In this document: positions 1 to 64,000 of the stretch, in pieces
Layout: each line of letters begins with the position of its first letter
Numbering within the stretch: the stretch's first letter is position 1
NCBI RefSeq assembly: GCF_000949475.1
Contig: NZ_JRHC01000001.1
Coordinates: 1,240,001-1,304,000 of the forward strand
DNA length: 64,000 nucleotides
From: Draconibacterium sediminis
Lineage (GTDB): Bacteria; Bacteroidota; Bacteroidia; Bacteroidales; Prolixibacteraceae
Reading direction: 5' to 3'
Translations under genes and position numbers: made by a program
Notes under the pieces: model-generated
The model's input: the letters and a program-made list of their open reading frames with translations, nothing else
Told to the model about the DNA's origin: nothing
Databases searched by the model: none

Positions 1-3000
1 GGTCGACCTCTTTAAAATAAGGCACCTTGTTAAACAGGGTTTGGAAATTAGCATTACCGGTAAGCGTAAGGTTGCGCGAGTTGGTAATTATGTTTCCAAT
101 GTTAATGTCATCGTCGGTTAACGATCCGGCTATCCACTCGTAAGTTCCCGAATAGCGAACAGTTCCGCTCATAAAATTTAATGCACGGATACTCCGGAGT
201 GGCACCTGGTAAGTGGCATTAAAACTGTGATTGTATATTGTTGGCCGTCCTAAATCCCAGAGGTTGGTAAGAATCGAATCGCGTTTCCATTCGTAATCGT
301 CGTCGTTTTTATTAATCCGTCCTTCGGGTTCATCAATTCGTGAAGTACCGCGTGATGAGAAATCGAACTTCAATGACCGGGTAACATCGTAACGGATATC
401 GAGGTAACGGTTCCAAAGGAAATCCTTATCGAAAGTAGCCGGCAGAATCAGGTTCGGATTGGTAATATTCCGTGACTGGCGCTCGTGGTACTTACGGAAG
501 AGATCGGTACGATATGAAATTTGTGTTGGCAGCGGATAGAAATTAAAGTCGCCAATTAATTTTAAAGGCCCCTTTTGCAGCAGCTGAACTTTGCTAAATG
601 GCTGAATCAATTTTGGCCGGCTGCTGTAATTGTACGAGAACATAAAACGGTGCGTTCTGTTCACGTTGTACTCCGTTGTAATGTTTCGTTTCGATGTTTC
701 GTTGTAAGAATAGGTAACGGCAAAATTTTCCGGATCCCACAAATGTGTTTTCTCTTTCTGGCGCTGTGGTTCCACTTTTACGTTGGTAAAGTTGAGGCTT
801 TTTCGTTCAATCACATCCTGCGATATGTTTTTTATCGAATCCTTCTCGCTGCCGGTTCGGGCATGCGATAGTGATTCTTTTAACTCGATATCCGGATTTA
901 CCGGGTCGTATTTTGGTGTTGCTGTACTGTTGGAGTAACCGTAGTACATCGGAATCCGAACACCGGCCCGTTCAGGGAAGAAGCGACCCCAGTCTATTGA
1001 TGCCGACACATCGATTTCATCCAGGTCGTCTATCATCCTGTTGTTAATATTCTCATCAATACTTCCGAAACCCGCAGTACGTTTGCGCCCGGCAACCACC
1101 ACGCTACCCAGGTCGGCTAAACGTGTTGAAACACGTGCATTAGCTGCCCATCCGCCTTCATCGTCAAAATCGGTAAGGCGTAATTCGTTCGCCCAAACAA
1201 TTACTGATTTTGGCCCCGTATTTACCTGCCCCCGCTTGTTGCGAACACCCATCATCATTACCTCAACATTACCCAGGTTAGGGCTTCCTTTTACTTTCAC
1301 CCGGTTTTTACCGTCGTTCCAGCCAGGGTGCGAACCTTCATAAACATCCTGCATTGAAATGGATGAGCCTTCCACTCTTATGGCATCGTTGCGTTCCAGT
1401 TTCAGGTTGGTAAATAGTTCGAGTGGAATATTAATCCGGTTTTGATCGGGCCAAACAATATAACGGTCGCTTTCAATATCTCCATTGTAAATGCCTTCTG
1501 GAGTAAGCGTTAATGGCACCTCGTATTCGTAATAGTTGTAATTGTAATCCGATCCCAAACGAATAAAGAAATACAGTTCATCGTCTTCCAGCGGGTATTC
1601 TTCAATTTCTTCGGCGTGCACATCCATTTTCAGGGTTTTGTACCTTCTGAAATCCATGTACAACGATTTGTATGCCGCACGTGCGTCGCCTGTTTCCAGC
1701 TGGGTTACTTTCATTTCAATCGACTGCTCGTTTAGCTGGCGCAGCTGCGGGTTGGCTGGGTCGATTACCCGTGATACTCCCGGAGGCAAAATGTAGTTAA
1801 TCGGTGAACGGCCCGAATTTTCCTCAATACTTACTGCCGAAATATCGAATTGCGCATTTGGTGAGGGAGTTCCGCCATTTTCCAGAATATCGCCGGTGTA
1901 TCGCCGCCAATCGGCACGAACAAGGTCGAGTGTGGCAAAACGCATAACGGCAGAATCCTGGAAACCGTGCATGAACATTCGCATAAAACGAATGGAACTA
2001 AAATCGTTGATGCCACCAATTGCTGCATCAGGTTTTGTTACCGGAATCTTGAACTGGTACCAGGCAGCTTCTCCTGTTTCACCATTTTTTAACTGAACAG
2101 GTCGGCTTCTTTTATCAACAATGTAGTTTTGCCCAACAACCATGTCCTCTTGTCGAATACTAACCTTGTATTGAAAATAGCGTTCGTATTCATTGAGTGT
2201 ATTGTCATCATTAATGTCTTCGATGTCAGGCAGTGTAGTTGCTGACGTAGGATAGCTTTCCGGCGACATTTCGGTTGTTGGCGAGTTGCCGTCGGGACCG
2301 TTGTATTGTTTATAACGTGCTAAAATGCTTAATTGATCCCTGTCGTAATCCGATCCGCGGAAATAGTGGAAGTTATCTGAGGATGGATCGTCCAATGCTT
2401 TCAGGTAAACCGCGTTATTTACTTTTAGCTCCAGTTCCTGCAGGTATTGCTGGAAATGAGATTGTTCATCGTCATCGTTTAATCCGTCAAAACCAATATC
2501 CTGGTATTCGCGCGAATTTACTGTGTTATCAAAAGCATTTACCAGCGATTGTTGTGTTGATACGCGTCCCCAAATGGTGGTGTCGACATTGCTTAGTTCG
2601 GCAGATGTTGGCAATCCATTCTCAAATGATTTACGCGAGTCTTTTAATATATCCTCTGATATTTCTCCAAGGTTGAAGTACAGGTCTCCTCCGTTTTCCA
2701 TTGGCTCAAGAGGACCCCAGTCTTCATCCGGGTCAACGAACGGGTCCATCATCCAGAACTCGATGTACTCGATGTTGGCATTTTCAAAGTCGCTGGTTTG
2801 AATTTCGCGCATAATACCACCCCAACGCGACTCAGGATCGCGTAAAGTTCCATCGGGGTTTACACCTGCCGCATGGCTGGAGTTACCGGTGTCGTAGTTA
2901 TACGGACCACGCTCTGTTGGATAAAAAGCCAGGTCGAGTACGGCAATGTTTGTTGGTTCGCCGGTTGTAAATTCACGTTCCGGAAATATCTCTTGTTCGA

Positions 3001-5710
3001 ACACCTCGCGTACCAGGTGGTTCGATTGTAAATCCCGGTCATCTTTTATATAATCGGGAGTAAGCGAATTGTTTCTCAAAAACAAGGGGTCGATATTGTA
3101 CCATGCCAACTTTGCACGGTTCATCCCGTATTCGAGCGAGTTGTTCAGGTTGGCTTCCGGGAACAAATTGTCCTGGTTTTGTGGCGTACTGGCCAGCATC
3201 CACGCCGAGCGGGTTCGCATATCGATGGCTGTTTTTGTCGACTCAAAATCATCAATATAAACTGCTCCGTCAATCGATTTTGCACTTCCCGGAACCAGTT
3301 GGGCAAATTCTGCCTCAACGTCAATTGATGAAGTGGCGGTTGTACTATAAAACGGAAGTGCGTCCAATGCTTTGGTAATAAAAGGCGCTTCGGTGTTGTA
3401 GCGGGCATCCAAACCGTAAATCAGGTTCGAAATCGGATCTTCACCATAATCCACTTTTTCGGTTAGCGGGCGTTCGTTCATCCACAACATGGTTGCACCG
3501 ATGTTAAAATTATCGGAGAAAGCGTAGTTGGCATGTGTTCCCATCAGGGTTTTGCGCTGCATGGTAAACAGGTCCTCGCTTTCGGTTGCCACCTGAATGG
3601 GCGTTCCTGCTTCCAACAATGCCTGGTTAATAATTTTTACCCGGCCCAGCGTGTAGTCAACCGTATAATCTACATTTTCGGTAAGCACCTGTCCGCCGGC
3701 AGTAACTGTAACCGAACCTTGCGTAACATTTAAAGTTCCCAATGCAATATCGGAACTTGACGAACCTTTGTAACTACCGGTAAGCCTGAATTTATTGTGC
3801 TCTGCATCCTGTTCTGCTTTTACCTGGGTTGAATCGTATAGCGTTTGGAAAGTGTATCGTTCAATATCGGACTGATTTTGCAGGGAATCGGCCAGGTGAC
3901 TTCCGAATGGTTCAACCACCGGGAAAATAATACGGCCCGAGTTGGCGTTAACCGTAATGCCCGGAACATAGTCGAATACCCCGTCTTTTGTTGGGTCGAG
4001 CTGCGAGTTGAGCATGTCCAGACGCATTACTTCAAGAAGGATGTGCCCCTCAATGCGTGAATCAGGCAGGTAATTAATGTAAGTTCCTGTTGAATCGTTT
4101 TGGTACACCACATTCAACTCAAAATCGTCGCTGGTTAACTGGTAGGCATTCAGGTTATAAATGTTTTTCATCATCAGGTTCCAGGTTGGTTTTCCCGGCG
4201 ACAAATTGGTGCCTTTCAGCAATTTCATAAAAAGCGTTTGCGGCGCATCAATACCATCGGTTGAGAATTCACCCACCTGAAAAGTTTGCCCGTTGTAGGT
4301 GAAGTTAAAAGCCACTGCCAAAACTTCATCGGTATTTAAAGCACTGTTTAACGAAATATATCCCAATTGTTTATTGATGGTAAATTCAGAATCGTTCAGT
4401 TTGCGTGCCTGCTCAATTTTTTCAAAATCGGTTCCTCCTTTAAAATCATCCTGAAACTGAGACATTACGTTGGTAATATTCTGCACCTGACGCACGTCGC
4501 TGTAAGTGGTCTTCATTTCGTTGTAAAGACCGTTGGCTTCGTTGTTCGGAAAAACATTTTTAGGGTAGGGCAGCCCGTTAGTTTGCTGAAACTCCGTAAC
4601 AGGGTTGTAAATGTGCGGATCGTGTTCGGCCAAATCCTGAAAAGCCAGGATGTTTCGCGAATCGTCGAAATCGTTTGATTTGTTGGTTACCCACACTTCT
4701 ACTTTGTTAATGGTGATGGGCGAACGTGGAACAGCCGTACTTTGTAACCATTCGTTATAGTGATCGCGGAAATATTGTGCGAGGAAAAAGTGGCGGTTGG
4801 CATCGTAGTTGGCTGCCGAAATATCGAAAGTAGCCACTTGGGCACCTCCTTCGGTTTCCACGGTTCTTGATTCACCGCGGTGTTGTGAGAACAATGTGGT
4901 AAGTGTAAGTTTCCCGAATTGCATTTCGGCTTTAACACCAAACAGGTTGGAGGCCCCGGTTATTAACGAACCGTTTAAGGGCAACGACACATTACCGGCT
5001 TCAATACGTTGTAGAATTTCATCTTCGTCGCCGGTGTACTCCAGGTTCATTTTGTTTTCGTAATCAAAAGTAGCCTCGGTGTTGTAGTTCACCCGCATAT
5101 TCATTTTTGTACCGATCTGGCCGGTAACATTCATCTGAATTTTCTCGTCGAAATCGAAAGTCGGAACTTTTCGCAAGCGCTCGGGAATCGACGGGTTTTC
5201 GGTTTTATTTACCTGGTAACCAAAACTAACTTCAACATAACCCTGTGGTTGTATATTGATGGTGTTTCCTCCGAAAATACGGTTGAAGGCCTCGCTGCCA
5301 ATTGTCAGTTTGGGCAGCAGTCCGCCGCGGGCATCAACCGATTCCTGATGTGTTCTCATTCGCCAGTAATCCTGAATCGATTTGTCGAAATCATATTCGA
5401 GGTAATCGTCGAGCGACATACTTTGCGGCAAACGGTAATTCAGCGATCCCACCTTTTCGTAGAACACGTACTGGCCGGTAATAGGGTCGTACTCAATTTC
5501 GTATTTTATGTTGCTGGGCTTGTTGAGGTATAATTTCGCGGAATCCTGATCGGTATATCCAAAAGCCGGCTGGTCTTTAAAAGGATAGGGTAATGTGCCT
5601 GTTGTATCTATTTCCGGCACTTCCTGAGCTTCTCCGTTGAAAGGAACTGAAAGGGCAAAAAATACAAATAGAATGAAGCATATTTTAGGTAAACTTCGGC
5701 TAAGTGTCAT
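1..5710 (-). CDS. sprA: SprA, type IX secretion system outer-membrane translocon (partial, C-terminus outside window)
   Basis: The reading frame runs uninterrupted at the places checked for about 1903 codons and leaves the window at base 1, so the C-terminus is missing (the family is roughly 2400 residues). It starts at ATG 5710; the ATG five bases upstream is followed at once by a stop. A signal peptide (MTLSRSLPKICFILFVFF...) is followed by sequence typical of SprA/Sov, such as YDPITGQYVFYEK, MSLDDYLEYD and, further on, FWMMDPFVDPDEDWGPLEP. SprA is known to form the giant beta-barrel translocon of the T9SS, which exports gliding adhesins and proteases across the outer membrane. It is the last gene of a pdxA-ruvA-sprA run. 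The ruvA-sprA adjacency is, from memory, common in Bacteroidota. A large secreted protease at the other end of the window is a plausible client. Confidence 0.95.
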   Translation of the reverse strand, partial: MTLSRSLPKICFILFVFFALSVPFNGEAQEVPEIDTTGTLPYPFKDQPAFGYTDQDSAKLYLNKPSNIKYEIEYDPITGQYVFYEKVGSLNYRLPQSMSLDDYLEYDFDKSIQDYWRMRTHQESVDARGGLLPKLTIGSEAFNRIFGGNTINIQPQGYVEVSFGYQVNKTENPSIPERLRKVPTFDFDEKIQMNVTGQIGTKMNMRVNYNTEATFDYENKMNLEYTGDEDEILQRIEAGNVSLPLNGSLITGASNLFGVKAEMQFGKLTLTTLFSQHRGESRTVETEGGAQVATFDISAANYDANRHFFLAQYFRDHYNEWLQSTAVPRSPITINKVEVWVTNKSNDFDDSRNILAFQDLAEHDPHIYNPVTEFQQTNGLPYPKNVFPNNEANGLYNEMKTTYSDVRQVQNITNVMSQFQDDFKGGTDFEKIEQARKLNDSEFTINKQLGYISLNSALNTDEVLAVAFNFTYNGQTFQVGEFSTDGIDAPQTLFMKLLKGTNLSPGKPTWNLMMKNIYNLNAYQLTSDDFELNVVYQNDSTGTYINYLPDSRIEGHILLEVMRLDMLNSQLDPTKDGVFDYVPGITVNANSGRIIFPVVEPFGSHLADSLQNQSDIERYTFQTLYDSTQVKAEQDAEHNKFRLTGSYKGSSSSDIALGTLNVTQGSVTVTAGGQVLTENVDYTVDYTLGRVKIINQALLEAGTPIQVATESEDLFTMQRKTLMGTHANYAFSDNFNIGATMLWMNERPLTEKVDYGEDPISNLIYGLDARYNTEAPFITKALDALPFYSTTATSSIDVEAEFAQLVPGSAKSIDGAVYIDDFESTKTAIDMRTRSAWMLASTPQNQDNLFPEANLNNSLEYGMNRAKLAWYNIDPLFLRNNSLTPDYIKDDRDLQSNHLVREVFEQEIFPEREFTTGEPTNIAVLDLAFYPTERGPYNYDTGNSSHAAGVNPDGTLRDPESRWGGIMREIQTSDFENANIEYIEFWMMDPFVDPDEDWGPLEPMENGGDLYFNLGEISEDILKDSRKSFENGLPTSAELSNVDTTIWGRVSTQQSLVNAFDNTVNSREYQDIGFDGLNDDDEQSHFQQYLQELELKVNNAVYLKALDDPSSDNFHYFRGSDYDRDQLSILARYKQYNGPDGNSPTTEMSPESYPTSATTLPDIEDINDDNTLNEYERYFQYKVSIRQEDMVVGQNYIVDKRSRPVQLKNGETGEAAWYQFKIPVTKPDAAIGGINDFSSIRFMRMFMHGFQDSAVMRFATLDLVRADWRRYTGDILENGGTPSPNAQFDISAVSIEENSGRSPINYILPPGVSRVIDPANPQLRQLNEQSIEMKVTQLETGDARAAYKSLYMDFRRYKTLKMDVHAEEIEEYPLEDDELYFFIRLGSDYNYNYYEYEVPLTLTPEGIYNGDIESDRYIVWPDQNRINIPLELFTNLKLERNDAIRVEGSSISMQDVYEGSHPGWNDGKNRVKVKGSPNLGNVEVMMMGVRNKRGQVNTGPKSVIVWANELRLTDFDDEGGWAANARVSTRLADLGSVVVAGRKRTAGFGSIDENINNRMIDDLDEIDVSASIDWGRFFPERAGVRIPMYYGYSNSTATPKYDPVNPDIELKESLSHARTGSEKDSIKNISQDVIERKSLNFTNVKVEPQRQKEKTHLWDPENFAVTYSYNETSKRNITTEYNVNRTHRFMFSYNYSSRPKLIQPFSKVQLLQKGPLKLIGDFNFYPLPTQISYRTDLFRKYHERQSRNITNPNLILPATFDKDFLWNRYLDIRYDVTRSLKFDFSSRGTSRIDEPEGRINKNDDDYEWKRDSILTNLWDLGRPTIYNHSFNATYQVPLRSIRALNFMSGTVRYSGTYEWIAGSLTDDDINIGNIITNSRNLTLTGNANFQTLFNKVPYFKEVD

Positions 5711-5796
5711 TTCATTAAAATTACTACAACAAAGGCTTTTCGAAAAAAAATGGTTGCTACTTTCTGTTAGGTTTTCTTTTTCGAAAACGGTAAATT

Positions 5797-6378
5797 TTAT
5801 AACCTTTTCAATGCTTGTTTGATAACGCTTTCAACGTTTGCGTCAGGTTGTTCCTGAAGTATCTTCGTTACTATCTTTTCTGCATCTTTCTTTGCAAAAC
5901 CAAGCATGACTAATGCAGATAACGATTCATTCCTGATAGTATTGTCTGCAACGGTTAAAATTTGCCCCGAATCGGGTATTTTTCCGAGTTTATCTTTTAA
6001 GTCGATTATGATACGTTGAGCGGTTTTTGCACCAATACCTTTTACAGCTTTTAATACCGCCACATTTTCGGTGGTTACTGCTGCTTTTAATTCATCAGGA
6101 TTTAACGACGAAAGCATCATGTTTGCAGTGCTGGCACCAACTCCGTTCACCGAAATCAAATTGCGAAATAATTCACGTTCGGTGGTGGTGGCAAAACCAT
6201 ACAAGGTGTGAGCATCTTCGCGAACTACCTGGTGTACATAAACTTTTACTTCCTTTTTACCGTTAAGTGCGCTGTAGGTGTTCAGCGAAATATGAACAAA
6301 GTAGCCCACGCCGGAAGCTTCTACCACAACATGCGTTGCGCTTATTTCGGCAATGTTACCCTTAATGAATTCGTACAT
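5797..6378 (-). CDS. ruvA: Holliday junction branch-migration protein RuvA
   Basis: 193 residues, normal length for RuvA. The start MYEFIKGNIAEIS and the segment VVVEASGVGYFVHIS are the N-terminal OB-fold. The central part has the two helix-hairpin-helix motifs (ISVNGVGASTANMMLS and VKGIGAKTAQRIIIDLKDK) that contact the junction DNA. The C-terminal helical domain, which contacts RuvB, ends in VIKQALKRL. RuvA tetramers bind Holliday junctions and load the RuvB helicase during recombinational repair. The gene starts 12 bases after pdxA and ends 86 bases before sprA, so the three are probably co-transcribed. No oddities seen. Confidence 0.96.
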   Translation of the reverse strand: MYEFIKGNIAEISATHVVVEASGVGYFVHISLNTYSALNGKKEVKVYVHQVVREDAHTLYGFATTTERELFRNLISVNGVGASTANMMLSSLNPDELKAAVTTENVAVLKAVKGIGAKTAQRIIIDLKDKLGKIPDSGQILTVADNTIRNESLSALVMLGFAKKDAEKIVTKILQEQPDANVESVIKQALKRL

Positions 6379-6390
6379 AGCAAAGCTTTT

Positions 6391-7497
6391 TTAGATTGTA
6401 TCTTCCTCTTCTGATGCTTCAATATCAACACTTTCATCAACCTGGTTGGGGTTAATGTCGTATTTTCTCAGCGGATTTTTACTGATCTCGCTGTAAATAC
6501 TTCGGTTTTTATAAACATCGATAGCAAGGTACAAAGCCTGGCGGAATGATTCGGGCGATGCTTTGCCTTCTCCGGCAATGGCATAAGCTGTACCGTGAGC
6601 AGGCGATGTGCGAATGGCAGGAAGTCCGGCAGTGTAATTTACGCCACGTTCGAACGAGGCCAGCTTAAACGGAATTAAACCCTGGTCGTGGTACATCGCT
6701 AAAATAGCATCAAATTTTCGGTAATCTTCCGACCCAAAAAATCCGTCGGCAGGGTATGGTCCGAGTGCCATAATGCCTTCTTTTTTGGCCTGAATTACTG
6801 CGGGAAGAATGATTTCCTTGTCTTCTTTTCCAATTAAGCCATTGTCGCCGGCATGCGGATTTAATCCAAAAACGGCAATACGCGGTTTGGTAATGGCAAA
6901 GTCCTGCTGAAGAGATTTGGCAATGATCCTGATCTTTGAAAGGATTAGATCTTTATTCAGGCTTTCAGACACCTTCGAAATAGGAATGTGTGTAGTAACC
7001 ACTCCAATCTTCAGCGATTCGCTCACCATTAACATGGCGTAGTCTTTGGTGTCGAATTTTTGTGCCAGAAACTCGGTATGTCCCGGGAAGTTAAATTCTT
7101 CACTTTGAATGTTGTCTTTGTTGATTGGTGCTGTAATCAGTGCATCAATATATCCTTTTTGAAGATCGCTGGTAGCACGGTCAAGCGCTTCAAACGATGA
7201 AACTCCGGCTTCAGTGGTTGATTTACCCAATTCAACCCGAATGTTTTCATCAACACAGTTTATTATGTTTGCTTTCCGGGGGAGTAGTTCTTTGGTGCTG
7301 CGAATGTGGTTAAAGCTTACATCGTTTATATCGAGAGCTTTACGGTGGTAGGCTGCAACTTTGGGTGAGCCATAAACAACCGGTGTGCACATTTCGAGAA
7401 TACGCGGATCGGAAAGTGTTTTTAAGATTACTTCGTATCCAATTCCGTTTATATCTCCATGGGTAATTCCAATGCGTATTGTATCTTGTTTTGCCAT
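6391..7497 (-). CDS. pdxA: 4-hydroxythreonine-4-phosphate dehydrogenase PdxA
   Basis: 368 residues, close to the family length with a short acidic tail. Recognisable PdxA segments are GITHGDINGIGYEVILK at the N-terminus, ITAPINK, the substrate/metal region FPGHTEFLA, TTHIPISKV, LNPHAGDNGLIG, and the C-terminal MYHDQGLIPFK...TSPAHGTAY with metal-binding histidines. The enzyme oxidises 4-phosphohydroxy-L-threonine with NAD in the DXP-dependent pathway to pyridoxal phosphate. It is the first gene of the apparent pdxA-ruvA-sprA run; 125 bases separate it from the aminopeptidase gene upstream. The acidic C-terminal stretch (DESVDIEASEEEDTI) is an extension whose role is unknown. Confidence 0.94.
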   Translation of the reverse strand: MAKQDTIRIGITHGDINGIGYEVILKTLSDPRILEMCTPVVYGSPKVAAYHRKALDINDVSFNHIRSTKELLPRKANIINCVDENIRVELGKSTTEAGVSSFEALDRATSDLQKGYIDALITAPINKDNIQSEEFNFPGHTEFLAQKFDTKDYAMLMVSESLKIGVVTTHIPISKVSESLNKDLILSKIRIIAKSLQQDFAITKPRIAVFGLNPHAGDNGLIGKEDKEIILPAVIQAKKEGIMALGPYPADGFFGSEDYRKFDAILAMYHDQGLIPFKLASFERGVNYTAGLPAIRTSPAHGTAYAIAGEGKASPESFRQALYLAIDVYKNRSIYSEISKNPLRKYDINPNQVDESVDIEASEEEDTI

Positions 7498-7622
7498 TGT
7501 GTTTTATTTCAGAAAATTTGCCTTTTTAGTAAAGTGTCGCAAAGTTAATTTATTTAATTTAAATAAGCATGATCTTATTTCTGCGCCATTTCCACGCATT
7601 TCATGCTCATGCACAGTGTTTT

Positions 7623-9047
7623 TTATTCTGTTTGCGATTTCAGAAAATCATAAAGTAAGCGCGTGCCAAAACCTGTTCCTCCGGCAGGGCGGTATGCCTC
7701 CTTCTCTTTTCTGAAAGCGGGGCCTGCCATATCAATATGTATCCACTTGTAATCGGTAAAATGTTCCAGGAATTTTCCGGCAATGGTTGTTTGTCCTTCA
7801 CGTACGCCAAGGTTGTTCAGGTCGGCAATCGGCGATTTTAAAGGCGCAGCGTATTCTTCCCAAAGCGGAACTTCTATCAGGCGTTCGTAGGTGTTTAATC
7901 CCGATTGTTTTAGTTGTTCCACCTTATCGGCGGTGTTACCCATAACCACCGCAGCGTGTGGGCCGGCAATAATATCGGCCGATCCGGTTAAGGTAGCGCA
8001 ATCAATTACCAGTTGCGGTTGGTATTTTTTTGCATAGCTTAATGCATCGGCCAGAATGAGCCTGCCTTCAGCATCGGTGTTTTTGATTTCCACCGTGGTT
8101 CCGTCGAACATTTTTATGATATCGCCCGGAACGTAAGCATTTCCATCGGGGCGGTTGTCGGTTGCCGGAACCAGGCCAACAATATGCAAGGGAAGTTTAT
8201 TGAGAGCGGCTGCGTAAATGGCTGCCACAATTCCGGCTGCTCCTCCCATGTCCGACTTCATGTAATCCATTGAGTTGGGTGTTGGTTTCAGACTTAAACC
8301 ACCGGTGTCGTAAACCACTCCTTTTCCCACCAAAACAATGGCTTGTTTGTTTCTGGCATTTTCAGGTTTCCACTCCAGTATATTAAAAGTTGGCGGATCG
8401 ATACTGCCTTTGTTTACGGCAAGCAGCCCGCCCATTTTTAGCGCTTCAATTTTTTTCTTGTGAAAAACTTCCAGTGAAAAACCGGCTTCGTCACTCAGTT
8501 TTTCAATTTCTTTTGAGAACTGGTTTGCCGTAAGAAACGACAGTGGTTCGTTAACCAGGTCGCGTGCAACAAAAGTCGCCTTTGTTGTATTTATAATTTC
8601 ATCGATTTTCTCGTTAGTGATCTTCTCATCAAAGATTAAAATATTTTCGAGTTGAAATGTTTCTTTTTCCTTTTTGTATTTCTCGAAGGTGTAGGTGTTA
8701 AGCAGCAATCCTTCTAAAAAATCAGGTAAAAAACCGGCTTCACAAAAATTGGTAAGTTGAACTGTTGTATCACCAGCCGATTTAAGGGCGTCGTAAAGTT
8801 TTGTGCCGGCTACCCTTGCCATTTCGGCTTGCCGGTAGGGTTCTTTGTCGGTTTTTATTTTGCCAAAAAATAGAAGTTGTGGAATACGGGTAATCACGCA
8901 TGTATCTTCCTTTTCAAACTTCTTTTGCAGAAACGACTTTTCTGATTCCGAGAGTTGAATAGTAGCTGTTTCCTTTAAGTCAGTGCATAAGCAGGCCAGC
9001 GAATGCTCGCCCGATATTTTTGAGGTAATGGATATTTTTGGGATCAT
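7623..9047 (-). CDS. pepA: Leucyl aminopeptidase, M17 family
   Basis: I chose the ATG at 9047 (MIPKISITSKISG), giving about 474 residues. The frame stays open upstream to an ATG at 9194, but the extra 49 residues do not look like the family N-terminus. The C-terminal catalytic domain has all the hallmarks of M17: VGKGVVYDTGGLSLKP, the DMGGAAG segment and the signature NTDAEGRL, which supply the two-metal site (Lys, Asp, Asp, Asp, Glu) and the catalytic Arg. These cytosolic hexameric enzymes release N-terminal residues from peptides. The gene lies alone between sodN and pdxA on the same strand. A specific cellular role, such as peptide recycling, cannot be read from the sequence. Confidence 0.93.
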   Translation of the reverse strand: MIPKISITSKISGEHSLACLCTDLKETATIQLSESEKSFLQKKFEKEDTCVITRIPQLLFFGKIKTDKEPYRQAEMARVAGTKLYDALKSAGDTTVQLTNFCEAGFLPDFLEGLLLNTYTFEKYKKEKETFQLENILIFDEKITNEKIDEIINTTKATFVARDLVNEPLSFLTANQFSKEIEKLSDEAGFSLEVFHKKKIEALKMGGLLAVNKGSIDPPTFNILEWKPENARNKQAIVLVGKGVVYDTGGLSLKPTPNSMDYMKSDMGGAAGIVAAIYAAALNKLPLHIVGLVPATDNRPDGNAYVPGDIIKMFDGTTVEIKNTDAEGRLILADALSYAKKYQPQLVIDCATLTGSADIIAGPHAAVVMGNTADKVEQLKQSGLNTYERLIEVPLWEEYAAPLKSPIADLNNLGVREGQTTIAGKFLEHFTDYKWIHIDMAGPAFRKEKEAYRPAGGTGFGTRLLYDFLKSQTE

Positions 9048-9193
9048 AGTTTTTAATTTTAAGCTAAAATAAGGATTAAAAACAAGTTGTTTTGACGGAA
9101 ACAAATTAAACAGTTGACAGTGGAGTGTTAATTCACCGGAGAATCTTTCCTGTTCAAATGATTTTAAAGATCGAATGTTGGTTAGCAGATACA

Positions 9194-9222
9194 AAAAAGG
9201 ACCTTAAACAAGGCCCTTTTTC
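9194..9222 (-). terminator. Rho-independent terminator after the Ni-SOD gene
   Basis: An A-rich/T-rich hairpin (AAAAAGG and CCTT arms with one mismatch around an AAAC loop) lies just past the stop of the superoxide dismutase gene. Read on the minus strand it is flanked by T runs on both sides. It fits a terminator for the upstream gene. Confidence 0.6.
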
Positions 9223-9243
9223 TATTTTTTTCTGTTGTGCTTT

Positions 9244-9720
9244 TTAATGATCGTCGCCAAAATAAGCGTGTTCAAAAAGGTGAAGCTTTTCGCGCAGTGT
9301 ATCGATAATGCTTAAATCGGTGCTTTGTTTGCTTTTCATTGCAAATACCGAAAGGTGGTGTAACAGTTCCAGTTGTTTTACATATTTGCGGTAAGCTGCC
9401 TCATCAGCTGATGAGGTAATTTTTACACGTTGATGTAAAAAATACTGGCTTACAATTTCCTGCATTTCCTTGGCGTGTTCTTCTTTGTTCATTACCCAAC
9501 GAACCAACTGGTTGTAATCGGGGTTTTCTGATTTCGACAATTCGTTAATCTGGTTCATCGATTTTTCAATGGTTTCAATGTGTTCGTATAACAGGGCAAT
9601 GCGAACCGAGTCGCCATAAATTCCACAAGGAATTTCGCAATGTGCTTTTGCCTGAAAACCTGAAATTGCTACAATGCCCATGATTAAGGCCGCGGAAAAA
9701 AGTTTTGTAATTTTTTTCAT
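9244..9720 (-). CDS. sodN: Nickel superoxide dismutase with signal peptide
   Basis: I place the start at ATG 9720 (MKKITKLFSAAL...), giving 158 residues; an ATG 45 bases upstream would only add residues before the signal peptide. Residues 1-26 form a clear signal peptide ending in AKA. The next residues are HCEIPCGIY, the nickel hook (HCxxPCGxY) in which His1, Cys2 and Cys6 bind nickel in known NiSODs. The rest is a helical bundle as in the family (IETIEKSMNQI..., HLFEHAYF). NiSOD dismutates superoxide to oxygen and peroxide. In Streptomyces and cyanobacteria a leader is removed by the protease SodX to expose His1. No sodX is next door, and a signal-peptidase cut after AKA would expose His1 directly, so the enzyme is probably periplasmic. 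Confidence 0.92.
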   Translation of the reverse strand: MKKITKLFSAALIMGIVAISGFQAKAHCEIPCGIYGDSVRIALLYEHIETIEKSMNQINELSKSENPDYNQLVRWVMNKEEHAKEMQEIVSQYFLHQRVKITSSADEAAYRKYVKQLELLHHLSVFAMKSKQSTDLSIIDTLREKLHLFEHAYFGDDH

Positions 9721-9850
9721 TTCTCTATTTTGAATGTTTGTATTTAATAACTGTCTGTATAACAATAAAAGAAGAATATGGTTTGAGTTTGTTCCATATT
9801 TTCCTTTGATGGGGGATCGAATTTTTAATTGATTTTTTTTAGAAAAAAGT

Positions 9851-9880
9851 TTTGACTTTTAAGAAAAGCTATTACTTTTG
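9851..9880 (+). promoter_or_regulatory. Bacteroidota-type promoter for tRNA-Asn
   Basis: TTTG at 9851-9854 and TACTTTTG at 9873-9880 match the -33 (TTTG) and -7 (TAnnTTTG) elements of the Bacteroidota housekeeping sigma factor, with an 18-base spacer. The tRNA starts 45 bases downstream. Confidence 0.7.
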
Positions 9881-9925
9881 CATCGCTTTTGAAAAGCAAA
9901 CGTTCTCACAAAGGGAATTAAACCT

Positions 9926-10002
9926 TCCCCAGTAGCTCAGTTGGTTAGAGCGGCGGACTGTTAATCCGTAGGTCGTTGGTTCAAGTCCAACCTGGGGAGC
10001 CA
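9926..10002 (+). tRNA. tRNA-Asn (anticodon GTT), CCA encoded
   Basis: A complete 77-base cloverleaf. The acceptor stem TCCCCAG pairs with CTGGGGA, followed by discriminator G and an encoded CCA. The D-arm region reads AGCTCAGTTGGTTAGAGC, the anticodon loop CTGTTAA carries GTT (Asn), and the T-arm contains GGTTCAAGTCC. A promoter lies upstream and a terminator hairpin directly downstream, so it is a single-gene unit. Confidence 0.96.
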
Positions 10003-10010
10003 CAAAAAAA

Positions 10011-10037
10011 GGAGATCAAAATTGATCTCCTTTTTTT
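10011..10037 (+). terminator. Terminator of tRNA-Asn
   Basis: A perfect 9-bp stem (GGAGATCAA / TTGATCTCC) with a two-base AA loop is followed by seven T and preceded by seven A. It starts eight bases after the tRNA CCA end. Confidence 0.9.
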
Positions 10038-10408
10038 ATGTCCTAATTTTTGAAATAACTCTCCGTTTTCTAAGGTGAGTTTCATCTTATTCTTATTACA
10101 TAATTCATTTTAGTCGGTGAATTTTTAAAGAGTAGACTATTCTTTAAATAAGTATTTATTACCGGAAATACATTCTTACATTGATTGATTTATTGAATGA
10201 ATAATTCGTAATATCAAGAAAAAGAGCGAGTTGTGATTGTTTGTGCATGAATCGGGAATATTGTATAGCATAGTACTGAGTAAAAAAAGGAAACATATTA
10301 AAAAAAGTACTATATAAAGTGTAACGCTTTGAAAAATTGTGCGTCATATAAATGAAAACGTTACAATACGATTTTACAGATAACAAGAAAAAAACAGGAG
10401 GATAAGTC
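10038..10408 (+). promoter_or_regulatory. Leader region of the repeat protein/PadR/PspC genes, with an unusually strong RBS
   Basis: This AT-rich stretch of about 370 bases has no supported gene. A clear promoter match was not found. At 10396-10401 there is AGGAGG, seven bases before the start codon at 10409. Shine-Dalgarno sequences of this strength are rare in Bacteroidota, and it fixes the start of the next gene. Confidence 0.6.
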
Positions 10409-10846
10409 ATGAAAACAAAAAACAATGTTCAGAAAGCAACCACACGATTATTGGTACTGGGAATTATTTTAGTCGTTTTTAATTTAAGTGTACATGCTCA
10501 GATGTCAGGAAAGTCATCATCGGTAGCTTTTAATTTAATTGCATTTGCGATGGTTGATAACTCTGTCGAATCCAATTCATCATCAGTTGAGGCGGATGTT
10601 TACGTAGCAAATTTCGAAGAGGAAGCAGAAGAAGCATTAAAACTGGAAGACTGGATGACAGATTTAGCCAGCTTTGATGTTTACTCACAGTATTTTCAAT
10701 TTGAACAGGAGGAAGCATTGGAAGTTGAAGAATGGATGATCGATGAAACAACTTTTAATCATTGGTCTTTTCAGTTTGCAGAAGAAAATGAGTCACCGCT
10801 GGAATTGGAAGACTGGATGACTTCTGACGTAATATGGAACCGTTAG
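10409..10846 (+). CDS. Secreted acidic protein with three 27-residue LEDWM repeats, function unknown
   Basis: 145 residues. A signal peptide (residues 1-30, ...VVFNLSVHA) is followed by a short Ser-rich linker. Then come three copies of a repeat with exact 27-residue spacing: EEALKLEDWM (Trp82), EEALEVEEWM (Trp109) and ESPLELEDWM (Trp136). The last copy is cut short six residues after the core, at the C-terminus. The mature protein is strongly acidic. An AGGAGG ribosome binding site supports the start. It precedes a PadR regulator by 48 bases and a PspC protein, and is probably co-transcribed with them. No family is recognised with certainty. Short secreted Bacteroidota proteins with similar L-E-x-W-M motifs exist as far as I recall, but I know of no assigned function. 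Confidence 0.85.
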   Translation: MKTKNNVQKATTRLLVLGIILVVFNLSVHAQMSGKSSSVAFNLIAFAMVDNSVESNSSSVEADVYVANFEEEAEEALKLEDWMTDLASFDVYSQYFQFEQEEALEVEEWMIDETTFNHWSFQFAEENESPLELEDWMTSDVIWNR

Positions 10847-10894
10847 TTCCATAAGAAATTCACAAAAAATTATAAATATTAAAAGTCAGGAATC

Positions 10895-11227
10895 ATGAAA
10901 TTAGAGAATACAAAAGCACAAATGAGAAAAGGCGTTTTGGAATACTGTATCTTGCTGGTTTGTAAAGATCAACCGGTGTACGCAGTTAATGTTATTAGTG
11001 GTTTGCGGGATGCTAACTTAATAGTAGTAGAAGGTACTATTTATCCATTACTGACCCGATTAAAGAATGACGGATTGTTATCCTATCGCTGGGAAGAATC
11101 TACCCAGGGACCGCCTCGAAAATATTATGAACTTACCGAAAAAGGCATGGTTTTTTTAGCCGAGCTGGAAGAATCGTGGGGAGAATTGGTAAGTGCAGTT
11201 ACAAGAGTTAAAGCCAACAGGGCATAA
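10895..11227 (+). CDS. PadR-family transcriptional regulator
   Basis: 110 residues, a full-length compact PadR. The winged helix-turn-helix is clear: GVLEYCILLVCKDQPVYAVNVISGL, then VVEGTIYPLLTRLKNDGLLSYRWEESTQGPPRKYYELTEKG, which is the classic PadR core and wing. The C-terminal dimerisation helix is short. PadR proteins repress membrane-stress, efflux or detoxification genes and often their own operon. Here the gene is sandwiched between the repeat protein and the pspC gene (44 bases downstream), so it probably regulates this operon. The effector is unknown. Confidence 0.93.
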   Translation: MKLENTKAQMRKGVLEYCILLVCKDQPVYAVNVISGLRDANLIVVEGTIYPLLTRLKNDGLLSYRWEESTQGPPRKYYELTEKGMVFLAELEESWGELVSAVTRVKANRA

Positions 11228-11271
11228 TCGTTAAAATCAGAAAAGAAGTAAAACTTTTAAAATTAAAGAAA

Positions 11272-11895
11272 ATGAAAAAGACATTAACAATAAATATTAG
11301 CGGCACGATATTTCATATTGAAGAAGACGCCTATGAAGAGCTGAAGAAATACATGGTAGGTCTAAAAAACTATTTTGGTAAAGATGATGAAGGCAACGAA
11401 ATTTTCGCTGATATTGAAGCCAGAATTGCAGAGATTTTTACAGAAAAAACGAACGGTAAAAATCCGGCAATTACTTTTGAATGGGTAGAAGAATTGATAG
11501 AAACTTTGGGAACTCCAGAGAACTTTTCGGAAGAGGCTGGAGAAGAAGAACCCTTGGCAGGACAAAAAACAAGAAAAAGAAAACTTTATCGCGATCCCGA
11601 GCAAACTGTTTTAGGAGGAGTTTGTGGCGGATTAGCCGTTTATTTTAATATGGATCCGGTGATTATAAGATTAATAGTTGTATTACTTGCACTTCTTACA
11701 TCAGGAGCGGGTATATTGGTTTATGTTATTCTGTGGATAATTGTACCCAAAGCAGTTACTACGTCACAACGGTTGGAAATGAAAGGAGAAGAGGTTACAA
11801 TAAAAAACATTGAGAAATTTCTTAAAGATGAAGTTGATGCGGTAAAAGAGAGCTATAAAAAAATCCGGAAATCCAGGTTCTTTTCAAAAAGTTAG
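11272..11895 (+). CDS. PspC-domain membrane protein
   Basis: 207 residues. The N-terminal 90 residues (TINISGTIFHIEEDAYEELKKYM...) are a soluble domain commonly found before PspC domains in Bacteroidota, with a helical GTPENF-containing end. The PspC domain follows at about 103-165 (KLYRDPEQTVLGGVCGGLAVYFNMDPVIIRLIVVLLALLTSGAGILVYVILWIIVPKA), containing one long or two close membrane segments. A basic, helical tail of about 40 residues ends the protein. PspC proteins sense or stabilise stressed inner membranes. The longer Bacteroidota versions carry further domains, and this one stops after the tail. It is the last gene of the set with PadR. Confidence 0.9.
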   Translation: MKKTLTINISGTIFHIEEDAYEELKKYMVGLKNYFGKDDEGNEIFADIEARIAEIFTEKTNGKNPAITFEWVEELIETLGTPENFSEEAGEEEPLAGQKTRKRKLYRDPEQTVLGGVCGGLAVYFNMDPVIIRLIVVLLALLTSGAGILVYVILWIIVPKAVTTSQRLEMKGEEVTIKNIEKFLKDEVDAVKESYKKIRKSRFFSKS

Positions 11896-11988
11896 TCTTA
11901 GCTGAAAAAACTTTTAAGTAATGCTTTCGATCGATAAAATGTAAAACTATAAACAATTAGCTCGCTGCTTCAAACTGTCAGGGGAGCC

Positions 11989-12026
11989 ATCAAAAAGGTC
12001 AATCGAATTCGGTTGACCTTTTTGAT
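11989..12026 (+). terminator. Strong hairpin after the pspC operon
   Basis: A perfect 14-bp stem (ATCAAAAAGGTCAA and its complement) encloses a 10-base loop; the descending arm ends in TTTTTGAT. It lies about 95 bases after pspC. The bases just before it (11970-11990) resemble the 3' end of a tRNA (see findings). Confidence 0.7.
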
Positions 12027-12070
12027 ATCTTATTTTTGGGAAGGTAGGTCAGTTTGTCAAATATTGAGAT

Positions 12071-12102
12071 AAAAAAAATCCTGTTCTATTTGAACAGGAT
12101 TT
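12071..12102 (-). terminator. Terminator of the beta-eliminating lyase gene
   Basis: An 11-bp perfect stem (AAATCCTGTTC / GAACAGGATTT, five-base loop) is followed on the minus strand by eight T. It starts 25 bases past the stop codon of the lyase gene. Confidence 0.85.
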
Positions 12103-12126
12103 AGAATATTTAATAATCAATATTTA

Positions 12127-13575
12127 CTACAGACTATCGCCAAAATCGGCTTTAAATTTCTCCACAAGCTTTTCCTGCCAGTCGGAGGTTGGTTTTAGTT
12201 TACCAAAGAAAAACCTAAGCACTTTTGGCTCTTCGTAAAACTCAAGTCCGCCAATAAGCTTTCTGTTTTCGTAAAGCCATGCAATCCGGTCGATGGTATA
12301 TTTTACCTGGGATAAGGTGAAAACTCGACGGGGAAGAGCAAGTCGTAGAAGCTCAACAGCTGCAAAATGGTCGCTGCCATCTTCCTCTCTTTCCTCCGAT
12401 ATTGTACCTCTTTCCATGCCTCGAACTCCACTTGCAATGTATAAAGCGGCTGCTAATGAACCTGCCCTGTATTCCTTTTGTGGCACATGATCAAGAAAGG
12501 CCATGGCATCAAGGTGGGCTCCCAGTCCTCCCGGAGGAGTTATTACCGGAACTCCGAGTTTAACCAATTCATCAACCATGTATTTAATAAAAATAGGACC
12601 CTGATTGATCATTTCTTCGTCCATGGTTTCATCCAGTCCAACTACCATTGCCTCCATCTCGCGGGTTGACATACCGCCGTAAGTAGAAAAGCCTTCGTAA
12701 AGCGGTAGCATCTCCAGAAGTTTTTTGTAGGCAGCCTCATCATTGGTAATTATACCTCCACCTCTTACGTGTCCCAGTTTACGTGCTGAGAAATAAACGA
12801 TATCAGCAGAATCAGATAAAATCCTGGTAATTTCACGGGTGGAAAGGTTTTTATACTTTTCGTCACGTGTTTTGATGAAATGCAGGTTATCAGCCCACAA
12901 ACTTGCATCAACAATAAACGGAATCTTGTATTTTCGGGCAATTTTACCTGTTTCAATAAAGTTGTCCAAAGCAACAGGTTGTCCTCCAATCAGGTTGGTA
13001 CCGGCTTCAATACGTATAAATGAAATCTTATCAGCACCTTCCTCATCAATTAATTTCTGTAACTGATTTAAATCAATATTCCCCTTAAAAGGCTTCGAAC
13101 TAACCGAATCTAAAGCGTCGGGTAAAAACAGTTCCAGCACTTTGCCACCATTTATCATTATATGGGCTTTTGTTGTGGTAAAGTGGTAGTTCATCGGAAT
13201 GTAGGTATCTTTTTTTACAAAGGCCAATGATAGCAAGTTCTCACAAGCGCGTCCCTGGTGGACAGGCAAAAAATATTCTTTTCCGAAAATTTCAGCGATT
13301 TTGTCTTGTAGCCGGGTAAATGTTGCAGAACCCGCATAACTGTCATCCACAGTGAGCATTGCAGCTGTTTGTTTGTCGCTCATTGCATTTACGCCGCTAT
13401 CGGTAAGCATATCAAGGTAAATGTCTTTATTGTAGAGGAGAAATGTATTATTGCCGGCCTCCTCAATGGCTTTCAGCCTCCTTTCAACCGGAACTAAATC
13501 AAGGCGTTGAACCATTCTAACTTTATGCATCTCCAGGGGTAACTCTTCGCCTAAAAAAAATTTAATATTAGCCAT
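12127..13575 (-). CDS. Tyrosine phenol-lyase/tryptophanase family PLP enzyme, atypical active site
   Basis: 482 residues, a full-length beta-eliminating lyase. The PLP lysine is K266 in FSARKLG; D223 in VDASLWADN should hold the pyridine nitrogen. Substrate-site residues resemble tyrosine phenol-lyase more than tryptophanase: HQGRACEN (R109), YHFTTTKAH (T133, where tryptophanase has Asp), GMERG (R389), LRLALPRR (R416), and LRFFF near the end. The usual Arg of the D-x-x-R motif that contacts the PLP phenolic oxygen (R217 in Citrobacter TPL) is Leu226 here. Related enzymes cleave Tyr or Trp to phenol or indole plus pyruvate and ammonia. Substrate is therefore uncertain. It is a single-gene unit with its own terminator. 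Family residue numbers are from memory. Confidence 0.85.
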   Translation of the reverse strand: MANIKFFLGEELPLEMHKVRMVQRLDLVPVERRLKAIEEAGNNTFLLYNKDIYLDMLTDSGVNAMSDKQTAAMLTVDDSYAGSATFTRLQDKIAEIFGKEYFLPVHQGRACENLLSLAFVKKDTYIPMNYHFTTTKAHIMINGGKVLELFLPDALDSVSSKPFKGNIDLNQLQKLIDEEGADKISFIRIEAGTNLIGGQPVALDNFIETGKIARKYKIPFIVDASLWADNLHFIKTRDEKYKNLSTREITRILSDSADIVYFSARKLGHVRGGGIITNDEAAYKKLLEMLPLYEGFSTYGGMSTREMEAMVVGLDETMDEEMINQGPIFIKYMVDELVKLGVPVITPPGGLGAHLDAMAFLDHVPQKEYRAGSLAAALYIASGVRGMERGTISEEREEDGSDHFAAVELLRLALPRRVFTLSQVKYTIDRIAWLYENRKLIGGLEFYEEPKVLRFFFGKLKPTSDWQEKLVEKFKADFGDSL

Positions 13576-13824
13576 AATAAATAGGTAATTGTTTTTTTGG
13601 TTATTAATTATTATTGGTTTAATTTTTCAAAAAGCATAAATATAAGAATATGTCGTAGATTACCATGTTTTGACAAATAGATTGTTAGAGAAAACGCTCA
13701 AAAAAATGGGAATAATAAGGCGTTAGCATGGGGAAAGTTGTAGATTGTTAAAACTGGATGTGTCGAATTGGCTGGCTCGCAAGAAAGATTACAACCTTCA
13801 GTCTTTAATGGATGAACCAAAATA

Positions 13825-13848
13825 AAAGAGGTCATTTGCGACCTCTTT
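13825..13848 (-). terminator. Terminator of the OsmC-family gene
   Basis: A 9-bp perfect stem (AAAGAGGTC / GACCTCTTT) with a six-base loop, downstream of the OsmC stop codon on the minus strand. The remainder of the 310-base gap (13576-13885) holds the upstream region of the lyase gene, in which no clear promoter was found. Confidence 0.75.
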
Positions 13849-13885
13849 ATGTTCAATGAATTCTGAATCTATCACAAAAATAAGC

Positions 13886-14449
13886 CTAAGGACTAACTCG
13901 TTCTATTGAAACCTCTACCGGATTTCTGATAATGTCAAGAACTGGCGATGTCTTTTGAACATGGTTGCACAGCTCATCCAGTTTTTCCGTTGGCGCATCT
14001 GCACTTATTTTATAAGCAACCTTAATATTCTGATAACCTGGTCTTATCGTTTCTGATAATCCCAGAAATCCGTGCAGGTCAATATCACCTTCCATGTCAA
14101 ATTCGAGGGAATTAATGGTAATTCCCATTGCAGATGCATTGTAGACATAGCCAACTGTTAAACAGGAAGCTAAGGCGTGTAAGACTGCCTCAACGGCATT
14201 GGCTCCATGATTTTCGCCCAGTAAAACTGGAGGCTCGTCACCTTCAAGAACAAAAGCTTCTTCGCGCGATGTATCTTCCATTTTTGCCCCGTAAAAATCT
14301 TTAATTTCTGTTTTGCAGTGTCCCCCGTTTATCCAATCGGTGTGCGACCTGAATTGAAATTTTGCAACATCTGCATCCCCTTTTACCGCTTCAATTGTAC
14401 CAAATAACTGGTCAACATTTACGCCATTTTTTTCGATTACTGTTTCCAT
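13886..14449 (-). CDS. OsmC-family protein
   Basis: 187 residues. The OsmC fold is visible: an N-terminal beta part (KFQFRSHTDWINGGHCKTEI), GENHGANAVEAVLHALASCLTVGYVYNASAMGI with the first family cysteine on the central helix, and the C-terminal LDELCNHVQKTSPVLDIIRNPVEVSIE. Classical OsmC/Ohr proteins reduce organic peroxides using two cysteines. The second is replaced here by Ser in KTSPVLD, so a standard two-Cys peroxidase mechanism is unlikely. Such OsmC-like subgroups are of uncertain function. It appears monocistronic, with a terminator downstream. Confidence 0.9.
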   Translation of the reverse strand: METVIEKNGVNVDQLFGTIEAVKGDADVAKFQFRSHTDWINGGHCKTEIKDFYGAKMEDTSREEAFVLEGDEPPVLLGENHGANAVEAVLHALASCLTVGYVYNASAMGITINSLEFDMEGDIDLHGFLGLSETIRPGYQNIKVAYKISADAPTEKLDELCNHVQKTSPVLDIIRNPVEVSIERVSP

Positions 14450-14541
14450 TTCTGTCTGTTTTAATGATTAATAATAAGTCATGGCGTGATTTATTAAATG
14501 GGTATCCATCTTAAATTAATAAAACGGAGTAATTACTCTTT

Positions 14542-14829
14542 TTATGTGTACTGAAATCGGTTTGAAAAGTTGCGTTTGATTTCTGCCAATAGTGGTTTTG
14601 TTAATACTTTCCGGGATGTAGACTCTTTGGCAGCTGTGGTGCCTCTTTTAGTGGTATCCAATTTCATTTTTGAATCAGCAGATTCTGTGGAAAGGTCATT
14701 ATACATAAGCATAGGCAATGCCCTTTCTAAAGCATTGTTTTTTTCGGCCTGTTTCTTTTGTCCGCATATTTCAATATTGCTGTAATCGGAGCGATGGTTT
14801 CTACAATTAAGCCGGATTATGAGCATCAT
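14542..14829 (-). CDS. Possible small hypothetical protein
   Basis: A 95-codon frame with no recognisable domain, hydrophilic, rich in Lys, Ser and Thr in its C-terminal half (DTTKRGTTAAKESTSRKVLTKP). The opposite strand also has an open frame over much of the same interval, so coding status is doubtful. It sits in a 670-base gap (14450-15120) between OsmC and a secreted protein gene; nothing else in that gap could be identified. Confidence 0.3.
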   Translation of the reverse strand: MMLIIRLNCRNHRSDYSNIEICGQKKQAEKNNALERALPMLMYNDLSTESADSKMKLDTTKRGTTAAKESTSRKVLTKPLLAEIKRNFSNRFQYT

Positions 14830-15120
14830 TTTATTTTTTTTAGTTTACGATTTTACTTTTTATGTTTTTAATAGTCAAACACCAAGTAATTGAAAACAAA
14901 CAAATACTGACATCTTCCATTAGGTGGCGTGGTTTGTTTATCTGAAAAAATGTTGCTCTGCCAAAGCAGTGGTGGTGTTCTCTGAATCGGATGGAAAAGT
15001 TAAACTCGATAATATAATGGGAATGAAATTGGTGAAAATACATGCTGTATTTTTTATACCAGGATCGCGCCTAATTAATAATTAAATCAATTCAATCATT
15101 CAAAAACTAATTTAATTGAG

Positions 15121-15621
15121 ATGAAAAGAAATCACACAAACAAACAAATGAGTTTCTTGCGGATGTTTTCAGTTGTTATGTGCTTATTGCTTGTTGTTCC
15201 GGCAATGGCAAATGCACAGGGTAAAGCTGACTTTGCAGGCAGTTGGGCTTTTAATGAATCGAAAAGTAAAATGGGCGACAGCGGCCGCCGATTTGGGGGT
15301 GGCGACTTTGTTGTAAAACAAGAGGCCAATCTTCTTTCGGTTGAAAGATCTTTTAACGATCAGAGTTTTACAAGTAAGTACACACTTGATGGGAAAGAAA
15401 GTGTAAATTCTTTTGGAAGAGGCGAAAGCAAATCGACAGCCAAGTGGTCTGACGATGGAAAATCGCTAACTATCGTTACAAAAATGAACTTCAACGGTAC
15501 CGAAAGAATATCGACCCAGGTTTGGACATTGAACGATGCAAAAACGCTTTCGATAGTATCAACCAGGCAAAACAGGGACGGAGATAACGTAACCACCACA
15601 ATGGTTTACGACAAAAAATAG
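15121..15621 (+). CDS. Small secreted protein, lipocalin-like beta fold suspected
   Basis: 166 residues. A long n-region and hydrophobic core (MFSVVMCLLLVVPAMANAQ) form a signal peptide cleaved near residue 33. The mature part starts DFAGSWAFNESKSKM and alternates short beta strands (LLSVERSFNDQSFTSKYTLDG, KSLTIVTKMNFNGTERISTQVWTL, TLSIVSTRQNRDG, TTTMVYDKK). This layout is usual in periplasmic lipocalin-like or DUF-type proteins that begin with a GxW-like motif (here AGSW). No precise family or ligand is assigned. It is monocistronic with a strong terminator 16 bases after the stop. The codon use looks normal for the window. Confidence 0.8.
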   Translation: MKRNHTNKQMSFLRMFSVVMCLLLVVPAMANAQGKADFAGSWAFNESKSKMGDSGRRFGGGDFVVKQEANLLSVERSFNDQSFTSKYTLDGKESVNSFGRGESKSTAKWSDDGKSLTIVTKMNFNGTERISTQVWTLNDAKTLSIVSTRQNRDGDNVTTTMVYDKK

Positions 15622-15636
15622 ACTTAATCAGAAGTT

Positions 15637-15669
15637 TAAAAGAGACCTCTGATTCAGAGGTCTCTTTTA
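15637..15669 (+). terminator. Terminator after the small secreted protein
   Basis: A near-continuous inverted repeat of 16 bases per arm around 15653 (TAAAAGAGACCTCTGA and complement), ending in a T-rich arm. Because both arms are A/T flanked it could also act on convergent transcription from the TonB receptor gene. Confidence 0.85.
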
Positions 15670-15758
15670 ATTCCTGATTTTTATAGGTGCTCTAGTCTAA
15701 TCTGAATAGCAACTTCAGTGATCTGCTATTTTGTTCTATCGGTGTAAACTATTAATCT

Positions 15759-18128
15759 CTAGAATTCAACCCTGTAATTCAAAATCGGAATCATTCCATT
15801 CATATAGTTTATTTCAACTTTTCCGGTTTCCGGGCTGTAGAATTCATCCCACACGTTTAAACGGCCACTTACATTTTGAATGTCGAGCGAAACGATCCAC
15901 GACCACGAAGGTTTGTTTTTCCGGTAGCTGATTCCACAGTCAACCCTGTAGTAGTCGGGTACTTTTGTTTCAAATGCTCGCGAATAATCCCTCACTTCGC
16001 GGTTTTGAGCGAGCGATGCTTCCAAATCAAGCGGGGTGGTGCGGTAACCTCCTCGCCACATGGTTCTCAGGTTTAATCCAAGTATGTTTTGTTTGTTTTT
16101 ACCCACTTCAAACTCTTTTCCTCCAACCACATTAAAAATGTATTTGCTGTTAAATGCGGTGTTTCGCTCAACTCCATCGGGCATGGTGTATTTCGATTCG
16201 AAAAGCGAGGCAGTTGTAAGCATATACCAGTTGTTGGAAAAGAACTTTTCAAGTGTCAGTTCTAATCCGTAATTTCTCCCGGTTCCCTGGTTAGTCAGTT
16301 TTTCGTTGGTAAAGCCGCTGCTAAAATTAAGGGAACTTACAGTATTTGTCGAGTCATTCGGGTCAACCGGAACATCATACAAATGCTGATAATACACTTC
16401 TGCTTTCAATCGGAAATCGCGTGCAAAATTCCAGTTGTACCCCAAAACCACGTGCGCAGCTTTCGTTATTTTTAAGTCCTTATTGGGTTGAATAATACTG
16501 CCATCGTTTAATTCCCTTTCTGCCAGATATACTGAGACCGGTTCAATTTTACTGTGCAGACCGGCACCAAAATTAATACGGTGCTGCTTTGTAATATCCC
16601 AGCGGATTCCCAAACGAGGTTCAATACTGTAATCCTTGTTCAGTGCCAGAAAGGAAGAATGTAACCCAGAGTTGATATCAACTTTCTCATTCAGGCGATA
16701 TTTCCATTGAACGTACGATTCAAAAACCTGGGTACTTCCCTTACTTTTAACTTGTTGTTCCAGAGTGCCGGTATCAAAATTCAAACTTAAAGCATCGAGA
16801 TTATAGCCGCGGTTATGGAAAATGAAACCGCCCATCAACACGTGCTGCGCATTGAATTTGTGATTGATGAATGAATTCAAACTAAATGTGTTATAGGCGA
16901 AATTTTCGTTTTCTGTGGTTGCCGGTCTTAAATCGTAATCCAGCGAATCAACCGTAGCTTCATTTTTGGTGTGCGAATAGGCAGCCACCGTTTTGATATA
17001 GGTTTTTGAGTTGGGGAAAAGATAATTATGCGTTATCCCGGCAATTCCAAGTTGATGATCTTCGGTATCCCGAAAACGATCAGACCTGTAATTCCAGAAC
17101 GAAGTATCCGGAGCAACAGTGGAACCTGCAGAACTAATTCCTCCCAATCCCCAAACCGAAAAGTACCCGGCTTTTTTTGTGGGAATATAGAATTTATACG
17201 ACAAATCCTGCCATTCGGGAGTGATGTCGCCTCCGCTGATATCAATACCAGCTTTGCTTAAAATTTTTAATGTTGAATAACGGTAGTTTAGCAGGTAAGA
17301 AGCTTCGCTGCCTTTTTTTAGCGGACCTTCAAGCGCTGCCTGTGCTCCCAGCACGCCCAGTTGAAAAGCATATTCGTGTTTTTCGTAGTTCCCGTTTCGT
17401 AATTTTAAATCGAACACCCCCGAAAGTGCATTTCCGTACTCTGCGGGGAAAGCTCCGGTGAAAAAATCGGAATTGGCTAAAACCTGGGTGCTAAGTGCCG
17501 AAACACCACCTCCGGAGCCGCCTTCGCCGTTGGTGAAATGGTTCGGGTTCGGAATTTCGATTCCTTCCATCCGCCACAGCATTCCGCGCGGAGAGTTTCC
17601 ACGGATAACCAGTTCGTTGTTTTCGTCGTCGGCTGATGAAACGCCTGCAAAAGATTGTGCCGTTCTTCCCGGATCGTTAATCCCGGCTGCTATCCTGGAC
17701 GTTGATTCCACAGTGATTTGAGTGGCACTAATTGTTGCCATTTGGTTGATCGGTTCGCTTTTATCGTCGTACGCATAAACTGTAACTTCGTCCAAATCGG
17801 CAACCGATTCTTTCATTTCAATATTTAAAACAACCTCGCGGCCCGAGCCAACCATTATTTCATTCAGAAAGATCTCTTCGTATCCGAGAAATGTAATTTT
17901 AAAGGTTTGCCGGCCAACAGGAACTTTTTCCAGTTTAAAGTTTCCGTTGGCATCCGATGAGGTACCTTTTGCCATAGTTCCGCCCGAAAGCAAAATGATA
18001 TTTGCCCCCGGTAGCGGTCCTCTTGTATCCGCATCAATTACCTTTCCTTTAACGGTTTGAGTTAATTCCTGGGCAAACAGTTTTGCAGGAAAAGTACATA
18101 TAAGTAAGACTAATAGTATTGTTTTCAT
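15759..18128 (-). CDS. TonB-dependent receptor with CarboxypepD_reg-like N-terminal domain
   Basis: 789 residues. Signal peptide 1-19 (LLVLLICTFPAKLFAQ), then a carboxypeptidase-regulatory-like beta sandwich (TVKGKVIDADTRGPLPGANIILLSGG...VPVGRQTFKITFLGYE), then a plug domain with ELVIRGNSPRGMLWRMEGIEIPNPNHF and FFTGAFPAEYGNALSGVFDLKLRNGN, and a 22-strand-type barrel ending in the terminal strand PILNYRVEF. Such outer-membrane receptors import ligands using TonB energy. No SusD partner gene is adjacent. Instead a GIN-domain lipoprotein gene lies 51 bases upstream on the same strand. The receptor half of the fusion at 25838-29041 is a clear paralogue. The substrate is unknown. Confidence 0.93.
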   Translation of the reverse strand: MKTILLVLLICTFPAKLFAQELTQTVKGKVIDADTRGPLPGANIILLSGGTMAKGTSSDANGNFKLEKVPVGRQTFKITFLGYEEIFLNEIMVGSGREVVLNIEMKESVADLDEVTVYAYDDKSEPINQMATISATQITVESTSRIAAGINDPGRTAQSFAGVSSADDENNELVIRGNSPRGMLWRMEGIEIPNPNHFTNGEGGSGGGVSALSTQVLANSDFFTGAFPAEYGNALSGVFDLKLRNGNYEKHEYAFQLGVLGAQAALEGPLKKGSEASYLLNYRYSTLKILSKAGIDISGGDITPEWQDLSYKFYIPTKKAGYFSVWGLGGISSAGSTVAPDTSFWNYRSDRFRDTEDHQLGIAGITHNYLFPNSKTYIKTVAAYSHTKNEATVDSLDYDLRPATTENENFAYNTFSLNSFINHKFNAQHVLMGGFIFHNRGYNLDALSLNFDTGTLEQQVKSKGSTQVFESYVQWKYRLNEKVDINSGLHSSFLALNKDYSIEPRLGIRWDITKQHRINFGAGLHSKIEPVSVYLAERELNDGSIIQPNKDLKITKAAHVVLGYNWNFARDFRLKAEVYYQHLYDVPVDPNDSTNTVSSLNFSSGFTNEKLTNQGTGRNYGLELTLEKFFSNNWYMLTTASLFESKYTMPDGVERNTAFNSKYIFNVVGGKEFEVGKNKQNILGLNLRTMWRGGYRTTPLDLEASLAQNREVRDYSRAFETKVPDYYRVDCGISYRKNKPSWSWIVSLDIQNVSGRLNVWDEFYSPETGKVEINYMNGMIPILNYRVEF

Positions 18129-18179
18129 AGCTTTTTGTTTCTTGTTTTCAATGGGTTTCTGTTTTCTGTAGCCTGGTTT

Positions 18180-18908
18180 CTAGTTTACTTTGATGATTTC
18201 GGAGGCGTCCTTCAAATCCTGCTCTTCGATGACTCCACTTCCTTTGTAATATACTTTTGAAGCACCTCTGGCAGTAACATCCAATTTTTGCTGAACGCTT
18301 AGAGAGATTTCAGAGCCCCCATCCAGATTGGCATTCAGGTAATCGCTGACAAAATCAAAACCGGTCATTTCAGAAGCTCCTGTTGCATCGATATGGAAAT
18401 TGGTGCAAGCGCCATCGATTTCCATTGTTGAGGCACCTTCAAGGTATGCGTTTACTGTTACGGTTTCAATCGATCCTTTAAACTGGCTGGCTCCAATCAA
18501 TTCTATTTCAAACTGATCGTTTTGTAAAGCATCGTTGAATTCAACGGTTGTGGCGCCCTCGGCCATAACTTTTGAAAGGGAAGTGGTTGTAATGTAAACG
18601 TTTAAAACCGGGACCCCGCGAATGTTGGTGTTTTTCTCCAATCCTACCGATAAAAGATCGCCCGTTTGATCTGTTTCGATAACTGAGTGTAAGTTTTCAT
18701 TGGCCTCAATACGAACTGATTCCTCTGTTTCTGAGAAACTAACATACACATGGAAGACATCTGAAACGGCCAACTGGCTAACACCTGACACCGAAAAATC
18801 GATTGTGGTAACATTTGATGATGGAACTACTTCTAAATGATCTTTTTCACATGAAGTGAATAAAACTCCGATTGCTAAAATTGTTGCTAAAAATACTTTT
18901 GTTTTCAT
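18180..18908 (-). CDS. GIN-domain (DUF2807) lipoprotein
   Basis: 242 residues. Lipoprotein signal with lipobox LFTSC (Cys20), followed by a single right-handed beta-helix-like GIN/DUF2807 domain with repeated short turns such as KVMAEGATTVEF, IELIGASQFKGS, AYLEGASTMEIDG, HIDATGASEMTG, NLDGGSEISLS and DVTARGASKVYYKG. These repeated GAS/GGS turns are diagnostic. GIN-domain proteins are envelope proteins of unknown biochemical function that may be adhesive. The gene precedes a TonB-dependent receptor by 51 bases and is probably co-transcribed with it. Confidence 0.9.
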   Translation of the reverse strand: MKTKVFLATILAIGVLFTSCEKDHLEVVPSSNVTTIDFSVSGVSQLAVSDVFHVYVSFSETEESVRIEANENLHSVIETDQTGDLLSVGLEKNTNIRGVPVLNVYITTTSLSKVMAEGATTVEFNDALQNDQFEIELIGASQFKGSIETVTVNAYLEGASTMEIDGACTNFHIDATGASEMTGFDFVSDYLNANLDGGSEISLSVQQKLDVTARGASKVYYKGSGVIEEQDLKDASEIIKVN

Positions 18909-19091
18909 GACTTTAAATTTTAATTGTTACTAATGATATTGTTTAAGTTTTCTGTTTTAAGTTCTAAATCTCTTGGTCAAATTTGGGGTATTAAAGGCCT
19001 GTAATCGACCGACTGCATAAAGTCGAACTGTTTCATCGCTGTATAATTGGTTCGATTGAATATTTTAATTCGTTCGACTATGTTGTAACAG

Positions 19092-20333
19092 TTAGTTTCC
19101 CTCGTGTTTAAGACATATACTGCTGTCTTGAATAGATTCGTTTTCATAGCGTTCTTTTTGTGGTAAGGCCATTTTATAGCTGTATTTTTTCCAGATGTAT
19201 TCGATGGGCCCCTGATTAAATCGTTGCAGATAAAAATGAGTGATTAAGGTTTGGAATACATAAAATCCGATGGCAATCATCCACGATTGAAAATTGGTAA
19301 GCTTTCCGAAAAGATTAAAGAGGTTGAAACAATGATAGAATACAAAAACGTAAAGAAACGATTGCAGAATATAATTGCTCAGCGCTGTGCGGCCAACCGG
19401 ATTAAAAAATTGTAATACTTTTCTAAAAGATTTATACTGGTATAATTTCAGGAATGCCGAAATGTAAAACAGGCTTTGCAAAATCATTCCTGTCACAAGA
19501 ACAAACGGCACCCAGATTAATGAATAATCCAATTCCAGATCGCCAACTGATATCTTATAGAAAATAAAACTTGCTGCCAGGCCAAAAGTAAGACCAAGTG
19601 TGATAAACCATGTTGTTAGTTTAGCATGTTTTTCCGGATGTTTGAAGAAATCGATTTTTGCCAGGATAAACCCAATTAGCATATTCCCAAAAGCAAATAC
19701 AAGTGTTAAGGGCATATCTCTAAGGAAATTAGTCCACGGGTCGAACATAAAATTTAATTTCAAATACCGCAGAAACGATGTGGCTACCGGTATCTCGCGA
19801 GCCAGTTCAAAATCGAAATTACGCGAAGCCCAGCCCAAAGCAGTTAAGCCGATATAAATGGCTCCGGTTAATACTACATTTAGCAGTACCGCCAAAACAA
19901 CCAGTTTTTTAACCGATACTTTTCGTAGGATTAAAAGAAATATACCACCTAAAGCATAGGCGCGTATAATGTCGCCATTCCACAACAACAGGCTGTGTGC
20001 ATAACCCACTCCGAATAAAAGCAGCATTCGTACGATAAAATACTTATTGAAGTTTACACTCCTCTTGGCAGCCCGTTGCATTTGAATGTAAAATCCAAAA
20101 CCGAACAAAATAGAGAAAATGGTAATAAACTTTTTATCTACTAAAAAGTGGTACAGGAAAGTCATTAATGAATCCAGTTCTCCAGTTACCGGCGTGTTAT
20201 ACTCATAAGGAATATTGGCAATTATTATCCCTAATAAGGCAAATCCGCGTAAGGCATCAACAGAATCAATTCTGTTCTTTTTCGTTGTTTGTTGCAACTT
20301 TGCTTCTTGTATTTCCTGTTTCTGATTCATCAT
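19092..20333 (-). CDS. DUF418-family membrane protein (YeiB type)
   Basis: 413 residues with about ten hydrophobic membrane segments. The N-terminus has the family signature RIDSVDALRGFALLGIIIANI. The C-terminal DUF418 part has a conserved pattern (GRTALSNYILQSF, QRFNQGPIEYIWKKYSY). Members are inner-membrane proteins related to acyltransferase-3 enzymes; no activity is established. The upstream gap (20334-20549) holds four regularly spaced direct repeats that look like operators. The gene follows an AraC regulator on the same strand, so regulation by it is plausible. The first two codons are both ATG, so the start could be 20330. Confidence 0.92.
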   Translation of the reverse strand: MMNQKQEIQEAKLQQTTKKNRIDSVDALRGFALLGIIIANIPYEYNTPVTGELDSLMTFLYHFLVDKKFITIFSILFGFGFYIQMQRAAKRSVNFNKYFIVRMLLLFGVGYAHSLLLWNGDIIRAYALGGIFLLILRKVSVKKLVVLAVLLNVVLTGAIYIGLTALGWASRNFDFELAREIPVATSFLRYLKLNFMFDPWTNFLRDMPLTLVFAFGNMLIGFILAKIDFFKHPEKHAKLTTWFITLGLTFGLAASFIFYKISVGDLELDYSLIWVPFVLVTGMILQSLFYISAFLKLYQYKSFRKVLQFFNPVGRTALSNYILQSFLYVFVFYHCFNLFNLFGKLTNFQSWMIAIGFYVFQTLITHFYLQRFNQGPIEYIWKKYSYKMALPQKERYENESIQDSSICLKHEGN

Positions 20334-20413
20334 TAAATATTTTTGTGTTGAAAAATCGTTAATGCAAATATCAAGTGAATCAGTGGTTTATGAAAGTTTT
20401 TGGTGTCGCGCAT

Positions 20414-20521
20414 TCGGAAATCAGAACATGCTAAACACCGGAATGCAGAATTCAGGACAAAAGAGGATTTGTTGTGCAGAAATCAGGACAGCGGAAAATC
20501 GTGTCTGCAGAAATCAGGACA
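20414..20521 (-). promoter_or_regulatory. Four direct repeats with exact 31-bp period, candidate operator array
   Basis: The 15-mer GCAGAAATCAGGACA (plus strand) occurs exactly at 20476-20490 and 20507-20521, with one change at 20445-20459 (GCAGAATTCAGGACA) and three at 20414-20428 (TCGGAAATCAGAACA). Starts are 31 bases apart each time, about three helical turns, while the intervening bases are not conserved. The array sits 81-188 bases upstream of the DUF418 start and just after an AraC gene stop. It looks like protein binding sites on one DNA face. Confidence 0.7.
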
Positions 20522-20549
20522 TGAGAATATGGTGAAAAGGAGGATGTTT

Positions 20550-21668
20550 TTAGTTGTTTCGGAAATTGCCGGGTGTTTTTCCGGTTTTCTTTTTAAACGC
20601 AATGTACATTGCCGAGCGCGATTTAAATCCGGAGTCTAAACCGATACCTTCAATGGAAAGGTGATCGTTGGTTTTGTCGTTCAAAATTTCCAAAGCTTTT
20701 TCTACCCGATAGTTGTTTACCCATTCGTTAAAATTAAAACCAAAGCTCTTGTTTATGCAGGTTGAAATGGTACGGGCTGAAATATTTATTTCTTTGGCGA
20801 AATCGTGAATGGATAAATCCTGGTTCAGGTAGTATTGTCCGGTTTCCATCGCATTTTTAACCGATTCGCAAATTGTATTTGATGATTTGGATTTGTCTTC
20901 TTCCGGATCTTTTCGAGTATGATTTTCTTTGGTTTCAGCTCTCTGGTAAAATAGATCCTGCTGTGTAAATGCTTTAAAACTTACAATATAAATAATGATG
21001 GATACAGCTCCCCAGATTACCACAACAATGTCAGATTGACCAACTCCTCCGATAAGAATCCGGATTAATTCGATTCCCCATAAAACTACAACAGGAACAA
21101 AAATCAATACAAATTGCCACAGCCAGTTAATATCGAGAAGTGTTATATCAGAATACTCGTTTTTTACAATATTCCGGTATTTTATTGTTTCAACAATAGC
21201 AAGTGAAACTGCCGAAACAGTAAGTAAATAGGCGTAATATTGTATTGCCATAAAGTATTTGTCGACTGTGTCGAATTCAATAAAACTATAAATGGATTTC
21301 CCGTTCACAAAAAATATTCCCAGGTTGACGAAAGTAATGGCAACAACGATAAAAGCCAGAATATAATGGAGGCGAATAAAGGATTTATAAGAAGATGCCC
21401 GCTGCAGTTTAACAAGAACATAGTGCAGGAAAAGTGTCGGGAATAAGAGCTTTACTTCGGGAATAGTAAAATATCGTTCGATAGAATATCCCCCAATGTT
21501 GCTAAATGGTAAAAGATCGGTAGCTGCTCCAAGTATAAATGTAATGAGAAAAAATCCTAACAACTTATTGGAGAAACTTTTGTGTTTCTTTGAAAAGATA
21601 AAAACAAATCCAAGCAGAACTCCTTGAAAGACAGCAGCCCAAATTAAAGTAGTTATAATTATTTCCAT
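20550..21668 (-). CDS. Membrane-anchored AraC-family transcriptional regulator
   Basis: 372 residues. About seven hydrophobic helices occupy residues 1-235 (for example TTLIWAAVFQGVLLGFVFIF and VSAVSLAIVETIKY). A charged linker (KENHTRKDPEEDKSKSS) leads to an AraC DNA-binding domain at about 270-370: YYLNQDLSIHDFAKEINISARTISTCINKSFGFNFNEWVNNYRVEKALEIL and GLDSGFKSRSAMYIAFKKKTGKTPGNFR, the two HTH motifs. The layout suggests a one-component sensor in the inner membrane. It lies 25 bases after a paralogous gene and just upstream of the phased repeats and DUF418 gene. The signal is unknown. Confidence 0.92.
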   Translation of the reverse strand: MEIIITTLIWAAVFQGVLLGFVFIFSKKHKSFSNKLLGFFLITFILGAATDLLPFSNIGGYSIERYFTIPEVKLLFPTLFLHYVLVKLQRASSYKSFIRLHYILAFIVVAITFVNLGIFFVNGKSIYSFIEFDTVDKYFMAIQYYAYLLTVSAVSLAIVETIKYRNIVKNEYSDITLLDINWLWQFVLIFVPVVVLWGIELIRILIGGVGQSDIVVVIWGAVSIIIYIVSFKAFTQQDLFYQRAETKENHTRKDPEEDKSKSSNTICESVKNAMETGQYYLNQDLSIHDFAKEINISARTISTCINKSFGFNFNEWVNNYRVEKALEILNDKTNDHLSIEGIGLDSGFKSRSAMYIAFKKKTGKTPGNFRNN

Positions 21669-21693
21669 AGATATTCAATTATTGAATTCGTTT

Positions 21694-22836
21694 TTATGTT
21701 ACAGATACCTTGTTTTTTCTGCGGTATTCAGTGGGCGTAAGGCCCGTATGTTTTTTAAAAGCAGTGTTAAACGACGATTTTGAATTAAATCCTACTTCAT
21801 ATAATATTTCTAAAACGGTGTATTCTTTCCGGTCGGGAGCAGCAAGTAATTCCATTGCTTTTTCAATTCTGTACTCATTAACAAAATCAAAAAAGTGTTT
21901 GTTGAGGTGGTGGTTGATCAATATGGACAATTCGCGCGATAAAATTCCGGTTTTTTGTGCCAGCGAATGTAGGGTAAGCGATGCATCCAAAAACGGTTCT
22001 TTTTCTTTCATATATTGATTAACACGCTCAATTAGTTCGTTATTCTCTTCCTCCGGTTTTAATGCCGAATTACCTGCATTTTGTTTTACCAGCTTTTGTA
22101 CCGCGGGTTGTGCTTCTGTTTCGTCGATAAAAAGTTGGGGCGATCGTAACCCAAGGATGATAAGCCAGCAAAACAAAATTAAAACAGCTGTTATTACAAC
22201 ATAAGAGATGAAGGAAAAACTTTCAAGCTGAAATACCCACCGGGTAATGATATTTACCATCGACAGGGAATAAAGCACAGCAACAAATAGAATTAGATTT
22301 GATATGTATCCATATCTGTTTGTGTTGGTATTTGAGTAGTTTTCAAAGAAAATTTCTTTGTGATTTTTTAGCTGGCGATAAGAAAAATACAGATACAGAA
22401 AGGTTTGCAAATACAACACGGCATAAAAACACAGCCCAATAATTCGTTCGGTTTTTGCCGGTACGCTACCCTGCATGTTTTCAATGATGATAAGGGAAAT
22501 GACTATACCGAGGAGAATAAAAAAAGGTATGGTATGCAACAGGTCTTTTGTTTTTAATCTGTAGTTTGGGAATAACGAGGTTTTGACATGTAAAAAGAAG
22601 GCCGGAGCAGCCAGATAGATCAAGATTTGTAGCAGTGCAGTAATGTTTTCCGACCAGCGGTTTAATATCAGATCAGCAAAAAAATCCAACACATTATAAG
22701 CCAGTAAAACGATAAATATGGCGATAAAGTAGTTGCTTAACTTTTTCCCTTCTTTGTTAAACAGGAGGTAAATGGCAAACAGAAATGCCTGAAATCCGGC
22801 GAGTAATTCGATTGCATTTAAGAACGTAATTTCCAT
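21694..22836 (-). CDS. Membrane-anchored AraC-family transcriptional regulator
   Basis: I prefer the ATG at 22836 (MEITFLNAIELLAGFQ), which aligns with the start of the neighbouring paralogue; an ATG at 22860 adds eight residues. About 380 residues with roughly seven membrane helices, a linker (QPAVQKLVKQNAGNSALKPEEENNE) and a C-terminal AraC domain (DASLTLHSLAQKTGILSRELSILINHHLNKHFFDFVNEYRIEKAMELL; EVGFNSKSSFNTAFKKHTGLTPTEYRRK). It probably forms a two-gene unit with the regulator downstream (25-base gap). The target is unknown, but neighbouring envelope genes are candidates. Confidence 0.92.
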   Translation of the reverse strand: MEITFLNAIELLAGFQAFLFAIYLLFNKEGKKLSNYFIAIFIVLLAYNVLDFFADLILNRWSENITALLQILIYLAAPAFFLHVKTSLFPNYRLKTKDLLHTIPFFILLGIVISLIIIENMQGSVPAKTERIIGLCFYAVLYLQTFLYLYFSYRQLKNHKEIFFENYSNTNTNRYGYISNLILFVAVLYSLSMVNIITRWVFQLESFSFISYVVITAVLILFCWLIILGLRSPQLFIDETEAQPAVQKLVKQNAGNSALKPEEENNELIERVNQYMKEKEPFLDASLTLHSLAQKTGILSRELSILINHHLNKHFFDFVNEYRIEKAMELLAAPDRKEYTVLEILYEVGFNSKSSFNTAFKKHTGLTPTEYRRKNKVSVT

Positions 22837-22910
22837 CAATTCGATATTTGCTCCATACAATTATACAAATAAATGGAGATTGAGTGAAATATGGTTTTGA
22901 TGGAAAACCT

Positions 22911-23612
22911 CTAAGTGAGAAAGAAAAACAGGTTCTCCATTGCCCAGTTGGTAATGATTCGTTCTTTATCCAAAAAAATCAACGTAATTCCAAATACATC
23001 ATAAAAACCATGTGTAAGAACCAGTACCCAAAGGTTTTTCTGGTTTTTGTAGAATATTGAACTAAACAACAAGGCTACAAATCCGGTGGTAATTATTCCC
23101 GAGGTTCCCTGGTATAAATGCGCAAAACCAAATGCAAAAGATGAAATAAGTATTGCTGCAGCCCATGCCGGCTGGCTGTTTCCAAAAATACGGGCCAGTT
23201 GTTTAAGCATGTAACCACGATATAAAAACTCCTCGCCAAACGCGGCAAAAATCCACATTATTGCCAGAAACACCAGGTAGTTTTGCCAGTTTCCTTTCAG
23301 GCCTTCGAAATTGCTTAAATCGGTAGCACCGTAAAAATATTCGATTACCGGTTGAAAGAGAAAGTCGTTTGCAACAATAATGAGAATGGTATACAAAACG
23401 GCTTTGAGAATGGTTTGTGCAAGCGGATTTTTTTGAATTGAAAAAAACGACCAGTCCCATTTTACTGCCCAGGCGGTGACTAAAACGATAACATACCCCA
23501 GGATGGTGCCATAATTGCTGGTGGCAATTGATAGCGTTAGAATTATAGAAATAAACGTTAGAATTACGGCCGGTTGCGTGAGGAAAGTTGCTGCTTTTTG
23601 TCTTGCTTTCAT
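22911..23612 (-). CDS. CPBP-family intramembrane glutamic protease
   Basis: 233 residues with about six to seven membrane helices. The three CPBP (CAAX protease and bacteriocin-processing) motifs are intact: EEFLYR (E127, E128, R132), FGFAH (H165) and HGFYD (H201). Relatives include Rce1 and bacterial enzymes linked to bacteriocin immunity or signal processing. It is the last gene of a tight run: DUF6090 protein, then retropepsin-like lipoprotein, then this gene, with six-base gaps. A second CPBP domain is fused to a TonB receptor further upstream on this strand (25838-29041). The substrate is unknown. Confidence 0.93.
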   Translation of the reverse strand: MKARQKAATFLTQPAVILTFISIILTLSIATSNYGTILGYVIVLVTAWAVKWDWSFFSIQKNPLAQTILKAVLYTILIIVANDFLFQPVIEYFYGATDLSNFEGLKGNWQNYLVFLAIMWIFAAFGEEFLYRGYMLKQLARIFGNSQPAWAAAILISSFAFGFAHLYQGTSGIITTGFVALLFSSIFYKNQKNLWVLVLTHGFYDVFGITLIFLDKERIITNWAMENLFFFLT

Positions 23613-23618
23613 TTTAAA

Positions 23619-24911
23619 TTAGTTAAAAGTTACCGATGCATATTTAAAACTGATGATCATCTCATTAAACTGTTTAATGTAATCTTGTCCAAAGTTGCCG
23701 TGGAAATTACTTTCCGTGCTTCCAATATCTTCAATGTGCAGACGAACGCTATCGAGTTGAGCCTCTGAATCTGCTACCTTTAAATTAATTTTGTCGATTA
23801 CATAACCCTCAAATTCAAGAACACCGCCACCACTTCCGGCGGTAAATTTTTCCTTCTCAAAATTTTGCTCAATCTGGCTTTTATAGTCCTTATAAAATTG
23901 CGGATACAAAGATGTGGTTGTGGCGCCGGTATCAAAATCAAAACGCAAAGTATCACCGTTGTATTCGGCAGCAATTATTGGCATTAAACCGTTCAAAGCA
24001 AAATTATTGTACGAGTATTCTACCGGGTTTTGCGGCACAAAAATTTCGTTGTCTTTACTCACCCGAATTTCATCCATGGCTTCAATTACCGGAAAACCAA
24101 TTGCTCCGTTTATATAATAATCGATTTGCGGAAACGAAAGGTCTTTGTCATTGAGTACCAAAAAGAAAACATTTTTAAAGGTAATGCCGCCAATGTTTAG
24201 TTCGGGTGCAATTGCGATATCGCTTTTAACACGTAAACCGGTTGCTGCAGTTACATAAAAATCGGCTTCCGTTATTTTTAAATCCAGTTTTTTTGCCAGC
24301 GACCGTACCATAACCGAAAAATTGGCGCCCGTATCGAAAAGCAGGTTTTTGGTGGAGTCGCCAAAGCTTACATCGATATTAAAGAGCCCCACTTTATCTT
24401 TTGTCATCGGAATGGAAGTATCAGCGGATTTGACAATTTCCTGACGGGGCACATCTTTTAATGCCTTCCAGATTTTTATTTCATTTTGCAGGCTTTCTAA
24501 CTCTGAAGAGTCGTTGAGCACTGCAAAATTGTTTAAAATAATTTCGCTGGCTTTTGCCGCCTCAGAATATTCGTACAGGTTTACATGGTTTAATAGTTTT
24601 GTATTGTAAAGTTCGTTGCGCATTGTATCGGTAAGTGAGGCCTTGTGTTTTTCGAGTAATTCGCCAATGGCCAGGTTCGATTCTTCAGCCTGATTAAATA
24701 CATTGCTGATTAATGCACTGTAGTAAAGTTTATGTGTTTCTGAAAGCTGATCGATATGTTGATTGTAGGTGTCTTTTAGTTTAAAAAAGTCGGAGACTTC
24801 GATATAGTGTTCCAGCTTATTCACCACATTCTGGTTGGATACTTCTGACCTTGATTGTCCACAGCCAGCTAAAAATGTAGCGATGATTAGTATTGATAAA
24901 ATTCTTTTCAT
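23619..24911 (-). CDS. Retropepsin-like aspartic protease lipoprotein with two catalytic lobes
   Basis: 430 residues. Lipoprotein signal MKRILSILIIATFLAGC (Cys17). Residues 20-165 are helical, possibly TPR-like. Then two retropepsin lobes follow: the first has LLFDTGA (Asp193) and NGAIGFPVI; the second has FDFDTGATTTSLY (Asp327) and NFGQDYI near the C-terminus. Viral and most bacterial retropepsins carry one DTG per chain and dimerise, so this chain has a pepsin-like two-lobe layout with both aspartates. The envelope location is inferred from the lipobox. It lies between a DUF6090 gene and a CPBP protease gene, each six bases away. Proteolytic activity is inferred from the motifs only. Confidence 0.88.
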   Translation of the reverse strand: MKRILSILIIATFLAGCGQSRSEVSNQNVVNKLEHYIEVSDFFKLKDTYNQHIDQLSETHKLYYSALISNVFNQAEESNLAIGELLEKHKASLTDTMRNELYNTKLLNHVNLYEYSEAAKASEIILNNFAVLNDSSELESLQNEIKIWKALKDVPRQEIVKSADTSIPMTKDKVGLFNIDVSFGDSTKNLLFDTGANFSVMVRSLAKKLDLKITEADFYVTAATGLRVKSDIAIAPELNIGGITFKNVFFLVLNDKDLSFPQIDYYINGAIGFPVIEAMDEIRVSKDNEIFVPQNPVEYSYNNFALNGLMPIIAAEYNGDTLRFDFDTGATTTSLYPQFYKDYKSQIEQNFEKEKFTAGSGGGVLEFEGYVIDKINLKVADSEAQLDSVRLHIEDIGSTESNFHGNFGQDYIKQFNEMIISFKYASVTFN

Positions 24912-24917
24912 GGTGTT

Positions 24918-25592
24918 TTATTCTTCTAAATTTAATGCGTGGCGTAAAGCCTCCTGAAGTTCTCTGTTTTTGTCCAGTGCTTTTCTGTAAGAATTGTTGT
25001 TTTGTTGAATAAGTGAGATTACCCCGAGGTACATATTGGTAAACTCAAGTGTTTGATAACTCTCTTTATTTATAAATTCCTGCGTTAGTAAATTCACGGT
25101 TTTATACAAAACCGGAAACCCATAACTGTCCATATGTTTTTGATAATAATGCTCAACATTTTTTATCTCATTCAGGAAGGTGTAATACGAACTTATTTTT
25201 TCTTTTAGCTGATAGTCCGAAATGAGATTTAGATTTCCACTGTTGATAATGTCTTCGTAGGTGTCATTGGTGGCCGACAACCATTCGATGTATATAATCT
25301 CAGTCACAATCTCGCCCGCCAGTTCTTCGGTAAGGGGTTTGTTTACCAGTTCGGTTGCTTTTAAAATGGATATTAATTTATCGGCTTTCAACTGGCTGCT
25401 TGTTACCAGCGTATCAATCTGGCTTTCGTTATTCTGAACATCTTTGTAAAAGCTATTCAGGTATTTCGCCTCCAGTTTTTTCTCTACGTTTTCTTCGCGC
25501 CAGTTATTTAACAGAAAACCTGCGGTAACTCCAATAAATACTACCAATACCTCCAGGGTATAATGCCATCCGTTTATTTTTCTCTTGCCCAT
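24918..25592 (-). CDS. DUF6090-like single-pass membrane protein
   Basis: I prefer the ATG at 25592 (MGKRKINGWHYTLEVLVVFIGVTAGFLLNNWREE), because the family begins with a short basic stretch, one membrane helix and the NNW motif; an ATG at 25673 adds 27 unlikely residues. The remaining 190 residues are helical and acidic (KKLEAKYLNSFYKDVQNNESQIDTL...), with coiled-coil tendency, and should face the periplasm. Function is unknown. It is the first gene of the run with the two-lobed aspartic protease and a CPBP protease. Confidence 0.8.
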   Translation of the reverse strand: MGKRKINGWHYTLEVLVVFIGVTAGFLLNNWREENVEKKLEAKYLNSFYKDVQNNESQIDTLVTSSQLKADKLISILKATELVNKPLTEELAGEIVTEIIYIEWLSATNDTYEDIINSGNLNLISDYQLKEKISSYYTFLNEIKNVEHYYQKHMDSYGFPVLYKTVNLLTQEFINKESYQTLEFTNMYLGVISLIQQNNNSYRKALDKNRELQEALRHALNLEE

Positions 25593-25652
25593 CCTGTTTT
25601 TATTTTGAAAACAAATGTGCTTTAAAAATCCATGTTTTGCGACCGAATAAAT

Positions 25653-25693
25653 AAAGTCGAACGCTTTTCCCATTGGGAAATTGGTTCGACTTT
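25653..25693 (-). terminator. Terminator downstream of the CPBP-TonB receptor fusion gene
   Basis: Outer arms AAAGTCGAAC (25653-25662) and GTTCGACTTT (25684-25693) pair perfectly, with an inner CCC/GGG element. The hairpin lies in the 245-base gap between the fusion gene stop and the DUF6090 gene start. Confidence 0.65.
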
Positions 25694-25837
25694 TTCAATG
25701 AGGAGATTCTGTTTTCTGCTAAATGTTAGAATTTGAACTTTTTTGTTTCCTCTTTTTTTATGAGCTTAATTGTTTTCGTTTTCTCCTGCTTACTGGTTTA
25801 TATAATTGTAATTCTTTTGCCCTTAGTTGCTTTTTGT

Positions 25838-28800
25838 TTAAAACTCAATCTTATAACTAAGATTTGGGATAACAAGCCCGTCGTATTTTGTATCAATCTG
25901 GTTTGTTTTCAGGTTGTAGAAATCGTTTGAATATTCTTCGGTGCAATTGGCATTGAGCACCTGCAATGACCACACCGATGAGTATTTTGCTTTGTTTTTC
26001 CGATATGAAAGGGTGAAAGATACTACCGGCAAATCATCATGTTTTTGACTAAATGCGATGTTCCCGTTTGTTTCGCCATAAACCACATCGTGTTGTTGCA
26101 GCGAGGTATCCATATCAATTGGTTCAATGCGGTTTCCTCCCAGGTAATTTAGCCTCACGTTGGCACTCAAAATGTTGTTTTTAGCGGTTTGCCATTCTTT
26201 CCCGGCCATCAGGTTAAAAACGTAGTTTCGGTTAAAACGCGTGTTTCGTTCAATACCATCGGCTGCTGAATATTTCGAATCGAAAACCGAAGCAGTTAGC
26301 ATGTAATAATAACCGCGGCTTAAAAATTTCTCAAGCGTAAAATCAATACCCACATTTCGTCCTTTTCCTTTGCTAACCAGCACTTCGTTAAAGAAAAGTG
26401 TGTTGTTATTGTTTAAAGTTGAGATATAACTATCGGGGCTTACCGGAACATTGTTTAATTGCTGGTAGTAGGGTTCAATTCGTAGATGAAGGTTGTCGGT
26501 GAGTTTTGCCTGGTAAGAAAATACATAATGGGCAGATTTCATAAAGTCGAGATCTTTGTTGGGTGTGCTGCCGTTGGCCGAAACAAAATATACCGGCAAC
26601 TGCTCCAAACGGCTGTGAATTCCGTAGGCCAATCCCAGGCTGTGTTTGTTGTTGATGTTATACTTTAACCCGATTCGTGGTTCAATCGAAAAATTATCGT
26701 TTAGCAATAAATATTGGGCGTTAACACCGGCATTTAAAACAAGGCTTTGAGACAGGTTAATTTTCGATTGCGTGTAGAATTGAACAAAGTCGGTGCTGCC
26801 AGTTTGCTTGGCAATTTGGGTAGGTGTTTCTCCTTCGGCAAGCGATTCTGCCACATCAATATCAAAAGAAAGATGATTGTATCGAACACCTGTTTTATTA
26901 CTGTGTGTTTCGTTAAAACGTTTGGTAAAATCGCTTTGAACCGTAATTTGGCTGGTGGTGTTTTGGGCTTTCGATTGCGGATAAGGATTAAGGTTAAAGT
27001 CCAAACGCTGCTCTTCAAACTCCAATCCGCTGCCCGAATACGATACGGCTGTTTTTAGGAATGCTTTGCCGGGCAGATTTATTTTATGCGAAAGGGCGGT
27101 TGCAAACATATAAATTGATGTTTCAGAATTGTCGCGATCAAAGTCTGATTCCCAATCAATGCTATCGGCTGCGTCCATATTTACGCCATCGATTGTGCCA
27201 ATTCCCCAAAGTGTAAAAGTTCCACTCTTTTTAGTTGGGAAGTTGGTTTTAAACGACAAATCCTGATACCGTAAAACTCCGGCATCATCGGGTAGAAGTG
27301 GTGCCACAAGTGCCATGGTTGAATTCCGGTAATTGACAATATAAGTAGCATCCGATCCTTTTTTGAACGGCCCTTGTGCCATTGCATCAACACCTAAAAT
27401 TCCGGCTTCGAAAGCATATTGCCGTTTGTTGCGGTTTCCTTCGCGTAGTTTTATATCGAAAACACCGGATGAGGCATTTCCGTATTCTGCCGGAAAAGCA
27501 CCGGTGTAAAAATCGCTGTTTGCCATCATTTGGTTACTAATGGCCGACATTAGTCCTCCGCCGGCAATGGTGAGGTTGGCAAAGTGGTTCGGATTCGGTA
27601 CCTCCACGCCGTCGATGCGCCACAATAAACCGTCGGGATTATTTCCGCGAACCGAAATGCCATTGTCGCTTATCGACGGATTTGCCACACCGGCAAACGA
27701 AGCTGCCAAACGTGCCGGATCATCCAATCCACCTGCATAACGCTGGGTTTCTTCCACTGTAAACTGTCGGCTGCTTAAAGTTGCCATGCTGTTTAGCGGT
27801 GTTGATTTGTTCACCCGAACCACAACTTCATCAAGTTCAGCATTGCTTTGTTGCATCCCGATATTCAGATTAATCTCCTGCCCCGAACTCACCAGTAACT
27901 CCTTCATCTCATAGGTGTCGTAACCAACCATTGAAATGCTTAGGATTTGGCGCCCAACCGGAACGTTTTCCAGAATGAAGTTCCCTTCTGTATCTGAAAC
28001 AGTGCCGATTAACGGTTCGCTTCCTTTAACTACAATGCTTGCAAAAGGCAACGATTCGTTTGTGATGTCATCAAACACTTTCCCATTAATGGTTTGCGTA
28101 ACATTCTGTGCCGACAAACTGCCTGTTAATCCAACAAAAAGCAATCCAAGAAACATAAAGGCAACGATCAATTTCGAAGTCTTGTTTACCCAAATTGTTC
28201 TGTTTTTTTGACTTGTTGTTTTTATTTCTTTCGAGAAGAAAAAAGATTTGTCGTTTGCTACGATATAAAGTGCAAACAGTATTAATAATCCCGTTTGAAT
28301 GACTTTACTCATCGGGTGGGTGGCGAATATTTCGTTAAAAAAACCGGCTGCGATGTGAAATATGACGGGCAAAATGATATTTCGGTTGGCTTTGTAATAA
28401 ATCCAGTTCATAATAAGTACAAAGGGGAAAAGACTTACTATAAAATTGAGCGAATAAATCCAACCTGCCTCAACCAGATTACTGTGGTAATAATCTTTAA
28501 TACCACTTAGTGGTACATGCCATATTCCCCAGAATAAAGCGAATAATAATGATGTTGCGAACAGATTGAAACGAACCCGCAAAGAATCAGTCCCATACGA
28601 ATGCCAGGCCAGTTCTTCCAACAATGGAGCAATGATCAGCATCACCCAAACAGGGAAAATGCCCGATGTAAACGAAAAAGATTTTGCGAATTGAAACTGG
28701 TCGATACTGTATCCAAACATTAGCGATACAGCTTGAGCAAGCAAAATGCTAAAAGGCATTAATAATAATGTAAGTACGATATAGGTTGAGCGGATTTCTT

Positions 28801-29041
28801 TAAAATTAAAAATCCTTCGGCTTAAATCGTCGGCCAGGTTTTTATTTTGACTGGCCATAAAGAGTGTAATCAAAACCGGAGCCAGTAAGCCTAAAAATGC
28901 AATAATGCTGGCCAATGATTGTGGTGCTGAACCATTGTTTTCGATGTGACTTATATGGCCCGCCAGAATCCATAATATCCATGGAATTAGTGTTGCCAGA
29001 CCATAAAATAAAGCTGTTTTGTTGTAAATCCTGGTGTTCAT
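25838..29041 (-). CDS. Fusion of CPBP intramembrane protease and TonB-dependent receptor
   Basis: 1067 residues in one uninterrupted frame. Residues 1-265 are a multi-pass CPBP protease domain: EELAWH at 142-147 (the usual Arg of EExxxR is His147), FWGIWHVP with His175, and FHIAAGFFN with His229. A charged linker (270-288) leads to one more hydrophobic helix, SKLIVAFMFLGLLFVGLTGSLSA, ending at residue 311 in an ideal signal-peptidase site. Next come a CarboxypepD_reg-like domain (TINGKVFDDITNESLPFASIVV), a plug (GISVRGNNPDGLLWRIDGVEVPNPNHF) and a full barrel ending IPNLSYKIEF. No ATG or GTG lies between the halves. The receptor half is a paralogue of the one at 15759-18128. Cleavage after Ala311 would free the receptor for the outer membrane. 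Such a fusion is unusual. Confidence 0.9.
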   Translation of the reverse strand: MNTRIYNKTALFYGLATLIPWILWILAGHISHIENNGSAPQSLASIIAFLGLLAPVLITLFMASQNKNLADDLSRRIFNFKEIRSTYIVLTLLLMPFSILLAQAVSLMFGYSIDQFQFAKSFSFTSGIFPVWVMLIIAPLLEELAWHSYGTDSLRVRFNLFATSLLFALFWGIWHVPLSGIKDYYHSNLVEAGWIYSLNFIVSLFPFVLIMNWIYYKANRNIILPVIFHIAAGFFNEIFATHPMSKVIQTGLLILFALYIVANDKSFFFSKEIKTTSQKNRTIWVNKTSKLIVAFMFLGLLFVGLTGSLSAQNVTQTINGKVFDDITNESLPFASIVVKGSEPLIGTVSDTEGNFILENVPVGRQILSISMVGYDTYEMKELLVSSGQEINLNIGMQQSNAELDEVVVRVNKSTPLNSMATLSSRQFTVEETQRYAGGLDDPARLAASFAGVANPSISDNGISVRGNNPDGLLWRIDGVEVPNPNHFANLTIAGGGLMSAISNQMMANSDFYTGAFPAEYGNASSGVFDIKLREGNRNKRQYAFEAGILGVDAMAQGPFKKGSDATYIVNYRNSTMALVAPLLPDDAGVLRYQDLSFKTNFPTKKSGTFTLWGIGTIDGVNMDAADSIDWESDFDRDNSETSIYMFATALSHKINLPGKAFLKTAVSYSGSGLEFEEQRLDFNLNPYPQSKAQNTTSQITVQSDFTKRFNETHSNKTGVRYNHLSFDIDVAESLAEGETPTQIAKQTGSTDFVQFYTQSKINLSQSLVLNAGVNAQYLLLNDNFSIEPRIGLKYNINNKHSLGLAYGIHSRLEQLPVYFVSANGSTPNKDLDFMKSAHYVFSYQAKLTDNLHLRIEPYYQQLNNVPVSPDSYISTLNNNNTLFFNEVLVSKGKGRNVGIDFTLEKFLSRGYYYMLTASVFDSKYSAADGIERNTRFNRNYVFNLMAGKEWQTAKNNILSANVRLNYLGGNRIEPIDMDTSLQQHDVVYGETNGNIAFSQKHDDLPVVSFTLSYRKNKAKYSSVWSLQVLNANCTEEYSNDFYNLKTNQIDTKYDGLVIPNLSYKIEF

Positions 29042-29129
29042 AATTTCGCGTTTTAAAATTGTTTCTGAGGCAAAGATTTATCAAAAACAAAGGCGCATCG
29101 CCCAAACGTGAAAGACTGAACTTTTTTGA

Positions 29130-29153
29130 GGTACAAACATACAGGAGTGTACC
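29130..29153. promoter_or_regulatory. Possible operator palindrome upstream of the CPBP-TonB receptor fusion
   Basis: GGTACA and TGTACC are inverted arms separated by 12 bases, about 90 bases upstream of the fusion start and downstream of an AraC gene. The arms are short, so this is only a candidate site. Confidence 0.3.
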
Positions 29154-29224
29154 CTAAATTGATTGTGAATGAGTGTTTTGGCTGATTTCTGCTAAAATGT
29201 AATTTTTAGACTGAAAAATGTGAT

Positions 29225-30346
29225 TCAGAACTTTAATTCTGAAATGTATTGCGAAGGAGTGACTGATTTGTGTTTCCTGAAAACATTGTTAAACGACGAT
29301 TTTGAATTAAACCCCGAATCGAGCGCATGTGCCAGCAGGCTAAAATTTTTATTGGATTGAACCCGCTGAATAAATTCTTCAACACGATACTTATTTACAA
29401 AATCGTGAAAGTTTACCTGCTCGTATTGGTTAATGATTTGCGACAGATGATTCGAAGACAATGATAAAGTGTTCGCCAGTTCGCTTAAAGTTAGTTTGGG
29501 ATTTAAATAGGGTTTTTCTTTTTGCATTAATTCCAGCAATTCACCGTGTTTCTGGATAGCTAATTCCTGTTTTAATCCCGATCTTTTGTATTCGCTTTCA
29601 GTCCTCAGCAAATCAATTTCATTTTTCACAGTGTTGGTAAAAAGATCCTGTTGCCGTATTCCCGAATATCCGATAAATACCACAAATGCCACAATAATTG
29701 AATAAAATAAAATGTCGGCGTTAAACGGAAACTGAAGGCGCAGCATTTCGCGCATGATGGTAACTGCAGCAGCGGTTATAAACACAGAGCCAATTCCAAG
29801 AATCGCAAAACGCAGCCAATTCATATCGATGCGGTTACTGTACGAGTAATTATCCTCAACAATTTTATGTCTTTTCAGTAACATTCTGTAGGCTAAAATT
29901 GCATAGGCGATTCCTGATATAATGAAGGATAGGAGAAGAATTGTTGAAAAAAGGCCGTAATCGTCAATCAGGCCTTTGTCAACCTGAACTTTTTCGTCGG
30001 CGGTGTATGTAAAATAGAAGGGCATCATTAGCAGGTAAGAAACCAGTGCCGGGGCAAAATGGATATAATCTCTTTTTTGTATGTGTTTTTTACTCTTTAA
30101 CGAATACCGAACATAGAGGTACAAAAAAGGGCCGTATAAAAGCGGGAAAGGCGCGGTAATTCCAATCAGGTGAGGATATAGATCCCAGTATCCCTTATAA
30201 TTTAGAAAATACCCGGTAAGATGAATTCCGATAACGACCAGCCACAACGATAGTATGTTGTCGGTAAGCACTTTGTCTTTTTTCGAAAATAGGAGAATAC
30301 CCAAAAAGAATGAGAGTACAATTCCGATATTTAAAACAACAGTCAT
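29225..30346 (-). CDS. Membrane-anchored AraC-family transcriptional regulator
   Basis: 373 residues. Residues 1-235 hold about seven membrane helices (VVLNIGIVLSFFLGILLF, LLLSFIISGIAYAILAYRM, and others). The C-terminal AraC domain has KLTLSELANTLSLSSNHLSQIINQYEQVNFHDFVNKYRVEEFIQRV and LDSGFNSKSSFNNVFRKHKSVTPSQYI. It has the same architecture as the two AraC genes at 20.5-22.8 kb and is a third copy in 10 kb. It lies directly upstream of the CPBP-TonB receptor fusion on the same strand (183-base gap), and it is divergent from the DUF1080 gene. A role in controlling the fusion is plausible. Confidence 0.92.
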   Translation of the reverse strand: MTVVLNIGIVLSFFLGILLFSKKDKVLTDNILSLWLVVIGIHLTGYFLNYKGYWDLYPHLIGITAPFPLLYGPFLYLYVRYSLKSKKHIQKRDYIHFAPALVSYLLMMPFYFTYTADEKVQVDKGLIDDYGLFSTILLLSFIISGIAYAILAYRMLLKRHKIVEDNYSYSNRIDMNWLRFAILGIGSVFITAAAVTIMREMLRLQFPFNADILFYSIIVAFVVFIGYSGIRQQDLFTNTVKNEIDLLRTESEYKRSGLKQELAIQKHGELLELMQKEKPYLNPKLTLSELANTLSLSSNHLSQIINQYEQVNFHDFVNKYRVEEFIQRVQSNKNFSLLAHALDSGFNSKSSFNNVFRKHKSVTPSQYISELKF

Positions 30347-30631
30347 ATCTTATCTAAATTAGTCATGCAGGTATTTCCTTCCAATTTAGTTTTTAATTGG
30401 CACGAATAAAAAAATTGTATGAAATATAGGTAGAAAACAGTCATTTATATCTATTTGTTGAATTGAAAATGTATACAGCCTGTTGGGAAACTGATAACCT
30501 GTTTCTGCAAATCGGGGAACAACTTCTTGCTGTTGCCTATGAGTATCTGCATAAATAGTTGAATAAGAGTGTTCCCGCTATTTTGGAGAGATAATTTTCC
30601 TATTTGTTTTTTAACGAACACTGTTTTTAAG

Positions 30632-30639
30632 TAGTTTTG
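30632..30639 (+). promoter_or_regulatory. Candidate -7 promoter element for the DUF1080 gene
   Basis: TAGTTTTG matches TAnnTTTG, 50 bases before the start codon. The nearest TTTG upstream (30603-30606) is 25 bases away, longer than ideal. The divergent 342-base gap (30347-30688) otherwise shows nothing definite. Confidence 0.4.
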
Positions 30640-30688
30640 TGTTTATTAGAAACAAGATGATCAAGTTTAATCATCAAAATAAATAACA

Positions 30689-31675
30689 ATGAACAAACTA
30701 AAACCTATTATTTTATTAATTGCAATTGCATTTACGGCTATTGTGCCGGCACAGGCACAACGTGTTGAAAGCGACTCGCCATTAATTGGCAAGTGGGATC
30801 TTACGATAAATATGACTGAAAAGCAGATCGAGAATCTAGGTCTTTTCCGCCATGGATTAATGACTTCCAACGGTTTCCCAGGGTGGCTTATGGTTAAATT
30901 ATCAGGTTTCTCTACGCTAACCGGATACTATGTTGGTTATGAGGGAAGTGCCCGACCAATTTCGGAAGTGGTTTACGATGAAGCTACGGATAAATATCAT
31001 TTTACCATTCCACCGCAATGGATGGATATTGATGATCTGTATTTTGAGTTTTCGCTGAAAGATGATAAGCTGACAGGTTATCAAATGCTTGATGGTAATA
31101 AACTGGAATGGACAGGTGTTCGTGCTCCTTCGCTGGAAAGAACAGAACCACCGATTTGGGGAAATCCTATTGAGATGATTACCAATAACATGGAAAAATG
31201 GGTTATTCCACAGAACAGCAAGTTCCAGATGATTGACGGTGTAATGGTAAATACCGAATCAGGTGGTAACCTGGTTAGTATTCAGAAGTTTGAGGATTTT
31301 AAACTTCATGTTGAATTCCGTTACCCGGCAGGAAGTAACAGCGGAATTTATCTCCGTGGCCGTCACGAACTACAGATCGAAGATTCAAAAGGAAGAACTG
31401 ACGATGTTAGTATTGGTGGTATTTACGGTTTTATTGCACCTGCGGTTTATGCCGCTAATGCTCCGGGCGAATGGCAAACTTATGACGTGACACTTGTTGG
31501 CCGCCATGTTACCGTTTTGCTTAATGGAATAGAAGTTATTTCTAACCGCCCTATTCCTGGAATTACAGGTGGTTCGTTGGATAGCAACGAAGGAGAACCT
31601 GGTCCATTTCAGATTCAGGGTGACCACGGACCGGTGGAATTCCGCAAATTTACTGTTACTCCGGCGGTTAACTAG
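30689..31675 (+). CDS. Secreted DUF1080 (3-keto-disaccharide hydrolase-like) protein
   Basis: 328 residues. Signal peptide ...IAFTAIVPAQAQ (1-24). Residues 25-150 form an extra beta-rich domain (SPLIGKWDLTINMTEK, SGFSTLTGYYVGYEGSARPISEVVYDE). Residues about 160-325 are the DUF1080 concanavalin-like fold: MIDGVMVNTESGGNLVSIQKFEDFKLHVEFRYPAGSNSGIYLRGRHELQIEDS, then WQTYDVTLVGRHVTVLLNG and PGPFQIQGDHGPVEFRKFTV. Family members act on 3-keto-glucosides or bind sugars. Monocistronic, with a promoter-like element upstream and a strong terminator downstream. The N-terminal domain is probably for binding; this is inference. Confidence 0.9.
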   Translation: MNKLKPIILLIAIAFTAIVPAQAQRVESDSPLIGKWDLTINMTEKQIENLGLFRHGLMTSNGFPGWLMVKLSGFSTLTGYYVGYEGSARPISEVVYDEATDKYHFTIPPQWMDIDDLYFEFSLKDDKLTGYQMLDGNKLEWTGVRAPSLERTEPPIWGNPIEMITNNMEKWVIPQNSKFQMIDGVMVNTESGGNLVSIQKFEDFKLHVEFRYPAGSNSGIYLRGRHELQIEDSKGRTDDVSIGGIYGFIAPAVYAANAPGEWQTYDVTLVGRHVTVLLNGIEVISNRPIPGITGGSLDSNEGEPGPFQIQGDHGPVEFRKFTVTPAVN

Positions 31676-31714
31676 AAAGTTGCAGCTTTCTGCAAATCAT
31701 CGCATAAAATATTT

Positions 31715-31744
31715 AAGAGGCCTTACTATAAGGCCTCTTTTTTT
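31715..31744 (+). terminator. Terminator of the DUF1080 gene
   Basis: An 11-bp perfect stem (AAGAGGCCTTA / TAAGGCCTCTT) with a CTA loop, followed by T residues, 40 bases past the stop codon. Confidence 0.9.
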
Positions 31745-31950
31745 ATAACATTAATTTGAGAATTGTCATCGAGGAAACCTAAACAAACGGATCTGGATTG
31801 GATTTCCTTTCGCATTTCAAGCCAACTTTAAATTACAGGCAATAATTTGTGCTTTCGAAAACTATTCTAAACACAATGTGTTAATTTCAAATGTTATTAC
31901 GAAGAGGGATGTTTCGCCGCATTGGAATATTTCCCGAAAAGCAATTTGTT

Positions 31951-32955
31951 ATGATGGAAAAAAGCAACTATAATTTTAAACCGCTACCTGGTTATGAGCA
32001 ATTTGAAGCCACAACCCAGATTATCATTGCTGAAATTCTTCGTCGTAAGCTGAATTTTGAGATTATCGATGCCGATAATAACCTCATCTCGGTTCAGTAC
32101 AACCATAAAGAATACATTATTCACGAAGGAACCATTTCGGATGCCAACAGCCTGATTGCCTTCTGGATATCAAACGATAAATGGATGACCCGGCAATTCC
32201 TTCAGCGAAAAGGTATTCACCAGGCAAAAGGTATTTTGCTAAAGCCCGGTTATCAGGCCGATGTGCTGGATGCGATTCCTTTGCCCGCTGTGGTAAAACC
32301 GGCTAATACCGATCATGGAATTGCAGTAAGTACAAACATTCAATCGCGCGACGAGCAAATTGCCGCTATCAACAATGCATTTAAATTTTCGGATAAAGTG
32401 ATTGTTGAAGAATTTTGTCCGGGGCAGGAATACCGCTTTCTGGTAATCGATTATGTGGTTCGGGCCATTGCCTGGCGTGAACCGGCCAATGTATTGGGCG
32501 ATGGAAAATCATCAATTCAGCAATTGGTTGATATGAAGAATAAAGGCCGCGGAACGGATTATACGCATCCTTTGTTAAAAATAAATATTGATGAGGAAGT
32601 GATCCGACATTTGAAGGCGCTTTCGATGACCCCGGAAACGATTTTGAAAGAGGGAGAGAAGGTGTACCTGCGTAAAAATTCAAACCTGAGTACCGGAGGA
32701 GACAGCATTGATGTAACCGATGAAATTCCGGATTTTTATACAAATGTTGCCGTTGAGGCTGCAAAATCGGCAGGCCTGAAAATTGCCGGGATCGATATTA
32801 TAATCAAAGACATGGAACAGACTGCTTCGCACGATAATTACATTGTGGTGGAACTGAATGCGCCGGCCATGTTGTCGATGCACGACTATCCGTACATCGG
32901 GAAAAACCGTCATGTGGAAAAATATGTTCTCGACAGCATTTTGAATTCAAAGTGA
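31951..32955 (+). CDS. ATP-grasp glutathione synthetase, GshF C-terminal type
   Basis: I prefer ATG 31951 (MMEKSNYNFKPLPGYEQFE), about 334 residues; the frame is open to an ATG at 31891. The sequence matches the C-terminal ATP-grasp half of bifunctional GshF: TTQIIIAEILRR, VVKPANTDHGIAV (nucleotide-binding Lys), VIVEEFCPGQEYRFLVI, WREPANVLGDGKSSIQQLV, YLRKNSNLSTGGDSIDVTDEI, and the metal-binding end VVELNAPAMLSMHDYPYIGK. It should ligate glycine to gamma-glutamylcysteine. The adjacent gene (24 bases on) is a gamma-glutamylcysteine ligase, which supports this over cyanophycin synthetase or D-Ala ligase roles. It is the first gene of an apparent four-gene operon. Confidence 0.85.
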   Translation: MMEKSNYNFKPLPGYEQFEATTQIIIAEILRRKLNFEIIDADNNLISVQYNHKEYIIHEGTISDANSLIAFWISNDKWMTRQFLQRKGIHQAKGILLKPGYQADVLDAIPLPAVVKPANTDHGIAVSTNIQSRDEQIAAINNAFKFSDKVIVEEFCPGQEYRFLVIDYVVRAIAWREPANVLGDGKSSIQQLVDMKNKGRGTDYTHPLLKINIDEEVIRHLKALSMTPETILKEGEKVYLRKNSNLSTGGDSIDVTDEIPDFYTNVAVEAAKSAGLKIAGIDIIIKDMEQTASHDNYIVVELNAPAMLSMHDYPYIGKNRHVEKYVLDSILNSK

Positions 32956-32979
32956 TCGCTGACAGCAAAAAACAATTAA

Positions 32980-34347
32980 ATGACAGAAACAGAAAAAAGA
33001 ATAGAAATAAACCATAAATCGCAACTGATCGATTATTTCGAGCGGGGGAGCAAACCTCCCGAGAGATGGGGAATTGGTACTGAAAACGAAAAGTTTCTAT
33101 TTCGCAAAGAAGATTTTGGCCGCCTTCGTTTTGAGCAGGATGGCGGAATTTTGAAGATCCTGAACAAGATGCAACAAGATGGCTGGGCGCCAATTCTTGA
33201 AAACAATATTGCCATTGGTCTTCGGAAGAATGGTGCATCAATTACGCTGGAGCCCGGTGGGCAATTCGAGCTTTCGGGCGATAATTTTAGCACGATTCAC
33301 GAAACGTATCGCGAAACCAAAAAGCATTTTAAGGAACTCAACACGATAAGTCAGCACTACAATTTTTTTAGTCTGCCAATGGGCGTTGATCCCTTGTCGG
33401 ACGTTGCCGATGTGCCGTGGGTACCTAAAGAACGCTATCGTTGGATGCGCAATTACATGCCCACAAAAGGCGATCTTGGGCTGCACATGATGACAAACAC
33501 CGCATCAACACAGGTAAACCTCGATTTTTGTAGCGAAAAGGATATGGTGAAAAAGATGCGCGTATCGCAGGCATTACAAGCGGTTGTTACCGCGATTTTT
33601 GCGAACTCGCCATTTTCTGCAGGAAAACCCAATGGCTATTTATCGTATCGTTCGCATATCTGGAATTATACCGATCCGGATCGATGTGGTTTTTTACCTT
33701 TTATTTTTGATGAGGGATTTGGTTTTGAGCGTTGGGTTGACTACTTGCTGGATGTGCCGATGTATTATATTTTGCGCGATGGGGAGTATATTTCGACAAA
33801 CGGACTTACCTTTCGTGGATTTTTTGAAGGCAAACATTCGCTAAAGCCAACGCAGGAAGACTGGGAAACGCATGTATCAACGATTTTCCCGGATGTACGG
33901 CTCAAACAGTTTATTGAGATGAGAGGCGCTGATGCAAGTTGTGTGTCGCACATTGCAGCTGTTTCGGCCTTGTGGGTTGGTTTGTTGTACGATGGTGATA
34001 GTCTGGCAGAAGCCGATGAACTTATTTCTAAATGGGACGTTGACACCATGCAGGAGCTTCGTGCCCAGGTTCCCGTAAAAGCGTTGAATGCAGAAAGTGG
34101 CAATCTGCACGCCGGGACTATTGCAAAACAAATTTGCCGAATTGCCTCAGATGGACTTAAGCGGCGAGCAAAGGTGCGCTGTTCGGAAGATGAAAGCCGG
34201 TTTTTAGCTCCGGTTCAAGAAATTACCGAAAGCGGAATTACCGTGGCAGAAAGGCTGTTGAAGCGCTATCACGAGGGTAACGAGACCTTGCCGGAACTGG
34301 TATACAACTGGCAAAACGAGCAGATGCAAAAATATATTGATGCTTAA
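32980..34347 (+). CDS. gshA: Glutamate-cysteine ligase, plant/alphaproteobacterial type
   Basis: 455 residues, full length for the plant-type GCS2-like family. Diagnostic segments are GIGTENEKF near residue 30, ITLEPGGQFELSGD near 90, TNTASTQVNLDF, YRSHIWNYTDPDRCGFLPF, and TIFPDVRLKQFIEMRGADAS near 300. It ligates glutamate to cysteine through the gamma-carboxyl, the first step of glutathione synthesis, in the cytosol. It sits 24 bases after the ATP-grasp gene and 18 bases before an ABC exporter pair. Pairing a plant-type GshA with a GshF-type synthetase domain is unusual, since natural GshF carries a different, E. coli-like ligase. An ergothioneine-type EgtA role is less likely. Confidence 0.93.
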   Translation: MTETEKRIEINHKSQLIDYFERGSKPPERWGIGTENEKFLFRKEDFGRLRFEQDGGILKILNKMQQDGWAPILENNIAIGLRKNGASITLEPGGQFELSGDNFSTIHETYRETKKHFKELNTISQHYNFFSLPMGVDPLSDVADVPWVPKERYRWMRNYMPTKGDLGLHMMTNTASTQVNLDFCSEKDMVKKMRVSQALQAVVTAIFANSPFSAGKPNGYLSYRSHIWNYTDPDRCGFLPFIFDEGFGFERWVDYLLDVPMYYILRDGEYISTNGLTFRGFFEGKHSLKPTQEDWETHVSTIFPDVRLKQFIEMRGADASCVSHIAAVSALWVGLLYDGDSLAEADELISKWDVDTMQELRAQVPVKALNAESGNLHAGTIAKQICRIASDGLKRRAKVRCSEDESRFLAPVQEITESGITVAERLLKRYHEGNETLPELVYNWQNEQMQKYIDA

Positions 34348-34365
34348 AAGGCAAAAACTGGGAGC

Positions 34366-36132
34366 ATGTTATCGAAACTAAAATTCTTATTAAAATACAC
34401 GCATCAATACCGCTGGTGGTACACAGGGGGAATTATCTTTCTGATACTTACCGTTTGGACTTCGATTACGATTCCCGGATTTATCCAGAAAACCATCGAC
34501 CTGATTGCCGCCGGCCGTGTAGGAAATGAAAGTGAGTTTCATAAAAATGTTTTGATAATTGTAGGTCTGGCTGTCGGATTGATTTTGGTAAGAACACTTT
34601 CGCGGATTTTGATCTTTTTCCCGGCCCGTTTGATCGAACGGCAATTAAAAGGCGAAATGTTCCAAAAGCTGGCCTCTTTCGGGAAGGATTATTACGATAA
34701 AAACTCAACCGGAAATATCATATCGAGGGTGAATAACGACATTAACGGTGTGCGAATGATTACCGGCTTTGGCATTTTGCAAATCGGTAATATACTCTTG
34801 TCCTTGTCGCTTACGCCATACATGATGTGGAAACTGTCGCCCATGCTCACGTTGTATTGTATCATCCCTATGGTGGTGGTTTTTTTTATTGTTCGTTATG
34901 GCATGAAGGTGATGGTTAAAAACACACACGCCAGAATGGATACCCTGCAAATGCTTTCCGGAAAAATCATCTCTTTTCTTTCGGGAAACAGTGTGATTAA
35001 AAGCTACAATATTTACGAACATGCGGAAAATAAGGTGGAGACCGATAATATTTCTTATTACGAGGCCTCGCTAAAAATTTCGTGGATTCGCTCATTTGTT
35101 ATTCCCTTGCTTGGCAACCTTGGGCAGATTTTAAAAATCATCATCTTTTTTGTGGGTGGCATGTATGTTATCAACGGCAAATTCACTATTGGCGAATTAA
35201 CCGAATACATTGCCTACGCTGCGCTGCTGGCTCATCCGATTATGGGGCTGGGCTGGGTGCTCACCATTTTCCAACAAGGTATGGTGGGAATCAGCAGTAT
35301 TCAAACCATTATGGATAGGAAAGGAACCGATGATGATCGGAAAGCGCTGCCCGAATCGAAAAAGAAAGAGCTTTTTAAAGAAGGAATTCGCGTAGAAAAT
35401 CTGAATTACACTTACCATAACGGCGATAAACCGGTTTTGAAGGACATCTCGTTTTCGATAAAACCCGGTCAGATAGTTGGAATCACCGGAAAAGTAGGAT
35501 CAGGTAAAACCACTTTGATTCAGTGTTTAAATGGTTACTTACGACCCGGAGCAGGACAGATCTTTTATGGCGATATTGATGCCGATTCAATACGAAGCGA
35601 AGACATCAGGTCGGTGGTAAATACGGTAAGTCAGGAGGTGTTTCTGTTTTCCGATTCCATTGAAAACAATATTGGGTTAACATCGGACGAAACGATTGAC
35701 GAGAAACGTTTTGATGATGTAATTTACAAAAGTGCTTTTGCCGACGAACTGTTGCGTTTCCCCAAAAAAGGCCAAACAATGGTGGGCGAAAAAGGTATTA
35801 TGCTTTCAGGCGGGCAGAAACAACGAATTAGCCTGGCACGGGCACTTTATACGCAAGGTGAATTGTTAATCCTCGACGATGTATTTTCAGCTGTCGATAC
35901 TGATACCGAGCGTTTTCTGATCAAACAGATTGTGGAAAACTATGCAGTGAAAAGTATGGTTGTGATTTCGAACCGGGTGAGTGTACTGGAGAAAACCGAT
36001 TTTACCATTGTGCTGGAAGATGGAAAGATGGCGGCCATAGGAAATCACGAAGAATTGCTAAAATATTCGGATTTCTACCGCGACATTGCGAAACTGCAAC
36101 AGGAAGGTGAAACGAAAAAAGAAAGGCAGTAA
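34366..36132 (+). CDS. ABC exporter half-transporter with degenerate nucleotide site
   Basis: 588 residues: a six-helix type I exporter membrane domain (1-320) fused to a nucleotide-binding domain. Walker A GKVGSGKTT (about 378), signature LSGGQ (about 481) and Walker B LLILDD (about 500) are present. The catalytic Glu after Walker B is Asp (LDDVFSA), and the H-loop His is Asn (VVISNRVS). This combination marks the degenerate half of a heterodimeric exporter such as TM287/288 or MdlAB. The stop and the next start overlap (TAATG), so the partner is the next gene. It lies downstream of two glutathione genes, so a glutathione, thiol or conjugate exporter is possible. Confidence 0.92.
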   Translation: MLSKLKFLLKYTHQYRWWYTGGIIFLILTVWTSITIPGFIQKTIDLIAAGRVGNESEFHKNVLIIVGLAVGLILVRTLSRILIFFPARLIERQLKGEMFQKLASFGKDYYDKNSTGNIISRVNNDINGVRMITGFGILQIGNILLSLSLTPYMMWKLSPMLTLYCIIPMVVVFFIVRYGMKVMVKNTHARMDTLQMLSGKIISFLSGNSVIKSYNIYEHAENKVETDNISYYEASLKISWIRSFVIPLLGNLGQILKIIIFFVGGMYVINGKFTIGELTEYIAYAALLAHPIMGLGWVLTIFQQGMVGISSIQTIMDRKGTDDDRKALPESKKKELFKEGIRVENLNYTYHNGDKPVLKDISFSIKPGQIVGITGKVGSGKTTLIQCLNGYLRPGAGQIFYGDIDADSIRSEDIRSVVNTVSQEVFLFSDSIENNIGLTSDETIDEKRFDDVIYKSAFADELLRFPKKGQTMVGEKGIMLSGGQKQRISLARALYTQGELLILDDVFSAVDTDTERFLIKQIVENYAVKSMVVISNRVSVLEKTDFTIVLEDGKMAAIGNHEELLKYSDFYRDIAKLQQEGETKKERQ

Positions 36133-37913
36133 TGAGCAAAGGCAAAAACAATATTATAAAAAATGTTGACTGGCAGTTGTTCCGAAAGTTTGCCGGCTAT
36201 TTTAAACCGCACAAAAAGTGGTTCTTTCTGAGTCTTGCTTCCATTCCGGTTACCACCGGAGCAGGCATTCTGTTTCTTTGGTTGATTGAAGATATCGTTG
36301 ATAATTATATCGTTCCGGGCAATGTGGACGGCCTGATCAGACAAAGCATTTTTCTTGCTTTAGCACTGATTCTGAATATTCTGTTCGACGGGGTTTACAG
36401 TTACTCTTTTTCAAAAGCAGGGGGGCTGGCAGTGGTTGATTTGCGCCGGCGCTTGTTCGGAAAATCCTTACGTTTCCCATTGAGTTATTTTGATAAAAAG
36501 CCTATTGGAGTAACCTTGTCGCGGTTGACCAGTGATATGGAATCGGTTTCGGATTCGTTTGCTGCCGGGGTGCTCGGTTTGCTGGCCGACAGTATAAAAA
36601 CCTTGGCGCTGGTGGGCTACCTTTTTTACATCAACTGGCGACTTACCTTGGTGTTGTTACTGGTGGTTCCGGTAATTATTCTGGCAATAAACTTTCTGCG
36701 AAAAAAGATCAGAAAAGCTTACAATACATCGCGTACCAGTTTAGCAAAATCGGCTGCTTATTTGCAGGAGGCATTAACAGGAATGAAAACCGTTCAGCTT
36801 TTTGCCGCTGAGGATAAAGTGTTGAATAAGTACGACGACCTGAACAAACAATTTTGCGATGCCCAAAATAAATCGAATGTTTACGATTCGTTCCTTTATT
36901 CGATTGTGGAAGGAATTACTTCGGTAGCCACAGCCTTGGTGATTTGGTACGGCGCTGTGCAAATATGGGATTACGGTTATACGCTTGGAATCCTGATTGT
37001 TTTTGTAACCACTTTAGAGCGCCTTTTTGTGCCGGTAAAACAGTTTGCCCAGCAAATTTCAACCATCCAGCGGGCCATGTCGGCGCTTGAGCACATCAGC
37101 GAAATGTTCGATCAGCAGGTGGAAGATCCTAAAGCAGAGTCTTCAGACACAGTTCCCGAAGCAATTGCTTTGCAGGAAATCGAGTTCAAAAATGTGTTTT
37201 TCCGCTACTCCGAAGATACGCCCGATGTACTGAAAGATGTGTCGTTTAAATTGCAAAAAGGCGATCGGCTGGCCTTGGTTGGAACAACCGGATCGGGAAA
37301 ATCAACCATTATCCGTTTATTGGCAAAAACATACACCGGTTATCGCGGAAGCATAAAAATTAACGGAATCGAATTGTCTGAGATTCCAATAGGACAGATT
37401 CGCGAAACGATTTCCATTATGCAGCAGGATATTTACATGTTTAACGATACGGTTGAATTTAATATCTCGCTGGGACGTAAATCCATTTCACGTAACGATG
37501 TGGAGCAGTCGGCATCGTTTGTTTATGCCAATTATTTTATCGACCAGTTGCCCGGAGCCTACAACTTTGTTATTCAGGATAATGGTGATAACCTTTCGAA
37601 AGGACAGGCGCAGTTGATCTCGTTTGCACGAGCCATTGCCGGAAACAGCGAGCTTATCATTCTTGATGAGGCAACCAGTGCTGTTGATTCAATTACCGAA
37701 CAGTACATCCAAAAAGCTATTGCCAATATTTTCTCCCGAAAAACGGTAATTGCTGTAGCGCACCGCTTAAGTACAATAAAAAACTCGGATATGATTCTGG
37801 TGCTGGAAGACGGACAGATCATTGAACGTGGCAATCACGAACAACTTCTGAAATACGGCGGAAAATACGCCCGGCTTTTACACCAGTTTGAGGAGGAAGA
37901 GCAGCAAGCTTAA
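36132..37913 (+). CDS. ABC exporter half-transporter, catalytically competent partner
   Basis: 593 residues with the same layout as its partner. The nucleotide domain has Walker A GTTGSGKST (about 388), Walker B LIILDEATSA with the catalytic Glu (about 513) and the H-loop AVAHRLST. The signature motif is LSKGQ instead of LSGGQ, so its signature faces the partner's degenerate site, as in known asymmetric exporters. It overlaps the previous gene by one base (TAATG). Last gene of the operon; its end overlaps the convergent DedA-like gene by four bases. Substrate is inferred, not shown. Confidence 0.93.
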   Translation: MSKGKNNIIKNVDWQLFRKFAGYFKPHKKWFFLSLASIPVTTGAGILFLWLIEDIVDNYIVPGNVDGLIRQSIFLALALILNILFDGVYSYSFSKAGGLAVVDLRRRLFGKSLRFPLSYFDKKPIGVTLSRLTSDMESVSDSFAAGVLGLLADSIKTLALVGYLFYINWRLTLVLLLVVPVIILAINFLRKKIRKAYNTSRTSLAKSAAYLQEALTGMKTVQLFAAEDKVLNKYDDLNKQFCDAQNKSNVYDSFLYSIVEGITSVATALVIWYGAVQIWDYGYTLGILIVFVTTLERLFVPVKQFAQQISTIQRAMSALEHISEMFDQQVEDPKAESSDTVPEAIALQEIEFKNVFFRYSEDTPDVLKDVSFKLQKGDRLALVGTTGSGKSTIIRLLAKTYTGYRGSIKINGIELSEIPIGQIRETISIMQQDIYMFNDTVEFNISLGRKSISRNDVEQSASFVYANYFIDQLPGAYNFVIQDNGDNLSKGQAQLISFARAIAGNSELIILDEATSAVDSITEQYIQKAIANIFSRKTVIAVAHRLSTIKNSDMILVLEDGQIIERGNHEQLLKYGGKYARLLHQFEEEEQQA

Positions 37914-38530
37914 AAAATTCCGAAAATTACCAGGGCATAAATTACAAAACGAAAATATCTAAAGAGCGACCAAAGTAAATAGCTTTTAAAATTGTATCCG
38001 ATAAGGCCTGATGCAAGGCTAACAACTGAGTGGGGAACAGGCGAAACAGCTCCCAAAAAAACAAATATGCCACCCCATTTTCGAAGGTTGACGATGTGTT
38101 TCTGCACTTTGTTTTCGATGTGGTTTTTTACCGAAGGAATAAGAAACAGGCGTGTTCCCAAAAAGTAGGAAATAATACCGCCAATGTATGATAAGGTGGC
38201 TAAAATAAACAACGCTCCCCAAGGAATTTCCAGTTTCGACGCCCAGGCGATAAACATTTCAGGAGGTACCAATCCTAAAAACGTTTCGGATAAAAGAAAT
38301 ACCGAATAAATAATCTTTGGCGAATAAGTATCCACCAGGTTATTGAGAATTAAATTGAAATCCAACAGAAAAATTTCGAGGCTAACCAACAACAGCACAA
38401 ACACTGTTGCAATTGTTGCAGCTTTGTAGGCAGTGCTTTTCAGAAACGGATAAAACTGCGTTATGCGGTAATAGCGGTTTAATATCAATAAGCGCCTGGG
38501 GGACAGACTATATAGTAAATTCCTAATCAT
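37910..38530 (-). CDS. DedA/VTT-type membrane protein
   Basis: 206 residues with about five hydrophobic segments. The middle has LLSETFLGLVPPEMFIAWASK, typical of the DedA/SNARE-associated family re-entrant loop, followed by YIGGIISYFLGTRLF and GAVSPVPHSVVSLASGLIGYNFKSYLLWSLFRYFRFVIYALVIFG. DedA proteins act as phospholipid scramblases or flippases for undecaprenyl phosphate or phosphatidylethanolamine. It is convergent with the ABC operon and overlaps it by four bases. Assignment to a subgroup is not possible. Confidence 0.85.
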   Translation of the reverse strand: MIRNLLYSLSPRRLLILNRYYRITQFYPFLKSTAYKAATIATVFVLLLVSLEIFLLDFNLILNNLVDTYSPKIIYSVFLLSETFLGLVPPEMFIAWASKLEIPWGALFILATLSYIGGIISYFLGTRLFLIPSVKNHIENKVQKHIVNLRKWGGIFVFLGAVSPVPHSVVSLASGLIGYNFKSYLLWSLFRYFRFVIYALVIFGIF

Positions 38531-39067
38531 TATGTTCTATTATCGGTACCGTAAAATCAAAAAACAGTACTATATAACACAATTTGATTTTGAAATGTTG
38601 TGATGTGAGGCACAAAAAATAAACTTTAACATCTTATTAACGGGGACTGAAAAGGAAGCTTAAATTCTTTATGGAATGAAATATCAGTTGATAGTAAACT
38701 AGGTGAGGCTTTTTATCCGGACGACTGTGTGGATTTACCTACTCATTTTGGGGAAATTATAAATGTATTTCATTTTTCCTGTAAGTTCAGGAAACATAAC
38801 CTGTGTTAAAGAATTTTATAAACTTGCTCAGAGATAGGGAAATGGTGTTTGGTTTAAGAGTCAGAAAATCAGGTTGTTGTGTTGGTTTTCACCAGGCGCT
38901 TAAACAATGGTGACTTGATTGATATTTAGAAAAAACATCCTGATTAACCTTGATAACAAAATGGCAGGATTTTGCCATATAGTATAGTAACAGGGGATTA
39001 TGAAATTTGGAGAATTGAACAGGTTTCAGGAATTCTCGCGATTAGTAACGCTATAAAATTTAAAGAA
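38531..39067. other. Intergenic stretch without recognised feature
   Basis: 537 bases between the DedA-like gene start and a small protein gene. No supported ORF, RNA or strong hairpin was seen. It must hold promoters for both divergent genes, but no clear promoter match stood out. Confidence 0.5.
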
Positions 39068-39400
39068 ATGAAACGAGTAAATAATAATTACGAAACAATG
39101 GTGGAAGCCATTGAAGACCTAAAATCAAGAGGTTATACGCACAACTTTAATGTTGAGCCGAACGGAGTACTTTCTGAAGGAAAAAGTTCGCGCAAATATT
39201 TACCATCAAGTGTTGAGCTGCATGAGTTGCACCGTTTCGAAGGAGCAACAAATCCATCGGACATGAGCATTTTATATGCTGTTGGAACCGATACTGGTGA
39301 GAAAGGAACAGTTGTAGATGCATTTGGTGTTGATGGTTCGGAAACCGTTTCGAAGTTTATGAACCATGTGGCTCAGAAACAATTTGAGATGGGGAAATAG
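39068..39400 (+). CDS. Small conserved Bacteroidota protein, often labelled phosphoribosylpyrophosphate synthetase
   Basis: I take ATG 39068 (MKRVNNNYETMVEAIEDLKSRGYTHNFNV), giving 110 residues; the frame is open 96 bases further upstream. Recognisable motifs are the helix ETMVEAIEDLKSRGYTHNF, LHRFEGATNPSDMSILYAVGTDTGEKGTVVDAFG and the C-terminal helix. Similar short proteins are common in Bacteroidota and, as far as I recall, are often labelled PRPP synthetase although they lack its PRPP-binding domain. Function unknown. Monocistronic. Confidence 0.75.
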   Translation: MKRVNNNYETMVEAIEDLKSRGYTHNFNVEPNGVLSEGKSSRKYLPSSVELHELHRFEGATNPSDMSILYAVGTDTGEKGTVVDAFGVDGSETVSKFMNHVAQKQFEMGK

Positions 39401-39536
39401 TAAATAGATTAAATAATACGATCGTTCAAGGCAGGCAATTCGCTCTGTCTTTTTTTGTGAAAGCCAATAACAATTTGTAGCAAAATGTACTTCAAAATTT
39501 ATTGACTCACCCTGATTATGCCTTCGACACAATCGT

Positions 39537-39560
39537 CCCTCTCTTCTCTCGAAGAGAGGG
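39537..39560. repeat. Perfect hairpin, possibly a dispersed REP-like element
   Basis: CCCTCTCTTC and GAAGAGAGGG form a 10-bp perfect stem around a TCTC loop, followed by a GAGGGAGAG run. It lies in the 362-base gap 39401-39762, between convergent genes, without a T run. The purine/pyrimidine-skewed hairpin looks like dispersed repeats seen in other Bacteroidota genomes; only one copy is in this window. Confidence 0.5.
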
Positions 39561-39762
39561 AATGAGGGAGAGTTCGCTGAAAATTTGCATTACTTTCATC
39601 ACTGTTGGTGATTCACCGGAATCATGATTGTTTTTTTATGAAAGCACCGGGATTCAATAGCTGTGTAAAAATCTGGAAAATTTGAGCATAAAAAATTGCC
39701 TCGGTGTTTTCAGGCAAGAGGAGGTGTTGTAGATTTTTTTATACAAATTGAGGAAACAGCTT

Positions 39763-40170
39763 CTAGTGCTCGCAATCTTCAATCAACAGTTCAAGAAAAT
39801 CAGTCGACAAGGGTTTTTCAAGGTATGCACTTACAAATGGATATTGCATAACCTTATTCCGGTCGTCTTGTTTTTGTGAAGATGTACATACAAAAACCTC
39901 TATCGATTTTTTCAATTTTTTCAGCTCGTTAAAATATTGCAGAAACTTAAATCCGTCCATAACCGGCATATACAGGTCTAAAAGAATGTAATCCGGTAGA
40001 TCTTCCTTGTTTTTTATTTGTTTTAAATAGTCGATACCTTTCTGAGCGTTTTCGAAATGTATGAGATAATCCGATAGTTTTTTTTGTTCCAAAATAGAGT
40101 TATAAATACGCACCATCTCCGTATCGTCATCTATGAATATAATTTTCTTATATCCTGTATTCATCTCCAT
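39763..40170 (-). CDS. Single-domain response regulator (CheY-like receiver)
   Basis: About 136 residues from ATG 40170 (MEMNTGYKKIIFIDDD); ATG 40164 is equally possible. The receiver motifs are complete: IIFIDDDTEM (acidic pair), the phospho-acceptor Asp in YILLDLYMPVMDG, VCTSS, and the Lys in LEKPLS. No output domain, so it works by protein contact or as a phosphate shuttle. It follows a sigma-54 regulator by about 80 bases, and a hybrid kinase with an Hpt domain lies upstream, suggesting a phosphorelay. All three lie on the same strand. Confidence 0.9.
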   Translation of the reverse strand: MEMNTGYKKIIFIDDDTEMVRIYNSILEQKKLSDYLIHFENAQKGIDYLKQIKNKEDLPDYILLDLYMPVMDGFKFLQYFNELKKLKKSIEVFVCTSSQKQDDRNKVMQYPFVSAYLEKPLSTDFLELLIEDCEH

Positions 40171-40251
40171 TTTATAATTTGTTTTGCTATTGGTAATCCA
40201 AATACTATTCCAAAAACCAAGCAGCAAACTTCATTATTAAACGCATTTAAA

Positions 40252-41622
40252 CTATAGTTTTATATCATACAATTTAATTTTGTTGTAGAGTGTTTTGCGG
40301 TCGATATTCAGAATTTTTGCCGCCTTCGATTTATTGTAACCGGCTTCCTGGATGGTTTCAATGATCAGCTTTTTTTCAATTTCCGAAGACGCATGTTTTA
40401 ATTTCGAATCGGTGTTAATGTTTTGTACCGTAACGGTTTGAGTATGGTTGCTACTGGTCTCCGGATGTAAAATCTCTGAGGGGAAACATTCGGTGTCAAT
40501 TTGTTCTCCTTCAGCCATTAACACCGCTCTTTTTATCACATTCTTCAGTTCGCGGAGATTGCCGTACCACGGATATTTTAAAATAACCGATTCGGCTTCG
40601 GGCGTAACGCCACTAATATTTCGCTTAAGCTCTTTGTTGGCACTGTCGATAAAATGGCTCAAAAAAGCCTTTATATCTTCGGGGCGTTCGCGCAGTGGGG
40701 GCAGGGTAATTTTAAATTCGTTGAGGCGGTGATACAAATCCTCTCTGAAATTGTTTTCTTTTACCTCGTGGTTTAAATCTTCGTTTGTTGCTGCAATTAT
40801 GCGTATGTCAATACTTTTTTGCTTGTCATCTCCTAAACGCGAAACAACCCGTTCCTGGATGGCGCGTAAAAGTTTTAACTGAACATCATAACTCAGGTTA
40901 CCTATTTCATCAAGAAAAAGGGTGCCACCATCGGCTTTCTGAAAAACACCAACTTTATCGGATATTGCACCTGTAAACGACCCTTTTATATGTCCGAAAA
41001 GCTCGCTGTTTGCCAGCTCTTTCGGAATGGCACCACAATCGATCGCCAGAAATGGTTTGTCTTTTCGCAGGCTGTTTTCGTGAATAAAACGCGCAATGTA
41101 TTCTTTCCCAATTCCGGTTTCGCCCGAAACAATTACCGACATATCAGTAGGTGCTACCTTTCGAGCCAGGTTAATTACGTACTTTATTTTTGCGCTGTCG
41201 CCAATAATAAAATCGCCGTTTGAATAAACCGTTCTCCGGCTTTTTTTTGCCACTGAAGGCTCAGGTTTTGACAATAGTTTTTTTATCAGCCCCAAAAGTT
41301 CCTCTTGCTGAATGGGCTTTGTAATGTAGTCGCTGGCACCCAGTTTCATTAATTTTACTGCCATTCTTACATCCGCGTAGGCGGTCATTATAATTACCGG
41401 AACCGACTGTTTTATAGATTTTAGTTGTTGCATCAGGTCGAGTCCGCTGGTGTCGGGCAACCTGAAATCGCATAAAACAAGGTCGAATTTATTCTCCTTA
41501 AAAAGTTTGAGTGCGCCTTTTCCGTTAAAAGCAATTTCGGCACTGTACTTATTGTTTTGAAGATGTTTTTTTAATAGCTCACAGATGAATGTATCATCGT
41601 CAATAATCAATATCTTCTTCAT
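40252..41622 (-). CDS. Sigma-54-dependent response regulator, NtrC type
   Basis: 456 residues. Receiver domain 1-115 with acidic pair IIDDDT, phospho-acceptor Asp52 (LVLCDFRLPD) and Lys102 (YITKPI). AAA+ domain about 138-370 with Walker A GETGIGKE (167-174), the sigma-54 contact loop GSFTGA (214-219, canonical GAFTGA) and Walker B GGTLFLDEIG. Fis-type HTH at the C-terminus: EAGYNKSKAAKILNIDRKTLYNKIK. It activates RpoN promoters when phosphorylated. The hybrid kinase gene ends 66 bases upstream, so this pair is probably cognate. No RpoN promoter was found in the window to name a target. Confidence 0.95.
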   Translation of the reverse strand: MKKILIIDDDTFICELLKKHLQNNKYSAEIAFNGKGALKLFKENKFDLVLCDFRLPDTSGLDLMQQLKSIKQSVPVIIMTAYADVRMAVKLMKLGASDYITKPIQQEELLGLIKKLLSKPEPSVAKKSRRTVYSNGDFIIGDSAKIKYVINLARKVAPTDMSVIVSGETGIGKEYIARFIHENSLRKDKPFLAIDCGAIPKELANSELFGHIKGSFTGAISDKVGVFQKADGGTLFLDEIGNLSYDVQLKLLRAIQERVVSRLGDDKQKSIDIRIIAATNEDLNHEVKENNFREDLYHRLNEFKITLPPLRERPEDIKAFLSHFIDSANKELKRNISGVTPEAESVILKYPWYGNLRELKNVIKRAVLMAEGEQIDTECFPSEILHPETSSNHTQTVTVQNINTDSKLKHASSEIEKKLIIETIQEAGYNKSKAAKILNIDRKTLYNKIKLYDIKL

Positions 41623-41688
41623 ATATTGAATTTATGTTGGTATAAGTTTATACAAAAGTGTAACTAAAAAGTTTACCCGACCTGGTGT

Positions 41689-44118
41689 CTATTTTTTAGC
41701 TGCTTTTGCCTGTTTTACTATCTCTTCTATTTGGGCGGAAACCTTCAGCACCGTATCGGGCAGCGCATCAAACTGCCGGTCTTTTAACGCCAGATCCTCG
41801 ATTTTTGACAGTACGTTTGCTGTGCCGTTTAGTTTAAAAAATTTAAACGATGGAATGGCTTTATGTGCTCTTTCTCCAATAGTTTTCCAATCCTCGTTTT
41901 TCAACCCAACTTCAAATTCTGCCAGCAATGTTGCTGCATTATCGGTAAAATTGTCAATCATCGAATTAAAAAACTGCTTGTCGCCGGCAGCTGTTTTTTC
42001 CAGGTCGTGTACATTAAATGTATCGCCAGTTTCCGGTTCTTCAAAAATGGTTTCGCTGATTACCGCACTCGGTTTCTCGTTATGCTCAATCTGCAAAATG
42101 TTACAAACTTTATTGTATAAATCAAGCTCGTAGAAAGGTTTAATAACATAATCGTTAAAACCCACTTTCAGATAGGTATTAATATCGGTTTTTAACGCAT
42201 TTGCCGTTAATGCAACAAATGGTGTATCGGCATTCAATCCTTTATTAGCACGTACTTTTTTTACCACATCAACGCCATTTTTTCGTGGCATGTGAATATC
42301 CAGCAATACCAGATCGAACTGTTTATCTTTTAGTTCTTCCAAAGCTTCTGCTCCGTCTTTTACCAGTGTGAAATCAGTTTGCCAGCCTTTTAAAATCAAT
42401 TCTGATAACATGCGGTTATGCTTGTCGTCGTCGGCCAAAAGAATTCTTTTTCCACGCAGAAGACTTTCGTCAAGATCGTACGATTTTACTTTTTCTTTCC
42501 GCGGTTTAGCCTTTGATAATTCCAAAGGGATGTTTACCCTGAATGTGCTGCCCTCGTTCTTTTTGCTACTCACGGTAATGTCGCCTTTAAAAAGAGTAAC
42601 AAGCTTTTTGCATATTCCCAAACCCAGCCCGGCACCGCCGCGAATTTTTTCCGTTCGTTTGTTTCCCTGCTCAAAAACATCGAATATATAAGGCAGGTCT
42701 TTTTCATCAATTCCAATTCCCGTATCGCTTACCTCAAAAATCAGTTCAACCATTTTTTTTGTTTTTCGGGTAACCGTTGTACTGAAGGTAATTTCACCTT
42801 TTTCCGTGTATTTTAAGGCGTTAACCAGCAAATTCATTAGTATTTGGCGTAAGCGGAAAGGATCTCCCTGCACAAATTCGGGGATTGCATTGTCGGTTGC
42901 CATCTTAAATTTCAGGTTTTTCGCGGCAGCTTGTTTGGTATAATCATCAGCCAGCTCGTTGAGTAATTCTTTAATCGAAAAGCTGGTTTTTTCAATGTAA
43001 ACCTTGTCCATTCCCAGTTTAAAAAGGAATACAATTTCGTTTACCAAATAAAGGAGGTGCTCGGATGAGTTATTGATTAGCGAAATAAATTTCTGCTGCT
43101 GTGCATCCAGTTTTGTTTTCTTTAGCTGATCGGTGAATCCGATAATTGAATTAAGTGGAGTGCGGATTTCGTGGCTCATATTGGCCAGAAATATCGATTT
43201 TGCCTTGTTGGCACGCTGTGCTTCCTCTTTACTTTTAATCAGCTTTTCTTCCAGTATTTTGTCTTTTGTAGCATTCTGCGATATAAGAATTCCGGCTACT
43301 GTATTTCCTTCAATGTCTTTTACCGGAGCTGCAGCAATGTAATACACGTCTTTTTTATACCGAACTTCTCCTTCGGTAAATTCGCCGTTTATTGCTTTGT
43401 TGTAAAACGGAAAATACCGGCGTTGATCTTGTTTGGTATACACATCAAAAAGTGTTTTCCCGATAAAGCTTGAGTTGGTTAAATTGTACTTCTCTTTTTC
43501 TTTTCCACCCGCCAGAATATAACGGTATTCCGGGTCGAACAGAAATACATCCATTCCAGGTAGGTTATTTAAAACAATTGATTGGAAATCGGCCAGGTGC
43601 ACATGCTGAAGATCCTTGAACGAATAATAAACAATAACCCGGTTGTTATCGGTATTACTGGCCAACATATCAAATTCAAGAACACATTCGCGCTGCCGGT
43701 TTATACCCGTTTTAAGCAGCACTTCGGCTTTTGTGTTCTTTTTTTCGCTCAAAGCTTCAAGAAATGCTGAATTAAATTCGTTTAGCGAACTTTCTTCAAC
43801 CAAATCGGCAAGATTCAGTTTCTCCGGACGCTCGGTATAGTCGTTATGATAATTCTGAAATCCGGGGTCGAGAAGTATATCTCCGGCAGTATTTAAAATA
43901 AAAACGCCATCTTTCTTTGTGCGTTCTTCGGTTTCCTTTTCCCCAACGATGGAAACATCTTCGAGTTTTCTTATGCGTATTTTATTGAGATGAAATGACA
44001 ACCACTGTTCTATCTGAATCAGGTTTTCTTCGTTCAGTTCCTTTTTATTCAGTAAGCTGTTAATCGTTTTTGAAAGTGAACTAAGGGAAAGTTTAAAATT
44101 ATTTGAGTTGTCGGGCAT
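41689..44118 (-). CDS. Cytoplasmic hybrid histidine kinase with PAS, receiver and Hpt domains
   Basis: 809 residues, no clear membrane helix. One N-terminal PAS-like part (70-175) and a second PAS (185-285, VFLFDPEYRYILAGG) precede HisKA with the H-box FLANMSHEIRTPLNS (His316). The HATPase has N, G1 and G2 boxes (LMNLLVNALKYT, FEVSDTGIGI, GGAGLGLGICKKL). A receiver follows (RILLADDDKHNR, DLVLLDIHMPRKNG, VIKPF), then a C-terminal Hpt helix (ERAHKAIPSFKFF). All phosphorelay parts are thus in one chain. Downstream are the sigma-54 regulator and the lone receiver. The signal is probably intracellular; a ligand is unknown. Confidence 0.94.
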   Translation of the reverse strand: MPDNSNNFKLSLSSLSKTINSLLNKKELNEENLIQIEQWLSFHLNKIRIRKLEDVSIVGEKETEERTKKDGVFILNTAGDILLDPGFQNYHNDYTERPEKLNLADLVEESSLNEFNSAFLEALSEKKNTKAEVLLKTGINRQRECVLEFDMLASNTDNNRVIVYYSFKDLQHVHLADFQSIVLNNLPGMDVFLFDPEYRYILAGGKEKEKYNLTNSSFIGKTLFDVYTKQDQRRYFPFYNKAINGEFTEGEVRYKKDVYYIAAAPVKDIEGNTVAGILISQNATKDKILEEKLIKSKEEAQRANKAKSIFLANMSHEIRTPLNSIIGFTDQLKKTKLDAQQQKFISLINNSSEHLLYLVNEIVFLFKLGMDKVYIEKTSFSIKELLNELADDYTKQAAAKNLKFKMATDNAIPEFVQGDPFRLRQILMNLLVNALKYTEKGEITFSTTVTRKTKKMVELIFEVSDTGIGIDEKDLPYIFDVFEQGNKRTEKIRGGAGLGLGICKKLVTLFKGDITVSSKKNEGSTFRVNIPLELSKAKPRKEKVKSYDLDESLLRGKRILLADDDKHNRMLSELILKGWQTDFTLVKDGAEALEELKDKQFDLVLLDIHMPRKNGVDVVKKVRANKGLNADTPFVALTANALKTDINTYLKVGFNDYVIKPFYELDLYNKVCNILQIEHNEKPSAVISETIFEEPETGDTFNVHDLEKTAAGDKQFFNSMIDNFTDNAATLLAEFEVGLKNEDWKTIGERAHKAIPSFKFFKLNGTANVLSKIEDLALKDRQFDALPDTVLKVSAQIEEIVKQAKAAKK

Positions 44119-44297
44119 TGATTATAATTGAAATACACTGTTATTAAAAGCATAAGATAAAGATACTTTTGCGGATTAAGGAATAAAGTGTCTATTATTT
44201 ATACGATTTTAACGAATTGCCCAATTTTAGAAAAGTGATGCGTCTGGCAAATATAGTTTATGGCTTATAGGTTGATGAAGTGCTGCGATGGACGTTT

Positions 44298-44522
44298 TTA
44301 TTCTTCTTCTTCTTCTTCTTCGCGAGTTCTATTTTTGCTACCGCGAATTAAATCAAGGAACAAATGGGTGCCAAATTCAAACGCCCAGTCTTTTAGCCCA
44401 TCGGTAAAGTTATTAATTATCCCCACCGACGAACCCAACAGCTGCTTTTCGTTTAATTTCTGGCGGTACTCCAGGTTTTCCTTCATCAGCTCCAGTTCCC
44501 GCATATTTTTTACTCGCTTCAT
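44298..44522 (-). CDS. Small charged protein of the YtxH/holin stress set
   Basis: 74 residues starting MKRVKNMRELELMKENLEYRQKLNEKQLLGSSVG and ending with seven Glu encoded by a TTC/TTC-like run. The middle (GIINNFTDGLKDWAFEFGTHLFLDLIRG) is moderately hydrophobic. No family name is certain. It follows the holin-like gene by 39 bases in the same direction and similar trios (YtxH, holin-like, small protein) occur together in Bacteroidota. Real but unknown function. Confidence 0.65.
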   Translation of the reverse strand: MKRVKNMRELELMKENLEYRQKLNEKQLLGSSVGIINNFTDGLKDWAFEFGTHLFLDLIRGSKNRTREEEEEEE

Positions 44523-44561
44523 ATTTGTAATGGTTTATGCTAATTTTTCTTCCCGGTTAGT

Positions 44562-44927
44562 TTATTTATGGTCTACTTCATCATCCTCGAACAATATTTC
44601 CGAGAAATTTGAAAGGAAGAACGAGGTCAATAGTTTGTTTCGGAATAAAAGAAAAACGATAAGAAGTACAACTAAACTGCCGAGCACAATAAATGCACCA
44701 TCAAGGTAACTGCCGTAGGTTTCGCCATACCAAAAGGTGAACACAACCCCGGCGGAAGCCAGTATTAGCGTACACAATAAAATTATAATGAGCATCCCGA
44801 ACAGAATGCTCATGTATTTCGATGTTTTCTTTAAAAACAGGAGCTTAACCAAGTCGATTCTTGTTTGCACATATTGTTTAACGGCTTCGTTAAGCCCTGC
44901 TATACTTTCTGTTAAATGATCACTCAT
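44562..44927 (-). CDS. Phage holin-like / DUF1469-type two-helix membrane protein
   Basis: 121 residues. An N-terminal amphipathic helix (LTESIAGLNEAVKQYVQTRIDLVKLLFLKK) is followed by two long membrane helices, MSILFGMLIIILLCTLILASAGVVFTFWYG and GAFIVLGSLVVLLIVFLLFRNKL. This is the phage holin superfamily 6 / DUF1469 pattern, found in non-phage membrane proteins. It is 33 bases after the YtxH gene and before a 74-aa gene, probably one operon. It is not evidence for a prophage. Confidence 0.8.
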   Translation of the reverse strand: MSDHLTESIAGLNEAVKQYVQTRIDLVKLLFLKKTSKYMSILFGMLIIILLCTLILASAGVVFTFWYGETYGSYLDGAFIVLGSLVVLLIVFLLFRNKLLTSFFLSNFSEILFEDDEVDHK

Positions 44928-44960
44928 TTTTTTACTTCTAATTGTTATTAATTACAATTA

Positions 44961-45257
44961 TTAGTTCGCGGCTGCATCTTTGGCTGTTTTAGCCTTCGAA
45001 TTCACTTTTTCTTTAATTTTTTCTTCCGTTTCTTCGGCTTTCGAGCGCATTTCAGAAACAACATCGTTCAGTTTTTCTTTAATATCATCCACTTTTTCAC
45101 TAATGGTGTCCGATACATCTTGTGATGTTCTTCTAATCTGTTTGTTTAGTTTCTTACGTGTTTTCACGCCTTTGTCCGGAGCTACTAAAATTCCGGTTAA
45201 AGTTCCTGCTGCTGCTCCGGCAATAAATCCCATCAATACATTTGTTGCTTTACTCAT
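44961..45257 (-). CDS. YtxH-domain protein
   Basis: From ATG 45257 (MSKATNVLMGFIAGAAAGTLTGILVAPDKG), 98 residues; the frame is open 72 bases upstream. One glycine/alanine-rich N-terminal membrane helix is followed by the typical YtxH segment LVAPDKGVKTRKKL and a long charged, coiled-coil-like tail (DTISEKVDDIKEKLNDVVSEMRSKAEETEEKIKE). YtxH proteins are general-stress proteins in other bacteria. First gene of the small-protein set. Confidence 0.85.
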   Translation of the reverse strand: MSKATNVLMGFIAGAAAGTLTGILVAPDKGVKTRKKLNKQIRRTSQDVSDTISEKVDDIKEKLNDVVSEMRSKAEETEEKIKEKVNSKAKTAKDAAAN

Positions 45258-45547
45258 GATAAAAGTTTTTAAGGTTATTATTAAATTGTTTCTAATCTCT
45301 GTACTCCCTGATAGAAAATTCCATTCCACTGTGCCAGTCTAATGTTTTGAATTGATATAAGGGCCAGATTTAAAGAGGTGTACGAGGTTTCGTGTAGTTT
45401 GGTTGCATACCGCCATTGTTGAGAATATTCTACAGTTTTTGTGTATTGTGTAGAATTGTTTCAGTTACGAGAGTGTTGAACCATTGTGTTTTAAAAGCTT
45501 TTTTGTGCATGGCACAATTTTCCCTTTTGTTAAGCGAAACATTAAAT

Positions 45548-45766
45548 ATGAAAATTATGAAAGCAATAGGAACTATTTTACTTCTAATTGGATTAGCAGG
45601 AACAGTATTTTTTGGAATAGAGGCCATAAATAACTCAGAAATATTTAGCTTTTTAGGCGTTGATGTTGCCTTAAGCAGTGCCAACTGGACACCTGTAATT
45701 ATAAGTGGCGCCGTAGCGGTGTTGGGGATTGTTTTACTATCGGTGAAAAAGAAAAAACTGGCGTAA
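45548..45766 (+). CDS. Small two-helix membrane protein
   Basis: From ATG 45548 (MKIMKAIGTILLLIGLAGTVFFGIEAINN), 72 residues; the frame is open to an ATG at 45416, but those residues look non-coding. Two membrane helices (AIGTILLLIGLAGTVFFGI and WTPVIISGAVAVLGIVLLSV) flank a short loop, with a basic C-terminus KKKKLA. Similar small proteins occur in many Bacteroidota. Function unknown. Followed by an unusually long perfect hairpin. Confidence 0.75.
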   Translation: MKIMKAIGTILLLIGLAGTVFFGIEAINNSEIFSFLGVDVALSSANWTPVIISGAVAVLGIVLLSVKKKKLA

Positions 45767-45790
45767 ATTTTCAATATATAAACTTACTCA

Positions 45791-45846
45791 TTTAAACATA
45801 AAAACGCAGTTGCAATGCTTGTTGCAACTGCGTTTTTATGTTTAAA
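45791..45846. terminator. Long bidirectional terminator, 25-bp perfect inverted repeat
   Basis: Arms 45791-45815 and 45822-45846 are perfectly complementary, loop TGCTTG. A/T-rich outer ends give T runs in both directions, and it lies between the convergent small membrane protein and BrkB-like genes. Confidence 0.85.
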
Positions 45847-45908
45847 GTTGCTGGTGTTTGATGAAGCAGAATATGTAAAAAGCACTTCCTGTTTTAATAC
45901 CTGTAAAG

Positions 45909-46817
45909 CTAGTCGTTTGCCGCGCTTATTTTAAAGGGCTCGGCAAATTTTAATGGTTTATTGTCATGCTTATAATATACCGAATACTGATGGCTAAGTT
46001 GTACCCCAAAATAAAAAATTAACGAAACATAATAGATCCAGAGCAGAGTAACTACAAACGAACTGGCTGCCCCGTAAATTACGCCAAGTTGACTTTTTCC
46101 AATAAAAATACTAATGAGGTATTTACCAATAAAAAACAGCACCGAAGCACAAACGGCAGCAAATAAACTTGCTTTCCATTTTACCTCAATATCCGGAAGA
46201 TAACGAAAGATTAGCGTAAATACGACCACCGTAATTAATAAAGCGGCACTCATTTCCAGTAGGTTAAAGAGGGTAATAAACTCCGGATCGAAGGTGCTGG
46301 ATAACCAGTCCTGGAAAATGCTCATGGATGCGTCGATAACCAAGGAAATAAGCAATACCAGCCCAAGGCTTAAAATCAGTCCGAACGAGAACAGGCGGTC
46401 TCTTAAAAATTTCAGCACATTTAATTTCAGTTTCGATTTTACCCGAATTCGCCAGATATAGTTAATCGAGTTTTGCATAATGCTAAAAAGTGTTGTTGCC
46501 GAAATCAGAAAAAGGCCGCCTCCGATAAGTGCTCCCAAACCGCTTTTTTCGCTGATGTTGTAATTGTCGATGGCGGTTTGTAAAAGCCGGCTGCTGTCGT
46601 TACCAATCAGCCCCGATACTTCGTTAAAAAGTTTTGCCCTGATAATGGCATCGTTGGTAAACATACCAAACACCGAAATGATGATAATAAGCATGGGAGC
46701 AATGGAAAAAATAGCAAAAAACGATGTTGTCGCGGCCATTCCAACCGGATTATTCGCCGCGAATCTTTTTATTGCTTTCAAAACTATTTTTAGGTGATCT
46801 CTGAGTATTCGCATCAT
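45909..46817 (-). CDS. YihY/BrkB-family inner membrane protein
   Basis: 302 residues with about six membrane helices. Family features: AANNPVGMAATTSFFAIFSIAPMLIIIISV near the N-terminus, GGGLFLISATTLFSIMQNSINYIWRI, and YGAASSFVVTLLWIYYVSLIFYFGVQLSHQY near the C-terminus. The family was once misannotated as ribonuclease BN; its transport role is unclear. The start overlaps the stop of the AI-2E transporter gene by four bases (ATGA), so they are translationally coupled. Confidence 0.92.
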   Translation of the reverse strand: MMRILRDHLKIVLKAIKRFAANNPVGMAATTSFFAIFSIAPMLIIIISVFGMFTNDAIIRAKLFNEVSGLIGNDSSRLLQTAIDNYNISEKSGLGALIGGGLFLISATTLFSIMQNSINYIWRIRVKSKLKLNVLKFLRDRLFSFGLILSLGLVLLISLVIDASMSIFQDWLSSTFDPEFITLFNLLEMSAALLITVVVFTLIFRYLPDIEVKWKASLFAAVCASVLFFIGKYLISIFIGKSQLGVIYGAASSFVVTLLWIYYVSLIFYFGVQLSHQYSVYYKHDNKPLKFAEPFKISAAND

Positions 46818-47908
46818 TTTTTATTCTTATTTTTTCGTTTGAAAATTTTGAGCCGATATTGCTCGGTTCCTCTATCGCTTATCAGGTATGCATAAGGTTT
46901 TAAGCTATCGATTTGACGCATAATAATTTTTAGTGTTGCCAATACCGGAATTACCACCAACATACCTGCTATACCCCAGATTATATTGGCAAACAGTAAA
47001 CTGACTATAATCGCCAATGGATTTATTTTAATACTGTTTCCTACGATGTTTGGTGTTAGTAAGTTATTCTCAATAAATTGTATAATAATAAACAATACCA
47101 CAACTTTTAGCATTGTTGGCAACGGATGCGGATAAGTAAAAAAGACATACATGAACGGTATAAAACCACCCAGAAACGTTCCAATGTAAGGTATAAGGTT
47201 GAGAAGCGCCGCCAGTACTCCAAGTACCAGGGCATGTTTAATTCCGATTATTAACAGCCCTGCCGAATTGAGAACGGCCAGTATCGCAACAACCAAAAAA
47301 AGTCCGCCAAGATATTTGGTTATAACTTTCGATATTTCGCGTAAAATCGTTAGCGTAACAAACTTTTTGTCTTTTGGAGTAATGCGTAAAATGAAGTGTG
47401 CTGTTTTTGTTCGGTAAAACAAAAGAAAGAAGGTGAACACCGGTAAAATACCAATCTGAAAAATTGTTGTTGTTGTAGTCGTAAAAACATTTCCTATTCC
47501 GGCTTGCCAGGTGTCAATAAAATTTTCTACAGCCCGGTCGAAATATTGCTCCACTGTTGACACATCAATTTCCAGTTTATCGGTTAGTACATTTTGTACA
47601 TTAAGGCTTTTTTTGTCAAACTGCTCTTTTACATCATTAAAATCAATTTCAATATTTGAGGCTTTTAACGAGAATAAAAGTGCAATACCACCAATAAAAG
47701 TAATTACCACCAGCAACACCATTAAAATGGAAATAGCCCGGTTTACTCCCCATCGTTCAATTTTCCATACCACCGGGTAAAGCAAATAGGCGAAATACAT
47801 CGCTATTACAATTGGGATAAGAATATTTTTGGTCAGGATTATAAAAGTCACAAATAGTGAGATTATAACCATAAAAAGTGCTGTTCTTGTTAATCCTGTG
47901 CTATTCAT
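46814..47908 (-). CDS. AI-2E-family transporter
   Basis: From ATG 47908 (MNSTGLTRTALFMVIISLFVTFIIL), 364 residues; the frame is open to an ATG at 47986. The eight-helix pattern of the family is visible, including VVTFIGGIALLFSLKA, TTTIFQIGILPVFTFFLLF, the conserved AALLNLIPYIGTFLGGFIP and NNLLTPNIVGNSIKINPLAIIVSLLFANIIWGIAGMLVVIPVLATLKI. Members export autoinducer-2 or act as Na+/H+ antiporters. It overlaps the BrkB-like gene by four bases. Confidence 0.93.
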   Translation of the reverse strand: MNSTGLTRTALFMVIISLFVTFIILTKNILIPIVIAMYFAYLLYPVVWKIERWGVNRAISILMVLLVVITFIGGIALLFSLKASNIEIDFNDVKEQFDKKSLNVQNVLTDKLEIDVSTVEQYFDRAVENFIDTWQAGIGNVFTTTTTTIFQIGILPVFTFFLLFYRTKTAHFILRITPKDKKFVTLTILREISKVITKYLGGLFLVVAILAVLNSAGLLIIGIKHALVLGVLAALLNLIPYIGTFLGGFIPFMYVFFTYPHPLPTMLKVVVLFIIIQFIENNLLTPNIVGNSIKINPLAIIVSLLFANIIWGIAGMLVVIPVLATLKIIMRQIDSLKPYAYLISDRGTEQYRLKIFKRKNKNKK

Positions 47909-48092
47909 GCTGTTGGTGTATTTGCAGGATATATTGTAATAATTGTGCCAATTATCGGATTTACTACAAGCTCGCCATACATGCAATTACGTTTGGTGAA
48001 AAACAGGCATATGATTTCAATGCAGTTTTCCGGTTTTTCTTGAATCTGGCAAGGTGTTTTCTGTTTGTTGGTTAAATCAAAACAAATTAGTT

Positions 48093-48344
48093 ATGGCAAA
48101 AAAGAACAATATTCCACAAGTGAAAAACGAAGAACAATACGAAGCCTTACGAGACAAAGGCTACAGCAAACAAAAGTCGGCACGAATAGCCAATACGCCG
48201 GATTCGGGAATAAAAGGCGGAAAAAGCAGTAAATACGAAGAACGCACAAAACAAGAGTTGTACGAAAAAGCCCAACAAGTGGGAATTAAAGGGCGAAGTA
48301 AGATGAATAAAGAAGAGTTAATTGAGGCCTTACGGAATAACTAA
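48093..48344 (+). CDS. Small DUF7218/Rho_N-like protein
   Basis: 83 residues from ATG 48093 (MAKKNNIPQVKNEEQYEALRDKGYSKQKSARIANTP), then a C-terminal SAP-like Rho N-terminal fold (RTKQELYEKAQQVGIKGRSKMNKEELIEALRNN). The two parts are a standard pair in small bacterial proteins that probably bind nucleic acids. Stand-alone gene, divergent from the AI-2E transporter. Function not established. Confidence 0.85.
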   Translation: MAKKNNIPQVKNEEQYEALRDKGYSKQKSARIANTPDSGIKGGKSSKYEERTKQELYEKAQQVGIKGRSKMNKEELIEALRNN

Positions 48345-48399
48345 GAGCTATCGGTTGACTATCAAGGCAGGGCGATGAACTGCCCATGAAAAATTTTGT

Positions 48400-49281
48400 C
48401 TACGGAATAATCATCTCCACACAGCGGGGTAAAATTTCTACATTTACATGTAGTGGCTGACCCATAATTTCCCCATCAATTTGTAAGTTCTGCAGCTCCG
48501 GATTTTTGATTTTTACCTTTTTGCATTTGTAAGTATCAACAAAATCAAGGGTGTGAATCTGGCGGGTGTAGAAAGGTACAAGCATCTCCAGAAATTCGCT
48601 AACATTTTGCGGGCGAAGAATTACCAACTCAAAATAACCGTCATCAGGTTTTCCTTCGGGATTGATAACCGCGCCGGTTCCAAATTTCGAGGCGTTGGCC
48701 AAAACCACCATAAATGCTTTTTTCGATACGGTTGCGTCTTCTAAAGTAATTTCAAAGGCTGCCGGATCTGCATTTCCAAACTCCTCGATAAACGATTTGG
48801 TATATCCCAATAATCCTCTGCTGTCGCTTTTTTCGTAGGTGCTAATCAGTTGCGCGTTAAAGCCTATGTCGCTTAAATGCAGGCAAATGTACTTTTCGTT
48901 TATTTGCAGCACATCAATCTTTTTCGATTTTCCTTTTGTTATCAGTTTCAGGTTTTCTTCAACGCCTGTTGGCAGGTTAAGTTCCGATGCCATTCCGTTT
49001 GCCGAGCCCATGGGGAGTATACCCATTTTTGTGGGTTGGTTTAACACTGTTTGTGCTACCAGGTTGATAGTGCCGTCGCCACCTACGGCCACTACAGTCG
49101 ATGGCTGCAACTTTTCGATTTTAGCACTAATTTTTTGCTTGTCATTTTCTCCGGTGGTATAAAAGAATTCAACAGCCTGGTCGTGTTCTTTCATAAAACG
49201 GCGAATCTCGTCCTGTAAATCGTCCTTTTCAATGTCTCCCGAAATAGGATTTATCACGAATAGTAACTTTTCTTCTGGCAT
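48400..49281 (-). CDS. Diacylglycerol kinase-family lipid kinase
   Basis: 293 residues, typical DgkB/YegS type. ATP-binding motifs: VINPISGD (residues 9-16) and AVGGDGTINLV (about 65-75), with LPMGSANGMA following. The C-terminal half is the beta-sandwich domain ending VNVEILPRC. The family phosphorylates diacylglycerol or related lipids at the membrane. It is divergent from an App1-type phosphatidate phosphatase gene; 53 bases separate the starts. Confidence 0.93.
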   Translation of the reverse strand: MPEEKLLFVINPISGDIEKDDLQDEIRRFMKEHDQAVEFFYTTGENDKQKISAKIEKLQPSTVVAVGGDGTINLVAQTVLNQPTKMGILPMGSANGMASELNLPTGVEENLKLITKGKSKKIDVLQINEKYICLHLSDIGFNAQLISTYEKSDSRGLLGYTKSFIEEFGNADPAAFEITLEDATVSKKAFMVVLANASKFGTGAVINPEGKPDDGYFELVILRPQNVSEFLEMLVPFYTRQIHTLDFVDTYKCKKVKIKNPELQNLQIDGEIMGQPLHVNVEILPRCVEMIIP

Positions 49282-49334
49282 ATCTTATGTATTTGTTTCC
49301 CGTAAATAGTATAAATTCTGTGCCGAAAACAGCT

Positions 49335-50468
49335 ATGACAGACAAAAATGAAATGACCGATTATTTTGAGCGGAAAAACAAAGGTTTCCTGAAAAAGCAA
49401 AAGTTCAGGCTAAAAAATAAACTGGGTTGGCTTGGCGTTCCACAGGTTGTTCCTTATCGTGGATTTGGCTCGTACGCATCGGCCGAAGCCATCATTACCG
49501 GGGCATTGTACGAAGATAAAGGACTGGAAAAACCTGAAGGGAAAAATTCATCGCGCGAAAATATACTGGCCATGTTAAAGCGGTATTCGGGTGATCAGAT
49601 TCCCGGAGCACGAATAAAAATTTATTTAGGAAACGAGCAAAAGCAACGATTAACCGAAGAAAACGGTATTTTTAAAGTAACAATGCCCTTAAATGAAATG
49701 AACGGTGAACGGAAAACTAAATGGATTCCTTACCAGGCCGAGTTGATGGATCAGATAGGGCCTGAAACAAATAATTCCAGGGTACCGGGTGAAATTTTAA
49801 TACCGGGAAAAGATGCTGCATTTGGTGTGATTTCAGATATTGACGATACGATAATGATCAGCCATTCTACACAAACATTGCGAAAGTTGCGGTTAATGCT
49901 TACCCATAATTCGCGAACCCGAAAACCATTTCCGGGGGTAGAAGCTTTTTACCGGGCGCTGCACAAGGGGGCCAGCGGAAACAGCAACAATCCGTTTTTT
50001 TACCTGTCGAGCAGCGAATGGAATTTGTACGACCTTATTGATGATTTTTGTTCGTACAACCAGTTTCCGAAGGGCGTTTATTTGCTTCGCGAAATTAATC
50101 CGGGGCTTTTAAATTTATGGAAACAGGGTGGCGGAAATCATGAGCATAAATTTGATAAAATAATCAGGCTTTTTAAAACCTATCCCCGGCTGTCGTTTGT
50201 GCTGGTGGGCGATAACGGACAGCACGACCCCGATATTTATGCCCGCGTGGCACGTTTATTTCCACAGCGTATTAAGGCCATTTATATTCGAACGGTGCGG
50301 AAAAAGAAAGACCGGCACATGAAAAAACTGATTGCCGAAATGGAAGAATTGAATGTGCAAATGGTTTTTACACCCGATACAATTAATGCAGCTCAGCATG
50401 CGCAAAGTATAAATCTTATTGCCGAATCTGCAGTTAAACCAATTATCGAAAACAGTTTTACCGATTAA
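49335..50468 (+). CDS. App1-type phosphatidate phosphatase (DUF2183)
   Basis: From ATG 49335 (MTDKNEMTDYFERKNKG), 377 residues; an upstream ATG at 49287 would collide with the promoter of the divergent lipid kinase. The catalytic motif is DIDDTI (HAD-like DxDxT), followed by FYRAL, SSSEWNLYDLIDDF, EINPG, HKFDKI and GDNGQHDPDIY, the App1 conserved core. The N-terminal 160 residues carry an uncharacterised beta-rich part. Eukaryotic App1 converts phosphatidate to diacylglycerol; here membrane association is inferred. It precedes tamA by 28 bases, so the three plus-strand genes may share a transcript. Confidence 0.92.
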   Translation: MTDKNEMTDYFERKNKGFLKKQKFRLKNKLGWLGVPQVVPYRGFGSYASAEAIITGALYEDKGLEKPEGKNSSRENILAMLKRYSGDQIPGARIKIYLGNEQKQRLTEENGIFKVTMPLNEMNGERKTKWIPYQAELMDQIGPETNNSRVPGEILIPGKDAAFGVISDIDDTIMISHSTQTLRKLRLMLTHNSRTRKPFPGVEAFYRALHKGASGNSNNPFFYLSSSEWNLYDLIDDFCSYNQFPKGVYLLREINPGLLNLWKQGGGNHEHKFDKIIRLFKTYPRLSFVLVGDNGQHDPDIYARVARLFPQRIKAIYIRTVRKKKDRHMKKLIAEMEELNVQMVFTPDTINAAQHAQSINLIAESAVKPIIENSFTD

Positions 50469-50496
50469 GGTGTTTTATGTTTGCCACGCAATAATT

Positions 50497-52332
50497 ATGA
50501 TCAAAAAAATAGTCAACATATTCTTCATGTCGTTAATCCTGCACCTGTTTGGCTTCGGTCTGCAAGCCCAGGAAAATTACGAAATCAGAAAGATAAGTTT
50601 CAAAGGAAACCGATCGTTGGAGAGTAGCTATTTGCTCGATAAAATGGTGGTTGATGAGGTTTCGTACCTGGAGAAATTGTTAACCGATAACGATCCTTCG
50701 TTGTTTAGCCGCGAGTTACTGGATTTGGATTTGGAACGCCTGAGAAAAACCTATCAAAGCGAAGGTTTTGTGAAAGCGCGGGTAGTGCTTGATTCGCTAA
50801 AAGTAAACGATGAGAAACAGACTGTAAAACTCCATTTTATTATCAACGAAGGCGAACCATACACCATTGATACGGTAATTTTTAAATTGAAAAAAGCCAA
50901 TCCTCAGATAAACATTGATTCTATTGCCAGCCGAAACATCCGAAAACTTTCTTTAATCCATTCAAAACGATTCAGCGACGAGGCTTTGAAAGTAGACATT
51001 GCCGCAATCCGAAATATTTTTTTAGACATGAGTTATGCTTATGTTGATGTAGATTATGAAATTCAGCTCGATACCACACAGCAGCTGGTTGGGATTACTT
51101 ATCTAATAAATCCCGGGCCTGTCAGTCATTTTGGAGCCACAACCATAAAGGGAAATAAACATGTGGATGAGGAATTTATTCGGAAGCAGTTTAACTACAG
51201 GGAAGGAGAAGATTACAATAAATCGCTGTTAGATAAAACGCGCGAGTCTTTGTATCACTTGCAGCTTTTTAGTGTGGTTTCGGTGCTTCCACAAAAGGAT
51301 AAAACAACTTTGCGCGACCCGATTCCGGTGAATCTATACATTGAAGAAGCGCCACGATTGAACACCGAGTTTGGTGCCGGTTATGGTACCGAGGATAAAT
51401 TCCGTGCCTTTGTCGATTTAACTTATCTCGGATTTTTGGGTACCGCCCCGCGCATCAATATTTACGCAAAACATTCGGCAATTGAGCCTTATTACCTGAG
51501 TATGAAATGGACGCAGCCACAGGTGTTCGATAAAAAAGGAAGCGTTTCCATCAATCCATTTCTGGGGAGTAATAAAGAGCCGGGGTACCAAACGCGTACC
51601 TATGGATTAAACCTGCCTTTAACCTATCGTTTTAACAAAGAGCTTGATGCAACGCTCACGTATTATTACGAGAAAGTAAAACAGCAAATAGAAGAGGGCG
51701 ATCCTGAATTTCCCGATCCGGAAGATGAGAACTATCTCTACAATAAATCGGGTGTGTTGTTAAGTTCGGTTTTTTCAACAGCGCGCCCGAAATTTTCGCC
51801 TGATCAAGGTGTTAACCTGTCGATGGGAATGAAGCTGAACGGTTATAAGTTTGGTGGCGATTTTAGTTATCTGCGTCTTTGGGGCGATTTTCGAACCTAT
51901 CAAAAAATTGATGATCTGGTGTTGGCACTTCGTGGCATGATCGGGGGGATTCACTCCTCTGACGAAAGTGGTTTTATTCCTGTTGAAGACCGTTTTTATT
52001 CCGGAGGCAGCAACTCAATCCGTGGTTGGAGCCGCTCGGATTTGGGGCCAAAACGCGAAAGCGGAACTCCCCTGGGCGGTAAAAGTATTTTGGAAGGAAA
52101 TGCAGAGCTTCGATATCCGCTTTTTTGGCGCCTGAGTGGTGTAGCCTTTTTTGAAGGAGGTAATGTTTGGGAGAAAGCGTTTAGCTACAAAATAAACGAA
52201 CTGGCATACGCAGCCGGTGGTGGATTGCGTGTTGAAACGCCAATTGGTCCGGTGCGTTTTGATGTTGGATTTCCGTTGTGGAACGAGAAAAAAAGCCCGC
52301 AGTTTTTTATCAGTGTCGGACAGGCATTTTAA
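50497..52332 (+). CDS. tamA: TamA-like Omp85 outer-membrane assembly protein
   Basis: From ATG 50497 (MIKKIVNIFFMSLILHLFGFGLQAQ), 611 residues; the frame is open 78 bases upstream inside the App1 gene. Signal peptide, three POTRA domains (from YEIRKISFKGNRSLESSYL onward; last with VSHFGATTIKGNKHVDEEFI), then a 16-stranded Omp85 barrel with a typical VEDRFYSGGSNSIRGW turn and final strand PQFFISVGQAF. TamA works with TamB in outer-membrane protein or lipid transport. The tamB start is eight bases after its stop, supporting TamA over BamA. Confidence 0.92.
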   Translation: MIKKIVNIFFMSLILHLFGFGLQAQENYEIRKISFKGNRSLESSYLLDKMVVDEVSYLEKLLTDNDPSLFSRELLDLDLERLRKTYQSEGFVKARVVLDSLKVNDEKQTVKLHFIINEGEPYTIDTVIFKLKKANPQINIDSIASRNIRKLSLIHSKRFSDEALKVDIAAIRNIFLDMSYAYVDVDYEIQLDTTQQLVGITYLINPGPVSHFGATTIKGNKHVDEEFIRKQFNYREGEDYNKSLLDKTRESLYHLQLFSVVSVLPQKDKTTLRDPIPVNLYIEEAPRLNTEFGAGYGTEDKFRAFVDLTYLGFLGTAPRINIYAKHSAIEPYYLSMKWTQPQVFDKKGSVSINPFLGSNKEPGYQTRTYGLNLPLTYRFNKELDATLTYYYEKVKQQIEEGDPEFPDPEDENYLYNKSGVLLSSVFSTARPKFSPDQGVNLSMGMKLNGYKFGGDFSYLRLWGDFRTYQKIDDLVLALRGMIGGIHSSDESGFIPVEDRFYSGGSNSIRGWSRSDLGPKRESGTPLGGKSILEGNAELRYPLFWRLSGVAFFEGGNVWEKAFSYKINELAYAAGGGLRVETPIGPVRFDVGFPLWNEKKSPQFFISVGQAF

Positions 52333-52340
52333 GGAAAAGA

Positions 52341-55300
52341 ATGAAAAGTATAGTTCGGAAAATATTGCTCGTTATGGCTTGGCTGCTGGCCGGCATCATC
52401 ATTTTACTGCTCCTTTCCGGATTGCTGATTCAAACACAGCCGGTAAAAAACAAACTCGCACGAGTGGTTGTAAAACAGGCTGAGAAAGTTGTAAATGGGG
52501 AATTGACGATTGGTAAAATAAGCGGCAACTTTTTCTCCAATTTATCATTGGAGGATGTGCTCTGGACGTACCGGGAAGATACTTTTATATACATCAATTC
52601 GGTAGCTGCATCGTACAGTTTGTGGCCGCTAACCCGAGGTGAGTTACAACTGTCAAAGGCCAGTATAAATGCACCATACGTAAACTTTCAGCAACACCAA
52701 GACTCCACCTGGAATTTCAACTCTTTAGTAAATGAACAAACTGAAAGTTCAACGGATACTACGTCGGCATCCGGTAATTTTCGATTGCTTTTATCCAACT
52801 TCCAAATTAACGCAGGCCGGATGCAAATTCAGGCGCTCGATTCGCTTATTCCCAACGAAGTGCGAAATATAAATCTGGAGGCAGACGGCGCTTATTCCTC
52901 CAAAGAGCAAACGCTAAACTTAAAGCGCTTTGGTTTGCAAACTCACAGTCCTGATTTTGATTTACGCGAATTAAGTTTTGCCGCCCGACGCACTGAAGAA
53001 AACATTTCGCTTAATGACTTCCATTTAAAAACAGCACAAAATGGGTTGGATGCAACAGCTAAATACTCCGGTGATGAAACGAAGGAAATTTTTGCTGAAA
53101 TGCAAACAAACCCAATAACCATTAATGAGTTTGAGTTTTTGTTGCCAAATTTCACTCTTCCTGCTCAACCGGAAATTAGTTTCAAGGCAAATTCTACACA
53201 AAAGGGCGTTGAAGCAACACTTTCTGTTCGGGATAAAAATCAGCAGTTAAACCTCGATCTTTTTTCCGAAAATCTACTGCAGTTTATCAATGGTAGTGAT
53301 AAAACAGGGCTGAAATACAACGTTTCCGGGAACATAGAAAATATTAATCTGGCACACTGGATTGGGAACCCGGAGTTGGATCATACGATAAACGGCAACT
53401 TTAAAATTGATGGAAACGGAACAGATCCGAAAACTGCAGATATAAAAGTAGATGGAGATTTTAGGGATTGTGTCTTTGCGCAAAAGCCGGTTAAAAGGAT
53501 AAATCTGAAACTCCGGATGAATCATGGAGATCTTTCGGGAAGGATCAATGCCAAAGGAAATTTTGGATCGCTTACCGTTCTGCCGGAAATAAAAGATCTT
53601 TTGGAGCGTCCAACATCCAAAATGCAGCTGGTGACAAAAAATTTGAACCTGGCGCCTTTGTTGGGTAACGATTCTTTACAATCGGATATCAACTTAAAAG
53701 CCGATTTGAGTGGTGAAGGTTTTGATCCTGAGATACTGCAGGTCCGTGCAAATTTGAAACTGAGTAAGTCTTCTTTAGCCGGATACCAATTGGATTCTAT
53801 GATGGGGCAGGTTAATTACAGCCAACAAAATATTGTAATAGATTCGCTTTGGGCAAACGCAGAATCGCTGCATTTAACGGCTTCGGGGAATTACAATTTA
53901 GCCGGAAGTTCAGCTATTGAGTTGGTGGCAGAATTTGAAAATCTAGAGGATTTTTCAGCTTTTATACCATTGGATAGTGTCTACGGGAAGGGAAATGTAA
54001 ATGCCCAACTTTCGGGTAGACAAGACTCTTTGTCGTTGGCAGCAAACGTAGAATTACAAAAAGCAGGATTTACTGATATCTCAGCCGGAAAACTTGTGGT
54101 GAATGCTACCGGACAACTTACTCCGGGTGATACCACTTTTTCTGCAGTTGCTCAGCTAGAAAGTTTCAAAGCCGGAAGTTTTGAGTTGGATAGCATTCGT
54201 GCCGCTGCCAATTATTTTATCGATTCATTGCAGTTGGAGATGCAGGCAAATGGCAACGAGCTTCAAACACAACTGAAGTCCGAAATCGCACTTGGAAATG
54301 TGATAAAGATTGCTCTTTCGGAATGGGATCTGGATTTTAAAAACCAACATCTGCACCTGGCTGAAACACCTGCGGTACTCGAACTGGATTCGTTGGAATA
54401 CAGGCTAAGTAACCTGAAAATGGTTTCCGATAATACCGATTCAGCCCAGTACATAAAAGCCGGTGGAGTATTTTCGCAGCACGGCGATGAAGATTTTGAG
54501 TTTGAAGTGGCCAATGTGGATATTCCCGGCTTGCTGGAAAGTTTTGGGGTAAATGCCGAAATTTCCGGAAGAATAAATGCTGAAGCGAGACTTAACGGAA
54601 CAGCGTCGTTGCCGGAGTTGAATGGAAGTTTGGAAATTGATGAGGCCCTGGTTTATGGTTATAAATTTACCGATTTTGGCGGAACGTTTAACTTAAAAGA
54701 CGACCGTCTGAATTTTGACGGACAAGTTGTTCCGCTTGATACAGGCATGCTTGAAATAAAAGCCAATATTCCTTTAGAGGCCAGGTTTGACAGTATGAGC
54801 TTTTTAGTAGACTCAAATGCCGCGGTTAGTGGTGGGGTAACTGTGCAGCGTTTTCCCTTGTCGGCAATGCAGTTTTTAGATGAGGCCGAAAAGGTGGAAG
54901 GATTTTTAGACGGGCAGCTAAATTTGGGCGGTACCTTAAAATCTCCTGAGCCGGATGGAAATCTAAGCCTGAAAAATGCTGAAATTTTAATTCCCAAATA
55001 CGGCATTGAATACAAAAACATTATACTCGATCTTCAGTTTTCGGAAAATGCGGCTCAGCTCGATTCGTTTTTCATAAAAACGGACGACGGAAATCTAAAA
55101 GCCACCGGTGCAGTTGATTTTGGATCTGCCATTTACAACGGAAAAATCAAACAATCTGAAATAAATATTCATTTCAACTCCTTTAATCCGGTAGATCACC
55201 GGCAGTTTAATATGGAAATGTCAGGCGATGCCAGTTTAAAGGCCGAGGGCGGGAAAATGGTTTTTGACGGCGATCTGGAAATACCTGAAGCCAATATTTA

Positions 55301-56219
55301 TTTGCCGGCAATTATGAATTTAACCGGGCAGTTTACCAAACCGGAATTACCTGAACCGGTATTGATGCGCGAAATACAAAAACTAAAAGACACAACAATT
55401 GTATCCGTGGCAGTAAACGATACGATTTCTGTAAATGATACGCTCAGTATTGGTTCGCTTTCTAACTTAACCGGGCGGCTTTCTGTTAAAATTCCACAGA
55501 ATACATGGATAAGAAACAAGGAGCTGTATGTGGAGGTCTCCGGAGATCTGGAGGTTATAAAAAACCCTGAGTTTTTCGAGCTTTTTGGAAGTATTAATGT
55601 GGTGCGCGGACAGTATCAGCTTCTTGGAAAAACCTTCAAAATTGATGAGGGAAGCATCACTTTTCAGGGCGGAGAAGAACTGGTGCCGCGGCTGAATATT
55701 CAGGCAGTGTATGCTTTTCGTAATCCCGAAAAAGTAAAGCAGGAACTAACGGCCCGGGTGTCGGGAACTGCCGGTGAGCCGGAGATTAGCTTTACACTCG
55801 ATGGTAGCCAAATCAGTGAAGGTGATGCCCTTTCGTATATTTTGTTTGGTACGGCAATGAACGAGTTAAGCATTGCACAACAGGAGAATGTTTCTGGAGC
55901 TGGGCAAATTGCAGGTTCGGCAGCTATGTCGTTGCTTTCGTCGCAATTAACCGAGTTACTGGGCGAGAAACTTGATGTTGACTACATTGAGCTAAAAGGT
56001 GAAGGTGATTTTGAAAATGCCACTGTTGTTGTGGGCAAATACATTACCAACGACCTGTTTGTAAGCTACGAACAGCGCTTTGGCGAAACCGATGAAAAAG
56101 ATCTTTCAAAGTACGAAGTAAAACTGGAGTACGAACTGTTCCGGTTCCTGTTTCTTCAGCTAAATAACTCGTCGAGCGAAAGTGGTTTTGATGTGATTAT
56201 AAAACTCAATTCGAATTAG
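52341..56219 (+). CDS. tamB: TamB, translocation and assembly module inner-membrane component
   Basis: From ATG 52341 (MKSIVRKILLVMAWLLAGIIILLLLSGLL), 1292 residues, with AAGGAAAAGA upstream as likely RBS. One N-terminal membrane anchor is followed by a very long beta-taco/AsmA-like repeat domain (e.g. INAPYVNFQ, LKADLSGEG, FDGQVVPLDTGMLEIKA) and the C-terminal DUF490 end (SINVVRGQYQLLGKTFKIDEGSITFQGG, then KVKQELTARVSGTAGEPEISF...). Such proteins bridge the periplasm. Works with TamA, whose gene ends eight bases upstream. Family members are linked to lipid transport between membranes. Confidence 0.95.
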   Translation: MKSIVRKILLVMAWLLAGIIILLLLSGLLIQTQPVKNKLARVVVKQAEKVVNGELTIGKISGNFFSNLSLEDVLWTYREDTFIYINSVAASYSLWPLTRGELQLSKASINAPYVNFQQHQDSTWNFNSLVNEQTESSTDTTSASGNFRLLLSNFQINAGRMQIQALDSLIPNEVRNINLEADGAYSSKEQTLNLKRFGLQTHSPDFDLRELSFAARRTEENISLNDFHLKTAQNGLDATAKYSGDETKEIFAEMQTNPITINEFEFLLPNFTLPAQPEISFKANSTQKGVEATLSVRDKNQQLNLDLFSENLLQFINGSDKTGLKYNVSGNIENINLAHWIGNPELDHTINGNFKIDGNGTDPKTADIKVDGDFRDCVFAQKPVKRINLKLRMNHGDLSGRINAKGNFGSLTVLPEIKDLLERPTSKMQLVTKNLNLAPLLGNDSLQSDINLKADLSGEGFDPEILQVRANLKLSKSSLAGYQLDSMMGQVNYSQQNIVIDSLWANAESLHLTASGNYNLAGSSAIELVAEFENLEDFSAFIPLDSVYGKGNVNAQLSGRQDSLSLAANVELQKAGFTDISAGKLVVNATGQLTPGDTTFSAVAQLESFKAGSFELDSIRAAANYFIDSLQLEMQANGNELQTQLKSEIALGNVIKIALSEWDLDFKNQHLHLAETPAVLELDSLEYRLSNLKMVSDNTDSAQYIKAGGVFSQHGDEDFEFEVANVDIPGLLESFGVNAEISGRINAEARLNGTASLPELNGSLEIDEALVYGYKFTDFGGTFNLKDDRLNFDGQVVPLDTGMLEIKANIPLEARFDSMSFLVDSNAAVSGGVTVQRFPLSAMQFLDEAEKVEGFLDGQLNLGGTLKSPEPDGNLSLKNAEILIPKYGIEYKNIILDLQFSENAAQLDSFFIKTDDGNLKATGAVDFGSAIYNGKIKQSEINIHFNSFNPVDHRQFNMEMSGDASLKAEGGKMVFDGDLEIPEANIYLPAIMNLTGQFTKPELPEPVLMREIQKLKDTTIVSVAVNDTISVNDTLSIGSLSNLTGRLSVKIPQNTWIRNKELYVEVSGDLEVIKNPEFFELFGSINVVRGQYQLLGKTFKIDEGSITFQGGEELVPRLNIQAVYAFRNPEKVKQELTARVSGTAGEPEISFTLDGSQISEGDALSYILFGTAMNELSIAQQENVSGAGQIAGSAAMSLLSSQLTELLGEKLDVDYIELKGEGDFENATVVVGKYITNDLFVSYEQRFGETDEKDLSKYEVKLEYELFRFLFLQLNNSSSESGFDVIIKLNSN

Positions 56220-56380
56220 TTTACGAAGCAGCGATTACCCGCATAATTTCAAATTCAGGATTAAGTTTTAAAAATGGGGCTGTGCTAAGTGGTTTAATAA
56301 CAGAATGGTGATTAATATTATTTCTGTTTTGTTTTTTGTTAAATTACGATTTTTCAGATGTTACACAACTACAGTATAAC

Positions 56381-56388
56381 TATATTTG
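56381..56388 (+). promoter_or_regulatory. Candidate -7 promoter element for the TPR/LuxR gene
   Basis: TATATTTG is an exact match to TAnnTTTG, 48 bases before the start codon, in the 216-base gap after tamB. No good TTTG at the -33 position, so moderate support. Confidence 0.45.
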
Positions 56389-56435
56389 CCACGAATTCGT
56401 AGGTGTAGTACCGGATAAAACTGAAGAGAGATAAA

Positions 56436-58049
56436 ATGAATAAAATTGTATGCTTGCTGTTAATACTTCTTTTTTCGTTTTCCCTCAAAGCACAAAATAA
56501 TACCGGCTTTCGTTCGCTTTTGCAGCAACTTCAGCAGGCTGACGATGATGCAACCAGAACCGAGTTACTCATCGAACTTTCACGACAAACCCGGGCCCAA
56601 AACCTTTCCGAAAGTTTGAGTTATGCACAACAGGCTTTAACTACTTCTGAAGAACTTGATGATCCGTTGTTAACAGCACAGGCGCACAATAATATGGGCA
56701 TTATTTTGTACCATATTGGCGGGTACGACAGGTCTTTGGAGCATTTTCTCGAAAGCAAAAAAATATATGAAAATACCGGCGAAGATAACCTGTTGATTGG
56801 GCAGATCAATAACATCTGCGGGGTGCATTTGCAATTGGAAGAATACGACAAAGCCTGGATTTTATACCAGGAACTGTTTGATAAACAGAACGAATTGCTG
56901 GCACGGGGCGATTCGTCGAACCTCCCGCAAATGCATGTTTTTTATAACCGCATGGGAATTATCAGCGAAAAACGGGGAGAGCTGAAAAAGGCACAATCGT
57001 TTTTTGAAATGGCGGTTGAAAATGCGACCAAATACAACTATCAAAACCGGCTGGCTTCGATTTATAATTCGATGGCAGAGAATTATTTTCGCTTAAATCT
57101 TGAGGAAGAAGCACTGCAAACCCTGCAACTGGCTGTAAAATTTAGCGAGGAATTCGACGACATGATCGAATTATCGCGGGCAAACCGGCAGATTGGCCAG
57201 TATCATTATGAGAAAAACAATATTGACGAAGCGCTGACAAAAGCATTACAAAGTCTACAGGCTGCCGAAAAAACAAAGTCGTTTGTGCTGGAAAGTGAAG
57301 CTTATTATCTCTTGTACGAGATTGAGCAAACGGCAGGCAATTTTTCCGATGCACTGGATTATTATAAAAATTATACCACCCGGCAGGATAGCATTTTTAA
57401 CGAGCAAACCATTAAGGAAATTACGCGTCTTGAGATGACGCACGAGTTTGAAAAAAAGCAGGAACAATACAAAAACCAAAATGCTCGAGTAAAACTTACA
57501 TACGGAATAATAATTCTGGGACTGCTTCTTGGCCTTATCATTTTTGTATTGTATTTCAGGCTAAATAAAAGCAAAGACAAAGGTGCGTATCTGGCCATGA
57601 AAACACTGGAAAAGGATCTGGAATTACGCGAAAGAGAACTTGTAATGAAGGAACTTTACCTGGTGGAGAAAAACCAAACCTTACAAAAAGTTATAAAACA
57701 ACTTTCGGATGCCAGGGGTAAGGCCAGGGCGGAAGTGAAAGCCATAATTGAAGATTCGGAGAAGTTGTTAAAGGCAAGTTTAAACACTTCGGTGTGGGAA
57801 GAGTTTGAAACCAGGTATCAGCAGGTGCACGAAGGATTTTATGAAAAAATTCGTGAACGATTCCCTGATCTGTCGCCAACCGAAGAGAAATTGTGTGCTT
57901 TACTGCGACTCGGAATGTCGTCGAAAGAAATTGCCGAGCTGTCGCAACAAAGTGTAAAAAGTGTTGAAGTTGCCCGGTCGAGGTTGCGAAAAAAGCTAAA
58001 TCTTACCAATACCAATGTTAATTTAAGCACATTTCTCGCCAATCTGTAA
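56436..58049 (+). CDS. TPR and LuxR-type HTH membrane regulator
   Basis: 537 residues. Signal peptide (MNKIVCLLLILLFSFSLKAQ), then periplasmic TPR repeats (about 25-320, e.g. AQAHNNMGIILYHIGGYDRSLEHFLESKKIYE). One membrane helix (VKLTYGIIILGLLLGLIIFVLYF, about 349-371) separates them from a cytoplasmic coiled coil (DLELRERELVMKELYLVEK) and a LuxR-type HTH (LSPTEEKLCALLRLGMSSKEIAELSQQSVKSVEVARSRLRKKL). This layout occurs widely in Bacteroidota; it probably relays periplasmic signals to DNA directly. Target unknown. Lies between tamB and a giant subtilase. Confidence 0.92.
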   Translation: MNKIVCLLLILLFSFSLKAQNNTGFRSLLQQLQQADDDATRTELLIELSRQTRAQNLSESLSYAQQALTTSEELDDPLLTAQAHNNMGIILYHIGGYDRSLEHFLESKKIYENTGEDNLLIGQINNICGVHLQLEEYDKAWILYQELFDKQNELLARGDSSNLPQMHVFYNRMGIISEKRGELKKAQSFFEMAVENATKYNYQNRLASIYNSMAENYFRLNLEEEALQTLQLAVKFSEEFDDMIELSRANRQIGQYHYEKNNIDEALTKALQSLQAAEKTKSFVLESEAYYLLYEIEQTAGNFSDALDYYKNYTTRQDSIFNEQTIKEITRLEMTHEFEKKQEQYKNQNARVKLTYGIIILGLLLGLIIFVLYFRLNKSKDKGAYLAMKTLEKDLELRERELVMKELYLVEKNQTLQKVIKQLSDARGKARAEVKAIIEDSEKLLKASLNTSVWEEFETRYQQVHEGFYEKIRERFPDLSPTEEKLCALLRLGMSSKEIAELSQQSVKSVEVARSRLRKKLNLTNTNVNLSTFLANL

Positions 58050-58297
58050 ACGAACTTATTTTCTCTTTTAATTTTTACTTCTTTTTCGTTTGATATTGAA
58101 GGTTTATGCCGTGTAAGTGTCATGTGTTTAGTGTTTTATGTGAACGTGCAACTGCTGGTTATTAGGTGGTAAATTTCGTGTGAGTGGTATTGTTATGGTC
58201 GTTTTTTAGGTTGTAGTGCACAAGCTAAGGAGCATCTTATATAATAATATCTCATGAATTTGATATTTGTGTTCCATAAAATATAAAAATTCTAAAA

Positions 58298-61200
58298 ATG
58301 CGAAATTTCTACATCTCTAAAAAAATTGCTTTTGTTTTCCTGATGCTGTTTCTTGTAGCAGGAAAATTATTTGCGCAAGAGCCGGATGCCAGTCCGGTGA
58401 AAGGCGTTATCCGGGTAAAACTAACCCAGGAAGCTGCTCTTCAAATGGAGGGACACTCAGATGTTTCCCAGTTAAACCCGCTTCAAACTGCTATTCCCGG
58501 GTTTAATATTCTGAACAAAGAATACAACGCAACAAGCATGAAGCCGGTTTTTCGTGTAGCCGGAAAATTTGCCGAACGTCAACGAAAATATGGTTTGCAT
58601 TTGTGGTACGAGATCAATATCGACAGCACCACAAATTTAAGCGATGCACTTTCGAAATACGGAGATCTGGATGCTATTGAATCAGCCGAATCAAAGAACC
58701 ACTACTTTAGTTTGTCGGGTGGTGAAATGGTTGAAACTTCACCTGCAACAGAAAGAACTTTAGATGAAAAACCCAACGATCCGCTGCTTTATACGCAGTG
58801 GCATTACGAAAATATTGGACAAAGCGGCGGTACTCCGGGCGCTGATATTAACCTGATTAAAGCCTGGAAACTTGAAACCGGTAATCCGGATGTAGTGGTG
58901 GCTGTTATTGATGGTGGTGTGGATTATCAGCACGAAGATCTGGCAGCCAACATGTGGACCAACGAAGATGAAATTCCAGGAAACGGAATTGATGACGATA
59001 ACAACGGTTACATCGATGACTTTTATGGATGGAACTTTGTAATGGGGGTTCCAACCATTGTTCCGCACGAGCACGGAACACACGTAGCAGGAACTATTGC
59101 CGCGGTAAACAATAACGGTATAGGTGTTGCCGGTGTTGCCGGTGGAAGTGGCAACGGCGATGGTGTTCGCATCATGTCGTGCCAGGTGTTTAGTGCAGTT
59201 CCGGGAGGTACTGATGAGTACGCAGGTGGTTTTGAAGAGGCGTTTATTTATGCTGCCGATAATGGTGCCACCATTTCGAATAACTCGTGGGGTGGTGGTG
59301 CTCCAAGCCAGGTAATGCTGGATGCCATCAACTATTACATTGATAACGCCGGTATCGACGAAAACGGTAATTCAACCGGCCCGGTACAAGGTGGCGGACT
59401 TCCAATTTTTGCTGCAGGTAACTTCAATAGCTACAGCGACTACATTGGTTTACCACGTGCTGCATACCCATCACAATATGATCTTGGAATTTCGGTGGCC
59501 AACACCAACCACTACGATATGAAATCAACATCGTCGTACTTTAGCGAGGTGGTTGATATTTCTGCTCCAGGCGACCAGATTTATTCAACACTGCCGGGCA
59601 ACCGCTACGGTGGTCCGCACTGGGGGGGAACATCAATGGCCTCGCCACACGTTACCGGTGTAGCTGCTCTTATTGCATCAAAATATGCCTATCACATTAC
59701 TACTGATGAAATCACAGAACGCTTGTTAAGCACTGCAAAAGATATTTATCACCTGAATCCGTCATTTACAGGCTACCTTGGAAAAGGACGTTTGGATGCC
59801 TACGCCGCGTTGGTTGATAATCCCGGAGTTGTTCCGGCAATTGATGACTGGGGATTTTACAGCATTGATGAAAATACTTTCCACATTGGTTGGATGCTCG
59901 TAGAAAATATTCAGGGAATCACCATCACCGATTACGAAATTTTGGTTGCTCCCGGCGAAATCACCGATACTACTTTCTTCAAATCAACCGCAACTGCCAG
60001 TGCTTTCCACTCAGCAGCCAGGTATTCATTCGATCAGTTTTATATCGAAAACCTGGAGCCAAATACAACTTATACAATAGCTGTTCGTGCCAAAGACCGT
60101 TTTGGCAATTTATCAGGTCTTTCAGAACTGTTTACAGCAACAACCTGGAAAGCTGCCGATGTGGAATTGCTTTCGAACGATACACTGGAAGTAAATATCG
60201 ATGTTCAGGAAAGTAACCTGGGCTACGATAATTATTCTTTCCGTAACAGAGGAGAGGCATTTTCGCGTTATGACTGGGTAGTTAAAGGTTACGAAACTTT
60301 AGAGTTAAAATCGGCAGAGACTTTGCCTTCAACATACGGATTCCGCCTGGCCATGCAGGAATTAAGCGACGGTGGCCAAATTAGTATTGGAATGTATGCC
60401 AGCCCAAGCTGGAACGAAGAAACGTCGACTTACAGTTTTACCGACTCGGTTAGCCATGAAGATTTAAGTACACCTGATGAAATGGTGGGCCCCGGAAACT
60501 TAAGTTATGCCCAGGAAACTACCTACGAGAGCTGGATGTATGCCAACAAATTCGTGGCAGATCATGATATGGAACTTTCGCATGTGGGAGCATATATCGC
60601 AACCGAAATGTACGATGGATCGATGTTTAATTTTTCTATTCACGTAGGAGGTGAAGAATACCCCGGAGGCGAACCGGTGGCATCAGGCGGAAGTTATATA
60701 ACCGGTTACCGCGATGGAGGCTGGTACCACACTACGCTTTCGAAAAATGTGGCCGTGAACGAAGGCGACATTTTCTGGGTTACCGTAACTGCGCCAAGAG
60801 GTGTTTACTTGCCTCTTGGAGCTAAAAATGCAACAGAATACAGCTACCTGCGAAAAGGGAAAAGTTATGCCCGTGTAGCTCCCGAGCAAAACTACATGAC
60901 CGATATCGGTTCTGTGTTTGGCAAATACCTGATGATTCGTGCATACGAGTCGGTACGCAACAGCAATCTGGTAAAATTTACTCCAAGAAACGGAGACATT
61001 CAGCCTGATTCTGTTCAAAAGATCGACATTGAAGTAAACGGTAACTATTTCGATAATGGTACCCATCTGGTTGAACTGATGATGCGACACGATGATCCGA
61101 AAAAAGGAGCTTTATCGAAATTTGTAAAAGTTAATATAAGCGGACAGGAACCTAAGCTGGAAACCAACCTGAGTGCAGTTGATTTTGGCACCCAGTTTTT

Positions 61201-64000
61201 CGGAACTACAGAAAAAATTGAGCTGGAGTTAATGAACAAGGGCAAAGGAAACCTGAAAAACATTAACCTGAGCGGATTGAACAGCGAGTACGTAACCGTT
61301 TATCCAACTTCAATTCCGGAGTTGAAAGCGGGACACAAAACAGTTGTTACTTTAACAACAAAACCACAAAATACAGTGGCTTATTACCAGGGAGCATTAA
61401 CCATTGGCAGCGACGATGGTCAGTTGCAAATTCCGGTACTGGCGAATTTTATTGAAGGTCCGGTTTTGGAAGCCACTGCACCAATGGAATGGTTAGGCGA
61501 AAACGCCCGTTTATCAGGCGATATTATCGATACCACCCTTGTTATTCATAACGTTGGAACTTATCCTACAAATTTCAATATTTCGGGCTATAGTTACCTA
61601 AAGAATATTACTCCTGAAAGTGGTGTTATTCTTGCCAACGACAGTGTAGTCGTTCATCTTACTGTTGATTTAACCGACCGTTCAGCCACAAATTCATCGA
61701 ATACAACAATGACTGTTTATTACGATGGAAATCAACGTTTAAGTATTCCTTTCAAGGTTGAAATTCTTGGCGATCCGGAAATTACAATCGACACCAATTC
61801 GCTTGACTTTGGTAGTTTTATTGCCGGCAGCGGTATTACTGCAGCACAATCATTTACGGTTACAAACACCGGAACTGCAAGCGCTTATTACACGCTCGAC
61901 AAACCATCGGCACCGTTCTCGAACAGCGAATATGTTAGTGCATATTCGTCAATTTCTCCGGGAACCAGCAAAACCTTTACGGTTGATTTTGCTCCTCAGA
62001 GTGTTGGAACATTCACCGATCAAATTGTTTTCAATCTGCTAACAGAACGCAGTGGTTCAGTAGTTGAATCATACATTGTTAGCCTTAATGGAACAGGAGG
62101 TACTTCGCCTGAAGCCGGATACAATTTTGCAGGCGATTTTAGCAAGGATACACTGGCTTATGGCAATAATCTGGGTAAATCGGCCAATATTACTATTAGC
62201 AATACCGGATCGGAAAAAGACCTGAACTGGTCAGTTTCGGCACCGGGATTTATTACCATCGATGGTAAAAAAGCAGAAGCCGATGGTTTTGATAACGGAT
62301 ATGGCTACTCGTACAATTATACCGATTACGAATGGATTGAGATTTCAGAGACGGGAACGTCTTTGGCCGATAACTTCACAAATTCAAGTCAGCGTTATGC
62401 TACGCTTAGCTTCGATGGATTCAAATTTCCTTATTTCGGAAATGAATACACTTCTCTTGTTGTTTCACGAAACGGATGGTTTAGTTTCGATCCGGCACCA
62501 GGAGCGTATTTCGGAAGCACTCCACACGATCTTCCTAACAGTTCAGCCGGCTCAAGCTATGCAAATGCTGTTGTTGCTCCGTTTTGGGTGAGCAATGGAG
62601 CCTTTTTAAGCAACGAATCGGATCTGTTGATATACGAAACCGACGAATATGTTGTACTTCAGTGGAACCACATTGGCTACTACTACCGTGGTTATGGTGG
62701 TGATTTCACTTTTCAGGCTGTTTTGTATCCAAATGGCGATCTCAAATTCCAGTACAAAGCCATGGAGACAACCGGCGAAATCTACCTGCCATATTACCGC
62801 GTAGGATTTGAAGGACCTCACGGAATTTATGGTTTAACAGAGAACGAAGATTACAGGTACGGACATGCTGCTTACCAGGGTAAAGCAATTAGAATTCAGC
62901 CGCCACTTTCAGGAACACTTGCAGCAGGCGAATCAAAAAACATTCAATTGCAATACACATCCGAAGGTTTAGAGGTGGGCGATTACACCGGAAAAGTGAA
63001 TATACTTACAAACGACGTTAATAATTCAACTAAAGTTGTTGATGTGGCGCTTGCCGTTACAGGTGAATCAAATGTTACAATCAACCGCAACGAAGTTGTT
63101 TTTAATGATGTAAGTTATTTGTCAGCAAATCCGATAAGCGGAACAGAAACATTGTTGTTGGCCAACAGCGGAAGCAAACCGGCAAAATTAATTTCTGTTG
63201 AATTTGCAGGTGCAAATCCTGAGTTATTCTCTACCGATTTGGCTGTTAACGCTGAAGTTCCGGCATTCGATACAATTGCCTTTGAAGTGATTTTTGCAGC
63301 TGAAAATGCGGAAGCCAATACGGCTGAACTGATACTGACTTTTGAAGATGGAACTGTACTAAACGTTGCGCTTTCCGGCGATGCGGTTCTTCCTCCGGTA
63401 TTTGCATACGACCTGTTGGAAACACTCGAAAACGATACCATGAAACTGGTGGTTAACGAGAATGAGCAAAACAATTTCCTTATTCAATTGGCTAACCAGG
63501 GAACTGAAAGTGCGTTGAATTATTCCATAACAATGGGAATTCTGCGCCAGGGCTGGGGAACCGATGGAATTAGCGAAGCAAGCCAAACCGGTGAAATTTT
63601 TGCCGACTCGCTGAACTATGATATGGCAGGCGAACCAATGGGACTATATGGTAATGGTGGCGAAGCAAAAGTTAGCACTGCTACTTTGTTTACTGTATCG
63701 CAACCTGAAGGATTTACTTTAACGCACATCAGAGACTACTTTAAACGTGGCGAAACAACCGCACCATACGTGATCCGAATTCTGAAAGGAAACGACCTGA
63801 GCACTGCCGAAACGATCTACTCCGAAGAGTATTTTACCGACGAGTCGGAGTTTGGCTTGTATACCATTCCTCTTTCGCAATCATTCTACTTCGAACAGGG
63901 AAGTCAGTTCTTTGTGGTTATCGATTTCCCAATGGAGATGCAATCGTTGTTTGGTTTCGATTTTGGCTCGCCAAGTACCGAAGGAAAATACTGGATATCG
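58298..64000 (+). CDS. Large secreted S8 subtilisin-like protease (5' part, continues past window)
   Basis: 1901 codons in frame to the window end without a stop. Signal peptide (MRNFYISKKIAFVFLMLFLVAGKLFAQ), propeptide-like region (30-165), then a peptidase S8 domain: catalytic Asp205 (VAVIDGGVD), His259 (HEHGTHVAG), oxyanion Asn375 (AAGN) and Ser446 (GGTSMASPH). A fibronectin-III-like domain follows (near 540-620), then many ASPM/HYDIN-like Ig repeats with short motifs such as VDFGTQFFG and LDFGSFIAG. The 3' end is missing, so a T9SS C-terminal sorting domain cannot be checked. A role in extracellular protein breakdown is inferred. Confidence 0.93.
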   Translation, partial: MRNFYISKKIAFVFLMLFLVAGKLFAQEPDASPVKGVIRVKLTQEAALQMEGHSDVSQLNPLQTAIPGFNILNKEYNATSMKPVFRVAGKFAERQRKYGLHLWYEINIDSTTNLSDALSKYGDLDAIESAESKNHYFSLSGGEMVETSPATERTLDEKPNDPLLYTQWHYENIGQSGGTPGADINLIKAWKLETGNPDVVVAVIDGGVDYQHEDLAANMWTNEDEIPGNGIDDDNNGYIDDFYGWNFVMGVPTIVPHEHGTHVAGTIAAVNNNGIGVAGVAGGSGNGDGVRIMSCQVFSAVPGGTDEYAGGFEEAFIYAADNGATISNNSWGGGAPSQVMLDAINYYIDNAGIDENGNSTGPVQGGGLPIFAAGNFNSYSDYIGLPRAAYPSQYDLGISVANTNHYDMKSTSSYFSEVVDISAPGDQIYSTLPGNRYGGPHWGGTSMASPHVTGVAALIASKYAYHITTDEITERLLSTAKDIYHLNPSFTGYLGKGRLDAYAALVDNPGVVPAIDDWGFYSIDENTFHIGWMLVENIQGITITDYEILVAPGEITDTTFFKSTATASAFHSAARYSFDQFYIENLEPNTTYTIAVRAKDRFGNLSGLSELFTATTWKAADVELLSNDTLEVNIDVQESNLGYDNYSFRNRGEAFSRYDWVVKGYETLELKSAETLPSTYGFRLAMQELSDGGQISIGMYASPSWNEETSTYSFTDSVSHEDLSTPDEMVGPGNLSYAQETTYESWMYANKFVADHDMELSHVGAYIATEMYDGSMFNFSIHVGGEEYPGGEPVASGGSYITGYRDGGWYHTTLSKNVAVNEGDIFWVTVTAPRGVYLPLGAKNATEYSYLRKGKSYARVAPEQNYMTDIGSVFGKYLMIRAYESVRNSNLVKFTPRNGDIQPDSVQKIDIEVNGNYFDNGTHLVELMMRHDDPKKGALSKFVKVNISGQEPKLETNLSAVDFGTQFFGTTEKIELELMNKGKGNLKNINLSGLNSEYVTVYPTSIPELKAGHKTVVTLTTKPQNTVAYYQGALTIGSDDGQLQIPVLANFIEGPVLEATAPMEWLGENARLSGDIIDTTLVIHNVGTYPTNFNISGYSYLKNITPESGVILANDSVVVHLTVDLTDRSATNSSNTTMTVYYDGNQRLSIPFKVEILGDPEITIDTNSLDFGSFIAGSGITAAQSFTVTNTGTASAYYTLDKPSAPFSNSEYVSAYSSISPGTSKTFTVDFAPQSVGTFTDQIVFNLLTERSGSVVESYIVSLNGTGGTSPEAGYNFAGDFSKDTLAYGNNLGKSANITISNTGSEKDLNWSVSAPGFITIDGKKAEADGFDNGYGYSYNYTDYEWIEISETGTSLADNFTNSSQRYATLSFDGFKFPYFGNEYTSLVVSRNGWFSFDPAPGAYFGSTPHDLPNSSAGSSYANAVVAPFWVSNGAFLSNESDLLIYETDEYVVLQWNHIGYYYRGYGGDFTFQAVLYPNGDLKFQYKAMETTGEIYLPYYRVGFEGPHGIYGLTENEDYRYGHAAYQGKAIRIQPPLSGTLAAGESKNIQLQYTSEGLEVGDYTGKVNILTNDVNNSTKVVDVALAVTGESNVTINRNEVVFNDVSYLSANPISGTETLLLANSGSKPAKLISVEFAGANPELFSTDLAVNAEVPAFDTIAFEVIFAAENAEANTAELILTFEDGTVLNVALSGDAVLPPVFAYDLLETLENDTMKLVVNENEQNNFLIQLANQGTESALNYSITMGILRQGWGTDGISEASQTGEIFADSLNYDMAGEPMGLYGNGGEAKVSTATLFTVSQPEGFTLTHIRDYFKRGETTAPYVIRILKGNDLSTAETIYSEEYFTDESEFGLYTIPLSQSFYFEQGSQFFVVIDFPMEMQSLFGFDFGSPSTEGKYWIS

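What the first reader, a model, noticed from the sequence alone, without database searches (positions are those of the whole stretch)
25838..29041. CPBP intramembrane protease fused in frame to a full TonB-dependent receptor
One uninterrupted 1067-codon frame holds a multi-pass CPBP protease (EE142-143, H175, H229) and then a complete CarboxypepD_reg/plug/barrel receptor. The two halves belong in different membranes. The helix joining them reads like a signal peptide with an ideal cut site (Ala311), so the chain may be a polyprotein split by signal peptidase, leaving the protease in the inner membrane and sending the receptor out. The nearest precedent I know of is fusions of M56 peptidases to carboxypeptidase-like domains. 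The Arg of EExxxR is His here. The alternative is a recent chance gene fusion.
Basis: partly seen in the sequence, partly recalled or inferred. Interest (0 to 1): 0.75.

Follow-up and report, generated by a model that had tools for sequence, protein, structure and literature searches.

The report
Two-membrane protease-receptor polyprotein
One bacterial gene makes a single chain holding an inner-membrane protease and an outer-membrane receptor, joined by a built-in signal peptide that should let the cell cut them apart; the same join recurs in many relatives, which suggests the two parts work together.

Summary
The fusion is real, on the minus strand (25838-29041), and not a strain oddity. A search limited to long proteins found 73 CPBP+TonB-receptor fusions, down to 54% identity. 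EE142/143, H175 and H229 are invariant in all 73. The junction is the most variable stretch, yet keeps a signal peptide: net positive charge in 73/73, A/S/G at -1 in 72/73, Gln at +1 in 72/73, the Bacteroidetes "Q-rule". Positive-inside topology puts the ninth helix in signal-peptide orientation. I support a polyprotein cut by signal peptidase I at A311|Q312; the cut is inferred.

The ancestral state is an operon: 7TM-AraC regulator, CPBP, TonB receptor. The receptor tree forces at least 5 gains or losses of fusion. The same CPBP subfamily is also fused, behind a signal peptide, to MipA (1 protein) and tentatively to an Omp85-like barrel (2). So CPBP, an outer-membrane barrel and a membrane regulator form a recurrent module, most likely importing and processing a peptide-like ligand (inferred). 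Arg-to-His and Asn-to-Gly active-site changes are subfamily traits; protease activity is untested.

The parts
25838..29041 (-). Fused gene, 1067 codons: CPBP protease + internal signal peptide + TonB-dependent receptor
28226..29041 (-). CPBP (MmRce1-like) half, residues 1-272, 8 TM helices; active-site residues E142, E143, H175, H229
28109..28183 (-). Internal signal peptide: helix 287-305 (AF2) to cut site after Ala311
   Evidence: cleavage inferred
27818..28090 (-). CarboxypepD_reg beta-sandwich, residues 318-408, ending in LDEVVV (TonB-box-like, motif recalled)
   Evidence: (73.1 bits)
27464..27727 (-). Plug domain, residues 439-526
   Evidence: 20.4 bits, below cut-off 23.9; much of it low pLDDT
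25841..27421 (-). Outer-membrane beta-barrel, residues 541-1067
29225..30346 (-). 7TM-AraC regulator (373 aa: seven predicted TM helices, flexible linker 237-256, HTH_18), 183 bp upstream, conserved partner

Best explanation
A conserved bacterial polyprotein that serves two membranes. The chain inserts as an 8-TM CPBP protease with both ends in the cytoplasm. The next hydrophobic segment then acts as an internal signal peptide, is exported N-in/C-out and is cut by signal peptidase I at A311|Q312. The protease stays in the inner membrane. The receptor, with an N-terminal Gln that should become pyroglutamate, goes through the periplasm to the outer membrane. The gene arose by end-to-end fusion of adjacent genes in an ancestral operon, 7TM-AraC regulator - CPBP - TonB-dependent receptor; fusion would fix a shared expression level for the two. 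Most likely job (inferred): the receptor imports a peptide-like ligand, the CPBP processes it or passes the signal on within the inner membrane, and the 7TM-AraC regulator senses the outcome and controls the operon.
For: Shown by sequence: 73 fusions among 76 long proteins with this CPBP half. Junction columns are the most variable of the protein (mean 2.2-2.8 bits, residues 261-300). Position -1 is A54/S15/G3/P1 and +1 is Q in 72 of 73; net positive charge precedes the core in 73 of 73. The Bacteroidetes mean for predicted Gln at +1 of signal peptidase I sites is 71% (PMC5837995 passages). K+R per residue is 0.22-0.26 in loops that the model puts in the cytoplasm and 0-0.06 in the periplasmic ones (72 sequences). 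Of 18 unfused CPBP-receptor pairs, 12 have gaps of -4 to 14 bp and all of these 12 have the AraC gene upstream; all 18 receptors have Gln at the matching site (read by eye). One same-genus genome has the three genes in a different order (L151). The AraC orthologue is in 8 of 140 family genomes (E 1e-70), the CPBP in 10 of 140 (E 1e-40), both in 7 (P 5e-9, not corrected for kinship). In L140, whose CPBP half is identical to that of Saccharicrinis carchari P0063, the junction has no ATG/GTG/TTG, so its receptor has no usual start codon of its own there. The CPBP subfamily is also fused to MipA and tentatively to an Omp85-like barrel, each behind a signal-peptide-like stretch.
Against: No cleavage data. 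One homologue has Pro at -1 (P0056) and one Lys at +1 (P0039). That all 73 junctions are open is partly by selection, since the search admits only long proteins. The fusion is patchy: 3 of 10 CPBP-bearing family genomes, 2 of 14 in the order sample, 1 of 7 (the own genome) in the phylum sample, so fusion is not needed for function. Of 94 distinct CPBPs in fetched loci, 57 had neither an upstream AraC relative nor an adjacent receptor by my tags; contigs or fetched stretches end near some, three of these (L049, L051, L055) have an AraC relative downstream, and one (G034) showed an AraC upstream when more DNA was read. So this CPBP has other contexts, including Clostridium (L077). The Asn of HxxxN is Gly in 136 of 167 rows, and the homologous N231 matters in MmRce1 (PMC12067869 passage). 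P0076 (Pontibacter) kept the fusion but lost much of the CPBP half. No ligand or substrate is identified.
Confidence: 0.65

Rival explanations
1. Internal translation start: the fused frame is translated, but the receptor is mainly made from its own start codon inside the junction, as in an ordinary operon with overlapping genes.
For: 19 of 73 fused proteins have a Met N-terminal of the hydrophobic core; five (P0067, P0069, P0071, P0072, P0073) keep MRN/MKK/MKT-like starts. The window has TTG291 and ATG296.
Against: 54 of 73 have no such Met (GTG and TTG starts cannot be seen in the proteins); L140 has no ATG/GTG/TTG in the junction; in the window TTG291 or ATG296 would drop the positively charged n-region.
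Confidence: 0.12
2. Uncut tether: the chain stays whole, with the CPBP in the inner membrane and the barrel in the outer membrane as a permanent bridge.
For: One open frame; no cleavage data.
Against: Only about 115 residues separate the cut site from the start of the plug region, 80-90 of them a folded beta-sandwich; by my estimate (periplasm width recalled) too short to cross the periplasm. Cleavage-site residues are conserved while the rest of the linker drifts.
Confidence: 0.04
3. Trans-envelope signalling by intramembrane proteolysis: ligand binding at the receptor leads the CPBP to act on the 7TM-AraC regulator, releasing or activating its DNA-binding domain, in the manner of RseP in FecA-type signalling.
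For: AraC and CPBP stay coupled where I saw no receptor (11 loci, some with contigs that end nearby) and in 7 of 8 family genomes with the AraC gene; the regulator has a low-confidence, presumably flexible linker 237-256. A CPBP that binds a sensor kinase (CovS) is described in PMC10482373 (passage), and RseP in receptor signalling in PMC9249621 (passages).
Against: No STN signalling domain in the receptor; many CPBPs of this subfamily have no AraC neighbour by my tags; no substrate shown.
Confidence: 0.25
4. Recent chance fusion or assembly error.
For: Patchy occurrence.
Against: 73 homologous fusions; a receptor clade of 64 fusions plus the truncated P0076 with SH-aLRT 96.
Confidence: 0.01

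Closest known systems
MmRce1 (Methanococcus maripaludis, PDB 4cad), CPBP/Rce1 glutamic intramembrane protease
   Different: Arg of EExxxR is His; the Asn231 position is Gly in most; below the NF041656 equivalog cut-off (192.6 of 425 bits); carries a C-terminal receptor
TonB-dependent receptors with CarboxypepD_reg domain
   Same: CarboxypepD_reg, plug and barrel in order; fold matches PirA, BtuB, FhuA, RagAB
   Different: Made behind an 8-TM protease; signal peptide is internal
fbcH of Bradyrhizobium (cytochrome b/c1 polyprotein cut by signal peptidase; recalled, the listings of three literature searches held no paper on it)
   Same: Integral membrane protein followed by an internal signal peptide and an exported partner (recalled)
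   Different: There both products join one inner-membrane complex (recalled); here the products should go to two different membranes
FecA/FpvA-type cell-surface signalling with RseP (PMC9249621, passages)
   Same: TonB-dependent receptor functionally linked to an intramembrane protease and transcription control
   Different: No STN domain found; no anti-sigma or sigma factor among the neighbours scanned; regulator is 7TM-AraC; protease is of the glutamic Rce1 type, not zinc site-2
Myxosortase MrtX (PMC11980579, passages) and MroQ (PMC10482373, passages)
   Same: Bacterial CPBP proteases with dedicated roles in surface sorting or peptide-signal maturation
   Different: No receptor fusion described in the passages; different substrates and contexts

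Membership tests
CPBP / Rce1-like (PF02517) | Profile match above curated cut-off | tested here: met
   40.5 bits against 22.4
CPBP / Rce1-like (PF02517) | Eight-TM Rce1 fold | tested here: met
CPBP / Rce1-like (PF02517) | Catalytic Glu and His residues (E142, E143, H175, H229) | tested here: met
   invariant in 73/73 fusions and in all 167 aligned rows, a few of them duplicates
Canonical active-site motifs EExxxR and HxxxN | Arg in EExxxR and Asn in HxxxN | tested here: not met
   His147 and Gly233; so filed as Rce1-like fold family with a variant active site, activity inferred
MmRce1 equivalog NF041656 | Score above equivalog cut-off | tested here: not met
   192.6 bits against 425
CPBP / Rce1-like (PF02517) | Proteolytic activity | not testable with these tools
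   needs biochemistry
TonB-dependent receptor | Plug domain | tested here: inconclusive
   20.4 bits, under 23.9; low pLDDT in much of this region
TonB-dependent receptor | Receptor barrel fold | tested here: met
   Pfam barrel model not matched at E 0.001
TonB-dependent receptor | TonB-dependent uptake | not testable with these tools
   TonB-box-like LDEVVV seen in sequence; motif recalled
Signal peptidase I substrate (Bacteroidetes Q-rule) | Positive n-region, hydrophobic core, small -1 residue, Gln +1 | tested here: met
   rule from PMC5837995 passages
Signal peptidase I substrate (Bacteroidetes Q-rule) | Observed cleavage | not testable with these tools
   needs N-terminal proteomics
FecA-type surface-signalling receptor | STN domain and FecR/sigma pair | tested here: not met
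   no STN; neighbours scanned are AraC, CPBP, aspartyl protease, DUF418, DUF2807, 3-keto-disaccharide hydrolase, ATP-grasp and one without a match
   no M56 match; precedent itself not examined

The most novel reading that the evidence does not exclude
CPBP proteases of this EELAWHSYGTD subfamily, an interchangeable outer-membrane barrel (TonB receptor, MipA, probably Omp85-like) and a 7TM-AraC regulator form a new class of trans-envelope sensing system, in which the outer-membrane partner and the inner-membrane protease are repeatedly welded into one polyprotein and the protease relays the signal to a 7TM receptor that is itself the transcription factor.
Probability: 0.25. Interest if true: 0.88.

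Novelty: new variant of a known kind. Interest (0 to 1): 0.7.

Why it matters
Repeated fusion is strong evidence that two proteins in different membranes act in one pathway, and it gives a bacterial protease family whose roles are mostly unknown a concrete partner set: outer-membrane barrels and a membrane-bound AraC regulator. It is also a natural design in which one translation product should be sorted to two membranes by an internal signal peptide, a simple test case for signal-peptide recognition after a polytopic protein. It is directly testable in cultured environmental Bacteroidota.

Tried and rejected
Chance fusion or assembly error: rejected. FecA-type sigma signalling: no STN domain, no sigma or anti-sigma gene among the neighbours scanned. 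Barrels as general neighbours of CPBPs without fusion or downstream receptor: MipA 3 and OMP_b-brl 3 (3 also match OMP_b-brl_2; overlap not shown) of 69 neighbours against at most 2 of 75 background genes, Fisher P 0.15, so only suggestive; AraC 11 of 69 against at most 1 of 75, P 0.0017. The background figures are upper bounds read from a capped list, the two sets had different length limits, and related loci are not independent. TM part of the regulator: Foldseek gave no hit at E 0.001 or better for the whole model; GPCR-like bundles at E 0.03-0.3 are not evidence. Microcystinase-like peptide degradation (PMC6914704 passages) was considered as a variant of the peptide-uptake reading; no link found. 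Literature: searches with CPBP, CAAX, TonB-dependent receptor, fusion, AraC and operon listed no paper on this fusion by title and abstract; one search listed 10 of 189 and one search listed 8 of 12; the library is open-access PMC only, and of these listings I opened only passages of PMC10434189 and PMC9249621. The CPBP and receptor trees are quick trees without bootstrap; P0073 and the rows beside it sit on long branches. The 73 are database clusters at 90% identity, most without organism names. P0070 lacks part of the CPBP half and was left out of the CPBP tree and of the topology count (72 rows); four further fused fragments (P0078-P0080, P0094) were not counted. The receptor tree kept only receptor halves of at least 600 residues (69 of 73 fusions, 16 of 18 unfused pairs). 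one search returned the best 80 of 190 relatives.
Full report

It is not a single-strain event. A search with residues 1-300, which admits only long proteins, gave 76 hits; 73 are CPBP+CarboxypepD_reg fusions, two are CPBP joined to another domain, and one (P0076) has lost much of the CPBP half. Of the 73, 67 are 1040-1100 residues long and six are shorter. Identity in the CPBP half runs from 100% to 54%. EE142/143, W146, H147, H175 and H229 are invariant in all 73. E142, E143, W146, H175, H229 and E237 are invariant in all 167 rows of fused and standalone relatives (a few duplicates among them), and H147 in 165 of 167. The Asn that MmRce1 needs (N231; PMC12067869, passages) is Gly in 136 of 167. 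Protease activity is therefore plausible but unproven.

The junction is a signal peptide. Residues 261-300 are the most variable part of the protein (mean 2.2-2.8 bits per column). In 73 of 73 a net positive charge precedes a hydrophobic core; the -1 residue is Ala 54, Ser 15, Gly 3, Pro 1; the +1 residue is Gln in 72. Gln at +1 is the hallmark of signal peptidase I cleavage in Bacteroidetes, on average 71% of predicted substrates (PMC5837995, passages). Loops that the model puts in the cytoplasm hold 0.22-0.26 Lys+Arg per residue and periplasmic ones 0-0.06, over 72 sequences, so the ninth helix runs N-in/C-out as a signal peptide must. Only 19 of 73 have a Met that could start the receptor separately. 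In L140, whose CPBP half is identical to that of Saccharicrinis carchari P0063, there is no ATG, GTG or TTG between the FFF motif and the cut site; of six fused loci examined at DNA level, the other five do have such codons. I conclude that the receptor is released by signal peptidase I at A311|Q312. This is inference from sequence; no cleavage data exist here.

Where it came from. Of 18 unfused CPBP-receptor pairs, 12 have gaps of -4 to 14 bp, all with the AraC gene upstream (in one, L083, the contig cuts the receptor). All 18 receptors begin with a signal-peptide-like stretch in the same register and with Gln after it, read by eye. A same-genus genome has the same three genes in another order (L151: AraC, receptor, CPBP). 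Within 140 family genomes the AraC orthologue occurs in 8, the CPBP in 10 and both in 7 (hypergeometric P 5e-9; genomes are related, so this overstates independence). The regulator is predicted as seven TM helices, a low-confidence linker and the HTH domain (mean pLDDT 81.7).

Fusion changed more than once. The receptor tree needs at least 5 changes of the fused label on well-supported branches. One clade (SH-aLRT 96) holds 64 fusions plus the truncated P0076. Another holds four fusions mixed with two unfused Neomarinimicrobiota genes (SH-aLRT 100). P0073 joins a different receptor lineage, on a long branch. The five fused genes outside the main clade (P0067, P0069, P0071, P0072, P0073) all carry what looks like the receptor's old start, MKK, MRN or MKT; 14 of the other 68 fusions also have some Met there, so this is a trend, not a rule. 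The CPBP tree needs at least 6 changes. Five flavobacterial operons have a CPBP 71-76% identical to ours but a receptor only 54-55% identical, so partners appear to have been exchanged. Both are quick trees without bootstrap.

The partner can be another barrel. P0077 joins the CPBP to MipA over the full profile (E 1.1e-38). P0074 and P0075 join it to a domain that in P0075 matches Omp85 weakly (E 8e-4, 19.4 bits, below the 24.0 cut-off); P0074, similar to it by eye, has no such match at E 0.1, so this partner is tentative. Each has a signal-peptide-like stretch with an A-x-A or S-x-A site at the junction. Two, probably three, kinds of outer-membrane barrel fused to one protease subfamily through a signal peptide argue for a functional link rather than an accident. 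Among 69 neighbours of CPBPs without fusion or downstream receptor, 11 were AraC, 5 TetR, 3 MipA and 3 OMP_b-brl. Against 75 background genes only the AraC excess is significant (P 0.0017; barrels P 0.15).

How it probably works. Shown: gene structure, conservation, gene neighbourhood. Inferred: cut by signal peptidase, protease in the inner and receptor in the outer membrane, joint regulation by the 7TM-AraC protein, and a peptide-like ligand. CPBP proteins mature a peptide signal (MroQ), act as bacteriocin receptor and immunity protein (SkkI), or bind a sensor kinase (CovS) without needing proteolysis (PMC10482373, passages), and one sorts surface proteins (PMC11980579, passages). An intramembrane protease acting downstream of a TonB-dependent receptor is known from FecA-type systems (PMC9249621, passages), but the parts differ here. 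I favour uptake plus processing of a peptide-like ligand with feedback through the 7TM-AraC protein, and keep direct proteolysis of the regulator as the main rival.

Against this reading: fusion is patchy (3 of 10 CPBP-bearing genomes in the family, 2 of 14 in the order sample, 1 of 7 in the phylum sample). By my tags 57 of 94 distinct CPBPs in the fetched loci showed neither an upstream AraC nor an adjacent receptor, though contigs or fetched stretches end near some, L049, L051 and L055 have an AraC relative downstream and G034 showed one upstream when more DNA was read. A relative occurs in Clostridium (L077), which lacks an outer membrane (recalled). The CPBP thus has a wider function that the barrel module has recruited.

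Known or new. The parts are known families; the polyprotein principle has a precedent in cytochrome b/c1 (fbcH, recalled; the listings held no paper on it). Sending the two halves of one chain to two membranes, and doing so repeatedly with different barrels, is new to me and was not in the listings.

Noticed in passing
window 15759-21668 (-): A second AraC cluster: AraC with a TM-rich N-terminus by eye (20550), DUF418 membrane protein (19092), DUF2807 protein (18180) and an unfused receptor (15759, 41% identical to the fused one).
   Followed up: partly
window 21694-24911 (-): A third AraC gene with a TM-rich N-terminus by eye, beside a second, standalone CPBP (22911-23612) and a retropepsin-like aspartyl protease (23619-24911).
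   Followed up: partly
P0076 (Pontibacter sp. 13R65 in the source name): Fusion whose CPBP half has a large internal deletion while the receptor and signal peptide are kept: a natural loss of the protease half.
   Followed up: partly
P0077: CPBP fused to a complete MipA barrel behind a signal peptide; organism unknown.
   Followed up: partly
L040, L043, L044, L045, L047 (Flavobacteriaceae): CPBP close to the main fused clade but receptor from another clade: partner exchange; the next gene is weakly similar (23-28%) to the DUF2807-like protein that follows the fusion in L038.
   Followed up: partly
window 29225-30346 (-): Predicted seven-TM domain joined directly to an AraC DNA-binding domain; a receptor that would itself be the transcription factor.
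   Followed up: partly
window 31891-34347 (+): ATP-grasp protein next to a GCS2 glutamate-cysteine ligase family protein, 24 bp apart; perhaps a two-gene glutathione-type pathway.
   Followed up: no
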